A stretch of 45,509 nucleotides of DNA from a virus: the IMG/VR virus record IMGVR_UViG_3300032092_000062, positions 1 through 45,509 of that record; one strand, given 5' to 3'. Positions within the stretch are counted from its first letter, which is position 1. Every line of letters starts with the position of its first letter. Made by a program: the position numbers and the translations under genes. The notes under the pieces were generated by a model. The model worked only from the letters and a program-made list of their open reading frames with translations. It was not told where the DNA came from and did not search any database. Below are positions 1 to 45,509 of the stretch, piece by piece.

Positions 1-611
1 GTGGCAGAGGTAATTCCACTGGATTGACATAAATATGCTGTTGCTGATGTGCTTGTAACAGAAACAGCAACCATACACCATGTTAAATCTGGTATTGTTA
101 ATCCACTATTCCACAAATAAGTATTAGTAGTGCCGTTCCAATGATATCCAAGTTGATTAGATGATTGAAAATTTATTCCAGTAACACTTGTTCCTCTGGA
201 AAAGAAAATACCATCATATTGTCCTTGAGTTCCGTTTCGTCTTATCCAAGTTACAAATGTTGCTTCTGTTACTGTAAGAGATCCTGTACATTGAACATAA
301 TCATTAGTTCCATCAAAAACAATAGACCCACCATTTGCACTGCTATAAGTTGGACCACTCGTTAGTGTTCCAGTGCGACTATTACCACTTAAATCAGTCC
401 ATGTTGTACCAGTTCCTGAATAACTAGAAGTTTGTCCTGCATCTAACCAAAGTTGTAAACTAGAATCAACAACAGGTGCTCCAGTAAATTCATCAAATTC
501 TGCAGCATACACTCCTGTAGGACTTACTTTAATAGATCCATAAGTAACTTCATCAAGCACGACACTTGTTTGAAGTATGCCTGTAGAAAATAATTTACTA
601 ATTGTTGGCAT
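1..611 (-). CDS. LamG-type virion/fibre protein, 3' end outside window (partial)
   Basis: Open minus-strand frame from an ATG at 611 that runs off the left edge, so about 203 N-terminal residues are visible. After a short N-terminal segment the sequence is typical of a concanavalin A/LamG jelly-roll: a LQLWLDAG start, a TWTDLSGN stretch, then SIVFDGTNDYV. This family is common in phage fibre and adhesin proteins and is thought to bind carbohydrate or form a virion-surface domain. The start codon overlaps the stop of the upstream fibre gene by one base (TAATG), so the two are probably translationally coupled. It is the last gene seen in the fibre cluster. The target and the full length cannot be judged. 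Confidence 0.75.
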   Translation of the reverse strand, partial: MPTISKLFSTGILQTSVVLDEVTYGSIKVSPTGVYAAEFDEFTGAPVVDSSLQLWLDAGQTSSYSGTGTTWTDLSGNSRTGTLTSGPTYSSANGGSIVFDGTNDYVQCTGSLTVTEATFVTWIRRNGTQGQYDGIFFSRGTSVTGINFQSSNQLGYHWNGTTNTYLWNSGLTIPDLTWCMVAVSVTSTSATAYLCQSSGITSA

Positions 612-1618
612 TATCCAAATACCGTATCTAAACTATTTGTTGCAGCGTTATATACTTGATAAACTGTGCTAACATTACTTGCGTTTACGAAACCAACTTT
701 ACTTCCTGAACCTACATAAATGTTACCAACTACACCTAATCCACCACCAAGTTTTAATGAACCAGTAGTACTAGATGTAGAAGCTGTTGTATCGGAAAGA
801 GTTGGAGCACCTGTAAAAGTGCCAGACAATGCACCACCATTAATAGTTGGTGATGTAAAAGTTTTGTTGGTTAGAGTTTGAGTGCCAGTTAAAGTGGCAA
901 CTGTAGAATCAATCGCAATTGTTACAGCTGAAGAACCATTAAACGATGTTCCAGAAAGACCTGTACCAATTGTTAGTGCATTAGTAGCAGTAGCTGTAAC
1001 AGTAACAGTTCCACCTAAACTTACTGCACTACCATTGATTGTAATAGAACTGTTGGCTAAGTTTGCATTAGTGATACCAGCAGTACCAGAAAGGTTACTG
1101 TTAGTTAATCCACTAACGGTATTTGAACCTGCAGCTATTGTTTTATTAGTTAGAGTCTGAGTACCAGTATCTGAAACCAGAACTGCATCAGCATTACCAA
1201 TTGTAGTACCACCAGGAAGTGTTAATTTATTTGTAGCTGATGCAGAGTGTGGTTGTGAAGCAATCTTTTGCCCATGAGAATTGACATGGCAATTTAATTG
1301 AAGCTGACCAACAACTGAAGTTCCATCACCTTGAATTTCTAATATATTAGTAGCTGGTTTAACTACTATATTACCAGAGGCAGAAGTTGTAATACCACCA
1401 AGAACAGGTGATGTTAGAGTTTTGTTTGTGAGAGTTTGAGTGCCAGTAAGGGTAACAACAGAAGTATCTTCTGTAAAACTTTTAATGGTGTTACTTGATG
1501 TTTTGTAATACAGTTTTCCATCAGCATAGTTTAATGCTAATTCACCGTAATCTAAATCCCCAACGACTGGAACTCTCGCTCCAACAGAGGACTTTTTAAG
1601 AAGAACCTTGTTTGCCAT
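611..1618 (-). CDS. Tail-fibre-like structural protein with TLTNKT repeats
   Basis: 335 residues. The N-terminus (MANKVLLKKSSVG, then GDLDYGELALNYADGKLYYK) is the short attachment-type head seen in many marine myovirus fibre proteins. The rest is Thr/Gly/Ser/Asn-rich low-complexity sequence. It contains three copies of a GTQTLTNKT motif and an SLGGTVTV segment shared with the neighbouring 881-residue protein. Such repeats are usually beta-structured, trimeric virion fibres. An SD-like AAGG lies upstream of the ATG at 1618. The gene is separated from the preceding fibre gene by a hairpin. The role, probably a fibre or a decoration of one, is inferred from composition and position; there is no receptor evidence. 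Confidence 0.7.
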   Translation of the reverse strand: MANKVLLKKSSVGARVPVVGDLDYGELALNYADGKLYYKTSSNTIKSFTEDTSVVTLTGTQTLTNKTLTSPVLGGITTSASGNIVVKPATNILEIQGDGTSVVGQLQLNCHVNSHGQKIASQPHSASATNKLTLPGGTTIGNADAVLVSDTGTQTLTNKTIAAGSNTVSGLTNSNLSGTAGITNANLANSSITINGSAVSLGGTVTVTATATNALTIGTGLSGTSFNGSSAVTIAIDSTVATLTGTQTLTNKTFTSPTINGGALSGTFTGAPTLSDTTASTSSTTGSLKLGGGLGVVGNIYVGSGSKVGFVNASNVSTVYQVYNAATNSLDTVFG

Positions 1619-1641
1619 TCTCTAACCTTAAAAAAGGAAAC

Positions 1642-1661
1642 AGGGGAGTAAGAACTCCCCT
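1642..1661 (-). terminator. Hairpin terminator between two fibre genes
   Basis: Perfect 8-bp stem, AGGGGAGT and ACTCCCCT, with a 4-base loop. Read on the minus strand it is followed by GTTTCC and then six Ts. It lies between the stop of the 881-residue fibre gene and the start of the 335-residue gene. The T-run is displaced about six bases from the stem, so termination may be partial and may attenuate expression of the last two genes. Confidence 0.55.
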
Positions 1662-1672
1662 CACAAAATTAT

Positions 1673-4318
1673 TTAGTACGTACCGCCATCGATCTGGAAT
1701 CCGTCCAGAGTAGAAGTTGCTGCACCAGCACCAGTAATGTTAGTGCCGATAAACATTGCTTTAGCAACAGACAAACCACCAGAAAGAACAACAGCAGCAG
1801 TACCAAGAGCAGAAGCATCAGTGGCAGAAGTGAGTGTTACTGCGCCAGAAGCAGAAAGAGTAGTTGCTGCAACAGAACCCGCAAAAGAAGAACCTGTAAT
1901 TGTTTTATTGCTTAATGACTCAGAACCAGCTAAAGTAGCAAGAGTACCAGTAGTTGGGAGAGTTACTGATGTATTTGCAGTAGCAGTAAATGTTTGAGTA
2001 AATGCTCCAGCATGAGTAACAGTACCTGCAATATCTAAATTACCAGCAAGTTTAATAGTTCTTGCTGCATTAACCATATCAAGAGTTAATGTTCTACCAG
2101 CAGTAAGAGTAGTAGAAGAAGTTGCAGCGATTGTTACATCATAGGCTGCAGAAGTATCACGAACTGAAAGGCTAGTTAAAGAATCAGCAGTGCCACCATT
2201 AATATCTGGTGTAGTTAAAGTCTTATTGGTAAATGTTTCTGTTCCAGCTAGTGTAGCAAGAGTACCAGTAGTTGGGAGAGTTACACCAGTAGTACCAGTG
2301 GTAGTAAATGTAGTAGCATGAGCACCAGAAGTGGTTAAGTTACCACCTAGAGTTATTGTCTTACCACTGTTGTTTACACCAGTACCACCATATTGACCAG
2401 CAACAAGAGTGCCTTGCCAAACACCAGTACCGATAGTACCAAGAGTAGTGATAGTTGATTGACCAACATAAGTTGAAGCAATATCAACAGAATCAGTATT
2501 AACAGTAATACGATCTGCAGTACCAACTACGTCTAATGTATTACCAGACTTAGTTAAACCAGCACCAGCAGTAATTTGTCCAGCACCAGAGAACTGACTA
2601 AATGTAATCGCTGTAGTACCAATAGTAATTGCAGTATCGTTGGAAACTACATAACCATTATCTGCTTGTGTAGTACCTTCTTCAACGAAGAAGAATGTTC
2701 CTGGAGATACTTCAACATCTGGACTATTATCAAAGTCCGTGGCACGAGTCCATGAACCAGAAGCAACAACGTAAATACCGTTCTGTGAACCAGTCGATTG
2801 ATTCTTAACAAGAACACGATCACCAACAGAAAGAGCAACTCCATCAACTGTTTGTGTATTACTTAAAGTAATGTTTGCAGTAGTTGCAGCACGGACAGAT
2901 GCTTTAACATCAAGACCATTTGACATTGAGTCAACATATGCTTTAGTGGTAAGATCGCTAGACTGAGTAGGGTTTGCAGCATTACCAACACGCTTGCCAC
3001 CAACATCAACAATACCAGTGCCGTTTGGAACTAGGTTTACGTTAGTATTTGAACCACCAGCAGTGAAAGTTAGTGCGCCTGTACCAGTGATAGAACCAGT
3101 AGAAGTTCCAGTACCACCATGTGCGACACCAATATCAGTAGCTTCCCAAACACCAGTGGCAATAGTTCCAACACTGGTTAAACTAGAAGCAGTAACACCA
3201 GAAGCAAGAGTTGATCCAGTTAATGTACCAGCTGCAGCAGTAACAGTGGCAGTACCACCAAGAGAAACTGAAGTGCCGTTAATTGTAACAGAACTATTTG
3301 TAAGTGATGCATTAGCAATGTTTGAAAGAGTATTGCTCGCACCAGAGATAGTCTTATTGGTAAGAGTATCAGTAGTTGCTTTACCAACCAATGTATCAGT
3401 TGCTGCAGGTAAAGTTAAAGTGGTTGTACCAGCTGCAGCAGTTGCAACAACAGTAGTTGTACCAGAAGTAGAACCACTAAATGCAGCACCTGTTCCACCG
3501 ATAGTTGGTAGAGTTAAAGTCTTATTGGTAAGAGTCTGAGTACCAAGTAATGTGGCAACAGTAGAATCAATATCAAAAGTTACTGTGTTAGTGCCAGAGT
3601 TTACTGTAGAAGTAAGACCAGTACCACCTGCAAAAGTAATAGTATCAGTGGCAAGAGCAATGGTATCAGTACCAGTGTCGCCAGCAATGCCAAGAGAAGT
3701 AGTAATAGAAGCTGTAGAAGCTGCAGTCAAACGACCCTGTGCGTCAACAGTAAATACTGGAATAGCAGTGGCAGAACCATAGCTACCTGCAGTAACTGCA
3801 GTGTTAATAAGAGCAATGGTAGAAGTATTACCACCATCAGAGTTGGTAACGCTAATTTGGTTCGCAGTGCCAGTTACTGCACCACCAACTGTATCATAGA
3901 TAAATTCAGCAATAGATGTTGATGTGTCACCAATGTGTAGATTAGTAACAACAGTCTTACCAGTACCATTCGGAGTTAAAAGAATGTTACCATTAGTATC
4001 TGTTGAACTTATTGTGTTGCCATCTAAGTCAAGATTGTCAACTTTAAGATTATTAATCTTACTGCTAGAGTCTGTGATTATAGCAGAAGATGCAGTTAGT
4101 GTACCACGAGTATGATCCAGTAAATCAGTAAAGTATTTACCACCAATAACTATATGGTTTGCTGCATCGCCAGCAGTTTCTGTACCGATACCAATGTATA
4201 AACGATCACCACCATTAGAGTCGTTATTGGTAAGTGCTGAGTACGCTAACTCACCAGCACCAAGCGTTGTTGGATTTCCCGCTGTCGATGATCTTTTTAT
4301 TCTAATTATTGATGCCAT
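1673..4318 (-). CDS. Large tail-fibre-like structural protein with repeats
   Basis: 881 residues. The N-terminus (MASIIRIKRSST, LGAGELAYS, GGDRLYIGIG) is a recurring head of marine T4-like fibre proteins. The body is Thr/Gly/Ala/Ser-rich and strongly repetitive. It has four TLTNKT-type motifs or close variants, two GTxxTGVW...GGTG units and several LTGTG or TLPTTGTLATLAG segments. A central block with VDGVALSVGDRVLVKNQS and NGIYVV is less repetitive and looks like a folded beta domain. The protein ends in IDGGTY. The next upstream gene ends similarly in GGQY. Long antisense frames here reflect the repetitive codon usage. Likely a virion fibre; its partner and receptor are unknown. Confidence 0.75.
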   Translation of the reverse strand: MASIIRIKRSSTAGNPTTLGAGELAYSALTNNDSNGGDRLYIGIGTETAGDAANHIVIGGKYFTDLLDHTRGTLTASSAIITDSSSKINNLKVDNLDLDGNTISSTDTNGNILLTPNGTGKTVVTNLHIGDTSTSIAEFIYDTVGGAVTGTANQISVTNSDGGNTSTIALINTAVTAGSYGSATAIPVFTVDAQGRLTAASTASITTSLGIAGDTGTDTIALATDTITFAGGTGLTSTVNSGTNTVTFDIDSTVATLLGTQTLTNKTLTLPTIGGTGAAFSGSTSGTTTVVATAAAGTTTLTLPAATDTLVGKATTDTLTNKTISGASNTLSNIANASLTNSSVTINGTSVSLGGTATVTAAAGTLTGSTLASGVTASSLTSVGTIATGVWEATDIGVAHGGTGTSTGSITGTGALTFTAGGSNTNVNLVPNGTGIVDVGGKRVGNAANPTQSSDLTTKAYVDSMSNGLDVKASVRAATTANITLSNTQTVDGVALSVGDRVLVKNQSTGSQNGIYVVASGSWTRATDFDNSPDVEVSPGTFFFVEEGTTQADNGYVVSNDTAITIGTTAITFSQFSGAGQITAGAGLTKSGNTLDVVGTADRITVNTDSVDIASTYVGQSTITTLGTIGTGVWQGTLVAGQYGGTGVNNSGKTITLGGNLTTSGAHATTFTTTGTTGVTLPTTGTLATLAGTETFTNKTLTTPDINGGTADSLTSLSVRDTSAAYDVTIAATSSTTLTAGRTLTLDMVNAARTIKLAGNLDIAGTVTHAGAFTQTFTATANTSVTLPTTGTLATLAGSESLSNKTITGSSFAGSVAATTLSASGAVTLTSATDASALGTAAVVLSGGLSVAKAMFIGTNITGAGAATSTLDGFQIDGGTY

Positions 4319-4337
4319 CTTTTATTCTCCGTTACCG

Positions 4338-4592
4338 TTAATATTGTCCACCAGTTACATCTTGTGAATCAAGAATTGTAGTGGAAGTCCATTTATTTGT
4401 GTTTGTTTTATAGACTAATACTGCCCCATTATTAAGTGTTGTTGTATCTACATTACCGATCGCCGACAGAGATTCAACTGACTGGGGATTAGTCAAAGAA
4501 CTACCTGTTACAATAGTCGTGCCACCTGTACTAGTAGTGGCAGTAATTACTGACTGGGTGGGATCATCTACAACTGCAATTATATCTGCCAT
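4338..4592 (-). CDS. Small virion-type protein, function unknown
   Basis: 84 residues, Thr/Ser/Val-rich with no membrane segment or catalytic motif. The sequence (VITATTSTGGTTIV, then LSAIGNVDTTTLNNGAVLVYK) resembles the beta-rich low-complexity fibre proteins around it. The C-terminus GGQY recalls the GGTY end of the following 881-residue protein. It begins two bases after the stop of the upstream 112-residue gene and no clear SD is visible, which suggests translational coupling. It could be a small fibre adaptor, but that is inferred from position only. Confidence 0.55.
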   Translation of the reverse strand: MADIIAVVDDPTQSVITATTSTGGTTIVTGSSLTNPQSVESLSAIGNVDTTTLNNGAVLVYKTNTNKWTSTTILDSQDVTGGQY

Positions 4593-4594
4593 AA

Positions 4595-4933
4595 TTATAT
4601 CTGTGTTATTTCTGGGGTTACTATAACAATACCTTCTAAGATTCGTGTTTTTGCCGTTGTAGATGTATTTGTGATTTCTATATCATAAAGATATCTACCT
4701 GCTGGAATCGCAGAAGTTTGTGTCGATGTTAGTTGTAATCTAACCTTACCTGTTACAGCATCATAAATGCTTGTGGTAAATGTATAAAATGTGGAAGAAC
4801 CATAAGACTTTCTCATCTGAGAAGCCACGGTATATCCAGTTAAATCTAGGGCTGTGCCTGTGGCTGATGCTACAGTGATAATATTACTGTAAGTCGAGCC
4901 TGAATCTATGTATAAATTTGCTATCGATGCCAC
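4595..4933 (-). CDS. Small beta-rich structural protein, BppU-N-like
   Basis: 112 residues from a GTG start at 4933. A GGGAG SD-like sequence lies about 8 bases upstream. The nearby upstream ATG is out of frame, so GTG is chosen. The sequence has IDSGSTYSNIITV, ALDLTGYTVASQMRKS, then YLYDIEITN and ILEGIVIVTPEI. This is the pattern of the small immunoglobulin-like domain seen at the N-terminus of upper-baseplate/fibre-adaptor proteins (BppU type) and in free-standing phage proteins. It is the first gene after a terminator and has a GATAAATA late-promoter motif 25 bases upstream, so it probably starts its own late transcript covering the downstream fibre genes. Confidence 0.6.
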   Translation of the reverse strand: MASIANLYIDSGSTYSNIITVASATGTALDLTGYTVASQMRKSYGSSTFYTFTTSIYDAVTGKVRLQLTSTQTSAIPAGRYLYDIEITNTSTTAKTRILEGIVIVTPEITQI

Positions 4934-4957
4934 TGGAGATCTCCCATTCTACTCTCT

Positions 4958-4965
4958 TATTTATC
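4958..4965 (-). promoter_or_regulatory. Late promoter motif GATAAATA
   Basis: An exact match to the NATAAATA late-promoter -10 element of T4-like marine phages, on the minus strand, 25 bases before the GTG start of the 112-residue gene and just downstream of a terminator. Spacing allows a short leader with the GGGAG ribosome site. Confidence 0.55.
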
Positions 4966-4983
4966 GTTTTGCAGACTGCAAAA

Positions 4984-5008
4984 ACAAAAACCCCACGAGT
5001 GTGGGGTT
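4984..5008 (-). terminator. Intrinsic terminator after tail-fibre chaperone gene
   Basis: 8-bp stem AACCCCAC and GTGGGGTT with a GAGT loop (read on the plus strand, 4989-5008). On the minus strand the stem is followed by TTTTTGTTTTT. It sits 25 bases after the stop of the 191-residue gene, as expected for a rho-independent terminator. Confidence 0.8.
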
Positions 5009-5032
5009 CGAATTAAGTCTCGATTCAGAGAC

Positions 5033-5608
5033 TTATTCTGCTTCTGGCCAAGATGCAGAATTAACTGCAGTGATAAGAGCAGTGATATTTGTAGCTGCAG
5101 TAATAGCAGTTTCTAAACGATTCGCCTCAGTGATAATCGCAGCACGATATGTCACAGTTGCAGCTGGAATAGCCACGTCTCTTTCAATTTTACGAACTAA
5201 CATCCAGTCAGTTTGAGAAAGAATACTATTTGCAGTTTGTTTAATCTGTGCAATCCACTGAGATTTTAAACCCTTTGGAGTGATACCATTAACTTCTTCA
5301 CCATCCTCTAAATCTTTGGCAGTAGAAGTAAAGGTGATTTTAACAATCTTTTCAGTTTGATCAAAAGTTGGAGCATTTTCAACGATTGAATAAAAACGAT
5401 CATCTCCACGAGTAGCATAAGCTACATCATAGATACCTAGATCTTGTTTCTGATCAGCAGTTAAAGATAGAAGATAATCTGGACTGTATTGAGTGCCGTT
5501 TTTATCTTCCCAGATTGTGTACGGAGCAAACAGTTTAATAACCTCTACTTCAGAAGTTTCCTGAGTCATTGGGTTAGTTACTGTTTCATTTTTTACTAAA
5601 GCGAACAT
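5033..5608 (-). CDS. Tail-fibre assembly chaperone-like protein (copy 2)
   Basis: 191 residues. The C-terminal third (about 115-191) has the tail-fibre assembly chaperone pattern: NSILSQTDWMLVRKIE, IPAATVTYRAAIITEANRLETAI, ending NSASWPEAE. This resembles the Phage_tail_APC family (PF16778 from memory). The N-terminal 110 residues are a separate domain with no clear match. The C-terminal domain and the last residues are paralogous to the 178-residue protein at 10156-10692. Each chaperone lies directly downstream of a giant LamG/SPRY adhesin, so this one probably folds or trimerises the 1493-residue adhesin. AGAGGAAA precedes the ATG. A late-promoter motif lies 30 bases upstream and a terminator follows. 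Confidence 0.75.
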   Translation of the reverse strand: MFALVKNETVTNPMTQETSEVEVIKLFAPYTIWEDKNGTQYSPDYLLSLTADQKQDLGIYDVAYATRGDDRFYSIVENAPTFDQTEKIVKITFTSTAKDLEDGEEVNGITPKGLKSQWIAQIKQTANSILSQTDWMLVRKIERDVAIPAATVTYRAAIITEANRLETAITAATNITALITAVNSASWPEAE

Positions 5609-5634
5609 GTTGTTTTCCTCTTAAAGAATTCTAT

Positions 5635-5646
5635 TATTTATTTATC
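5635..5646 (-). promoter_or_regulatory. Tandem late promoter motifs GATAAATA/AATAAATA
   Basis: Two overlapping NATAAATA matches on the minus strand (5639-5646 and 5635-5642). They lie about 30 bases before the ATG of the 191-residue chaperone gene and overlap the TAA stop of the 1493-residue adhesin. They could give the chaperone extra late transcription. Confidence 0.5.
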
Positions 5647-8600
5647 GTGCGTTACCGTACTTGAATGGATTTTCAGCATATGCAGCATAAACATATGTAC
5701 CAGAAGCATTTGTATCAGAATTGTTATTTGTAATTTTAAATCCGTTTGATAACGGCTGAACATATACTGTACCTACAGTGGATTCAGTTTCAGCAGTATT
5801 TGGTCGCAATGCAGGTGTCAAAGCAATGTTAAAGGGATTTATTGCTGTGTCAGTAATGCTCCAATTTCCTGTTGTATCTGTTCTTTTTATCATTACAAAT
5901 CTAGGTCTAAATCCTGTATAAATGAATGGACCATTAGTTGCATTATTACCAGTATATCTGCCAAACTTACTAAATCCTGGAACTTCTGCCCAAAGATAAG
6001 CAACAAAACTTCTTCCAGAAGTAGCAGCATCAGTCCAATCTTGAGTTATAGAAAAACTATTGGATGTTGGAATCCAAGCATTTGTTTGCGATTGTTCTCC
6101 ACCAGTTGAATTAACATACAAATATTTATCTCTTGTAAGGGATTTGTGATATGTAATCCAATTACCAGTAGTACTAGTACACTTTATTATAACAAATGAA
6201 GGTTCTACTCCTAGATTATGCTCAAATGTAGTTCCAGCACCCCTACCACCATAATTTACAATATCAAATCCTGAAGTTTTTCCACGATTCCATGCCCAAC
6301 TAACATATGTTCCACCAGATATATTCACATCACCAGTGCCACTATCACTTGGACCTAATTCAAATCCGTTTGGCTCAAATTGTCGTAAAAACTTCCCACC
6401 AGTACCAGATTGTTGTGCAGAAGTTGATGATGAAAATAATTCTCGATCTGGTCCACGAACTGTATCAGATAGTACGTGTTGACTACTACTATTTCTACGT
6501 TTAATCCAAACTAAGTCTGGAGTATTTACATAATTACCAAATGTATCTGGTAAATTAAACGAACCGACATCTTTTAGATTCTTAGTATTAAGTGCTTTAA
6601 ATCCAGTTGGAGGAGTATATGCAAATGCACGTTGACCGAAATTTGCAATTCCAATATCACCTGTATTATATCCATAAACAATTGGTTTAAGTTGTCCATA
6701 TGCATTAATTCCAGTATAACTTGGGGTTGTTCCAGCAGATGGATCACCTTCTACCCACACATTATCCTTAGAGAACCATACTTTGCCAGCGTCAAAGTCA
6801 ACAGCAACCCCAATAACTGCGCCAGGTAATGTTCCAGACCACAAACCACTTAGGTTAGTGAACACATTATTGTTCACTTTATATAAAACTGTTGCATTAC
6901 CACCAGTCATTATACCCCAAGTATTAGGGTTGGTGAAAGGAGTTGATCCACTTGCTTGTAAAACATCAGCCTGACTGAATCCTGCAGCCCAGTTTCCGCC
7001 ACTATTTGATTGTGTCATAGTATATTCAAAATACCATTTACCACTGGAGAATGGTAAAGTACCATAAGCCATTCTTGTTGCACCTGCAGCACCAACCCAA
7101 CTCAAACCAGCATTACTAATTGTTAATCCACTATTATTATTTGTATCTATAGTAGCATAATTACCAACAGTATTTCCACTAGAATCTACAGTATCTGTTG
7201 GTGAGTCTAACATTAAGTCGTATGTTGATCCAGAATTTAAATCTAAATTATATGTGGTAAAGGTATTTGAATTACCAGAAGAATCTGTTCCAAATACAAA
7301 CGTATTGTTTTGATACAAAGAAGTATATCCAAGTGTTCCAGTGCTTCCACTAAAACCACCATATACTCTAATTCCAGATAATATTTTTCCTGTATATGTA
7401 GCATTTACAGTTACAGATCCTCCATATGTTGAGGTATTTTCTGATAGAGTTCTTGCAACAGGATCCCAAACAAGTCTGCCGTTAGATGCCCCCGATTGCC
7501 CAGCATTAAAGGGATTAATACTAGGAATATTTCCACCAGTTCCAAAAAGCGTTCTTTCTGTTCCATCAGTAAAAGTAAACTGAATGTAAGCAGGAGTTGC
7601 GTTACCATTTGGTTCACTGGGTAATGTAAAACTAAAATCAGCACCCCAAGAACCAGATTGGAAACCAGATTTAACAAAATCATAAGTAAGTGGATATTTT
7701 TGGATGGTTATAGATGAAGCTGCCCAACCAGTTGCATTATCTGAACGCTTTAAATATTGATCCCAAGTCGAAGATGTTGTAGTGATTGCACCTGTTGCAG
7801 TGGATACTGCATTACCTTTAAGATAGAAACCATTATTACCGTATGTACCAGTATATGCTTTTGGTGTCCAGTTATTGTTAGCATCAAATTGACCAAATGA
7901 CTCTGCTGTTAGGGCTTGTCCGTCAATAACATTAACTTCTGCCATGTAACCATCAAATAGTGAACCTGTACCAGATCCACCAGTTGTACCTACACCAGTC
8001 GTGAATCCGTTTACTAAAAATTCTGTAGTGGTATTGTTTATATTTGATACTGTTTGTGTGCTAAATGAAGTTATTTCTGATCCATTGACATATAAACGCA
8101 TACGACGCAAAGGATTTAAATTTGTTGTATCATATACAGCTACAATATGATACCACGCTGTAGTATCTGTAAACTTTTGATTCGTTACGTAAATTCCTTG
8201 TTGCGCAGAAGCATATGGTCCAGTAAAACGGATAGTATCGTCTGTGAAGAATGTTACGTTTTCATAGTTGTTTGAGGTTCCAAAAAGTGCCATTGTAGAA
8301 CTAGCACTTAAAGAACCACGTTTTACCCAAGCACTCATAGTCATAGTTGTACGACTTGTTGGCGCAATTGCAAATGTTTTATTTAAAGTAGTAGTGGCTG
8401 GTTTACGGAAACGAATAGATTTATTAATCTGATATGCAGAAGATTGTTTTTGTGTAGTACCAACTTGCAGTGAAGTTCCATTACCAGTATAAGTCTTAAC
8501 ATCGAAATGATCATTTGAACGCTTGATAACTGGGTTTGGTAAATTAGTAGTGTTTATTGATTTAAATCCAACTGGTGGAGTATAAGCGAATGGACGCTGT

Positions 8601-10123
8601 CCGCAGTTTAATGTTACAGAATTACCAGCACCAGTTACGTTTAAATTGCAAGCTGGTGTATAGCTAAATTGTGTGTTTAAAGTTCCAGCAGGATTTGCTC
8701 CAGTTGATGGACTACCAGAACTAAACCATGTACCATTTTTACCAAACCAAATTTTACCACTTGTTCCGTCATAGGCAAACATGTATACATCACCTACAGA
8801 TTTTGTATCTGATACTGTAGCTGTAGTAAACTCAAACGAACCAGCTCCAGAAGATTTAAGTACTGATTGTGTACCATAACTAACAGAGGTATTTCCTACG
8901 TTCCACGTAGCAGCGAATCCTGGAACATCGTTTAGATAGAATCCATCGGGCACATTAATTGGTTGCGCAAAACCTAGATAAGCACGATATGCATCACTTT
9001 GCGAAGCAATAGTTTCCTCAAAGTACCACTTTCCTGTATCAACAGCAATACTGCCATAGGTATTCTTTACACCATTATTGCTGGAAAATGCAGTTAAATT
9101 TGCATCGCTATATGTTACGAGATTTCCAAAAAATACAGGACTCCAAGTACAATAGTTACCACGAACTACACCACCAACATCAGTCTGTGATGATACTGAT
9201 GCAATTCCTGGAACATCGACCATTGAGTCGTTTGTTACACCAGCTGTTACTGAAATGCTGTTTGGTGTCCAGTTGTTACCATTACCTGAACGATCAGCAC
9301 CAATTGCTCCAGCAGAAGCTGCAGAATTATCACGGAAATCTAGGTAGAATCCATTGGTTCCATATGTACCAGTATAACGCTTTGGAATCCATGTTCCAGT
9401 TTGTGGATCAGTCATGGCAAAAGCAGATGGTTCAACAAGACTTGCAGATATCATATACATTTCAGATAGATATTGATCACCAAAATAAACAGGAACACCA
9501 CCACCTTGATATCCACCATTAATATCGTTTCTAAAAGTGTTGTTAATTGATCTATATGATGAAGAACCAATATTGCCAGCAGCACCAGAATCAGACGACG
9601 TGCTCCAGCTTAATCGTTGGCCATTGATGTAAGCAATAACTTTATTATCAGAAATTGCATTATCAGGATCAAACTGAACGACTAGATGATACCAAGCTGA
9701 TGGGTCACGAAATAATTGATTTGATACTCGTTGAAAATAATATCCTGAAGCGTTAGTAAAACCATAAACCTGCAATGTATTATCGCTACCAAACTCAACA
9801 ATAAGCACATTTCTTGTGCCACCTGAAGTTGTTGTATTACCACCTATAATTTGTGAAGATGAATCTCCAAGTGCACCTCTTTTAACCCAAGTCGATAATG
9901 TCCATTTATCTTGTCCTGATGCAGAACTTGGTGTTCTAGTTAAATAAGCAGACGCACTTCTTCTAAATCTTAATGAACGCTGTGGAGTCCAACGACCAGT
10001 TGGAAAGATACCAGCTGCAGTTAATGCGCCAGCTTCATGCGCTGTGAATATACCACTCGCTGTGTTAGCGTCAGTTGCTTGTTCTTTTGCAGATAAAAAT
10101 CCACCAGTATAGCGACGAGTCAT
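5642..10123 (-). CDS. Giant LamG/SPRY-repeat adhesin (1493 residues)
   Basis: Virion-surface protein made of repeated lectin-like folds. Visible order: a LamG-like jelly-roll at about 50-225 (KWTLSTWVKRG, AWYHLVVQFD), a SPRY-like domain at about 355-525 (GKWYFEETI, AYDGTSGKIWFGKNG), a second LamG at about 565-745 (MTMSAWVKRGSL, AWYHIVAVYD), a spacer, a second SPRY at about 1015-1185 (GKWYFEYTM, GVAVDFDAGKVWFSKDN, FGQRAFAYTPPTGFK), and a C-terminal domain from 1200 (PDLVWIKRR, VRGPDREL, SWAWNRG, PSFVIIKC). The same architecture, shorter, is found in the 1015-residue protein upstream. The N-terminus (MTRRYTGGFLS) resembles the other copy (MSKRYPGNFIT) and may attach it to the virion. Probably a host-receptor-binding fibre; the ligand is unknown. 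Its likely chaperone follows immediately. Confidence 0.8.
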   Translation of the reverse strand: MTRRYTGGFLSAKEQATDANTASGIFTAHEAGALTAAGIFPTGRWTPQRSLRFRRSASAYLTRTPSSASGQDKWTLSTWVKRGALGDSSSQIIGGNTTTSGGTRNVLIVEFGSDNTLQVYGFTNASGYYFQRVSNQLFRDPSAWYHLVVQFDPDNAISDNKVIAYINGQRLSWSTSSDSGAAGNIGSSSYRSINNTFRNDINGGYQGGGVPVYFGDQYLSEMYMISASLVEPSAFAMTDPQTGTWIPKRYTGTYGTNGFYLDFRDNSAASAGAIGADRSGNGNNWTPNSISVTAGVTNDSMVDVPGIASVSSQTDVGGVVRGNYCTWSPVFFGNLVTYSDANLTAFSSNNGVKNTYGSIAVDTGKWYFEETIASQSDAYRAYLGFAQPINVPDGFYLNDVPGFAATWNVGNTSVSYGTQSVLKSSGAGSFEFTTATVSDTKSVGDVYMFAYDGTSGKIWFGKNGTWFSSGSPSTGANPAGTLNTQFSYTPACNLNVTGAGNSVTLNCGQRPFAYTPPVGFKSINTTNLPNPVIKRSNDHFDVKTYTGNGTSLQVGTTQKQSSAYQINKSIRFRKPATTTLNKTFAIAPTSRTTMTMSAWVKRGSLSASSTMALFGTSNNYENVTFFTDDTIRFTGPYASAQQGIYVTNQKFTDTTAWYHIVAVYDTTNLNPLRRMRLYVNGSEITSFSTQTVSNINNTTTEFLVNGFTTGVGTTGGSGTGSLFDGYMAEVNVIDGQALTAESFGQFDANNNWTPKAYTGTYGNNGFYLKGNAVSTATGAITTTSSTWDQYLKRSDNATGWAASSITIQKYPLTYDFVKSGFQSGSWGADFSFTLPSEPNGNATPAYIQFTFTDGTERTLFGTGGNIPSINPFNAGQSGASNGRLVWDPVARTLSENTSTYGGSVTVNATYTGKILSGIRVYGGFSGSTGTLGYTSLYQNNTFVFGTDSSGNSNTFTTYNLDLNSGSTYDLMLDSPTDTVDSSGNTVGNYATIDTNNNSGLTISNAGLSWVGAAGATRMAYGTLPFSSGKWYFEYTMTQSNSGGNWAAGFSQADVLQASGSTPFTNPNTWGIMTGGNATVLYKVNNNVFTNLSGLWSGTLPGAVIGVAVDFDAGKVWFSKDNVWVEGDPSAGTTPSYTGINAYGQLKPIVYGYNTGDIGIANFGQRAFAYTPPTGFKALNTKNLKDVGSFNLPDTFGNYVNTPDLVWIKRRNSSSQHVLSDTVRGPDRELFSSSTSAQQSGTGGKFLRQFEPNGFELGPSDSGTGDVNISGGTYVSWAWNRGKTSGFDIVNYGGRGAGTTFEHNLGVEPSFVIIKCTSTTGNWITYHKSLTRDKYLYVNSTGGEQSQTNAWIPTSNSFSITQDWTDAATSGRSFVAYLWAEVPGFSKFGRYTGNNATNGPFIYTGFRPRFVMIKRTDTTGNWSITDTAINPFNIALTPALRPNTAETESTVGTVYVQPLSNGFKITNNNSDTNASGTYVYAAYAENPFKYGNAR

Positions 10124-10152
10124 TTATTTACCTTAATTGTATTCTATACTAT

Positions 10153-10160
10153 TATTTATT
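10153..10160 (-). promoter_or_regulatory. Late promoter motif AATAAATA
   Basis: Minus-strand NATAAATA match 29 bases before the ATG of the 1493-residue adhesin. It overlaps the TAA stop of the preceding chaperone gene, the same arrangement as at 5635-5646. Confidence 0.45.
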
Positions 10161-10692
10161 CGGTCTCTGGCCAAGCGATTGAAGACATAACTTCAATCAA
10201 CTCTTCAACTGTGTCAACTGCAGCGATTGCAGTTACTACTCTATCTGATTCTGTAATGACTGCAGCACGATACGTTGTAACATCTGATGGGATCTCAAGA
10301 GATTCAACTTCATTACGAATAATGTAGTAATCAGTTGGTTTTAGTAGATTATTAGTGATTGATTTAACTTCAGCAGTGCAAGTAGTTTTTAATCCTTTTG
10401 CAACTAAACGAGTAGTTGTATCTACCATAGCGTCAGTTTCTTTATCGTATTCTTGTACATAGAGTGGATCACCATCTTCATTTGACTCTTCACGATCTTC
10501 AAGAATCTTAGGATTATTAATACCCCAATAATATTTGGTATCATAATTAACATCACCATCTTTTTCAATACCGAGCGATGCACGAACAGATGGTGAAGTA
10601 CCTTCTAACCATGAATATGGATATGTCATTCCATTTAGAGTGATATTTGAATCCTCAGTAATTGGTGAACCATTTAAGTAGTAAGTAGTCAT
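10156..10692 (-). CDS. Tail-fibre assembly chaperone-like protein (copy 1)
   Basis: 178 residues. The C-terminal domain (about 105-178) reads NNLLKPTDYYIIRNEVE, IPSDVTTYRAAVITESDRVVTAI, ending SSIAWPETE. It matches the tail-fibre chaperone pattern and is clearly paralogous to the 191-residue protein at 5033-5608. The N-terminal part differs. A segment around 13-60 (ITLNGMTYPYSWLEG, YYWGINNPKI) resembles the acceptor half of other small fibre-assembly proteins. The gene follows the 1015-residue adhesin by 14 bases, and that adhesin is its likely client. The ATG is preceded by AAAGAGA. The role is inferred from family and position. Confidence 0.7.
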   Translation of the reverse strand: MTTYYLNGSPITEDSNITLNGMTYPYSWLEGTSPSVRASLGIEKDGDVNYDTKYYWGINNPKILEDREESNEDGDPLYVQEYDKETDAMVDTTTRLVAKGLKTTCTAEVKSITNNLLKPTDYYIIRNEVESLEIPSDVTTYRAAVITESDRVVTAIAAVDTVEELIEVMSSIAWPETE

Positions 10693-10706
10693 TTTTATCT
10701 CTTTAA

Positions 10707-13700
10707 TTATTCTGCTCTGTTATTTAGTCCGAATGGCGACTCTGCGAAAGCCATGTAAATGTATTTGCCACTGTTGTTTAAACCATATCCATTGGGTGCT
10801 CGAATCTTAAAGCCATTAGATAAAAAATCTAAACCATAAGAATTTGTTGCTTCTGCTGCAGCAGTATCTGCGAAAAGAGGAAACTTAACCTCGTTATTAG
10901 GTTCTCTGGCTGAGTCAAACTGATACCATTGTGTTGCAACATTGCTAGATTTAATCAAAACATATTTAGGTTTAAATCCTGTATGAACGACTGTACCACT
11001 GCTTGATTCATTACCAACATACAGTCCAAAGTCACTAAATCCTGGAACTTTTGCAAAAACATAAGCAATTAATCTACTTCCGCTAGTGTTAGTATAACTA
11101 TTTTGTGTGAAGAAACTACTTGATGTTGGCGCAGTTGAACCAAATGCACTTTGGTTTCTTGTGGTTGCAGATGTAAATATAAGCGTTGCACTAATACCTA
11201 AATCTTTATGATAGATGTCCCAGTTATATCCAACACTAAGATCTTTGACTATAATCATATCTGGAACAACACCAAGATTGTGAGAGATTGCTCTATTATT
11301 TGATCCATTACCAGTATATGAAACAATATTTAATCCAGCTATTGGTGATTGTTTCCACTGCCATGCAGCATAAGCAGTTCCAGCAGTATTATTATATCCA
11401 CTACCAAGACCAAAGCCATTATTATTAAAAGTAGTTAATCTATCATTATAATTATACTCGACAGCAGCAGAATTCGATTCTAGTCGTAGTCCTGGACCAC
11501 GAACGGAATCATATAAGTTATTATTTTCTGCAGAAGAACGATGTTTTATCCATACTAAATCTGGTTGAAAACCAGAATTTGTTATATTTCTAGAAGCACC
11601 AGTACCACCATAAACATTAATATCAAACCACTTATTTGGTGTAACTGCAGCTTTACCAACCATGGATGATCCCATTGCTTGCATATTAGTTGTGCACAAT
11701 GATTTGTATCCAGCTGGTGGAGTATATGCAAATGCACGTTGTCCAAAGTTAAACACAGATGTTGCACCAGTCACGTTGGCAGATGTTGCATGAGGAACAA
11801 GTAACCCTTGTCCTTTAGTTTCATAAGCACTATAAGATTGCGCAGTGCCAATTGCATTACCTTGTACATAAAACTGTATCGTTTTATTATCAGCATCTAC
11901 AGCAATTCCAAGTACTTGGTTATTACTTATTGCTGTGAGACTGCTTTGTCTAGTAGTGCCAGTTGAATCGAAAGAGTAAATGCTTCCATTACCATAACCA
12001 ATACCTTGTCCACCAATAGTTCCTGTATACCAAGTTTGGTCAGTTCTAAAACTAACTCCCGTGGTAAGATATTGTGCTCCTGCAGTTGGAGTAACTTCCC
12101 AATACCATTTACCAGTACTAAATGCCATTGTACCAAAACAGTAGTTGTTATTTCCGCCATTACCCAAATCATAAAAAGTTAAATTAGCATTACTAACAGA
12201 AGTTCCAGCTTGATAATATTGTTGATTCATATAACCCTGTAGAGGGTTTAATGTACAATAATTTCCTGGAACTACACCACCAACATCATTGGCAGTTGTA
12301 AATACATTGACTGGTGAATCGACCGCTGAGTCGTATGTTGTACCAGCAGTTAGAGAGATATTGTTTACAGTCCAGTCGTTATTTTTATTTGAAGCAACTG
12401 TTGGAATATATGGATCTACAGTTGATCCAAGATTTATTTGAGCACCCCAGATAAAAAGTCCATATCCTGCAGTTTCTCCTGTTGCTGTTGCGTAAGACAC
12501 AATTGCATTAACACCACCAGCACCAGTTCCTATATCAAGTGTAATGGCACATCTATACCATCCATTTCCAACAGATGTTATTGTTGGTATAGCACCAGCA
12601 AATGGACCACTTGTATTATCAATTTGCCCTGTACTTAAATTAAAATCACTATATGCGTATGTAGAACCATCACGTTTTTGAATATACAATCTAAGAATAG
12701 ATCTTTCTGCTGCTTTTGCATAACAAGAAAAGGTATAAACACCATTATTAATAGCAGTCACCATACCAGATTGGTATACTTGGTGATCGCCAGAAGTTCC
12801 AGTTGAACCTACTAACTTATCTGCTGTAGTTGTCCCATCTGGTGCAGTTGTTGCATTAGCTGAGACGCTGCTTTGATATTTTGACCAAGCTGCATTATCA
12901 AATTGCTCTGAGTATGTAAAATAATTTGAACCAACAAAATTTCTACCTAGATTTAATGTAGTTTGATTTTCACTAAATGGTAAGTAAAAACCATTAGTGC
13001 CATATCCACCAGTATAACGCTTTGGTTGCCAAATATTTGTGATTGAATCAAAATAACCAAAATATGATGGATCTAATGCTTGACCATCGATATGATTAAT
13101 TTCAGTTAGATAACCATCGTGTGCTTGACTGCTATTAGTAGTATATCCTGGAACCCCTATTCTATGACGGAACGTATGATTCCAACCAGTGAGTGCATTT
13201 TGAGAAACTTGAACTTCAATATTTAAAGGTTGCAAAACACCATTTACATAAATTTTAACACGTTCAACTGGAGCAGCTAATGTGGTATCAACAGCAACTA
13301 CAATATGATACCACGCATTTGGATCTCGAAAAAATGTTGTTGTTCTAACTACAAAATAACCTGCAGAACCACCACTATCATAAACACGAATGGCATTACC
13401 ATCACTTGATGACAAAAGATACATTTGGCATTCGTTTCCGCCATCTCCACCATATTGAGGAGATAAACCAAAATTAAATGTATTACCATTGGTAATTGAG
13501 CCAAATTTAACCCATGTAGAATAAGTCCAAGTTCTACGATTTCCAGAAACTGCTGGTGTGCGCTCAAGATAAGCAGATACAGGTTGTCTAAATCTTAGTG
13601 ATCTACCAATCTCATGGATACCATCAACTTCTTGCCAAGTACCAGTAGTATGGGCTTGATACTGATCCGCTAAATCCCAAACACCATTATTTGATGTTTG

Positions 13701-13754
13701 TGTTAATGCTACTGGATTACCAGTGATAAAATTTCCTGGATATCTTTTAGACAT
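10707..13754 (-). CDS. Large LamG/CBM/SPRY adhesin (1015 residues)
   Basis: Second virion adhesin of the pair. It has a LamG-like domain at about 50-225 (RTWTYSTWVKFG, AWYHIVVAVD, VKIYVNG). At about 276-450 is a carbohydrate-binding-like beta domain widespread in phage tail proteins (NYFTYSEQFDNAAW, APDGTTTADKLV, YTFSCYAKAAERS, GAQINLGSTVDPYIPT). At about 540-690 is a SPRY-like domain (GKWYWEVTP, GIAVDADNKTIQFYV, FGQRAFAYTPPAGYKSL). The C-terminal domain (PDLVWIKHRS, VRGPGLRLES, AWQWKQS, PDMIIVKD) is shared with the 1493-residue protein. Compared with that paralogue it has a single LamG and one SPRY but gains the binding domain, which suggests domain shuffling. Likely host recognition; the ligand is unknown. 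Confidence 0.8.
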   Translation of the reverse strand: MSKRYPGNFITGNPVALTQTSNNGVWDLADQYQAHTTGTWQEVDGIHEIGRSLRFRQPVSAYLERTPAVSGNRRTWTYSTWVKFGSITNGNTFNFGLSPQYGGDGGNECQMYLLSSSDGNAIRVYDSGGSAGYFVVRTTTFFRDPNAWYHIVVAVDTTLAAPVERVKIYVNGVLQPLNIEVQVSQNALTGWNHTFRHRIGVPGYTTNSSQAHDGYLTEINHIDGQALDPSYFGYFDSITNIWQPKRYTGGYGTNGFYLPFSENQTTLNLGRNFVGSNYFTYSEQFDNAAWSKYQSSVSANATTAPDGTTTADKLVGSTGTSGDHQVYQSGMVTAINNGVYTFSCYAKAAERSILRLYIQKRDGSTYAYSDFNLSTGQIDNTSGPFAGAIPTITSVGNGWYRCAITLDIGTGAGGVNAIVSYATATGETAGYGLFIWGAQINLGSTVDPYIPTVASNKNNDWTVNNISLTAGTTYDSAVDSPVNVFTTANDVGGVVPGNYCTLNPLQGYMNQQYYQAGTSVSNANLTFYDLGNGGNNNYCFGTMAFSTGKWYWEVTPTAGAQYLTTGVSFRTDQTWYTGTIGGQGIGYGNGSIYSFDSTGTTRQSSLTAISNNQVLGIAVDADNKTIQFYVQGNAIGTAQSYSAYETKGQGLLVPHATSANVTGATSVFNFGQRAFAYTPPAGYKSLCTTNMQAMGSSMVGKAAVTPNKWFDINVYGGTGASRNITNSGFQPDLVWIKHRSSAENNNLYDSVRGPGLRLESNSAAVEYNYNDRLTTFNNNGFGLGSGYNNTAGTAYAAWQWKQSPIAGLNIVSYTGNGSNNRAISHNLGVVPDMIIVKDLSVGYNWDIYHKDLGISATLIFTSATTRNQSAFGSTAPTSSSFFTQNSYTNTSGSRLIAYVFAKVPGFSDFGLYVGNESSSGTVVHTGFKPKYVLIKSSNVATQWYQFDSAREPNNEVKFPLFADTAAAEATNSYGLDFLSNGFKIRAPNGYGLNNSGKYIYMAFAESPFGLNNRAE

Positions 13755-13788
13755 GGTGTCCTATCTCGTTTTTCAAAAATTACTAAAA

Positions 13789-14199
13789 TTAGGATGAAGA
13801 AATTATTTCGAACGAAGCAACTACTTCTAGATAACTTGCTGTGCCAGCCTGTACAGATAATGATGTATTTTCTGTCAAGTAAATAGCACCTGCTTTATCC
13901 AACAACATTAAAGTTGTATTTGCTGGAACTGAAATTTGATATACCATACGATATGCAGTACCAGCAGAAGCAGTAGCTAAAGTACCAGAAGTAACAGCAT
14001 TTGCTTGATTACGGAATGATAGTGATACAGTCGCAGCTGCAACACCATTTACGTTTGATACAAAAATGTTGTTAACTTTAGTGATAGTATTGCTACCTGA
14101 AGCATTACTAATTAAAGCGTTATCATTTGTGTTTGTTAATGCTTGAAATGCAGTACCACCATTAATGGTGGTTACTGATACGATATTTGGATTTGCCAT
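13789..14199 (-). CDS. Small beta-rich virion protein, function unknown
   Basis: 136 residues. The sequence (TTINGGTAFQALTNT, ITKVNNIFVSNVNG, AYRMVYQISVPANTTLMLLDK, IYLTENTSLSVQAG) alternates hydrophobic and Ser/Thr residues like a compact beta-sandwich. It has no signal peptide, membrane segment or catalytic motif. Proteins of this look occur among fibre genes of marine myoviruses, where they are probably virion or fibre accessory proteins. A good AGAGGAAA site precedes the ATG at 14199. It sits between a repeat fibre and a LamG adhesin, so an adaptor or decoration role is plausible but unproven. Confidence 0.6.
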   Translation of the reverse strand: MANPNIVSVTTINGGTAFQALTNTNDNALISNASGSNTITKVNNIFVSNVNGVAAATVSLSFRNQANAVTSGTLATASAGTAYRMVYQISVPANTTLMLLDKAGAIYLTENTSLSVQAGTASYLEVVASFEIISSS

Positions 14200-14217
14200 T
14201 TTTATTTCCTCTTAAAA

Positions 14218-15213
14218 TTATGAGCCAAAAACTAATGCCATTGCAATAGCCTTACCTGTTGAAGCACCAGTTGGTGTTGCCCATGATGGGACACCACTGG
14301 CAAGTGTTAGAACTTGTCCATCTGTACCTGCTGTTAATTTACTTAGGGTATTCGTAGCAGAAGCGTAAACGATATCACCAGTAGCATAACTTGTTAAACC
14401 AGTTCCACCTTTAGTAGCTGCAATGGCAGTGGCTGACCAAGTACCAGTAGTAATTGTACCGACTGATACTAAACTGGATAAAGTACCCACGTTTGTATAA
14501 GCAACTGTACCACCAGCACCGAACGCTACTGAAGACGAATCTGTACCAGTAAATGTTAGTGTATTAGAAACAGATAAAGTTTTAGCATTAGTAATGGTTA
14601 AAGTACCAGTGCTTGATGTAACAGTTAAACCATTGATTGATTTATTAGTTAATGCCTCAGAACCTGCGACTGTAGCCACTGTACCAGAAGATGGCAAAGT
14701 AAGAGATGTGTTTGCAGCTAGAGTTAAACCAAGCGAGTAGTTACCAGTGAAAGCAATAGTATTTGCTGCATTATTTGCAATACCAGTACCACCATATGCA
14801 GCACCGATAACAGACGCATTCCAAGTACCAGTAGTAATTGTACCAGTGGCAGTAATGTCATCTAAACCTAGTGTGTCCCAAGATGGAGTACCATCAGAAG
14901 CCATCTTTAGATAACTAGCAGTGGATGGTTTAGCTAGTTTACTTAAAGTATTTGTAGCACTTGCGTAAAGCAAATCACCAGCTGCATAAGTTGATTGACC
15001 AGTACCACCCCTAGTCGCTGCAATAGTACCAGCAGACCAAGTACCTGCAGTAACTGTTCCTACAGTGGCGATAGAAGTACCGCCAGTTAAACTATTCATG
15101 GCACCAGCATAGGTGCTTTCTAGTTTATCCGTGTTTAAGTTACTAAAGTTAGTATCGACTTCAGTATTGGTAAGAGGTGAACCTTTAGTCGCTCTTAAGG
15201 TTATTGTTGACAT
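14218..15213 (-). CDS. Tail-fibre-like protein with GGTG/TLSKL repeats
   Basis: 331 residues. The N-terminus (MSTITLRATKGSPLTNTEVDTNFSNLNTDKL) is a widespread head of phage tail fibres and a likely virion attachment module. The body has three GTxxxGTW...GGTG units and two long near-identical blocks around YASATNTLSKL followed by VPSWA or TPSWD. It also has one TLTNKT-like variant (EALTNKSING). Such repeats normally form trimeric beta fibres. AAGGATAAG precedes the ATG. The gene is eight bases after the small coiled-coil gene and is co-oriented with the baseplate cluster. It shares repeat families with the 881- and 335-residue proteins, suggesting recombination or duplication among fibre genes. 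Confidence 0.75.
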   Translation of the reverse strand: MSTITLRATKGSPLTNTEVDTNFSNLNTDKLESTYAGAMNSLTGGTSIATVGTVTAGTWSAGTIAATRGGTGQSTYAAGDLLYASATNTLSKLAKPSTASYLKMASDGTPSWDTLGLDDITATGTITTGTWNASVIGAAYGGTGIANNAANTIAFTGNYSLGLTLAANTSLTLPSSGTVATVAGSEALTNKSINGLTVTSSTGTLTITNAKTLSVSNTLTFTGTDSSSVAFGAGGTVAYTNVGTLSSLVSVGTITTGTWSATAIAATKGGTGLTSYATGDIVYASATNTLSKLTAGTDGQVLTLASGVPSWATPTGASTGKAIAMALVFGS

Positions 15214-15220
15214 TTTTTAC

Positions 15221-15451
15221 TTATCCTTTTGTACGATCGTGCAATAATGCTGAAAGCATCTGTTTGATTTCACTCAAATCTTGTTTTAAGTTATTTATTT
15301 CGTTTGCCTGATTAGCCAGTTGCTCTTTATCAGACATTAAAGACTGTCTTCTGCGAATATAGTTCTCATAATCTGTTCCATTAGTATTTAGGATAGCCAT
15401 GGTGCTGGAATCTCTTACTAGACTGGGATCTCCTTCTACTTTTAAGAACAT
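15221..15451 (-). CDS. Small coiled-coil protein between DUF4815 and fibre genes
   Basis: 76 residues. The first half (MFLKVEGDPSLVRDSSTMAILNTN) is a short conserved-looking head. The second half (RRRQSLMSDKEQLANQANEI, then NNLKQDLSEIKQMLSALL) is a charged heptad-like helix, a likely coiled coil. It begins one base after the stop of the 2252-residue gene, so it is translated with it. Similar short ORFs with a DPSLVRDxxTxAI opening occur at this place in marine T4-like phages; the function is not known to me. A trimerisation or virion linker role would fit the coiled coil. Confidence 0.65.
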   Translation of the reverse strand: MFLKVEGDPSLVRDSSTMAILNTNGTDYENYIRRRQSLMSDKEQLANQANEINNLKQDLSEIKQMLSALLHDRTKG

Positions 15452-15452
15452 A

Positions 15453-18400
15453 TTATGCGCACGCTATAATTCGTAGATCTTTAATCTTAGGGATTGCAGA
15501 ACTATTTGTAGACTGCATAACGATCTTAACTGCAATTACATCAAATTGAGGTAAATTCTCTTCGGAGTAATCTACGTCAATGAAGGTTGTATCCCCATTT
15601 TGAACCTTAACGATTGCAGTATCTGGGCTAGTTAAAGACCAGTTAATTCTATCAAAATCTAGAGTAGATCCAACAGGAGAAGTTTTGTAGTAAACCAATA
15701 CATTGGCTTCTTGCGGGATATTACCAGCGTATTTAATTCTAAAGAATGTAGATGGATTAGCCAGAGTAATTGCTCGTGAAACATACTTATTTATTGAAGA
15801 ACTACCGATTGGAGCAATCTCGTCTACGAACAGAGTTCTTACAACAACAGTGGTTCCAGAAACAGCGGATTCACCAGTAAAGTTAGCAGTTCTTTCAACA
15901 GTAATCGTTCCTGTACTTGAACCATCACCAGCAACACCAGTCACTAGATATGTTCCATTATTACCAGCAGTAGTCGAACCAGAAACAGTGATATATTTAC
16001 CAACTTGAATATTTGGCATTAACGCTGCAACAGAGGCATTTGAAGTAGTAATAGTTTTACCACTAAATGAGAAAGCTCCAGTTGCACCAGTAAATACTGT
16101 TCTATTATCAAGTGCAGATACGTTAATGTTAGATTCAGTTGGGCTATTAATCTTATTAGAAACTGCAATCAATGAAACTCTGTGAGTATCAATAATTGGC
16201 GATAGTGCATTATTAGTAGACTTAATAGTTGCCTGTAATGTTACAGTTTTACCAGAAGATTGATTAACTGTGGAAGCGACTACTTGTGGTGCAGCAAAAT
16301 AATTGTTGTTATTTGGAACAACACCCTTATATGTACCATACACATATGGAGTTTCACCACCATCTACTGATTTACCAGAAACTGTCTTCATACTGTAATC
16401 AACAGTTGTATCTGAGAAAACCTGTGCTTGTATTGAAGGAATTGCAGCATCATAGATTATGTTACTACTCGCACGAACTCCATCTCCACCACCATATCCA
16501 GTGCTAGTGGCATTAGTGCTAACAGTAATACAATAAGAGTCTAAATCAACATCACTAATTGTATGTTGGATTTGAGCATTAGTAGAAACATTAGTGTAAA
16601 TTTGAGTTACAGGGATTCCATTCATTGATGAAGCCAACTTATATGCAGCTGCAGATGCTACTGTTACAGAAGCATTAGCAGTTAAAGTCAAACTTGTATT
16701 GCTAGCAACTGATGCAATAGTGCCAATAACTTTATTGTCTGATGCACGAATAAATGTAGTTCCAACAGGATTTAGTATTGAATTGAATGATGTACCTACA
16801 CCAGTAACAGTAGTTCCAGAATCAGAACAAGTAAATGTACCTGTACCAGCAGTGCCTGTATAAACTGCAGTATTTATGTTATCAAAAACTACTTTCGAGT
16901 CTGTAAACATTCCATGATTTTGATGCCATACACGAACTTTATTAGTTCCGCTTGCAGTTTGGAATGGAGCTGTCTCAATTAAGTTAGTGGACAACACATC
17001 ATTAACGAACTCGACCTGACCAGTGCGTTCAATATCAAACTTGCAGCGATAAACTGTAAACTTCAAGTCTTGGTCTTGGTTGGCAGTCCAAGTAGTTGAG
17101 TTTTGTGATTTAAACAGAACACCAGCATATGGTTGTTCAGAAATAGTTCTTGAAGATGCAGGAATTCGATCGCCCATCTGAGAGATCCAAACTTTATAAT
17201 TATTTGAATCTGACGATAATACAATAGCATATTCTTGCGCATCCTGAACATAAACAGGAGATGGGAATACAAAGGTGGTTGGAGTGTCATACTTAGGATA
17301 AGAAGCACCAGAACCATCTGTCATGGCAACATTTGTAGCTGACAGGTTAACTTGACTTGGCATTAATGTTACTTTAGAGAATGGAAGAACCTTTTTCCCT
17401 GGATATCCATTAACAACTTCACGAATTTCCAAATTGACTGGTATTGCAGAATCTTTAGTAGCAAAGAAAATATCAACTTTACTTAAGAATGCTCCACCTG
17501 GAGATTGTACCAAGAATGTCTGCGCAAGAGGATCCCACCAAGTATAGTAAGAATTAAGAAGACGATTTGATGTATTAGTTACTGTGGTGCTCTCATTAAC
17601 AACTTCTTGAACAATAGTTGCATTACGCACAGAGTTAATAGTTTGTTGTCTAGTTTGAAGAGTACCAGTAGCTTGGTATTGAACTTTTGCAGATGATGTT
17701 GATTGACCATCAGAAGTAGTAACATCTAATAATTTAAATTCACGAGTACCTGTGCGGAACTTAATAGAATCTTCATTTGGAATCCAGAAAATAAGATCCA
17801 AATCACCAGCGAAGTTAGATATTAATGAACCACCCTGTGAACCATTAGTCGGCATAGTACCGCTAATAGTTGCAGTTGCACCAGAGCCAGTACCAAAGGC
17901 AGTAATAGTTTCGCCAGATGTAAATGTTCCTTTAATGTTTACGATATGCAAACGACGAACACCTGTATCTTCGTTGTAATCTTTACCAATAACTACAGCA
18001 GTTGCACTAGAAGTACCTCCAGTAATTCTATCACCAATATTCAAACACATATTACCAGAAGTATCATTATACAAAACACCAGCAGGTAAATTATTAATAA
18101 TACGTGCAGTGTCTGTTGCATCAATACCAGCGTTCTTTGATGTATCAAAGTCTGGAGAAGTTGCTGTTGGTAATGTATATGTTAGATAAGAAGATGGAGT
18201 GCAATAATTAGATACAGCTGTATTATCAAAGAACGGATAAAAACGAGTATTTGGTTTTAATCCTTTAACTTGCACTAATACATTTCGTTGACGAATATAT
18301 GGAATAACAGCAGTTGAGATAACTTTATCATCAACAACTTGTCTGTCCATTGTGACTTGAAGTGATGTTTTAACACCAGAGCGAGCCATTCCAACATCTT

Positions 18401-21400
18401 GTGCAACAGTTTGATATTGAGCCCATGAATACCAGTTTCTTCCTGATGATGAAGTTTCCCATACATTAAGATTACGCTCTGCGCCAACCCATGTAGTTTG
18501 CCATGCGTTCCATACAGTGCCAAGAGCACCAGCTTTTTCAGCCAGAGTTGCAATAGTATTATAGTTACCCTCTACGTTGCGAACAATATCTGGAGCCTTC
18601 ACTGTTTCAAACCAATCATCTGATGATGGGTTTATACGAATATTACCAAGGAATGTGAAAATAGCAAATGGATTAATGTTTTCTATACGAGATGCATACT
18701 GTTGGGTGACGAGTGGAATATCTTCTTTAACTGGTAATGTAATAAGATCACCATAAAGTTTATATCCATCAGTTAATCGATTTGCGTCACTACTTTCGTT
18801 TTCTACAAGGTTTACGTTATTCATTGTATAGAATGGACGCAATTCACCTTGTTCCATATCAATAGAACATAGGTAATCTGGTGAAGTTGTATTACCAACA
18901 TTATGTCCTGTGAATGAATCTACAATAAATCCGTTTTTAAATCTTTCTAGACCATTAGAGTCAGTGACAGAAAGAGATTTTGTTTCTTGTTCTAATAGAG
19001 ATAAAGAAGTATAGTATTCTAGATTATCAATACGCTTTTCTAGTTTACCAATATCACGCATTGTATAACGCTTATTGTCAACTTGTTGAACAATAACATT
19101 TTTATTTGTTGTGCCAAATGTATATGGTTCAAGATTTAATTTGTAAAGAACCATACCAATATTTGGATCAGATGGTTCTACAGGATTTAAAGAAGATACA
19201 CCTTTAATGCCAATAAATGTACCACTAGTATCTATAGCAATTTTATCATTACGTGCAAGATAATATGAATAATCCACAGTTAAATCTTGACCACGTTTTG
19301 GTAGTAGTGAGAATGATGAATTTGCACCATTAAAAGTTACACCACCATCACCAATTCTTGGACGGAAATCGATAACATCACGAAGAGAGTAACCATCATA
19401 AGATGGAACATCATTAGTTTTAATACTGGTATCAATCGGGTATGAATTTTTAGTAAAATAATCTCCAGTACCATGCTCAAACCAATCAAAAGATATCGTG
19501 ATTGGGGCAGATGGAGGAGAAAAAGATTGTTTTAATATTAGTTTACCAAGATCATAATGAGTGTCTCTTTGACCATTGTCTAGATCATAACGATCTGAAA
19601 TATCAATAGTATAACTACCAGTTGGTGATGCATATGTTCCAGTATCCATCTTAACAGATTTAATACGAAGAATGTCTGCTTTACCAAGTGATAGTACAGG
19701 TTTAGATGCAGTGGCTTGTGTTGTGAAAGTTACAGTTGCGGAAGCTAAAGTTTTACTCTTTTCTCCAATATCAACTTTCTTAATAGTTGCCATAACAATA
19801 AAATCTTTGCTGGCATAAGTGTCTGGTAACGTAAATGTGATAGAAGAACTACCACCAGAAGTATATGATGTTGGGCTAACTACAGCACCACCTGCACTAC
19901 CATCATTATAAACAAGAATATAATTATCAGTTTCAGCAGGGTCAGCAAATACACCTGATGAAGTTGTTAGAGGCAAAGTACAAAATCCACCTGAACCAGA
20001 ACCAGTCGATCCAGTTAAATATTGCATACCATAGTAAATAATATTTAAAGTTGTACCATCAGCTGCACGAACTGATTTAATTGCATAGTTTGGTAAAGGA
20101 TATATTAAACAATCGTTTTGTGGTTCTTGTACATTGGTTTGAATAAGACTAATAATACCACCATCAACAGTCACATTAGAATCAACAGTGATTTGTTCGT
20201 TGTTTGTAATTGTAACAACTCTACGACGATTTGATGTAGAACCAACATAAATGTAATCACCAACTTTAAGAGCGGGACTGGCAACTGGGTTTGTTGTTCC
20301 GCCAGAAAACGCAGTACCAACACCATAAATGGTAGTTGATGCACCACGAGTCCCTGGATAAGAACTGTATGTTGTTCCAGAACCAATTAAATTAGTAGTT
20401 AGTTCTTTAATGTCAGCAGTAAAGTTTAAATTTGTATCTGAACGACTATAATAGAATGATTTTACATCTCTGGCAAAATCGTATCCTGTTGTGAGTTGTA
20501 CATCAAACAGATAAACTTTATAAACAGCAGTTTGTGTACCAACAGTTCCATTGTCCCACTCAATACCACGAATGCGTGCAGTGCCAACTGCAGTTGCGCT
20601 CGATGGAGCTACACCAACTGAAGAAGTAAATCTATTGTACAGAGTTACTGCTGGCATTCCTGATGTGGAATCAAATGGCGGTAAAGAATTAATATTAGTA
20701 ACTAGAACATAATTTCCAATTGGTGTAGTTAGATAACTATCATTTACTTGAACGTAATCACGTGCTTTATCAATAGTTACATATTCAGTAACAATCTTCT
20801 CAAGTTCATAACCTTGAACGTATGCTTTTCCTGGCTCTAAACCAATAGCCAGTTTATCGTCACTACCTGGATTTGATCCATCTGTTGGACTATAGATACC
20901 ACGATTGTAGTATGGAGTCAAATTATATTCCCACGATACACCACCAGTTGTAGAACTGTCTGATACAATTCCAGTAGTGTGAACTGGAGCAACAGTTTTT
21001 GATGTTGCATTATTTGTGGCAACGTAAGTTATACCACCATTTGTTACAACATCACCGATTAAATATGCAACATCAGTTACCCATGCGCCACGATTATTAT
21101 TTCTGTGCTCACGAACATCTATGTGGAATGGTCTAACAGTATAATTACCAGATTCATCAAATGTACGACGTGCTAAAGTTTTTTCAATTTCAGCGTAGGT
21201 AGTTGTTGTAACTTGTTGTTGAACTAATCCAGAATTTGTTGTGAGCAATTCAATAAAATTAGAATCTGAATCAATATCCAATGATGCTACATAAGTTTGA
21301 ACATATCGTAAACTTGCACTACCATTTGAAGCAGTGCCAGATGTATGGCTTGGTGCTGTTGAACTAGTAGTTCCAGCAATAGTTACTTGAAAGTAAAGGT

Positions 21401-22211
21401 TTCCACTCTTAACGATGTCGCCTACTGCAACTTTAGTATTTGCAGTCCAAGAATAAGCACCAGTTAATAATGGAATTTTTGTTAGGATTAAATCAATATA
21501 ATAACGATGCGCACCTGGAGCTGCATAGTTATATGAAGTCTGAGCATTGTCCAGTAGAGTTTCGTCATCTTCTGGAGTTGTTTTAACTTCATTAACTTTT
21601 AAACCAACACGATATGTTGGTGTATTGTTATACTTGTCAAGAATAATAGATTGCGCATCACAAAGAACAAAGTGACCATTAACATAGAAAACACCACGTT
21701 CAATAGTTGCGGCAGAACCAACACCAGTAGCATTGGAAGCAATAGCTTGAACTGTATATGTACCTGTTCCGCTAGTTGTCGTAATAACTTCACTATTAGA
21801 GAATGTTTTGGTTAAATTATTATCTGCAGCTGAACTATAACGAACATAAAGAGTTGTTTCGTCAGATCCTTCTTCACGAACAACTTTTAATACTGTTGCT
21901 TCTACACCAGAATCACCTTGAATTTTTCTTCCAGCAAAATTATCGATATAAGTTTCAATAACGTCTGAACCATAAAAAGTTTGTAATTTTACATAGTTAT
22001 AATTTGAATCAAGAGAAACTTGTCCAGGAATAACCATCGCACCATTTTTAAAAATGTGGTTACCTTGATAAGCAATCTGCTGTTGTAAAATTGTCTGTAG
22101 CTGAGTTAATTCTCTGGCTTGAACAGCAAAAGATGGACGGAATAAAATTCGATAGAATTTATTATTCTCATCAAAGTCGTCATTATACGGTTCTGTATTG
22201 AAGTCTAACAT
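15453..22211 (-). CDS. Giant DUF4815-type baseplate/tail-fibre structural protein
   Basis: 2252 residues, the largest gene here. The N-terminus (MLDFNTEPYNDDFDENNKFY, FRPSFAVQARELTQLQTILQ, NHIFKNGAMVIPG) is typical of DUF4815 proteins of marine T4-like phages. These are virion proteins encoded after gp8 where T4 has gp9/gp10. Two insert modules at about 254-303 and 377-430 (SWTANTKVAVGDIV, GTTSSTAPSHTSGT; GAWVTDVAYLIGDVV, VAPVHTTGIV) are the same carbohydrate-binding-like module repeated in gp8. The middle has KLEKRIDNLEYYTSLSLLEQETKSL, a short coiled coil. The C-terminal part is Ser/Thr-rich beta sequence. It may link baseplate and fibres. Its exact T4 equivalent is uncertain. AGGATAAG precedes the ATG. 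Confidence 0.75.
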   Translation of the reverse strand: MLDFNTEPYNDDFDENNKFYRILFRPSFAVQARELTQLQTILQQQIAYQGNHIFKNGAMVIPGQVSLDSNYNYVKLQTFYGSDVIETYIDNFAGRKIQGDSGVEATVLKVVREEGSDETTLYVRYSSAADNNLTKTFSNSEVITTTSGTGTYTVQAIASNATGVGSAATIERGVFYVNGHFVLCDAQSIILDKYNNTPTYRVGLKVNEVKTTPEDDETLLDNAQTSYNYAAPGAHRYYIDLILTKIPLLTGAYSWTANTKVAVGDIVKSGNLYFQVTIAGTTSSTAPSHTSGTASNGSASLRYVQTYVASLDIDSDSNFIELLTTNSGLVQQQVTTTTYAEIEKTLARRTFDESGNYTVRPFHIDVREHRNNNRGAWVTDVAYLIGDVVTNGGITYVATNNATSKTVAPVHTTGIVSDSSTTGGVSWEYNLTPYYNRGIYSPTDGSNPGSDDKLAIGLEPGKAYVQGYELEKIVTEYVTIDKARDYVQVNDSYLTTPIGNYVLVTNINSLPPFDSTSGMPAVTLYNRFTSSVGVAPSSATAVGTARIRGIEWDNGTVGTQTAVYKVYLFDVQLTTGYDFARDVKSFYYSRSDTNLNFTADIKELTTNLIGSGTTYSSYPGTRGASTTIYGVGTAFSGGTTNPVASPALKVGDYIYVGSTSNRRRVVTITNNEQITVDSNVTVDGGIISLIQTNVQEPQNDCLIYPLPNYAIKSVRAADGTTLNIIYYGMQYLTGSTGSGSGGFCTLPLTTSSGVFADPAETDNYILVYNDGSAGGAVVSPTSYTSGGSSSITFTLPDTYASKDFIVMATIKKVDIGEKSKTLASATVTFTTQATASKPVLSLGKADILRIKSVKMDTGTYASPTGSYTIDISDRYDLDNGQRDTHYDLGKLILKQSFSPPSAPITISFDWFEHGTGDYFTKNSYPIDTSIKTNDVPSYDGYSLRDVIDFRPRIGDGGVTFNGANSSFSLLPKRGQDLTVDYSYYLARNDKIAIDTSGTFIGIKGVSSLNPVEPSDPNIGMVLYKLNLEPYTFGTTNKNVIVQQVDNKRYTMRDIGKLEKRIDNLEYYTSLSLLEQETKSLSVTDSNGLERFKNGFIVDSFTGHNVGNTTSPDYLCSIDMEQGELRPFYTMNNVNLVENESSDANRLTDGYKLYGDLITLPVKEDIPLVTQQYASRIENINPFAIFTFLGNIRINPSSDDWFETVKAPDIVRNVEGNYNTIATLAEKAGALGTVWNAWQTTWVGAERNLNVWETSSSGRNWYSWAQYQTVAQDVGMARSGVKTSLQVTMDRQVVDDKVISTAVIPYIRQRNVLVQVKGLKPNTRFYPFFDNTAVSNYCTPSSYLTYTLPTATSPDFDTSKNAGIDATDTARIINNLPAGVLYNDTSGNMCLNIGDRITGGTSSATAVVIGKDYNEDTGVRRLHIVNIKGTFTSGETITAFGTGSGATATISGTMPTNGSQGGSLISNFAGDLDLIFWIPNEDSIKFRTGTREFKLLDVTTSDGQSTSSAKVQYQATGTLQTRQQTINSVRNATIVQEVVNESTTVTNTSNRLLNSYYTWWDPLAQTFLVQSPGGAFLSKVDIFFATKDSAIPVNLEIREVVNGYPGKKVLPFSKVTLMPSQVNLSATNVAMTDGSGASYPKYDTPTTFVFPSPVYVQDAQEYAIVLSSDSNNYKVWISQMGDRIPASSRTISEQPYAGVLFKSQNSTTWTANQDQDLKFTVYRCKFDIERTGQVEFVNDVLSTNLIETAPFQTASGTNKVRVWHQNHGMFTDSKVVFDNINTAVYTGTAGTGTFTCSDSGTTVTGVGTSFNSILNPVGTTFIRASDNKVIGTIASVASNTSLTLTANASVTVASAAAYKLASSMNGIPVTQIYTNVSTNAQIQHTISDVDLDSYCITVSTNATSTGYGGGDGVRASSNIIYDAAIPSIQAQVFSDTTVDYSMKTVSGKSVDGGETPYVYGTYKGVVPNNNNYFAAPQVVASTVNQSSGKTVTLQATIKSTNNALSPIIDTHRVSLIAVSNKINSPTESNINVSALDNRTVFTGATGAFSFSGKTITTSNASVAALMPNIQVGKYITVSGSTTAGNNGTYLVTGVAGDGSSTGTITVERTANFTGESAVSGTTVVVRTLFVDEIAPIGSSSINKYVSRAITLANPSTFFRIKYAGNIPQEANVLVYYKTSPVGSTLDFDRINWSLTSPDTAIVKVQNGDTTFIDVDYSEENLPQFDVIAVKIVMQSTNSSAIPKIKDLRIIACA

Positions 22212-22240
22212 TGTTTAATCTTATCCTGTTGAATAATTTA

Positions 22241-25144
22241 TTAAAAACGAATAACTGTTCTTAATGTAACTGTCTGATCGGCAGTAGGAGTAAATGCTGC
22301 TCGATTATCGATAAACATTAAGTCTCCAGAGTATTTATCTGCTGTTGGAGGAGTGACTGCGCTGGCAGTAAACACATCGGCAGCTGCATTGGTAAAGTTA
22401 TTACCGATAGCAATACTTGCATTATCTATCGCTTGCACCAACATAGCAGTGCCTGTATTTGTAACAATTCTAAAACGAGTTGAATCGCTGGATTTTGTAA
22501 TAATAGAATCCGCTGGGAACAATGCAGTATTTGTAGTAGCAGAAATCACCCAGCAAGTAGAAGCCAAAATAGAAGTTAAACTATTGGTGCTTCCATATTG
22601 TCTAGGATTCTTAATAATACCCAGTTGACGATAATCGTTATTAACATCAAATCCTTGATTTTTATCTTGGCTGATGTTACTATAGAACATTAATGTTCTT
22701 GCATAAAAGTTATTTAGTGCTTCTTTAGCATGACCGCCAAATGGAGAAATAATGGCTCTGGCTTTTGCTCCATAACCAGTTCCAGAAATAACAACATTTG
22801 CATAACGATATCCAGAACCATAAGAAGTCATGGTAAGTTTAGTAACTGCACCATTAACAACAGTTGCTGTAGCAACAGCACCTGTACCATCACCAGTAAT
22901 AGTAACAGTTGGTGTACCACCATAACCCCACCCACCAGAAATTACTGGAATATTCATAATACGACCATCAACAGTAAGCAGTTCAATAGTCGCTTGAAGC
23001 GTATTAACATCACCTGGAGATAGATCAGCAGAAATTAATGCGCCAGTGCCATTACCAGTCACGTTTAAGTTTGCAAAAGTATATCCAACTCCTGGATCAT
23101 CGATCTGCACTGAGGTTAATTGTCCACCATCAAAAATTGGAATTAGTCTGGCAGTAGAATCTTCTGACGTAAAAGTAATATTTGCGCCTGTACCTGGAGA
23201 TCCAGACACAGTAATAGTTGGTTTTGAAGAGTATCCTGCACCATACTTAATTGTTGAGGTAGCTGTAGCTTGAACACCAACATATGTTAGTGTTGCTGTA
23301 CCATTTGACACTGTTCCAGATAAGTGTGTTGGAGCAGTTGAAGCATGAGTGGTTCCAGCTGATGCAACAGTGTAAAGTCTATTTGAAAAATAAATCTGTT
23401 GACCAATAGTTACTGCAGTCGATGCAGTCCACTGTGTTCCAATGTTAATAGTTGGAGCAGCATTGTATCCAAGTCCTGGATCTGTAACATCAAACCGAAT
23501 GATAGAAGTTACTGATAGAATGGCTTTTGCTGTTGCTGGATATCCAACCCAAGTTAAGGTTGCTGTGCCGTTAGCGACTGCACCAGTTGTATGACTCGGT
23601 GGAGTTGAAGCATGTGTAGTTCCAGCTGTAGTTACAGTATACAAATTATTTGCATAATAAACTTGAGAATTTAATGTTAATGCAGTTGATGCAGTCCACA
23701 AAGTCCCAACAGTAATAGCTGGTGCAGAAGTATATCCAGAACCACCAGATAAGACTTGAATAGTTCTTAATAATCCATATAATGTTAATGCTGTAATAGT
23801 TCCAGAGCCATTGATTGTTGCTGTGGCAGTTGCTTGTGTTCCAACATATTTTAAAGCAGCAGTACCATTGGCAACTGTATTGAAACGATGAACTGGACCA
23901 GTAGTAGTAGTAGTGCCAGAAACAGCTACCTCATAAATGTTATTATTAAAAGATAACTTTTGTCCAGTTAAAACTAAAGTGCTGGCTTGCCAAGCAGCGA
24001 CACCAGTAAATGGTGGATCAATTGAAACAGTTGGACTAACATATCCACTACCACCGCTGGAAAGTGTTATTCCAGTTAAGTATATTGGATCTGCTTGATT
24101 ATTTCCATCACCCTGTACGGTAATTGTTCCAGAAGTATATCCAGAACCACCAGCATCTACACGAATAGTTTGAAGTTGTCCACTTGAATAAAATTGATTA
24201 CGTAATGCAGTTATAACAGGAATGTAATCGTCTGTCACAAATTTATTGCGCAAAGCAATAGGAACATTATACATGAACTTCCACATATAACCATCGGATA
24301 AAACAATAGGATCAACTGTTGTTGATGTTGGTTTAACAGTGGAAACAGCATTACGATTATTATCTAAACACTTGTATACGTTAAATTCATCTGTCACTAC
24401 ATAAAATAGTGAGTCTTCTAATTTTTGGAATCCATTTGGAGAAATTGTAACAACTGCGCTTGCTGCTGCATTGGTTCCACCACCACCAGCAATAATGCAA
24501 GTTGGAATGCTGGTATATCCTGAACCTCTAGCAGTTAGTGTAATACCAGCAACACTTCCTTCAATTCGTGTTGATGTGGCAGTTGCGCCAGTACCACCAC
24601 CATTGCTAACACTGACCCACTGAAGTGGAGCAGTACCATTAGTGACAGTACCAGAAGTGTGCGTAGGAGCAGTAGTTCCAGTAACACCAGTGGTGGTTAC
24701 AATATAATAATTGTTACCTGATTTAATCAACTTACCTAAAATATAAGAAGTAGATGCTGTCCAATTAACTGAACCTTGAGATCCAATATAAACGAACGGA
24801 TCAGAACCATAACCAAAACCACCAGCTGTTAAATTAACACCCTGCACTTCAGTGGAATATTGATCATCGTATTGATCATAAATTGTGCCACTGGTCCAGT
24901 TATAGCGTGGGATAACATACGCTATATCTGTTGGTTTAATTTCTTTCATTGTAATTATATCATTACGTGAAGAAAATTCATATGCAAGACTATCTGTTGG
25001 ATATGGAGGTGTTAGTTCATCTGTCCAAGTTACTGTTTTCCCCAAATAGTAGTAGTATCTACTATGTCTAGTAACAACCTCATTGTATAGTCCATCTGCA
25101 ATAGAATTATGCAGAATAGACTTCATTAACGCAGATGTGGTCAT
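22241..25144 (-). CDS. 8: Baseplate wedge protein gp8, greatly enlarged
   Basis: 967 residues against 334 in T4. The gp8 core is recognisable in pieces: LTPPYPTDS and AYVIPRYNW near 45-82, then FYVVTDEFNVYKCLDNN and LSDGYMWKFMYNVP at 247-295, then GFDVNNDYRQLGIIKNPRQ at 831-849, then DLMFIDNRAAFTPTADQTV at 941-959, corresponding to the T4 C-terminus GEMIYMENRPPI. Between these are inserts at about 97-240, 325-800 and 855-935. The inserts hold four WTAST...GTxxxTAPTHxSGTVxNGTATLxWVG modules and about ten GxGYxxxPxIxIxG motifs. gp8 is a structural wedge component joining gp10/gp7 and gp6. The position after gp6 and the gp7-like gene matches T4. Confidence 0.85.
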   Translation of the reverse strand: MTTSALMKSILHNSIADGLYNEVVTRHSRYYYYLGKTVTWTDELTPPYPTDSLAYEFSSRNDIITMKEIKPTDIAYVIPRYNWTSGTIYDQYDDQYSTEVQGVNLTAGGFGYGSDPFVYIGSQGSVNWTASTSYILGKLIKSGNNYYIVTTTGVTGTTAPTHTSGTVTNGTAPLQWVSVSNGGGTGATATSTRIEGSVAGITLTARGSGYTSIPTCIIAGGGGTNAAASAVVTISPNGFQKLEDSLFYVVTDEFNVYKCLDNNRNAVSTVKPTSTTVDPIVLSDGYMWKFMYNVPIALRNKFVTDDYIPVITALRNQFYSSGQLQTIRVDAGGSGYTSGTITVQGDGNNQADPIYLTGITLSSGGSGYVSPTVSIDPPFTGVAAWQASTLVLTGQKLSFNNNIYEVAVSGTTTTTGPVHRFNTVANGTAALKYVGTQATATATINGSGTITALTLYGLLRTIQVLSGGSGYTSAPAITVGTLWTASTALTLNSQVYYANNLYTVTTAGTTHASTPPSHTTGAVANGTATLTWVGYPATAKAILSVTSIIRFDVTDPGLGYNAAPTINIGTQWTASTAVTIGQQIYFSNRLYTVASAGTTHASTAPTHLSGTVSNGTATLTYVGVQATATSTIKYGAGYSSKPTITVSGSPGTGANITFTSEDSTARLIPIFDGGQLTSVQIDDPGVGYTFANLNVTGNGTGALISADLSPGDVNTLQATIELLTVDGRIMNIPVISGGWGYGGTPTVTITGDGTGAVATATVVNGAVTKLTMTSYGSGYRYANVVISGTGYGAKARAIISPFGGHAKEALNNFYARTLMFYSNISQDKNQGFDVNNDYRQLGIIKNPRQYGSTNSLTSILASTCWVISATTNTALFPADSIITKSSDSTRFRIVTNTGTAMLVQAIDNASIAIGNNFTNAAADVFTASAVTPPTADKYSGDLMFIDNRAAFTPTADQTVTLRTVIRF

Positions 25145-25160
25145 GTGTATTTTCTTTTAA

Positions 25161-25628
25161 TTAACTTACTGTAACAGTCCAGCTGATTGCAATAGAGTCA
25201 CCAGACGCTTTGTTAACTGCTGGGAAAGTTGTACGGCAAAGCATATATTGTCCAGATGTTGGGCTAGCAGCATATGTACCATAGTTAAAAATTGCAGCTT
25301 CAGTGATAGCACCAGTACCATTACCTGCACCAAAAGTGGCAGTTGAAACAATAGTGTTACCACCATTAGGATTGGTCAAAGTTATTGAAGAACGATATGC
25401 TTCAGTACCCAAATTTGTATCACCAATTGCTGGTGAACTAGTGCCAGTACCGATAGCCATATGGCTCAAAACTGTAGCAGCAGTACCAACCATACGGCTA
25501 GCAATATAGTTTTTACCGTTAGTAACTACTAAGTTTGGTACTTTAGTTGCTGATTTTAAATCACCATTCTCATTAAAAACTTGAATAGTCAATTCACCAA
25601 CCATTTTTAAATTTTCTTGTAAATTCAT
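25161..25628 (-). CDS. Small virion protein with MAIGTGTSSP motif
   Basis: 155 residues. It has LTIQVFNENGDLKSATKVPNLVV, then LSHMAIGTGTSSPAIGDTNLGTEAYR, then TATFGAGNGTGAITEAAIFN and FPAVNKASGDSIAISWTVTVS. This is a widespread phage tail/virion protein pattern whose function is not established. It is beta-rich with no membrane segment. A strong AAGGAGA site lies ahead of the ATG at 25628, stronger than most nearby genes, so it may be made in many copies. It lies between the gp7-position gene and gp8. A baseplate peripheral or fibre-attachment role is inferred only. Confidence 0.65.
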   Translation of the reverse strand: MNLQENLKMVGELTIQVFNENGDLKSATKVPNLVVTNGKNYIASRMVGTAATVLSHMAIGTGTSSPAIGDTNLGTEAYRSSITLTNPNGGNTIVSTATFGAGNGTGAITEAAIFNYGTYAASPTSGQYMLCRTTFPAVNKASGDSIAISWTVTVS

Positions 25629-25647
25629 CGAAATCTCCTTTTATTAA

Positions 25648-27768
25648 TTATCCTGTGAAGGTGGATTCACCTGTTGTATAGTTTCCACTATCGTTTGCAA
25701 AATAAGAGCTGCTAGTTGGATAAGGATCTGTATAAGGACTTAACCATAAACTTCCTCCACTATCAGCCATTGTAATTAAACTTGTATCTGCTGTAGACCC
25801 ATCAAACAAATTATGGGTAGCCAATTCTTTATTTAGGACAAAGAACGGAACAGTTCTAGTACTATTCGTTCCTGTAGTATCACTCATAGTCACTGAACTT
25901 GTATCTGCAGTAACTCCATCAAATAGGTAATGTGTATCTAATGCCTTTTCTACTTCAAAATTTGGAACTGCAACACCCAAAGAAACTGTATCTGTATCTA
26001 AAGTTGTACCATTATTTAAATAATGATCATAAACTGTAGAATTTAATATCTTTGTAGTATCAAGTACGCTAATACCAATACGTGTTAATGAACTGTAATC
26101 ATAGTCATACGTTGTTTCTGTTAGAGAAACTGAACTTGTATCAGCTGTAGTACCATCATTTAAAAAGTGAGTAGAAAGTGCTTTACCTATATCTTTAACT
26201 CTACTTGTATCTGCCATTGTAACAGAACTTGTATCAGCTGTAGTACCATCATTTAGAAAGTGAGTATCGAGTGGTTTATCTACAACAAAAAGTGTACTTG
26301 TATCTTGTAGAGTAACTGAACTCGTATCTGCAGTAACCCCATTGAACAGGAAGTGAGTAGACAGTGGTTTGGTTACCACAAAAGTAGGAACATCATGGGT
26401 AACAAATGCTTCGTCTTGGAATTGTAGTACCAAGAAACGAATCATAGATGTTAGGCTAGTTCCAGTATCAAATTGATTTCTTACGTCATACTCACCAAAC
26501 AATGCCATACCAGCAGGGTGAATTAATGTTTTAACCGCAGAACGATATGCTTCTAACTTTTCATCAATTTTAATAACATATGAGAATGCTTGATAAAATC
26601 TACTATCTTGGATGTAAATAGCATCATCTAAGAAGCCTAAATTGCTTGTGTAGTATCCTGGATATTTTGCAAGAGAACCGAGAGTAATTTTAATAATTGC
26701 TGGCTCATCTGGATCTAAAACAGTAAATTTGTTATCAACGAAGAACTCACGAACAACATCACCTACATAAGTACCATCCCAATAATCAGTAGTGTTATAG
26801 TCTGAGTTGTTGATAATACCCTGTTCAAAGAATCCATTAGTAGTTTCACTTAATGATACATTAAAACTTGGAGAAGCACCACCAATAGTTAATGCAGTAG
26901 ATCCTGCAGAAGTGGCTGATTGTCCACCAAGTGGTAATATAGTTGCAGTAAAGTCGCCAGTATAATTAATACCGTATTTAACAAATTCAATGCTGTTAAT
27001 TCCCCCAGTATCATTAATACCAGAAACTTTTAGAATTGATCCTGCACCATCTCCGTTTTTAATTTCGTATAAATCACCAAGTCTAAATCGTTTACCTTTT
27101 TGTTGAACAGTAACTTTTGAGGTAGTTGATAAAATAGTTGCATCAAAAGTATCTTCATAACGAATTCTATCTCCTGGAGAAATATCTCCAAAGAATTTAC
27201 GATCAATAAAGAATTCATAGATACCATCTGCAATCTCAACAATACGATCAATTTCAACTTCAACGTATTGTCTTCTGTCAATCTGCAGTCTGATAGTTCT
27301 GTTCGGTGTAACTACATCAACTACTCTACCGATAATAGAATCTGGATCACCAGCATTAACTCTGGCAAAAATTGATACATCTTGATTCCATCGACCATCA
27401 GATGCACGGAGCATCTGGCGAGAAGGATATTCTAATGTGACATCTTTATCAAAAAGAACTCTAAACAAAAATTTGAAAGATGCTTCACTACCTTTTGCAA
27501 GGTAATGATCTTTCATATGCTGTAATAAAAATCTTTCATTTACTACAGGTTGTGGAAAATTTACAGCAACTTCTTTTTTAAAGTACTTAATGAACGAGTC
27601 TAAAGTAGTATCAAGATCGCCAAGTGTTTTTAAATCATTACCAGTTGTATTCTGTAAATACTCATAGTACGCTTCTATAAACGCTACAAATGTTTGGTTA
27701 TCCTCCCTGACGAATTCAGGAAGTTGACTGGCAACTAAAGATGATAATGTGCGACGAGGTATTGTCAT
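25648..27768 (-). CDS. Baseplate protein at gp7 position, with six C-terminal repeats
   Basis: 706 residues. The N-terminus (RRTLSSLVASQLPEFVREDN, FVAFIEAYYEYLQ, LAKGSEASFKFLFRVLF) is characteristic of a baseplate structural protein found between gp6 and gp8 in marine T4-like phages. Position makes it the candidate for gp7, but I cannot show sequence homology to T4 gp7 (1032 residues). After about residue 460 come six degenerate repeats of about 30-40 residues with the core THFLNDGTTADTSSVTMADT (467-672). The start overlaps the stop of gp6 by one base (TAATG). The C-terminal repeats may display or bind fibre proteins; this is inference. Confidence 0.7.
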   Translation of the reverse strand: MTIPRRTLSSLVASQLPEFVREDNQTFVAFIEAYYEYLQNTTGNDLKTLGDLDTTLDSFIKYFKKEVAVNFPQPVVNERFLLQHMKDHYLAKGSEASFKFLFRVLFDKDVTLEYPSRQMLRASDGRWNQDVSIFARVNAGDPDSIIGRVVDVVTPNRTIRLQIDRRQYVEVEIDRIVEIADGIYEFFIDRKFFGDISPGDRIRYEDTFDATILSTTSKVTVQQKGKRFRLGDLYEIKNGDGAGSILKVSGINDTGGINSIEFVKYGINYTGDFTATILPLGGQSATSAGSTALTIGGASPSFNVSLSETTNGFFEQGIINNSDYNTTDYWDGTYVGDVVREFFVDNKFTVLDPDEPAIIKITLGSLAKYPGYYTSNLGFLDDAIYIQDSRFYQAFSYVIKIDEKLEAYRSAVKTLIHPAGMALFGEYDVRNQFDTGTSLTSMIRFLVLQFQDEAFVTHDVPTFVVTKPLSTHFLFNGVTADTSSVTLQDTSTLFVVDKPLDTHFLNDGTTADTSSVTMADTSRVKDIGKALSTHFLNDGTTADTSSVSLTETTYDYDYSSLTRIGISVLDTTKILNSTVYDHYLNNGTTLDTDTVSLGVAVPNFEVEKALDTHYLFDGVTADTSSVTMSDTTGTNSTRTVPFFVLNKELATHNLFDGSTADTSLITMADSGGSLWLSPYTDPYPTSSSYFANDSGNYTTGESTFTG
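25753..26370 (-). repeat. Six-copy in-frame protein repeat (THxLxDGxTADTSSVT)
   Basis: Six tandem degenerate units in the C-terminus of the gp7-position protein. Starts are near residues 467, 498, 529, 575, 608 and 647. Each has KxLxTHxLxxGxTADTSSVT followed by a variable spacer of 8-22 residues. Copies 2 and 3 are nearly identical in the core, which points to recent duplication. Copy 4 is the most diverged (DHYLNNGTTLDTDTVSL). Confidence 0.85.
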
Positions 27769-29618
27769 TATGAATGGCTAGAAGTGAATGTATAATTTCT
27801 ACCTGCACGGAGATCGCCATTGGCAGTCTTATCAGGAATTGCTGTTACAGATAAGTGATCTGGTGTTATTTGTGCGATTTGAGTGAACGCAGATATTACG
27901 TCATTCGATTGTGGCTTAATGCTAATCTCAAAATCAAGATCTGCAAGTCCTGTAATATTTAAATTCTTAATATTGATTTTTCCAGCTGCATAGTCAACAG
28001 TTCCAATAGAATTATTTACAATAATATTTTGAGCATCTTGTGTTGCTGTTCCAACAGAACGATAGAAAAGAATCATATTACCAATACCATCATCGGTTAG
28101 ATAGTGAATAAAATCGCTTCCTTGAATATAAAATCCAGTTGAAGTGATTGAATCTTCAGCAACACCCTCGTTATAAATTGGATTAATAACATTAATATTA
28201 TACTCAGCAGAAATACCATATCTTGGAGATATATTTCTTCTTAATATTACAGTTGTGATGTTATTTGTGATAGACTGTTCAGCTGCATCAATTAAACGAC
28301 TTAACTTAGAATAGCGAAATACACTTTCAAATTTTTGTAAGTCAGATTCGTTGTAGTCTAAAATAACTTGACGAACAATAGATTCTATGTCAGTTGAGGA
28401 ATATCCTGTTTCTCTATCGTTGTAGTATACGGTAACAGTTAATGCGATGTTAATTTCTTCAGCATCGATAATTTCTGGAGTGATTGATACAACATTTTTT
28501 GATTCTAAAATTGTGTTTATAATATCTGATTTTTGCTGAACTGTTAACTTACCTGAAGTTTTTGGTTTTACTGCAATATATGTTTTGCCGTAAATAGGTG
28601 GATCGTTATCTTCACCACCCCAAACAGCAACTGATGCAGCTTCTGGGAAATTAGCATAAATTAACGCACGATAATCATCTGGAGTCACAGCACGATTTTG
28701 TGCAGCATAAGTTCTTGGTGCATTAAATTTAATACTTTCTATATCTTCAACTACTCCACCACCAATTGCAGCAGAAGTATTTGTGATTGAAACATTGGCT
28801 CCAGAATAAAGAGTGGAACCATCATATGAGAATAGGGTTGCACCATTTGGTGCATCTAAACTAGAAACAAAATAACTAATATTAACTACGTTACCATTGT
28901 CAAGTGCTCTACCAAGAGTGCCATCGCCAAATGTTAATTCGTATAAACCATCATCGATCTCTTTAATCCAAAACACTTTTGAAGTTGAATCGGCTTCTAT
29001 AATAGAAGTAGAAATCGTATAAGTGGTAAAATTGGAAGATGTTGCATTTTCTTGAACACGAACTTTAACAGTGGCTAAGTCTACATTGGCATTTGGAATA
29101 ATGTATCGTGTGCCAGAAGCGACTGTGTATTTAAATGCTAAAGGAGAACCTTCAGTTAAAACAACATTTGGAATCGTATAATTTGTTGAAGCACCAACTG
29201 CGCTATACTCTTGAGTAGTATAAAATGCGTAAGAATTACCATCAACAGTTGTATTAAATTGAGTAAAAGCTGGAACTGTAACAACGGATGGTCCAGTAGA
29301 TGGCGATGTAATATTCAAAGTTACTGTGGCAGTTGCACACTTGGCTGAGTTTGGAGTATATCCAAGTAACTTGGCAAGAGAAACAACAGACGCTCTTTTG
29401 CTTGCTGAATCAAGAAACATCTCGTTTACAGCAAGGTTAGTATAGATACCGTTATAGTGAGTGTTGTAAGCCAGAACATCTAGAAGAATGGACAGTCCTG
29501 ATCCTTCAAAATCATAGTCAGTAAATGTGTCCTGACCTTTTAGATATTCTTTTAGGTTAGCCTTAATGTTATCAAAATCTAATTCTGATACACTAATTCT
29601 TTTATTATTGGATGCCAT
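27768..29618 (-). CDS. 6: Baseplate wedge subunit gp6
   Basis: 616 residues, close to T4 gp6 (660). The N-terminal signature FDNIKANLKEYLKGQDTFTD, DFEGSGLSILLDVLAYNTHYNGIY, AVNEMFLDSASKRASVVSLAKLLGYTP is strongly diagnostic of the gp6/baseplate J family. gp6 dimers form the inner ring that joins the six wedges and changes conformation on sheath contraction. A later segment (YAAQNRAVTPDDYRALIYANFPEAASVAVWGGEDNDPP) is also typical. It overlaps gp25 upstream by one base (TAATG) and the gp7-position gene downstream by one base. So gp25, gp6 and gp7 form a tightly coupled trio as in T4. Confidence 0.95.
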   Translation of the reverse strand: MASNNKRISVSELDFDNIKANLKEYLKGQDTFTDYDFEGSGLSILLDVLAYNTHYNGIYTNLAVNEMFLDSASKRASVVSLAKLLGYTPNSAKCATATVTLNITSPSTGPSVVTVPAFTQFNTTVDGNSYAFYTTQEYSAVGASTNYTIPNVVLTEGSPLAFKYTVASGTRYIIPNANVDLATVKVRVQENATSSNFTTYTISTSIIEADSTSKVFWIKEIDDGLYELTFGDGTLGRALDNGNVVNISYFVSSLDAPNGATLFSYDGSTLYSGANVSITNTSAAIGGGVVEDIESIKFNAPRTYAAQNRAVTPDDYRALIYANFPEAASVAVWGGEDNDPPIYGKTYIAVKPKTSGKLTVQQKSDIINTILESKNVVSITPEIIDAEEINIALTVTVYYNDRETGYSSTDIESIVRQVILDYNESDLQKFESVFRYSKLSRLIDAAEQSITNNITTVILRRNISPRYGISAEYNINVINPIYNEGVAEDSITSTGFYIQGSDFIHYLTDDGIGNMILFYRSVGTATQDAQNIIVNNSIGTVDYAAGKINIKNLNITGLADLDFEISIKPQSNDVISAFTQIAQITPDHLSVTAIPDKTANGDLRAGRNYTFTSSHS

Positions 29619-30010
29619 TATCGTGTTCTCTCTAGTGCTAAATCCAGAGAGATAGGTCTCTGGGTATTTACTATTTTAAAGTTTAATGTAATATAGACTG
29701 CGTTTTCGTCTAATGAATCATTCACCAATACGTCTATAATGTTCACTCGTGGTTCAAAGTTATTAATAACGTCCACAATGGCTCGTTTCATCATAACTGT
29801 AAACATTGGTCCAGGAAGTTCAAATAGCAACGCTCTGATAGGAGAACCTATCTCGCTATGAAATGGTCGCTCAAAATTTCGAGTCAAAAGAAGATTTTTA
29901 ACCGATGCCTTAATGGCATTATCATCAAAACGACGTACAATGTCTTTATTCACTGGGTGAGCAGTGAAATTTAAGTCTAAATCCGAAAAGGTTCTTGTAT
30001 TTCTTGACAT
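29618..30010 (-). CDS. 25: Baseplate wedge subunit gp25
   Basis: 130 residues from ATG at 30010, matching T4 gp25 (132). It has FSDLDLNFTAHPVNKD, KASVKNLLLTRNFERPFHSEIGSPIRALLFE and VINNFEPRVNIIDV. These are the gp25/lysozyme-like wedge family signature. In this family the protein is structural and starts sheath polymerisation with gp6, gp53 and gp7; the lysozyme name is historical. A longer in-frame TTG start at 30031 would overlap the PAAR stop. I prefer the ATG because it gives the normal length and follows the PAAR stop by 13 bases, although no good SD is seen for either. The stop overlaps the gp6 start by one base. Confidence 0.92.
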   Translation of the reverse strand: MSRNTRTFSDLDLNFTAHPVNKDIVRRFDDNAIKASVKNLLLTRNFERPFHSEIGSPIRALLFELPGPMFTVMMKRAIVDVINNFEPRVNIIDVLVNDSLDENAVYITLNFKIVNTQRPISLDLALERTR

Positions 30011-30023
30011 ATTATTATTTAGT

Positions 30024-30323
30024 CTATCCAATAAACGAATCTTGCGATCCTTCAGCTATTGTATCTCCACAGGCAATATCGTCTCCGATTCGAGCGACTT
30101 TTTTACCTTCAAAATAGAAAGTGGAGGAAGAAGATGATACTTTTCGAGCAGAATTAGGATGAGTAGTTATTCCGCAGGTATGTGCCTGATACTGAGTATG
30201 TCCCAGTAACTGAATAGCCTTACCATTGAAGAAAGACTTAGTTGTGTATGGTCCAGCAGCTGGAGTCGGAGGAAAACATCCGTGTCCTGTTGATTGTTGT
30301 GCTTCTAAAGATATCGCTGGCAT
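30024..30323 (-). CDS. PAAR-repeat spike-tip protein
   Basis: 99 residues. It shows the PAAR pattern with Pro-Ala and Gly turns and spaced His/Cys residues: STGHGCFPPTPA, SFFNGKAIQLLGHTQYQAHTCG, then FYFEGKKVARIGDDIACGDTIAEGS. PAAR proteins form the metal-binding sharpened cone capping the gp5/VgrG needle (T4 gp5.4). His14, Cys16, His49 and Cys84 are candidate metal ligands. It lies between the gene next to gp5 and gp25, and begins by overlapping the stop of the 192-residue gene by one base. Role: the membrane-piercing tip of the tail spike. Confidence 0.88.
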   Translation of the reverse strand: MPAISLEAQQSTGHGCFPPTPAAGPYTTKSFFNGKAIQLLGHTQYQAHTCGITTHPNSARKVSSSSSTFYFEGKKVARIGDDIACGDTIAEGSQDSFIG

Positions 30324-30901
30324 TATCTACTCTGAGTTAAAGTTACTAATTGCTTTAATAGGGTTTGTCCTGTGGTCCAGTTTAAATCTCGAATATTAAT
30401 AGTGTAATTTTTTGTTGCAACGATATCCAAGTAGTTCGGATCTAAAGGATCATTAATAAATGCTTCTGCTCTGTAATTTCTTATAATGTTTCTGGATGTA
30501 TCAGCTTTAAATGATGTTGCTTCATACACTTCGGAATTAATAACTTTATCCCACGCACCATTGTCTGGATCAGTAACTACAGTTTTTATTTGTTTATTAA
30601 AGGTTTTATATTGTATTGTATCATTAAAAACTCTTTTAAAAAATCCTGCAACAATTCCTGGATCTCCTGTAGTAAAAGTAACAGTGGTAGGATTTCCTTC
30701 CAATGGAACTATTCTCACAGTATAACGAATTTCTTCTGTTCCTTCTACGGGAGGATTTGCCAGTGGGTCACCCTCTCCAGCAGGTTCAATATATGTAATA
30801 CTATGGCTGAATGATTCTAATTCAACATGAGTTCCAAGCAAAGTTTCAGTGGGTGTCCATACTCCAGCCATACTAAACCTTACTTGGTCTCCAAATGCCA
30901 A
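30323..30901 (-). CDS. Conserved-position baseplate protein of unknown function
   Basis: 192 residues, not recognised. It has segments SFSHSITYIEPAGEGDP, EEIRYTVRIVPLEGNPTTVTF, GFFKRVFNDTIQYKTFNKQIKTV and NIIRNYRAEAFINDPLDPNYLDI. No membrane helix, signal peptide or catalytic motif is obvious; the mix of beta strands and charged turns looks structural. It overlaps the end of the gp5 gene by 29 bases and the PAAR gene by one base, so it is made with the spike and tip. A role in spike or hub assembly, or connecting spike to wedge, is inferred from this tight coupling. Confidence 0.6.
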   Translation of the reverse strand: MAFGDQVRFSMAGVWTPTETLLGTHVELESFSHSITYIEPAGEGDPLANPPVEGTEEIRYTVRIVPLEGNPTTVTFTTGDPGIVAGFFKRVFNDTIQYKTFNKQIKTVVTDPDNGAWDKVINSEVYEATSFKADTSRNIIRNYRAEAFINDPLDPNYLDIVATKNYTINIRDLNWTTGQTLLKQLVTLTQSR

Positions 30902-33710
30902 CTAAAGATCCATTTCCTGGAAGTTTATATCCACTTGGCCAAGATAATGAAACATCTCCATCGGATGGGTTATTTGTTTTAGCCTTTGGTGTTTGATTAC
31001 CACCAACAAAAGATAATGCATTACCTTTGTTTGAATACACAAAGTTTACGTGACCATAACTCCAGAGAGCGATATCTCCAGGTTCAGCCTGACTAAAGTC
31101 AGTGATTGGTGTTGCTTTCCATCTATCTGGATTTGATTTAATTGCTCGTGCTCCAGCTTCTTGAACATAACGATATCCGCACTGCTTTAATGTCCAGTTT
31201 ACAAAACCCATGCACCATGCAGTTTGATCAGTAGTCCAATATGGATTAGTCTTAGAATATCCAAGGTCTGCCCAGATGCGAGTAATATTAGCATTACTTG
31301 GTTTACCACCTTGTCCTGTTTCTCTCCAATAACCAGACTCTGCCAACTGAAGTTGTTTAGTGAGGAATTGATATAAGTCAGAAGCAGTTGCTCCAGCAAT
31401 TAAACTAGCACCGCTCTCATCAGTCTTAGGTGTTCCAGCGTAGTTTTCTTTAACTCCACCTGCAGCAGCTGCTGCATTTTTATATTTAGTTGGGTTTGCA
31501 ATATAGTCATCAACTAACTTTTGATTCTCTTCATTAAGAGCATACTTTAAATCTGTTGGTGGACTTGGACGAACAGGAGTAGATAAAGTACCAAATTGAT
31601 CTGGACGACCATCAGTAAACTCTGGGGCAGTCAATGCTAGTTTAGAATCTTTAACATCTACACCTGCGCCAGCAGATCCTTCCTGTCCATGAAACTCGGA
31701 TCCATCCACATTAACATTACTACCTGCTTTAATATTTTGCGAACCACTTGCTTCCAAGAACATATCAGCGTTTGATTTAATACTTGCGTTTTGTAATGCC
31801 TGCATATTAAGAGCTGAGCCTGCTTTGATAGAAGTCACTGCTGCAGACTGCATATCAATAGAACTATTACCTTTAACATTAAAGTTACCATCAACTTGTA
31901 AATTGTAATCTCCACCAACGACCATATTAAGATCGCCACCAATACCAATATCGGCATTGTTGTTTAGGTTAATAGTAGATGGACCATCAACTTGAATATC
32001 GGCTGCACCTTGTACAAGAATGTTTACGCTATTTCCAACTGTTAGGTTACATGAACCACCGATATAAATTGCACCATTTCTATCAATAATAGTATAACCA
32101 TCGCCAACGATTTTATTAACTTGAGTACCATTGGCATCAATGTCAATAAATGACCCAGTCTTGTGATATAGACTTACGTTTTCGTTTAAAGGTGTATCAT
32201 CTAAAACAAACAAGTGTCCTGATTCAGATTCATAAACTTTATTGTAAGGATATAATCCACCAAATGGAGCAAGAGGTTGTTCCCATGAATCTCCATCATT
32301 TGCTGCAGGAATTTGTTTTGTTCGTGTTGAGTCTTTAAACTCAATTGCAGTTTCTTTTTGTACTTGTCGTGCAAGACGATTAGTATCTGGCTCATCCAGT
32401 AAATGTCTCAGTGGATACTTACCCTTTGGATCTTTAAAACCAACTGTTTTAGCATCTGAACGATCTTCCAACAGTGCTGCTTGTTTAGCAGGTGGTAGAT
32501 CTTTAACTTCTTCCTTTGTATAAACTTTTTGATCATCAGCTGCAGGCTTATTTGTAGAATCAACAGTAACTGTTGCGCCCAAAAAGTATTCATAGAATTT
32601 CTGTTTCTTTGCATAACCAGTACCATTGGCATCTGCACCAGTACGCTTCAATGCTGTCTGAAAATATCCTGGATCGTTAATATCATGTTTAACATTTAAC
32701 GAATAGAAAGCAGCAGTTGCAAGAGCAGAAGTTTTTGGATCATCAATTAATGATTGCGGATTATTAACAAAATCTACTGGAATGCCTTTTGATAATAAAA
32801 ACTTTTGTAATTGTTGATACAAAGATTTACCAGTAATTTGGTTGAATCCACGACCATAGTACTTTGCACCATCTTCAGGATCTTTATGCCCAACTAACTT
32901 ACCATTACCTTCTGGTGAATAAACTTTTCTAAAGAAGTCTGCCTTTGTACCTTGCCATTTAACATATGGCTCTGCAGACTCTGGTGTTGGAAAAGATCTT
33001 TTAAAAATTGCAGAAAGAGAACTGGCTTTTGAATAGAAAGATCCTTCTTCAATACATAACCATGCAGATTCACCACCACAAATGCCGAGAACAGCTGCTT
33101 TTGCATACTTACTTGTTAATCCAACTTTGTCACATGCCTCAATCAAATACTTAATATTTTGTTCAGCGATGGTAGGATTATTTGTAGAACCAGCTGGTGG
33201 CTTTGTAGGAATAGATGCATTTAATGCAGAATCTGATGGTTTATTTGGAGTCTTTTGTTCAGTTAGATTTGGCTGAGTAGTTTCAGAAGTAGTTGCTGCA
33301 GTAGATCCAACAGTGATAGGAGTGCCATCACTAGATGTAATAGGAGTACCACTACTATCTACTAATACTCCACCATCGGTAACAATAGCACCTGACTGTT
33401 CAATATCAACTGAAGACTCTGATAGTTTACTTTGTGGAATACCACCAACAGTACCAATCATCACTGGTTGTTGTTGATCTTGATCTGCAAATAAAATAAT
33501 TACAGTTGTTCCTGGGACTGGACCAGTTGGAGTCCAGCCGATACCATTCATCGCTGCAGAAATAACTGGCTGCATCGGTGTAGCCCATGGAAGATCTATT
33601 GTTGGCAGTAAACTTTTATCATGAGTGTGCAAACCAACGATACGAACTTGGCAACGACCAAGTTTCAATGGATCTTCTCTATTTTCTACAACACCATAGT
33701 AAAAATTCAT
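30873..33710 (-). CDS. 5: Tail spike gp5 with GH19-like and CHAP-like hydrolase domains
   Basis: 945 residues against 575 in T4. Order: N-terminal OB fold (1-100; LKLGRCQVRIVGLHTHD, LPWATPMQPV, GTTVIILFADQDQQQPVMIG); Ser/Thr linker; glycosidase-like domain at 181-378 with GICGGESAW (Glu214), EEGSFYSKAS (Glu221/222) and GAKYYGRGFNQITGKSLYQQ, typical of GH19-type lysozymes; linker; gp5C-type triple beta-helix at about 520-670 (repeated IDVxG/NMVVGGDYNLQVDG); C-terminal CHAP/NlpC-like amidase-endopeptidase domain at 775-945 with TAWCMGFVNW (Cys833), YGHVNFVYS (His887) and VGGNQ (Asn905). It should pierce the outer membrane and cut peptidoglycan at injection. It overlaps the gp27-like gene by one base. 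Confidence 0.88.
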   Translation of the reverse strand: MNFYYGVVENREDPLKLGRCQVRIVGLHTHDKSLLPTIDLPWATPMQPVISAAMNGIGWTPTGPVPGTTVIILFADQDQQQPVMIGTVGGIPQSKLSESSVDIEQSGAIVTDGGVLVDSSGTPITSSDGTPITVGSTAATTSETTQPNLTEQKTPNKPSDSALNASIPTKPPAGSTNNPTIAEQNIKYLIEACDKVGLTSKYAKAAVLGICGGESAWLCIEEGSFYSKASSLSAIFKRSFPTPESAEPYVKWQGTKADFFRKVYSPEGNGKLVGHKDPEDGAKYYGRGFNQITGKSLYQQLQKFLLSKGIPVDFVNNPQSLIDDPKTSALATAAFYSLNVKHDINDPGYFQTALKRTGADANGTGYAKKQKFYEYFLGATVTVDSTNKPAADDQKVYTKEEVKDLPPAKQAALLEDRSDAKTVGFKDPKGKYPLRHLLDEPDTNRLARQVQKETAIEFKDSTRTKQIPAANDGDSWEQPLAPFGGLYPYNKVYESESGHLFVLDDTPLNENVSLYHKTGSFIDIDANGTQVNKIVGDGYTIIDRNGAIYIGGSCNLTVGNSVNILVQGAADIQVDGPSTINLNNNADIGIGGDLNMVVGGDYNLQVDGNFNVKGNSSIDMQSAAVTSIKAGSALNMQALQNASIKSNADMFLEASGSQNIKAGSNVNVDGSEFHGQEGSAGAGVDVKDSKLALTAPEFTDGRPDQFGTLSTPVRPSPPTDLKYALNEENQKLVDDYIANPTKYKNAAAAAGGVKENYAGTPKTDESGASLIAGATASDLYQFLTKQLQLAESGYWRETGQGGKPSNANITRIWADLGYSKTNPYWTTDQTAWCMGFVNWTLKQCGYRYVQEAGARAIKSNPDRWKATPITDFSQAEPGDIALWSYGHVNFVYSNKGNALSFVGGNQTPKAKTNNPSDGDVSLSWPSGYKLPGNGSLVGIWRPSKV

Positions 33711-34987
33711 TATTTGTTCCTATTCATATTCATCTGTGATGATTCTTTAATCAATTCCATATAACACTCATGTTTCTCTTTATCAATAACATGGTTAATT
33801 GCTGCAACAATGTAATAACCTGAAAACATCTTATCAGTTAGATCTTGATCTTTCTTACTGGCAGGTTCAACTCTGTACAGAATAATGGCAATCTTTTGAC
33901 CAACAGTATAGTCAGTTCTACCTGGAACTGTAATATTAATCTTGTTGGCTTCTGCTAATTTTAAAGTAGAAATTCTTTCTTGATTGGAGTGAGCAGCAGT
34001 GACATCTCCAAACCCATTAAAGTTACCATAATTTTTAGGATAAATTATCATGGTAGAGTTATTTCTAAAAATAACTTTATTAGAATTTATTGGAAATTTG
34101 TTTAAATGCTTTTGGTCATTAAAACGATCCAACATATTATAGTTTTTTACATTGTAAGTTTTCTTAGTAATATCGTAGGAAAACTGTCTTGACGCAAGCA
34201 TACCGTTTCTAAGTCTGTCCATGTAATCATGAGCAACTGGAATACTTATTGAAAGAATACGTTTATAATCTTGGTTTACGTTACGGACATCTCTACCATC
34301 TGGTAGTTTATCACGAGTATACTTGTCATAGACGAATTCAGAGGTAACTGTGTTTTGATATAATCTCTCTAAACTAATAAAGTAAAACCCATCTCTGTTT
34401 TCAAAAAACACATAGTTTGGAGTTTTATTTTTGTTGACAGCAGTGTCAGAAAGATAGTTAAGATTTTTAATTGGACTCCAATAATTTGAAATGTATTTCA
34501 CGCTATTGTTTGTTGGTTCAACGATAATCTTTTTCTCACTCTCAAGACCATAATTTTTATCTTTAACAAATGCCTCAACTAAATCTGAAATTTTACCTGA
34601 AAAGGTTTTACTAACTTTCTTATTCAAGTCAGCAAGAGATTCAATCGAAATAAAATGTATCTGGTAAACAACACTCTTATCACCAAGATGTTCTCTATCA
34701 GTTAATTTGTAAATGTAATATCTACCTTTGATACTAGAATCTTTTAAAGTTGGAGTTGTTACATCTAAATCAAGATATTCTTCTCCAACGAAGGGGAAAA
34801 GATTAATTAAGTCAAACGATTCTCTAACAACAATACTTCCAGTTATAAATGGAGCAAAAATGTCTTCATAAAATTGAATGTTTAAAACTTGAGCTGTGAT
34901 GTCCTGATAAAACCCAGTTGGTGTTACTATCTGGACTTTATTAATGCTAACATCACCAGCAAATCTCAACTGTTGACTGGTTTTCAT
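33710..34987 (-). CDS. 27: Baseplate hub protein, gp27-like
   Basis: 425 residues (T4 gp27: 391). The N-terminus (AGDVSINKVQIVTPTGFYQDI, VLNIQFYEDIFAPFITGSIVVRES, FPFVGEEYLDLDV) and the later block (YYIYKLTDREHLGDKSVVYQIHFIS) have the hub/gpD-type beta-barrel pattern seen in gp27 proteins. The C-terminal part includes INITVPGRTDYTVGQKIAIILY and MFSGYYIVAAINHVI, another hallmark of hub proteins. gp27 trimers hold the gp5 spike and link it to the tail tube. The neighbourhood between gp53 and gp5 fits. The stop overlaps the gp5 start by one base and the start overlaps the gp53 stop by one base. Confidence 0.8.
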   Translation of the reverse strand: MKTSQQLRFAGDVSINKVQIVTPTGFYQDITAQVLNIQFYEDIFAPFITGSIVVRESFDLINLFPFVGEEYLDLDVTTPTLKDSSIKGRYYIYKLTDREHLGDKSVVYQIHFISIESLADLNKKVSKTFSGKISDLVEAFVKDKNYGLESEKKIIVEPTNNSVKYISNYWSPIKNLNYLSDTAVNKNKTPNYVFFENRDGFYFISLERLYQNTVTSEFVYDKYTRDKLPDGRDVRNVNQDYKRILSISIPVAHDYMDRLRNGMLASRQFSYDITKKTYNVKNYNMLDRFNDQKHLNKFPINSNKVIFRNNSTMIIYPKNYGNFNGFGDVTAAHSNQERISTLKLAEANKINITVPGRTDYTVGQKIAIILYRVEPASKKDQDLTDKMFSGYYIVAAINHVIDKEKHECYMELIKESSQMNMNRNK

Positions 34988-35478
34988 TACATCAATTCTT
35001 CATATTGTTTCAAAATAATGGATAATAATTCTGGAGAAATTATTTTAATTCTTCTTTTCGCTTCATTTAAATCTCTTTCGTAATCATCATTAGAAACAGA
35101 CGTTGCTCCAGTTGCATCAGAATTTACTACAAACCCATCAGCATTTTCATAGTGATGAGTAGCGTATCGTTGTGCTCCATATTTGTCTACAATATATTTT
35201 TCTAATGTATATTCTGGTAGCGGAAAGTCACTGATATAATCATGTCGTTCATTGGCAAGCATAATAATCCAATGGTATTGAGCATTACCGTAAATCTTTT
35301 CAGCAATGATTTCTGGAGTCTCTCCGTCAATAATATCGTATTCATCATAGAGTGTAACATTGGCAAGCACATCTCTACGGAAACGAATGTTTCTTGTGAT
35401 ATCTTGTACAACGGAAACTTTTGTATCGTTTTCGTATGCAAAGTCGTATTGAAATTTTGGGAATTCTTTGAAGTACAT
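34987..35478 (-). CDS. 53: Baseplate wedge subunit gp53
   Basis: 163 residues. The gp53 family signature is clear: MYFKEFPKFQYDF at the start, DITRNIRFRRDVLANVTLYDEYDI, then GETPEIIAEKIYGNAQYHWIIMLANE with the conserved YHW, and PLPEYTLEKYI. The C-terminus (EAKRRIKIISPELLSIILKQYEELM) is the usual helical end. gp53 joins the wedge late and clamps the wedge joints around the hub. Start and stop overlap the flanking genes by one base each, as elsewhere in this cluster. Confidence 0.92.
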   Translation of the reverse strand: MYFKEFPKFQYDFAYENDTKVSVVQDITRNIRFRRDVLANVTLYDEYDIIDGETPEIIAEKIYGNAQYHWIIMLANERHDYISDFPLPEYTLEKYIVDKYGAQRYATHHYENADGFVVNSDATGATSVSNDDYERDLNEAKRRIKIISPELLSIILKQYEELM

Positions 35479-36641
35479 TATAGTCCGTCGTCCACTTTGT
35501 CTTTGGTGAGTAGAGCAAGTTCTCTAAATCCTAATGTCACATTAATCTGTGTAGGCATTCCATTTGGGAATGTAGTAAAAGAACCATTTGGTGTATAGTT
35601 TACATTCAACTCTTGAAGAACGCATGATGTATGTTTATGTAAATTTAAGTTTTCTGTACCATTCTGATAGTAGGAAATATCAAACTCAGAAGGATAGATG
35701 TATAAGAAATTGCCAGCGTCTTTAAACTCTGGGTGCATATGAAATTTAAATTCTCTAATAATTTTTAATACATTTGCAGCTTCATCTTGGCTTCTTGGAA
35801 AGAATTGATAATCAAAACTAAATGTTCTAAAGTCAACACCTTTAAACAATTGTTCTTTCTTTGGGTTTGCTGCTAGACCAGTTGCTGCAGACATGGCTTC
35901 TTTTGCTGGTCCTTGTGATAATGCTAGGTTAGTGGCAATGGCTGATGCCTTTTCGCCCAATCCTTTCATATCACCACCCTTTAAGGCATTGGCAATTTGT
36001 TCACCACCAGCTGCTACCATTGAAAACCCAACAGTATCTTCTTCACCATATGTCACACCATAGCGAATAGATAACTGATTTGGTACGTGCATGGCAATGG
36101 CAGTTTTTAGTCTACGTTGAGCACGACTTGCTGTTGCAGCTTCGTTGGCAACTATAGTACCAACAACACCACCTACGACAGTACCTGCAGCTGCACCTTG
36201 TGCAGCACCAGTTATATTACCCTTTAGTAATCCACCACCCAAAGCACCCTGAAGTGCAGCAGTTCCTGTGACAGTTGCTGCAAGTTGAGTAGAATTTAAG
36301 TTGAGTGCTGCGATTGATCCACGATCTCTTCTTGGTACATCTGCAACTGGCACAAATGAATCTTCAGAGTAAGAATTTCCTTGTAATTTAGAATCAACTG
36401 CCACGTTAATGTAAAATATAACATAGTTACCACCATAACTGCCCACTGATGATAAAAGATCAGTTGGATATGTATGGCTGTTTACTTGATATTGTCCAGT
36501 GTTGAAAGATCCTGCACCCCTTCTACTTGTATTATCCAAACCAAGTGGGTTTCCTAAATCATCCAGCCTTTTCTTTGCAAAAGTTTCTGCACTTTGAATT
36601 GCACTTTTAGCTGAGTTTAACGCATCGGTGAATATACTCAT
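35478..36641 (-). CDS. Baseplate tail-tube cap/initiator, gp48/gp54-like
   Basis: 387 residues. The C-terminal half (KGVDFRTFSFDYQFFPRSQDEA, NVLKIIREFKFHMHPEF, NFLYIYPSEFDISYY, then VLQELNVNYTPNGSFTTFPNGMPTQINVTLGFREL) has the tube-fold pattern of T4 gp48/gp54, which start tail-tube polymerisation on the hub. The middle (121-171) holds a glycine-zipper-like hydrophobic stretch (ALQGALGGGLLKGNITGAAQ, AAAGTVVGGVVGTIVANEAA). It is followed by a basic SRAQRRLKTA. The N-terminus is helical. It is the first gene of the leftward cluster and has a CATAAATA late motif 42 bases before the ATG and AAAGG as SD. gp48 is my preferred assignment over gp54. Confidence 0.7.
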   Translation of the reverse strand: MSIFTDALNSAKSAIQSAETFAKKRLDDLGNPLGLDNTSRRGAGSFNTGQYQVNSHTYPTDLLSSVGSYGGNYVIFYINVAVDSKLQGNSYSEDSFVPVADVPRRDRGSIAALNLNSTQLAATVTGTAALQGALGGGLLKGNITGAAQGAAAGTVVGGVVGTIVANEAATASRAQRRLKTAIAMHVPNQLSIRYGVTYGEEDTVGFSMVAAGGEQIANALKGGDMKGLGEKASAIATNLALSQGPAKEAMSAATGLAANPKKEQLFKGVDFRTFSFDYQFFPRSQDEAANVLKIIREFKFHMHPEFKDAGNFLYIYPSEFDISYYQNGTENLNLHKHTSCVLQELNVNYTPNGSFTTFPNGMPTQINVTLGFRELALLTKDKVDDGL

Positions 36642-36688
36642 TTTGTACCTTTAACCTAAATAGTGGTTATTATCCTAATTAGTTATTT
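36642..36688. promoter_or_regulatory. 47-bp divergent late promoter region
   Basis: Spacer between the leftward baseplate cluster and the rightward gp4 cluster. On the minus strand CATAAATA (36684-36691) is an exact NATAAATA late motif. It overlaps the first bases of gp4 and lies 42 bases before the gp48-like ATG. On the plus strand CTAAATAG (36656-36663) is a one-mismatch version 25 bases before the gp4 ATG. Both late clusters are probably driven from here. Confidence 0.5.
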
Positions 36689-37120
36689 ATGTTCCATAAG
36701 AGAAAGTTTATCCCAATATTCCCTGAGAAGTATACAGGAGACCCAACCAATATCATCATGAGATCGAGTTGGGAGACTAGATTTGCCTCTTGGTGTGATA
36801 AAAATCCCAGTGTTCTGAAGTGGAGTTCGGAGGAAACTATTATTCCTTATCGTTGTCCCACGGATAGCCGAATCCATCGTTATTTTGTTGACTTTAAGAT
36901 AACTGTTAGCACAGGTAAAACCTATATCATAGAGGTAAAACCAGCTGCACAAACCCAACCTCCTATTTATCCAGGACGTCAAACCCAAAGATATATTACA
37001 GAATCTTTGACTTTTATGAAAAACCAAGCCAAATGGGAAGCAGCAATCGAGTTCGCCAAAGATCGAGGATGGGAATTTAAGATTATTACAGAGAAAGAGT
37101 TAGGATTGTCACCTAAATAA
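36689..37120 (+). CDS. 4: Head completion protein/nuclease gp4
   Basis: 143 residues (T4 gp4: 150). The whole length matches the family: KFIPIFPEKYTGDPTNIIMR, SSWETRFASWCDKNPSVLKW, SSEETIIPYRCP, then RIHRYFVDFKITVSTGKTYI, IEVKPAAQTQPP. The spaced Glu29, Asp68 and Glu82-Val-Lys84 are the TnsA/PD-(D/E)XK-type nuclease residues. gp4 (also called gp50/4) acts on packaged heads before tail joining, probably trimming DNA ends. No SD is visible; the ATG lies 25 bases after a late-type CTAAATAG motif. It is the first gene of the rightward cluster. Confidence 0.92.
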   Translation: MFHKRKFIPIFPEKYTGDPTNIIMRSSWETRFASWCDKNPSVLKWSSEETIIPYRCPTDSRIHRYFVDFKITVSTGKTYIIEVKPAAQTQPPIYPGRQTQRYITESLTFMKNQAKWEAAIEFAKDRGWEFKIITEKELGLSPK

Positions 37121-37124
37121 TAAC

Positions 37125-37727
37125 ATGGCTAAAACACAAACAATGGTCGATGTATTTGAACGCAATAAATACGACTTAACGACAGCCGTCAGAAAGTCTA
37201 AAGGTTGGTTCGAACAACAAGTCACTTTGATGACTAAGCAACAACTCACTCCAGCGAAAGTGTTGAATGGTAATCCAGATCAACTAGTCACTAGAATAAT
37301 GCCTGGAAAACTATACATGTTTGTATACGATCCAAAAATGAAGAAGGAACTACCTTATTATGATAGGTTTCCTTTGGTATTTCCATTCAGCAAAACCCAA
37401 GATGGATTCATAGGGTTAAATATGCACTATTTACCATATCCTCTTAGAGTTGGTTTGTTGGATAAACTAATAGGGTTTAAAAGCAATAGTAGAATGGATG
37501 AGACAACAAGATTGAAGTACTCTTGGCAAGTTATTGATGGTGTATCTAGATTTGCTGCAGCACAACCATGCGTAAGACAATATCTTACTGGTCATGTTAG
37601 AACACAATTTAGACAAGTTTCTTCTGCGGATTGGGCAACAGCTATGTTACTTCCAGTTGAAAGATTTGTTGGGGCAAGTAAACAAGAAGTCTGGGCTGAT
37701 TCAGCCAAGATAATTAGAAGGGCATAA
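37125..37727 (+). CDS. Conserved T4-like phage protein, function unassigned
   Basis: 200 residues. The sequence is conserved-looking and typical of marine T4-like phages: KGWFEQQVTLMTKQQLTPAKVL, RIMPGKLYMFVYDPKMKKELPYYDRFPLVFPF, GFIGLNMHYLPYPLRVGLLDKL, DETTRLKYSWQVIDGVS, CVRQYLTGHVRTQFRQVSS. I recall the pattern but not a proven function. Position next to gp4 would fit a DNA-end protector or a head/neck completion role, but I do not see clear homology to T4 gp2. No signal peptide or membrane helix. It starts four bases after gp4 and ends one base before the next gene. Confidence 0.7.
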   Translation: MAKTQTMVDVFERNKYDLTTAVRKSKGWFEQQVTLMTKQQLTPAKVLNGNPDQLVTRIMPGKLYMFVYDPKMKKELPYYDRFPLVFPFSKTQDGFIGLNMHYLPYPLRVGLLDKLIGFKSNSRMDETTRLKYSWQVIDGVSRFAAAQPCVRQYLTGHVRTQFRQVSSADWATAMLLPVERFVGASKQEVWADSAKIIRRA

Positions 37728-37728
37728 A

Positions 37729-38481
37729 ATGGCACTTAATTTACCATTTTCCACAAAAGATATTACAAACAATGTTACTGGAAAAGACCAGAAACCTATC
37801 AATCAATTTATCTCTCATATTAAATCTGGGGGTCTGGCAAGAACTAATCGCTATGCGGTTATGTTCACTCCACCAGCAGGTATTAATCCAGGTAATTTAC
37901 AAAAGATTTTATTGTTCTGCGATCAAATTCAACTTCCAGGAACAAATTATTCCACTACTCAGAATAGAATGTTTGGTGAGTTCCGTGAAGTTCCATACGA
38001 GAAGATATATGACAACATCACTATGTCTTTTTATGTAGACGTAGACATGAAAGTTAAATCATTATTTGATGACTGGTCCAATTTGATTTCAAATCCAGTG
38101 ACTAAAACATACAACTATTACAATACATATATCGCTGACATGCGTATTGAAGTTCAAGATATCAATGATAAAACTCGCTATGATGTAACTTTGTTTGAGT
38201 GCTATCCTAAAACTATCAGTTCTATTCAGATGGACTATGCATCAAAAGATGTTATGAAGATTAGCATCGGCATGCAGTACAAAAATTGGATTGCATCACC
38301 TAAGTCTCCGCTGGCTGATGGGCAGAAAGTTCCTACTAATTTGTTGGATAGAATGACTCAGAATTTTAGTGGATTCCAAGAGACCATTAATAATACACTT
38401 GGTACCAGAGCAGGTAACTTCTTAACTGGTTCTGCTTTATCTTACGGAGTCACAAAACTTCCAGGATTATTAAAATTCTAA
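37729..38481 (+). CDS. Tail-tube-fold protein, likely baseplate tube initiator (gp54-like)
   Basis: 250 residues. The core ILLFCDQIQLPGTNYSTTQN, RMFGEFREVPYEKIYDNITMSFYVD, KSLFDDWSNLI, YYNTYIADMRIEVQD, VTLFECYPKTISSIQMDYAS and IGMQYKNW is the gp19/gp54 tube fold. At 250 residues it is too long for a plain T4 gp19 tube subunit (163) and shorter than T4 gp54 (320). The C-terminal 50 residues are an extra helical tail. I favour the single-ring initiator gp54 because it is near the tape measure rather than the sheath, but a divergent tube protein is possible. It begins two bases after the preceding gene; AGAAGGG is the SD. Confidence 0.7.
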   Translation: MALNLPFSTKDITNNVTGKDQKPINQFISHIKSGGLARTNRYAVMFTPPAGINPGNLQKILLFCDQIQLPGTNYSTTQNRMFGEFREVPYEKIYDNITMSFYVDVDMKVKSLFDDWSNLISNPVTKTYNYYNTYIADMRIEVQDINDKTRYDVTLFECYPKTISSIQMDYASKDVMKISIGMQYKNWIASPKSPLADGQKVPTNLLDRMTQNFSGFQETINNTLGTRAGNFLTGSALSYGVTKLPGLLKF

Positions 38482-38495
38482 CTATGAGATAAATA

Positions 38496-38909
38496 ATGAA
38501 AATTGATGAAACATTATCTGCTGAATTTGGAATTCAACCAATGGGGCAGACTGAAGTGATTACAAAGACTGGAGAAGTTATTAACGACTCTACAAATAAG
38601 ATTCAAGATGACTTCGATGTCACTAGAGGTAATCTTCGTATATTATTGCAACAGGGACAGGAAGCACTACAGAAATCACTTGATGTGGCTATGCAGTCTG
38701 AACACCCAAGAGCATTTGAGGTTGTTGGTAATCTAATGAAGCAGTTGGCTGATATAAACCAACAGTTATTGGATTTACATCAACAGAAACAAAAACTAGA
38801 TACACCCAAAGAAGGGTCTAGAAAAGAAGTGACGAATAACAATGTTATCTTTACAGGTAGCACTGCTGAGTTGAATAAGTTAATTAAGAATATGTCTAAA
38901 GGAGAATAA
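38496..38909 (+). CDS. 16: Terminase small subunit gp16
   Basis: 137 residues (T4 gp16: 164). The gp16 pattern is seen throughout: DDFDVTRGNLRILLQQGQEAL, SEHPRAFEVVGNLMKQLADINQ, LLDLHQQKQKLD, then NNNVIFTGSTAELNKLIKN. In T4 the equivalent central region forms the coiled-coil ring that regulates packaging by gp17 and recognises concatemer DNA. The N- and C-terminal segments are shorter than in T4. The large subunit gp17 is not in the window; in T4 gp16 and gp17 are adjacent, here gp16 is followed by tail genes. A GATAAATA directly abutting the ATG is too close to act as this gene's own promoter. Confidence 0.88.
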   Translation: MKIDETLSAEFGIQPMGQTEVITKTGEVINDSTNKIQDDFDVTRGNLRILLQQGQEALQKSLDVAMQSEHPRAFEVVGNLMKQLADINQQLLDLHQQKQKLDTPKEGSRKEVTNNNVIFTGSTAELNKLIKNMSKGE

Positions 38910-38911
38910 TT

Positions 38912-39634
38912 ATGGCTTTACCTATGATGAATGCGCCAATCTATACATTGGTTGTGCCTTCAAGTGGAGCGACAGTAAAATATCGTCCATTCCTCGTTAA
39001 AGAGGAGAAAGCACTTTTGATTGCTCAGCAATCTGAAGATGTTGTAACAATGATTGAAACATTAAAGCAAGTCGTTAAGTCTTGCGTACAAGATAAAATG
39101 GATGTTGAAAAACTAGCAACATTCGATCTAGAGTATATGTTTACTCAGATCCGTGGTAAATCTGTTGGTGAAACAGTTGACTTAATTTTTGCTTGCGATT
39201 TGGATCATGGTGAACAGAACGAAAAGGCTAAAGCCACTGTTACTGTTGATCTATCCACTATCACAGTACAGAAGTCAGAAGACCATACCAATAAGATCGA
39301 ACTATTTGGTAATGTCGGTGTAGTGATGAAATATCCTACAGTTGATGTTATTAAGAAATTAGAAGGTTTTGATGTTAATGACTTAGATACAGTCTTTGAT
39401 ATCATGGCTCTATCTATTGATTACATATATGATGGTGAACAACTATTTTACGCTAAAGAACAGACACAAGCTGAACTGTTACAGTTTATTGAAAATTTAT
39501 CTTCGGAACAGTTCGCAAGAGTTCAAAAGTTCTTTGAAACTATGCCGAAGATTAGAAAAGAGATTCAATACGATTGTCCAGTGTGTAATAGACACCATGT
39601 TAAGATGCTGGAGGGACTCCAAAGTTTTTTTTAG
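38912..39634 (+). CDS. 26: gp26-type baseplate hub assembly/tail chaperone
   Basis: 240 residues. It has VKYRPFLVKEEKALLIAQQ, ETLKQVVKSCVQ, LATFDLEYMFTQIRGKSVGE, LSIDYIYDGEQLFYAKEQT and a C-terminal DCPVCNRHHVKMLEGLQSFF. This is the T4_baseplate (gp26) family, PF12322 from memory. Cys222, Cys225, His228 and His229 look like a small metal site. In T4, gp26 is needed to assemble the hub with gp29. The last codons are AGT TTT TTT TAG on an eight-T run, and the -1 frame stays open through the next ORF, directly upstream of the tape measure. So it also looks like the short product of a lambda G/GT-type chaperone pair. AAAGGAG is the SD. Confidence 0.88.
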   Translation: MALPMMNAPIYTLVVPSSGATVKYRPFLVKEEKALLIAQQSEDVVTMIETLKQVVKSCVQDKMDVEKLATFDLEYMFTQIRGKSVGETVDLIFACDLDHGEQNEKAKATVTVDLSTITVQKSEDHTNKIELFGNVGVVMKYPTVDVIKKLEGFDVNDLDTVFDIMALSIDYIYDGEQLFYAKEQTQAELLQFIENLSSEQFARVQKFFETMPKIRKEIQYDCPVCNRHHVKMLEGLQSFF

Positions 39635-39636
39635 TA
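39610..39636 (+). promoter_or_regulatory. Putative programmed -1 ribosomal frameshift site
   Basis: GGAGGG (39610-39615) acts as an SD-like element nine bases before an eight-T run (39625-39632). In frame 0 the ribosome sits on T TTT TTT with the TAG stop next. A -1 slip reads TTA GTA TTG and enters the 39637-39819 frame with no stop. The layout (upstream SD, slippery heptamer, stop) matches known bacterial -1 sites such as dnaX. No strong downstream hairpin was found by eye. Confidence 0.65.
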
Positions 39637-39819
39637 TTGCTCAGTCATGAATCGCTTGAGAACTATTATAAAATGAATTTTGCGATGATGCAGTACCACA
39701 AATACTCTTTGGCTGAGCTGGAAGACATGATACCCTTCGAACGAGAAGTGTATGTCTTTATGTTAATTCAGTATCTTGAAGAAGAAAAGAAAAGAATAGA
39801 ATCCAAAAAGAGGATGTAA
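39637..39819 (+). CDS. Tail chaperone -1 frame extension (gpT-like)
   Basis: 60 residues as an isolated frame from TTG. It reads HESLENYYKMNFAMMQYHKY, SLAELEDMIPFEREVYVFML, IQYLEEEKKR, an acidic helical domain typical of the second part of tail assembly chaperones (YH..SLxELExMIPxExxxY). As a separate gene it lacks a good start: TTG has no correctly spaced SD and the first ATG (39673) removes 12 residues. Entered by a -1 frameshift at the eight-T run it gives a fusion of about 302 residues with the preceding protein. It ends four bases before the tape-measure ATG, the place of the T part of lambda G-T. Independent translation at low level cannot be excluded. Confidence 0.8.
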   Translation: MLSHESLENYYKMNFAMMQYHKYSLAELEDMIPFEREVYVFMLIQYLEEEKKRIESKKRM

Positions 39820-39822
39820 CAG

Positions 39823-41778
39823 ATGGCAAAACCACCAATTCAAGTTCATGTATCATCTAGTGATTTTAAATCATTACTAGAGGTACAGAAAGTCTCATTA
39901 GAACACGTCAGCTCCATGAAGCAGATGATGGAGAAAATGCAAGTTTTGAAAACTGAAGGTGCGACTGACTCTGTTAAGGTTGAACTTGAAACTCTTAAAG
40001 TTAAAAAAGAACTAATCACCACATATAAAGATGAGTTAAAAACTGCAAAAGAAATCAGCAGAATTCGTGATGAAGAAGCAGAAGCCATTGCTGGTATTGC
40101 CAAGGGAATGAAATCCTTTAAAACAATGGGTGAGAAGTTTGAAGACTTTGGTAAAAAGTTAAAAGATGGTCTATCTCCTGCTGGAATGAAAGTAGGATTA
40201 TTGAAGAAGCTAAATGTTGGTGGTATATTTGATAAGTCTATCGAAAAAGAAAAGTTCATCAAAACCCAACAGAAATTAGGATCTACTAATGCAGATGGTA
40301 CTGCAAAGACTCGTTCACAATTAGCAGAAGATTTTAAGGGTGCTCAAACAGCTAAAAAGAAATTAGATAAAACAGAAGCTGCTATTAAAGACTTTAAGGA
40401 AAGTGCTGGTGGTCTTTCTGATGCTGAGTTTGCTAAGACTGTTCAAGGTAAAAAACTTCTTGCTGAAAAATCTAAAGGTGCAGAAGAGTACGCTAAATTT
40501 GATGTGCGCTCTAACTTGGTTCGACAAGATGAAGATAAAGCACCGATGACTGCTCTTAAAGTATCTGATGTGCAAAAATCTCCAACTGCTCAATTTGCAG
40601 ACTCTGGTGCTCAAGAAGAAGCACAACTAGAACAGAGCAAACAAATAGGAAACCAGACGGAACTTCTTCAAGCAATTGCAGATAATACTGGTGGAAGAAA
40701 ACAAGACACTGCTAAAGCAAAACCAGACGAAAGTGGTAAAGAGAGTGGTGGATTACTCGCTGGTTTAATGAGTGGTGGTGCAGGAAAAGCATTAGATGGC
40801 ATGAAGAAATTCGGTATTGGTCTTATTGCTATCGCTGGCGCACTCTACGTTGCTGCAGAAGCATTTAAGAATTTCGGTGAAGTGGCATGGGAAGATGTTG
40901 GCAAGGGTATGGTTGCTCTTGGTGGTCTTGTAATTGCTGCTCTTGCTTTAGATAAAGTTAAAGGTAATATTATTGCTGGTGCTGCAGCACTCGGTGTTCT
41001 CGCTTTGGCAACATGGGGTATTGGTGAAGCACTTGGAACATTCTCTGATTTAGATTGGGAAACAATCGGTAAAGGTATGGTCGCCATTGCTGGTCTTGGA
41101 GTTATTGGTGCTGTGGCTGGTATGGCTGCACCATTAATTGCACTTGGTGGTGCTTCACTGTTGGTTATGGGTGCAGCACTATTAGTTATTGGTGAAGCAA
41201 TGCAGGCAGTAGGCAAAGGTTTCTCTGAAATGACTGATGGTCTTGAGAAAATCGGCAAACTCGATGGATCAAATCTTCTATTAGTTGGTGCTGGTTTAGC
41301 ATCTATTGGTGCTGGTATGGCTGCACTTGGAGTAGGAACAGCAGTTGCTGGTGTCACTAATTTGGTGTCTGGTTTCTTACATGCAGCAACTGGTCAAAAA
41401 TCTCCAGTTGAACAAATTATGATGCTTGGTGAAAAGGGTGACTTAATTAACCAAGCAGGTACTGGTGTAGTTAATATTGCTCGTGGTTTGGGAATGTTCT
41501 CTCAAGTTGATCCAGAAAAGATTAAAGCAATTGCTGCACTCCCTATCGAGAAAATTGCTGCAATGGGTGCTTCATTGAGACCAGCTGGTGCAGTTGAGGG
41601 TGGTTCAAGAGCCAATGCTGATGCTAATGCTGCAGCAAGTGGCGGTGGTGGTAATAAAACTAATATCGTTAATGCTCCAGTCAATAACATGAGTAGAACT
41701 ACCAATGTTATTAAACCAAATGTTCGAAACAATGAATCAAGTAACGCTGCATACGGCAGACGATTATCTGCTGCATAA
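39823..41778 (+). CDS. 29: Tail length tape-measure protein (gp29 counterpart)
   Basis: 651 residues (T4 gp29: 590). The N-terminal 1-110 is heptad-rich and helical (LLEVQKVSLEHVSSMKQMME, VELETLKVKKELITTYKDEL). At 320-512 lies a long Gly/Ala/Leu hydrophobic region with helices suited to membranes (FGIGLIAIAGALYVAA, GNIIAGAAALGVLALATWGI, GVIGAVAGMAAPLIALGGAS, LLVMGAALLVIGEA). It includes two related WEDVGKGMVAL/WETIGKGMVAI units. The C-terminus is Asn/Ser-rich. This is a tape-measure layout. Its position after a chaperone with a -1 extension supports it. The family assignment to T4 gp29 is by position and layout, not clear sequence identity. The length predicts a tail near T4 size. SD AGAGGA. 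Confidence 0.75.
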   Translation: MAKPPIQVHVSSSDFKSLLEVQKVSLEHVSSMKQMMEKMQVLKTEGATDSVKVELETLKVKKELITTYKDELKTAKEISRIRDEEAEAIAGIAKGMKSFKTMGEKFEDFGKKLKDGLSPAGMKVGLLKKLNVGGIFDKSIEKEKFIKTQQKLGSTNADGTAKTRSQLAEDFKGAQTAKKKLDKTEAAIKDFKESAGGLSDAEFAKTVQGKKLLAEKSKGAEEYAKFDVRSNLVRQDEDKAPMTALKVSDVQKSPTAQFADSGAQEEAQLEQSKQIGNQTELLQAIADNTGGRKQDTAKAKPDESGKESGGLLAGLMSGGAGKALDGMKKFGIGLIAIAGALYVAAEAFKNFGEVAWEDVGKGMVALGGLVIAALALDKVKGNIIAGAAALGVLALATWGIGEALGTFSDLDWETIGKGMVAIAGLGVIGAVAGMAAPLIALGGASLLVMGAALLVIGEAMQAVGKGFSEMTDGLEKIGKLDGSNLLLVGAGLASIGAGMAALGVGTAVAGVTNLVSGFLHAATGQKSPVEQIMMLGEKGDLINQAGTGVVNIARGLGMFSQVDPEKIKAIAALPIEKIAAMGASLRPAGAVEGGSRANADANAAASGGGGNKTNIVNAPVNNMSRTTNVIKPNVRNNESSNAAYGRRLSAA

Positions 41779-41781
41779 AAC

Positions 41782-41813
41782 AAAAAAGGGATCTTTACGA
41801 TCCCTTTCTTTTT
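41782..41813. terminator. Bidirectional intrinsic terminator
   Basis: 9-bp perfect stem AAAGGGATC and GATCCCTTT with a TTTAC loop (41785-41807). It is followed by CTTTTT on the plus strand and preceded by an A-run that becomes a T-run on the minus strand. It sits between the convergent tape-measure and gp32 genes and can terminate both. Confidence 0.85.
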
Positions 41814-41826
41814 ACTATTCTAAAGA

Positions 41827-42732
41827 TTAATCTTCTTTAGCAATCTTCTCAAAATAAGACATAACATCATCATCGTCTTCTTCCATTGCCTTTGGTGATG
41901 GCGCAGGTTTAGAAGCAATCTTTGGTGCTTGTGCTACAGGACGATCTTCATCTTCAGCGATCTGTGCAGCAGACTTGCTAGCAAAAGAATCACCAGATAA
42001 AACCTCATTGAGTTTCTTCTTCAACTCATCATAAGACTTGAAGTTCTTACGATCTGTAAACTCAGACAACTTGTGCTGAGCAGAAGCATACTTAACGATT
42101 TCATCGTCAGTACCGATTGGTGCTGGCTCCATGAATGCAGACTCATCATAGTTTGCGTAACCATCTTTCTTACGCATACGGAGTTTGAAGTTTGCACCTT
42201 CCCAGAAGTCAAACACGTTGACTGGTTTCTCATCTTCGAAAGTTGGACGAGCCTTGTCCATAATCTTATCAAAGATTTTCTTACCAAACTTCCACAAGAA
42301 TACTTTACCTTCATTCTCAGGATGCTTAGGATCTGATACAACCAAAACATTGGCTGTAAAACTTAGGCGACGCTTTTGTTTACGTGCAATCTCTTTGTTC
42401 GCTTCAGAACCAGAGTTCCAAAGAGTGGTATTCAATTCACCGACTGGATCATTTTCACCAAGAGTTGTTAGGGAGTTTTCGATATACCACTTTCCAGTTG
42501 GACCTTGGAAGCCATGAGAAAAGATACGAACCCATGGGAGTTCATCACCTTCTACACGTGGTAGGAATCGGAGTGTTGCTGTTCCGTTACCAGCCTTGTC
42601 ACCTTCGAGTCGCCAGAAGCGATCGTCTGTAAAAGACTTTTGTTCGGATTGGGGATTTGCGACTTTTTCGAATGCAGAGCTAATTGCTCCAAAGTCTGAG
42701 TTGCGCATTTTGCGTAGTGCTTGAATGTCCAT
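41827..42732 (-). CDS. 32: Single-stranded DNA-binding protein gp32
   Basis: 301 residues, equal to T4 gp32 (301). Matches include the N-terminal DIQALRKMRNS (cooperativity region), FWRLEGDKAGNGTATLRFLP, LPWVRIFSHGFQGPTGKWYI, the core TANVLVVSDPKHPENEGKVF and LWKFGKKIFDKI, FWEGANFKLRMRKKDGYANYD, and an acidic C-tail EEDDDDVMSYFEKIAKED that recruits replication partners. The T4 zinc-site CPVC block is absent; the corresponding place reads LWNSGSEANKEIARKQKRR, and no Cys is seen in the protein. gp32 coats ssDNA during replication, recombination and repair. AAAGGAAA precedes the ATG. The small gene upstream and gp59 keep the T4-type order. Confidence 0.95.
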   Translation of the reverse strand: MDIQALRKMRNSDFGAISSAFEKVANPQSEQKSFTDDRFWRLEGDKAGNGTATLRFLPRVEGDELPWVRIFSHGFQGPTGKWYIENSLTTLGENDPVGELNTTLWNSGSEANKEIARKQKRRLSFTANVLVVSDPKHPENEGKVFLWKFGKKIFDKIMDKARPTFEDEKPVNVFDFWEGANFKLRMRKKDGYANYDESAFMEPAPIGTDDEIVKYASAQHKLSEFTDRKNFKSYDELKKKLNEVLSGDSFASKSAAQIAEDEDRPVAQAPKIASKPAPSPKAMEEDDDDVMSYFEKIAKED

Positions 42733-42756
42733 CGTATTTCCTTTGTATTAAATGTA

Positions 42757-42969
42757 TTAATTTGTATCGTCTTGTTTTATATGTTGAATAAAGATTTCAT
42801 CAGTTATTCCATCTACCTCATCGACAAATGGATCATCATATTCTTCTTCAACATAACTATTTAGCGTTTTCATACCACCACCTTTTTTACCAGTGGACTT
42901 TCCAGAACGCTTTCCAGAAAATTCGTCATCTTGCTTTGGTTTATTATATGTCTTACCCATGTTACTCAC
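42757..42969 (-). CDS. Small charged protein of unknown function
   Basis: 70 residues from GTG at 42969, or 67 from an ATG at 42960; the ATG is a good alternative. The first half is basic and Gly/Lys-rich (KTYNKPKQDDEFSGKRSGKS, TGKKGGGMK), the second half acidic (YVEEEYDDPFVDEVDGITDE). It has no fold I recognise and probably is partly disordered. The GTG overlaps the stop of gp59 (GTGA), so it is coupled to gp59 and lies just upstream of gp32. A replication-associated accessory role is plausible from position only. Confidence 0.55.
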   Translation of the reverse strand: MSNMGKTYNKPKQDDEFSGKRSGKSTGKKGGGMKTLNSYVEEEYDDPFVDEVDGITDEIFIQHIKQDDTN

Positions 42970-43577
42970 TCTGCAATTTCTTCTTTAAAATGCTGGAAGA
43001 TTTTACCTATCTTAATTTTATCGTATTTCACGAACCCAGTCAACTTTTTAATTCTTCGCATCTCATCTTCCCATATGTATCTTACAGATGGATGAGTTAT
43101 CCAATCATCAAGCATTCCAGTCATGTCGTCTATAATATTTAGAGTTTCTATCGCAATTTTACCTCCAACAAATAATTTTAGTGCTACAGGATATTCGTTT
43201 TCTGTAAATTGAAATATTGCAGTTGGTTTCAACTTGTTTAATTCAATATGTGTTATTAGTGTTGCTAAATCATCAACGAAAATCTTAGTCATAGACTGTT
43301 TTCGTTTTTGCCATTGTAAATAATTATCTTCTGCTTCTTGACCAGCATAAATGGCTTGGTCGTTACCATACGCAAAGTTGGATACAAAGAACTGGATGAT
43401 TTCTTTATCATCTTGTCGCTTTGACGCTAACTTCTCAAATATGTATCTGTCGTTACGAGCATTAAATGCTTCACGAGTCCCACGAACACTACCTCTGTTC
43501 TGAAAGACATTAAATCTGTCTGTGGTGAAGTGGAGTTTAATTGCTAGGTAATAACGATATGCCTTAAATCCATCCAT
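42966..43577 (-). CDS. 59: Replicative helicase loader gp59
   Basis: 203 residues (T4 gp59: 217). The N-terminal pattern MDGFKAYRYYLAIKLHFTTD, RFNVFQNRG, NARNDRYIFEKLASKRQDDK, EIIQFFVSNFAYGND matches the gp59 family. The C-terminal part carries the all-helical second domain. gp59 binds fork DNA and gp32 and loads the gp41 helicase. In T4 the order is 32-59-33, exactly as here. The ATG overlaps the stop of gp33 by one base (TAATG). The gene is followed at once by the small charged ORF and gp32, so the replication genes are one transcript. Confidence 0.88.
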   Translation of the reverse strand: MDGFKAYRYYLAIKLHFTTDRFNVFQNRGSVRGTREAFNARNDRYIFEKLASKRQDDKEIIQFFVSNFAYGNDQAIYAGQEAEDNYLQWQKRKQSMTKIFVDDLATLITHIELNKLKPTAIFQFTENEYPVALKLFVGGKIAIETLNIIDDMTGMLDDWITHPSVRYIWEDEMRRIKKLTGFVKYDKIKIGKIFQHFKEEIAE

Positions 43578-43792
43578 TACACATCCAATTGTGCTTGCTT
43601 TGGTAAGTAGTTCAATTCACGAAAATTCATTTCAATTTTATCTTTGAGTGACTTGTTAATTAACTTTGCCACATCTTCTGGTTCGAGATAATTCTCTTTA
43701 CAATACTCAAGAACAGCATCCATATAACTCAGTTTAGTATCACGAACCATTTGCTCTATATGTAGAGAAAATTCGTTTGCAGTCTTAAACAT
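43577..43792 (-). CDS. 33: Late promoter transcription coactivator gp33
   Basis: 71 residues from an ATG at 43792: MFKTANEFSLHIEQMVRDTK, LSYMDAVLEYCKENYLEPED, VAKLINKSLKDKIEMNFREL, NYLPKQAQLDV. The compact helical pattern and the location next to gp59 match gp33, which ties RNA polymerase to the sliding clamp for late transcription; T4 gp33 is 112 residues, so this form is short. A longer frame from 43834 exists, but only the 43792 ATG has a good SD (AAGGA, 5 bases away) and a short 8-base overlap with the upstream stop. The presence of NATAAATA motifs before late genes fits. The assignment rests on pattern and synteny. Confidence 0.75.
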   Translation of the reverse strand: MFKTANEFSLHIEQMVRDTKLSYMDAVLEYCKENYLEPEDVAKLINKSLKDKIEMNFRELNYLPKQAQLDV

Positions 43793-44003
43793 TTCGTTCC
43801 TTATTGATCCAATATCTAGTTGCTTTAATTTCATGGTCTACTTTTTCATATTCTTTGAGTTTATTTTTATATAATTTCCAGACTGGTGTATCTGTTCTGT
43901 CAGGATCCATCTGTCGTTCAAATTTCTCAAGGAACATAGAGAAGAATTTATCTAATTTCATTTTTTGCACAGTCAAGTCATGCAATTTTTCAGTCATAGT
44001 CAT
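43785..44003 (-). CDS. Small helical protein of unknown function
   Basis: 72 residues. It is charged and almost wholly helical (TEKLHDLTVQKMKLDKFFSM, FLEKFERQM, WKLYKNKLKEYEKVDHEIKA) and looks like a short coiled-coil protein. In T4 the equivalent place near gp33 has dsbA, but I see no similarity to DsbA and do not use the name. The first ATG at 44003 sits directly after a TATAAT; a second ATG (codon 3) is in frame. It overlaps gp33 by 8 bases and probably leads the 33-59-32 transcript. Confidence 0.6.
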   Translation of the reverse strand: MTMTEKLHDLTVQKMKLDKFFSMFLEKFERQMDPDRTDTPVWKLYKNKLKEYEKVDHEIKATRYWINKERNV

Positions 44004-44032
44004 ATTATACCTTATTTGTTATTGCAAGACAA
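44004..44032 (-). promoter_or_regulatory. Sigma-70-like promoter before the 33-59-32 genes
   Basis: TATAAT (44004-44009, minus strand) with TTGTCT (44027-44032) as a 4/6 match to the -35, spacer 17 bases. The AAGGTATAAT string and the nearby TTGTCTTG are shared with the stronger promoter at 44787-44815. It abuts the ATG at 44003, so the leader would be absent or tiny. Confidence 0.45.
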
Positions 44033-44200
44033 GTTAATCATGTTACCACCATAGAATGCAACATCCATGATTAGTGCATCATTTTCATTCTGCAGCTTTT
44101 CAATCTTTGCTTTCATACATTGCATTTCATCATAATGTCGTTTACGAAGAAGTTCTATCTCAGTTTCTTTCTCAGCACACTTAACACAAAACTCACTCAT
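44012..44200 (-). CDS. Small coiled-coil protein with CxxC
   Basis: 62 residues. It has an N-terminal MSEFCVKCAEKE with Cys5-x-x-Cys8, then a long charged helix (IELLRKRHYDEMQCMKAKIE, KLQNENDALIMDVAFY) with heptads. No known family. The start overlaps the stop of the upstream gene as ATGA (4 bases). Possibly a dimeric small regulatory or metal-binding protein, but nothing beyond the helix and the Cys pair supports this. Confidence 0.55.
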   Translation of the reverse strand: MSEFCVKCAEKETEIELLRKRHYDEMQCMKAKIEKLQNENDALIMDVAFYGGNMINLSCNNK

Positions 44201-44433
44201 TTCAATCCCCTAATATATTCAATAACTTCTTTTGCATCTTTACATTCAGATTTTTCTACTGCCAGTTCGATTAAATCTTCGATCTGATCTTGCATAACTT
44301 TAAGTTCTTTAATCTTATCTGAATAAGAAACATTTTCTGGAGTCCATTGAATGTATGGTTCAAAGAACAGTTTATCATAGTTTACAGTATATGTTATGCT
44401 ACTATACTTTTTTGGTGGGTCATCGTAATCCAT
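44197..44433 (-). CDS. Small acidic protein of unknown function
   Basis: 78 residues. The N-terminal half is beta-like and aromatic (SSITYTVNYDKLFFEPYIQW, TPENVSYSDK), the C-terminal half is an acidic helix (IKELKVMQDQIEDLIELAVE, KSECKDAKEVIEYIRGLK). I do not recognise it. It follows the 114-residue gene by one base and overlaps the next gene by four, so it belongs to the same early transcript. Confidence 0.55.
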   Translation of the reverse strand: MDYDDPPKKYSSITYTVNYDKLFFEPYIQWTPENVSYSDKIKELKVMQDQIEDLIELAVEKSECKDAKEVIEYIRGLK

Positions 44434-44434
44434 A

Positions 44435-44779
44435 TTATCTCCTCATAGAAGCAATGTCTTTTGCTTCATCGTCACTAAAAACAGGCACTGCATTTGATTT
44501 GTGCATCGTGCCAATACCCTTTATTGCAGTACCAGTATAAACAGGGTTTGGTTTTTTGTAACAAGGTGCTCCAGTAAATGGAAGACTTGGAATCTTAGGT
44601 GTCTCACGACAAGCAGGTTTTCCAAGTGAGTATGATTCACTGAGTGATTGCTTTTTAGGAACAATCGTCTTTGTGGCATACTTCTTTAACATGGCTTCCC
44701 ATGACGACTGCAACTCTCGTTGCTTTGCAGTCGGTTTCTTCTTCTTAGACTTTCCAAGTGATGTATGTAGCATTTGCAT
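44435..44779 (-). CDS. Conserved phage protein of unknown function
   Basis: 114 residues. A basic N-terminus (KSKKKKPTAKQRELQSSWEA, MLKKYA), a Ser-rich middle and a conserved-looking C-terminus (SLPFTGAPCYKKPN, TGTAIKGIGTMHKSNAVPVF, SDDEAKDIASMRR). I recall this C-terminal pattern, with MHKSNAVPVF and a final MRR, from many tailed phages of water bacteria. Its function is not known. It begins next to a perfect sigma-70 promoter whose likely start site is at or beside the ATG, with a second in-frame ATG two codons later. No classical SD is present. Confidence 0.65.
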   Translation of the reverse strand: MQMLHTSLGKSKKKKPTAKQRELQSSWEAMLKKYATKTIVPKKQSLSESYSLGKPACRETPKIPSLPFTGAPCYKKPNPVYTGTAIKGIGTMHKSNAVPVFSDDEAKDIASMRR

Positions 44780-44786
44780 AAGATCT

Positions 44787-44815
44787 ATTATACCTTAATA
44801 TTGAATAAATGTCAA
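44787..44815 (-). promoter_or_regulatory. Consensus sigma-70 (early) promoter
   Basis: Minus strand: TTGACA (44810-44815), a 17-base spacer, TATAAT (44787-44792); both boxes are perfect consensus. The -35 overlaps the TGA stop of the preceding 166-residue gene. Expected start of transcription is about 44779-44780, at the ATG of the 114-residue gene. A strong host-polymerase promoter of this kind is typical of phage early genes. Confidence 0.85.
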
Positions 44816-45312
44816 GACAATTCTATACGATATTCTTTATACCATTTCTTTTGGTTTGATCCAAAAGCCATAGTTCCTTTATCACCTTTCCAATAGTGTT
44901 TCCATACTTTTGCAGGAAATAAAAATATACGGATGTGGTCTTTATGAGATGGTGGTAAATGATCATCGCAAACAAAAACCATAAGGTCGCAAGACTTGGT
45001 TAAAAGATTAGCAATATTGGCTTGATAGTTTGGGTTTCCACCACCATTTAGAGATCGATTCAAAAATGACCATTTGATCTCTACCTTTTTGTTTCCCTTC
45101 TGCGTATCATATCCATTAGCATCAACCAATTGGTGTCCAAGTAAATACGCACCAACAAATTCTGCAATCTTATCTACTGGCAACCCAACACTTTTCTTTA
45201 AAAAATCTCTGATTGGTTTATGTTCAACCATAGAGATTAGTGCTTTAGTTGCAACGACTGTTTTATTCGTGCGAAAGATTACTTCTTTAGAAGCGAGATC
45301 GTTTAATGTCAT
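44812..45312 (-). CDS. Putative PD-(D/E)XK-type nuclease
   Basis: 166 residues. The region 64-80 (DANGYDTQKGNKKVEIKW) has Asp69, then Glu78-Ile-Lys80 on a predicted strand. This is the layout of the PD-(D/E)XK core, with Glu51 on the preceding helix (KIAEFVGAYLLGHQ) as the first acidic residue. The rest has DLMVFVCDD and IRIFLFPAKVWKH as further strands, also usual in restriction-type nucleases. No family name is recognised. It could act in phage DNA processing or host DNA breakdown. The stop overlaps the -35 box of the next promoter. The nuclease call is a motif-level inference. Confidence 0.5.
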   Translation of the reverse strand: MTLNDLASKEVIFRTNKTVVATKALISMVEHKPIRDFLKKSVGLPVDKIAEFVGAYLLGHQLVDANGYDTQKGNKKVEIKWSFLNRSLNGGGNPNYQANIANLLTKSCDLMVFVCDDHLPPSHKDHIRIFLFPAKVWKHYWKGDKGTMAFGSNQKKWYKEYRIELS

Positions 45313-45314
45313 AG

Positions 45315-45509
45315 TTACACCACGAAGCCAGTTGTGTCTTTCTTTGCTTTACCCTTAGCCTTTAAGCCAACGATAACACCCTTTGGATCTAAGAAACGAA
45401 GATCCGTCTCGTCACCATTGATAACTGGACGACCAAGATATGTTTCTGGCACTTTGTGGAATACAGCTGCAACATTCATGCCATTTGATAGTGCGATACG
45501 AACATCCAT
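45315..45509 (-). CDS. C-terminal part of a conserved phage protein (DUF7227-like), partial
   Basis: 64 residues visible, open to the right edge. GMNVAAVFHKVPETYLGRPV, then INGDETDLRFLDPKGVIVGL and KAKGKAKKDTTGFVV match, from memory, the C-terminal end of a phage/plasmid protein family of about 250 residues whose N-terminal half has conserved cysteines. The methionine at the window edge is therefore probably internal, not the start. The function of the family is unknown. It ends two bases before the nuclease-like gene, in the same orientation. Confidence 0.6.
   Translation of the reverse strand: MDVRIALSNGMNVAAVFHKVPETYLGRPVINGDETDLRFLDPKGVIVGLKAKGKAKKDTTGFVV

Follow-up and report, generated by a model that had tools for sequence, protein, structure and literature searches.

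A T4-type central tail spike with a GH19-type domain before the β-helix and a CHAP-type domain after it

The window (the whole stretch of DNA that was analysed, a virus fragment of 45.5 kb) carries a T4-type baseplate cluster, in which the tail tube cap, several wedge subunits, PAAR and baseplate hub families are represented. An ssDNA-binding protein and a helicase loader are also encoded in it. The gene of the gp5-type spike lies on the minus strand, with the position and residue numbering given in the preliminary description. The features of the locus are as follows.

30873..33710, minus strand: gp5-type spike protein, 945 aa, domain order OB - GH19 - β-helix - linker - CHAP (ORF translation; Pfam and PHROGs gp5 families)
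33423..33710, minus strand: N-terminal OB fold, residues 1-96 (Pfam Gp5_OB, E = 1e-20; T4 gp5 match, 4e-20 over residues 1-96)
32571..33170, minus strand: GH19-type glycoside hydrolase domain, residues 181-380 (PDB profile match, model, Foldseek, VIA)
33069..33071, minus strand: codon of E214, first catalytic Glu by alignment (aligns with the HES-type Glu of GH19 endolysins)
33045..33047, minus strand: codon of E222, second catalytic Glu by alignment (aligns with the second Glu of the endolysins)
31641..32303, minus strand: spike region with triple-stranded β-helix, approximately residues 470-690, borders approximate (phrog_430, 2e-86; T4 gp5 match, 465-607)
31386..31640, minus strand: helix-to-CHAP linker, approximately residues 691-775 (sits between matched domains; C-terminal part of low model confidence)
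31428..31454, minus strand: conserved linker motif VKENYAGTP, residues 753-761 (motif count across relatives)
30876..31385, minus strand: CHAP/NlpC-P60-type hydrolase domain, residues 776-945 (Pfam CHAP, 1.4e-6; model; VIA; invariant C833/H887/N905)
30024..30323, minus strand: separate PAAR tip protein, gp5.4-like, 99 aa (PF05488 over cut-off; phrog_281, 4.6e-23)
33710..34987, minus strand: tail protein, 425 aa, upstream of gp5 in the gp27-like hub position (phrog_350 tail protein, 7.8e-78)

The β-helix is assigned by sequence only, the Pfam Gp5_trimer_C match to the spike region being weak and under the cut-off, and gene order suggests that the 33710-34987 product is the gp27-like hub. One scan of viral contigs gave 78 related loci, from which the relatives discussed below are drawn; among cellular genomes, none of 31 pattern matches encoded a relative of the spike.

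With the window sequence alone, the Pfam GH19 score (residues 279-336) is 16.4 bits, under the cut-off of 25.5. The doubt that this leaves is removed by a profile of 28 relatives (alignment A1), which, run against PDB sequences, matches the GH19-type phage endolysins 8p8e (5e-14) and 4ok7 (SPN1S, 3e-13) and aligns E214 and E222 with the two Glu of these enzymes. Both residues are invariant in A1 and in 39/39 relatives; E214 sits in GGES, and the GRG..Q.T residues of GRGFNQITG (residues 286-294) are kept in 40/40. The AlphaFold2 model of the domain has a pLDDT of 94.1 and the GH19 fold that the preliminary description had proposed for the region between the OB fold and the β-helix. Its top Foldseek match is the lysozyme domain of the T6SS effector TseP (8.7e-6), and VIA gives Z = 18.6 to 7r6s and Z = 16.3-16.9 to KTN6 gp46, the SPN1S endolysin (Z = 16.5), a P. 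aeruginosa GH19 endolysin and TseP. TseP has E654 and E663 as its active residues, and mutation of E663 abolishes its activity (PMC11893102). From the alignment and the model, hydrolysis of the glycan strand is the predicted activity of the middle domain. TseP combines amidase and lysozyme domains (PMC11893102) and cuts two bond types in one protein; it differs from the window gp5 in being an effector, not a spike, and in that its amidase is a Zn enzyme.

At the other end of the chain, residues 826-899 match Pfam CHAP (PF05257) with 29.1 bits, over the curated cut-off of 26. The model of residues 740-945 reaches a pLDDT of 77.6, the linker and one loop being weak; its best Foldseek match is MepS (E = 0.011, nothing being under E = 0.001), followed by CHAP enzymes. 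In VIA, NlpC/P60 and CHAP enzymes take the top ranks, with Z from 9.7 down to 8 (best match: Z = 9.7, 3.1 Å over 122 residues), and hydrolase domains of the contractile or tail-tip structures diffocin, phi812 and Andhra are also listed. By alignment, the catalytic Cys, the His and the polar third residue are present as C833 (in TAWCMGF), H887 (in YGHVNF) and N905 (in GGNQ), the trio already named in the preliminary description. C833 is kept in 32/32 relatives and is invariant in the 26 CHAP rows of alignment A2, as are H887 and N905 (26/26). The modelled domain is of the papain-like NlpC/CHAP type, and its predicted activity is peptide- or amide-type hydrolysis. Structure prediction, which had been proposed as the check, thus returns a hydrolase fold for both domains with the catalytic residues aligned. 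It supports, as the natural reading of sequences and models, the suggestion that a single spike may cut both glycan and peptide or amide bonds.

In T4 gp5 the middle position is taken by a GH24 lysozyme, and no catalytic domain follows the helix. The window spike shares with it the OB fold, a glycosidase between OB fold and helix, the triple-stranded β-helix and a separate PAAR cap gene; it differs in carrying a putative catalytic domain after the helix and in lacking the GH24 middle lysozyme of the T4 subtype. Because GH19 stands in that place, we assign the window gp5 to another subtype. In the T6SS, enzymes are appended after the spike, as in V. cholerae VgrG3, or to the PAAR tip, as in PAAR-effector fusions. 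The first of these traits, an enzyme domain after the spike helix as in a VgrG with a C-terminal effector, is present in the window gp5; the fusion of gp27-like and gp5-like parts that characterizes VgrG is absent, the neighbouring tail gene at 33710-34987 being separate. In contrast to the T6SS effectors, the window spike is a phage entry device with gp5 separate from the gene in the gp27 position, and our verdict is that it functions in the manner of an effector-bearing VgrG but is not itself a VgrG.

We consider it probable that the protein serves as the central spike of a T4-type tail and carries a pair of peptidoglycan hydrolases, of which GH19 would cut glycan and a tip-side CHAP domain, held in an exchangeable post-helix slot, would cut peptide or amide bonds. 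The domain order, the folds, the conserved catalytic residues, purifying selection, exchange at the slot and the fusion of the CHAP module to PAAR are the observations on which this reading is built. The spike is best read as the phage counterpart of effector-bearing VgrG and PAAR proteins, with presumptive glycan- and peptide/amide-cutting enzymes used for entry.

The placement at the tip has indirect support. In T4, gp5.4 (PAAR) binds the end of the helix and forms the tip (PMC4576200). As the window chain runs on beyond the helix (a linker of ~85 residues and CHAP) and PAAR is still encoded by a gene of its own, the tip is probably PAAR-capped and ringed by three CHAP domains. A separate PAAR gene lies downstream near the CHAP-bearing gp5 in 65 of 81 loci (a redundant set), the other 16 having no downstream PAAR match. 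Moreover, in contig L107 (also in L079) the linker-CHAP unit is fused to a PAAR protein, the PAAR match of L107 being 27.8 bits in Pfam (cut-off 27) and 5e-9 to phrog_281. Phage PAAR proteins are described as standalone in a survey of jumbo phages (PMC7824862).

Other short proteins also carry the CHAP domain. Two (L112 and L116) have weak PAAR matches, and a larger set of 270-290 aa, encoded near ribonucleotide reductase genes, bears it on short N-termini that match no family. Comparison of profiles between the short-carrier N-termini and phage PAAR proteins found nothing, and for this reason we do not call these carriers PAAR proteins; the assignment is clear in L107 only. A gp5 OB match was sought in short-carrier contigs of 159 and 135 kb and none was found. 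As to the origin of the short-carrier group, the CHAP tree requires three carrier changes, yet a single clade of short carriers is not rejected (one-clade test, p 0.09).

The linker motif [VC]KxN[YF][AP]GTP occurs in 19 of the 24 rows that cover the linker, among both gp5 and tip carriers and including the PAAR-fused L107, and in none of eight M15-type gp5 proteins (see below). Being common to gp5 and tip carriers and absent from the M15 spikes, it suggests that linker and CHAP move as one unit. The same motif, preceding CHAP in gp5 and PAAR carriers alike, could mark a point at which the domain is cut off during assembly or entry to become a freely diffusing periplasmic enzyme, and T4 gp5 is itself a cleaved precursor, according to the title of Kanamaru 1999. 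We think such release unlikely: no protease site was found, the motif may just as well serve for docking, and the fusion to PAAR suits tethering as well as release.

Relatives of full length form two sets, one ending in CHAP and one, of ~1020-1110 aa, with the same OB-GH19-helix core and ending in an M15-type domain. The latter domain has an invariant SxHxxGxAxD ... LEY ... WxH pattern (alignment A3), within which HxxGxAxD ... WxH is the zinc pattern to be expected in M15 peptidases. Peptidase_M15_3 is matched weakly by 12 of 13 members (best 6e-4), and residues 784-922 of the gp5 of Synechococcus phage BUCT-ZZ01 match an endolysin PHROG (1e-15). Since its profile matched no PDB sequence, the M15 identity is likely rather than proven. 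In a quick, unrooted tree of the spike core, 31 GH19-bearing CHAP spikes cluster together (support 88); their nearest neighbours are three M15 spikes (joint support 98), and 15 more M15 spikes and BUCT-ZZ01 lie outside this group. Because CHAP spikes are thus placed among M15 spikes with the same core, the distal slot appears to have been swapped, and the tree fits one M15-to-CHAP replacement in this lineage. One row of the tree (L084) has its CHAP domain in the middle and is no post-helix case. Two divergent gp5 proteins, L177 and L187, also end in this CHAP domain (56-58% identity), but their core is just 31-40% identical and has no detectable GH19 domain, which suggests that the module has moved horizontally.

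The exchange bears on a second alternative, in which CHAP would be a self-processing peptidase or a folding or capping module of the spike. Proteolysis is conceivable, given that the structural relatives of the domain are Cys peptidases and amidases. However, the domain is exchanged with M15-type, endolysin-related domains in the same slot, is found on a PAAR protein lacking gp5 parts, and occupies the lysozyme position in the gp5 of Ackermannviridae; a role other than wall hydrolysis therefore seems very improbable.

Both domains are under purifying selection, with dN/dS of 0.05-0.07 for GH19 and about 0.12 for CHAP (simple NG86 counts against three relatives 91-93% identical). Least probable of all is that either GH19 or CHAP is degenerate and the spike runs on a single enzyme: the gp5 of S-RIM2, with neither domain detectable by Pfam, and that of L187, with no detectable middle lysozyme, indicate that one enzyme or none is viable, but in the window spike and its relatives both catalytic sets are invariant and dN/dS is about 0.12 or less in both domains.

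Among deposited phages, the closest arrangement is that of BUCT-ZZ01 gp5 (UTS51949.1), which has the same order of OB fold, GH19, helix and C-terminal hydrolase and is 32% identical to the window gp5 over residues 2-735. Its C-terminal domain is M15-type where that of the window is CHAP, and its record is annotated only as a baseplate hub subunit. The gp5 of Melnitz-3 likewise bears an M15-type domain after the helix. The statement in the preliminary description that nothing catalytic follows the helix holds for T4 itself, but a putative catalytic domain in that place is not peculiar to the window phage; a search of the text of the Melnitz paper by term found no mention of post-helix domains. 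GH19 inside a gp5-type protein is not new, being present in BUCT-ZZ01 and in Delftia phage PhiW-14 (Pfam 3e-5, just under the cut-off; phrog_181, 2e-87), in whose gp5 neither a C-terminal CHAP nor an M15 match was found. CHAP in the middle position of gp5 has been reported for PhiSH19 (PMC3220722). The gp5 proteins of Ackermannviridae (CBA120) and Pootjesviridae (Atu_ph04) resemble the window spike in possessing CHAP; there it is the single enzyme and directly follows the OB fold, in proteins where a helix comes later or is missing. A search of deposited phages with the C-terminal domain and two relatives found no post-helix CHAP, the inspected gp5 records having CHAP before the helix or no helix. 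Two candidate precedents were discarded: phrog_1259, matched by the window C-terminus, is not a post-helix family because OB-CHAP proteins (Atu_ph04, IC12) match it, and ORF207 of Vibrio phage ICP1, annotated as gp5, is a PG-binding and CHAP protein with no OB or helix match. None of the titles and abstracts returned by the literature searches describes a post-helix hydrolase on a T4-type gp5, which is weak evidence of absence. We judge the individual parts to be ordinary and the arrangement unusual, a variation on the tail lysozyme spike of T4 type that we regard as new.

In the entry process that we propose for the two-hydrolase spike, GH19 would lie beside the base of the β-helix and cut the glycan strand, like GH24 in T4. 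Each chain of the trimer would contribute one CHAP domain, and the three of them would dangle from their linkers past the end of the helix and surround the tip with its PAAR cap. Sheath contraction would drive the tip across the outer membrane, and the CHAP domains would be the first to reach the peptidoglycan, where they would cleave the amide bond or the stem peptides; the GH19 domains would come after, a single stroke opening both kinds of bond. The post-helix position is an exchangeable slot, occupied by an M15-type peptidase in related spikes. The order of action is a proposal, as are the enzymatic activities, the bond cut by CHAP and its location at the tip.

Phage spikes are usually described with one lysozyme near the base of the helix. 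A second, exchangeable enzyme beyond the helix implies that the tip itself may be enzymatic. As relatives fill the end slot with a different enzyme or bear this one on their separate tip-cap protein, the spike tip resembles a loading dock for cell-wall cutters, and the loading modes of T6SS VgrG and PAAR proteins are seen in phages. Finely balanced, in our estimate, is the broader proposal that T4-type spikes have a general-purpose cargo site at their distal end. Wall-cutting M15-type and CHAP cassettes would then move between the C-termini of gp5, spikes that lack a middle lysozyme and the PAAR proteins of the tip, as a phage form of the VgrG and PAAR extensions by which the T6SS carries cargo covalently, serving entry instead of killing. 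Isolated phages such as BUCT-ZZ01 offer a direct test of the idea. An exchangeable tip enzyme could be a way for environmental T4-like phages to match the wall chemistry of their hosts. A survey of pelagimyophages found gp5 to be strongly divergent and proposed host-wall adaptation (PMC7029224); exchange at the slot is a concrete candidate for such adaptation.

The two long relatives L196 (record G014) and L197 (record G015) each have a separate frame (208–229 aa) with a 33–38% match to the GH19 domain of gp5; this frame is probably the lysis enzyme. Both lysozymes of T4 come from one family, and in L196 and L197 the spike enzyme and the probable lysis enzyme would be related in the same way. 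In Melnitz-3, gp5 is split into two genes (L081:5962-9005); the first has the OB fold with a VanY-like match and the second the helix with an M15-type domain, so the split spike possibly carries two peptidases, one per gene.

The linker-CHAP module is also joined to a PAAR tip protein in a single chain (L107:5527-6504); L107 and L079 are one phage contig of 14530 bases, in which ribonucleotide reductase genes adjoin the fusion gene. The gp5-type CHAP occurs as well in a family of 270–290-aa proteins (L156, L160, L161, L163, L164, L166, L174, L176 and L182–L185), preceded by short N-termini with an NVFVNN-type segment and encoded close to nrdA/nrdB; no gp5 OB or PAAR match was detectable in the tested contigs (≤ 159 kb) of this family. 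ICP1 ORF207 (L211:2710-3426), annotated as gp5 tail lysozyme, consists of peptidoglycan-binding and CHAP domains with no match to the OB fold or helix, and the gp5 name therefore seems a misannotation.

Further genes of the window are:

30323-30901, minus strand, 192-aa gene between gp5 and PAAR
22241-25144, minus strand, 967-aa repeat-bearing baseplate-region protein, weak match to T4 gp8
5642-10123 and 10707-13754, minus strand, two large tail-region proteins (PHROGs 19943, 24898, 27411)

The 192-aa gene has no PHROG match, and relatives were found at only 30 of the 81 (redundant) loci with a CHAP-bearing gp5. The 967-aa protein contains several copies of a WTAST...Y.V...GTT...AP.H.SGT..NGTA.L.YVG-like repeat, which resembles a surface- or sugar-binding module, and related stretches are found in the 2252-aa protein (15453-22211). 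The two large tail-region proteins have all three PHROGs in common and thus look like paralogues.
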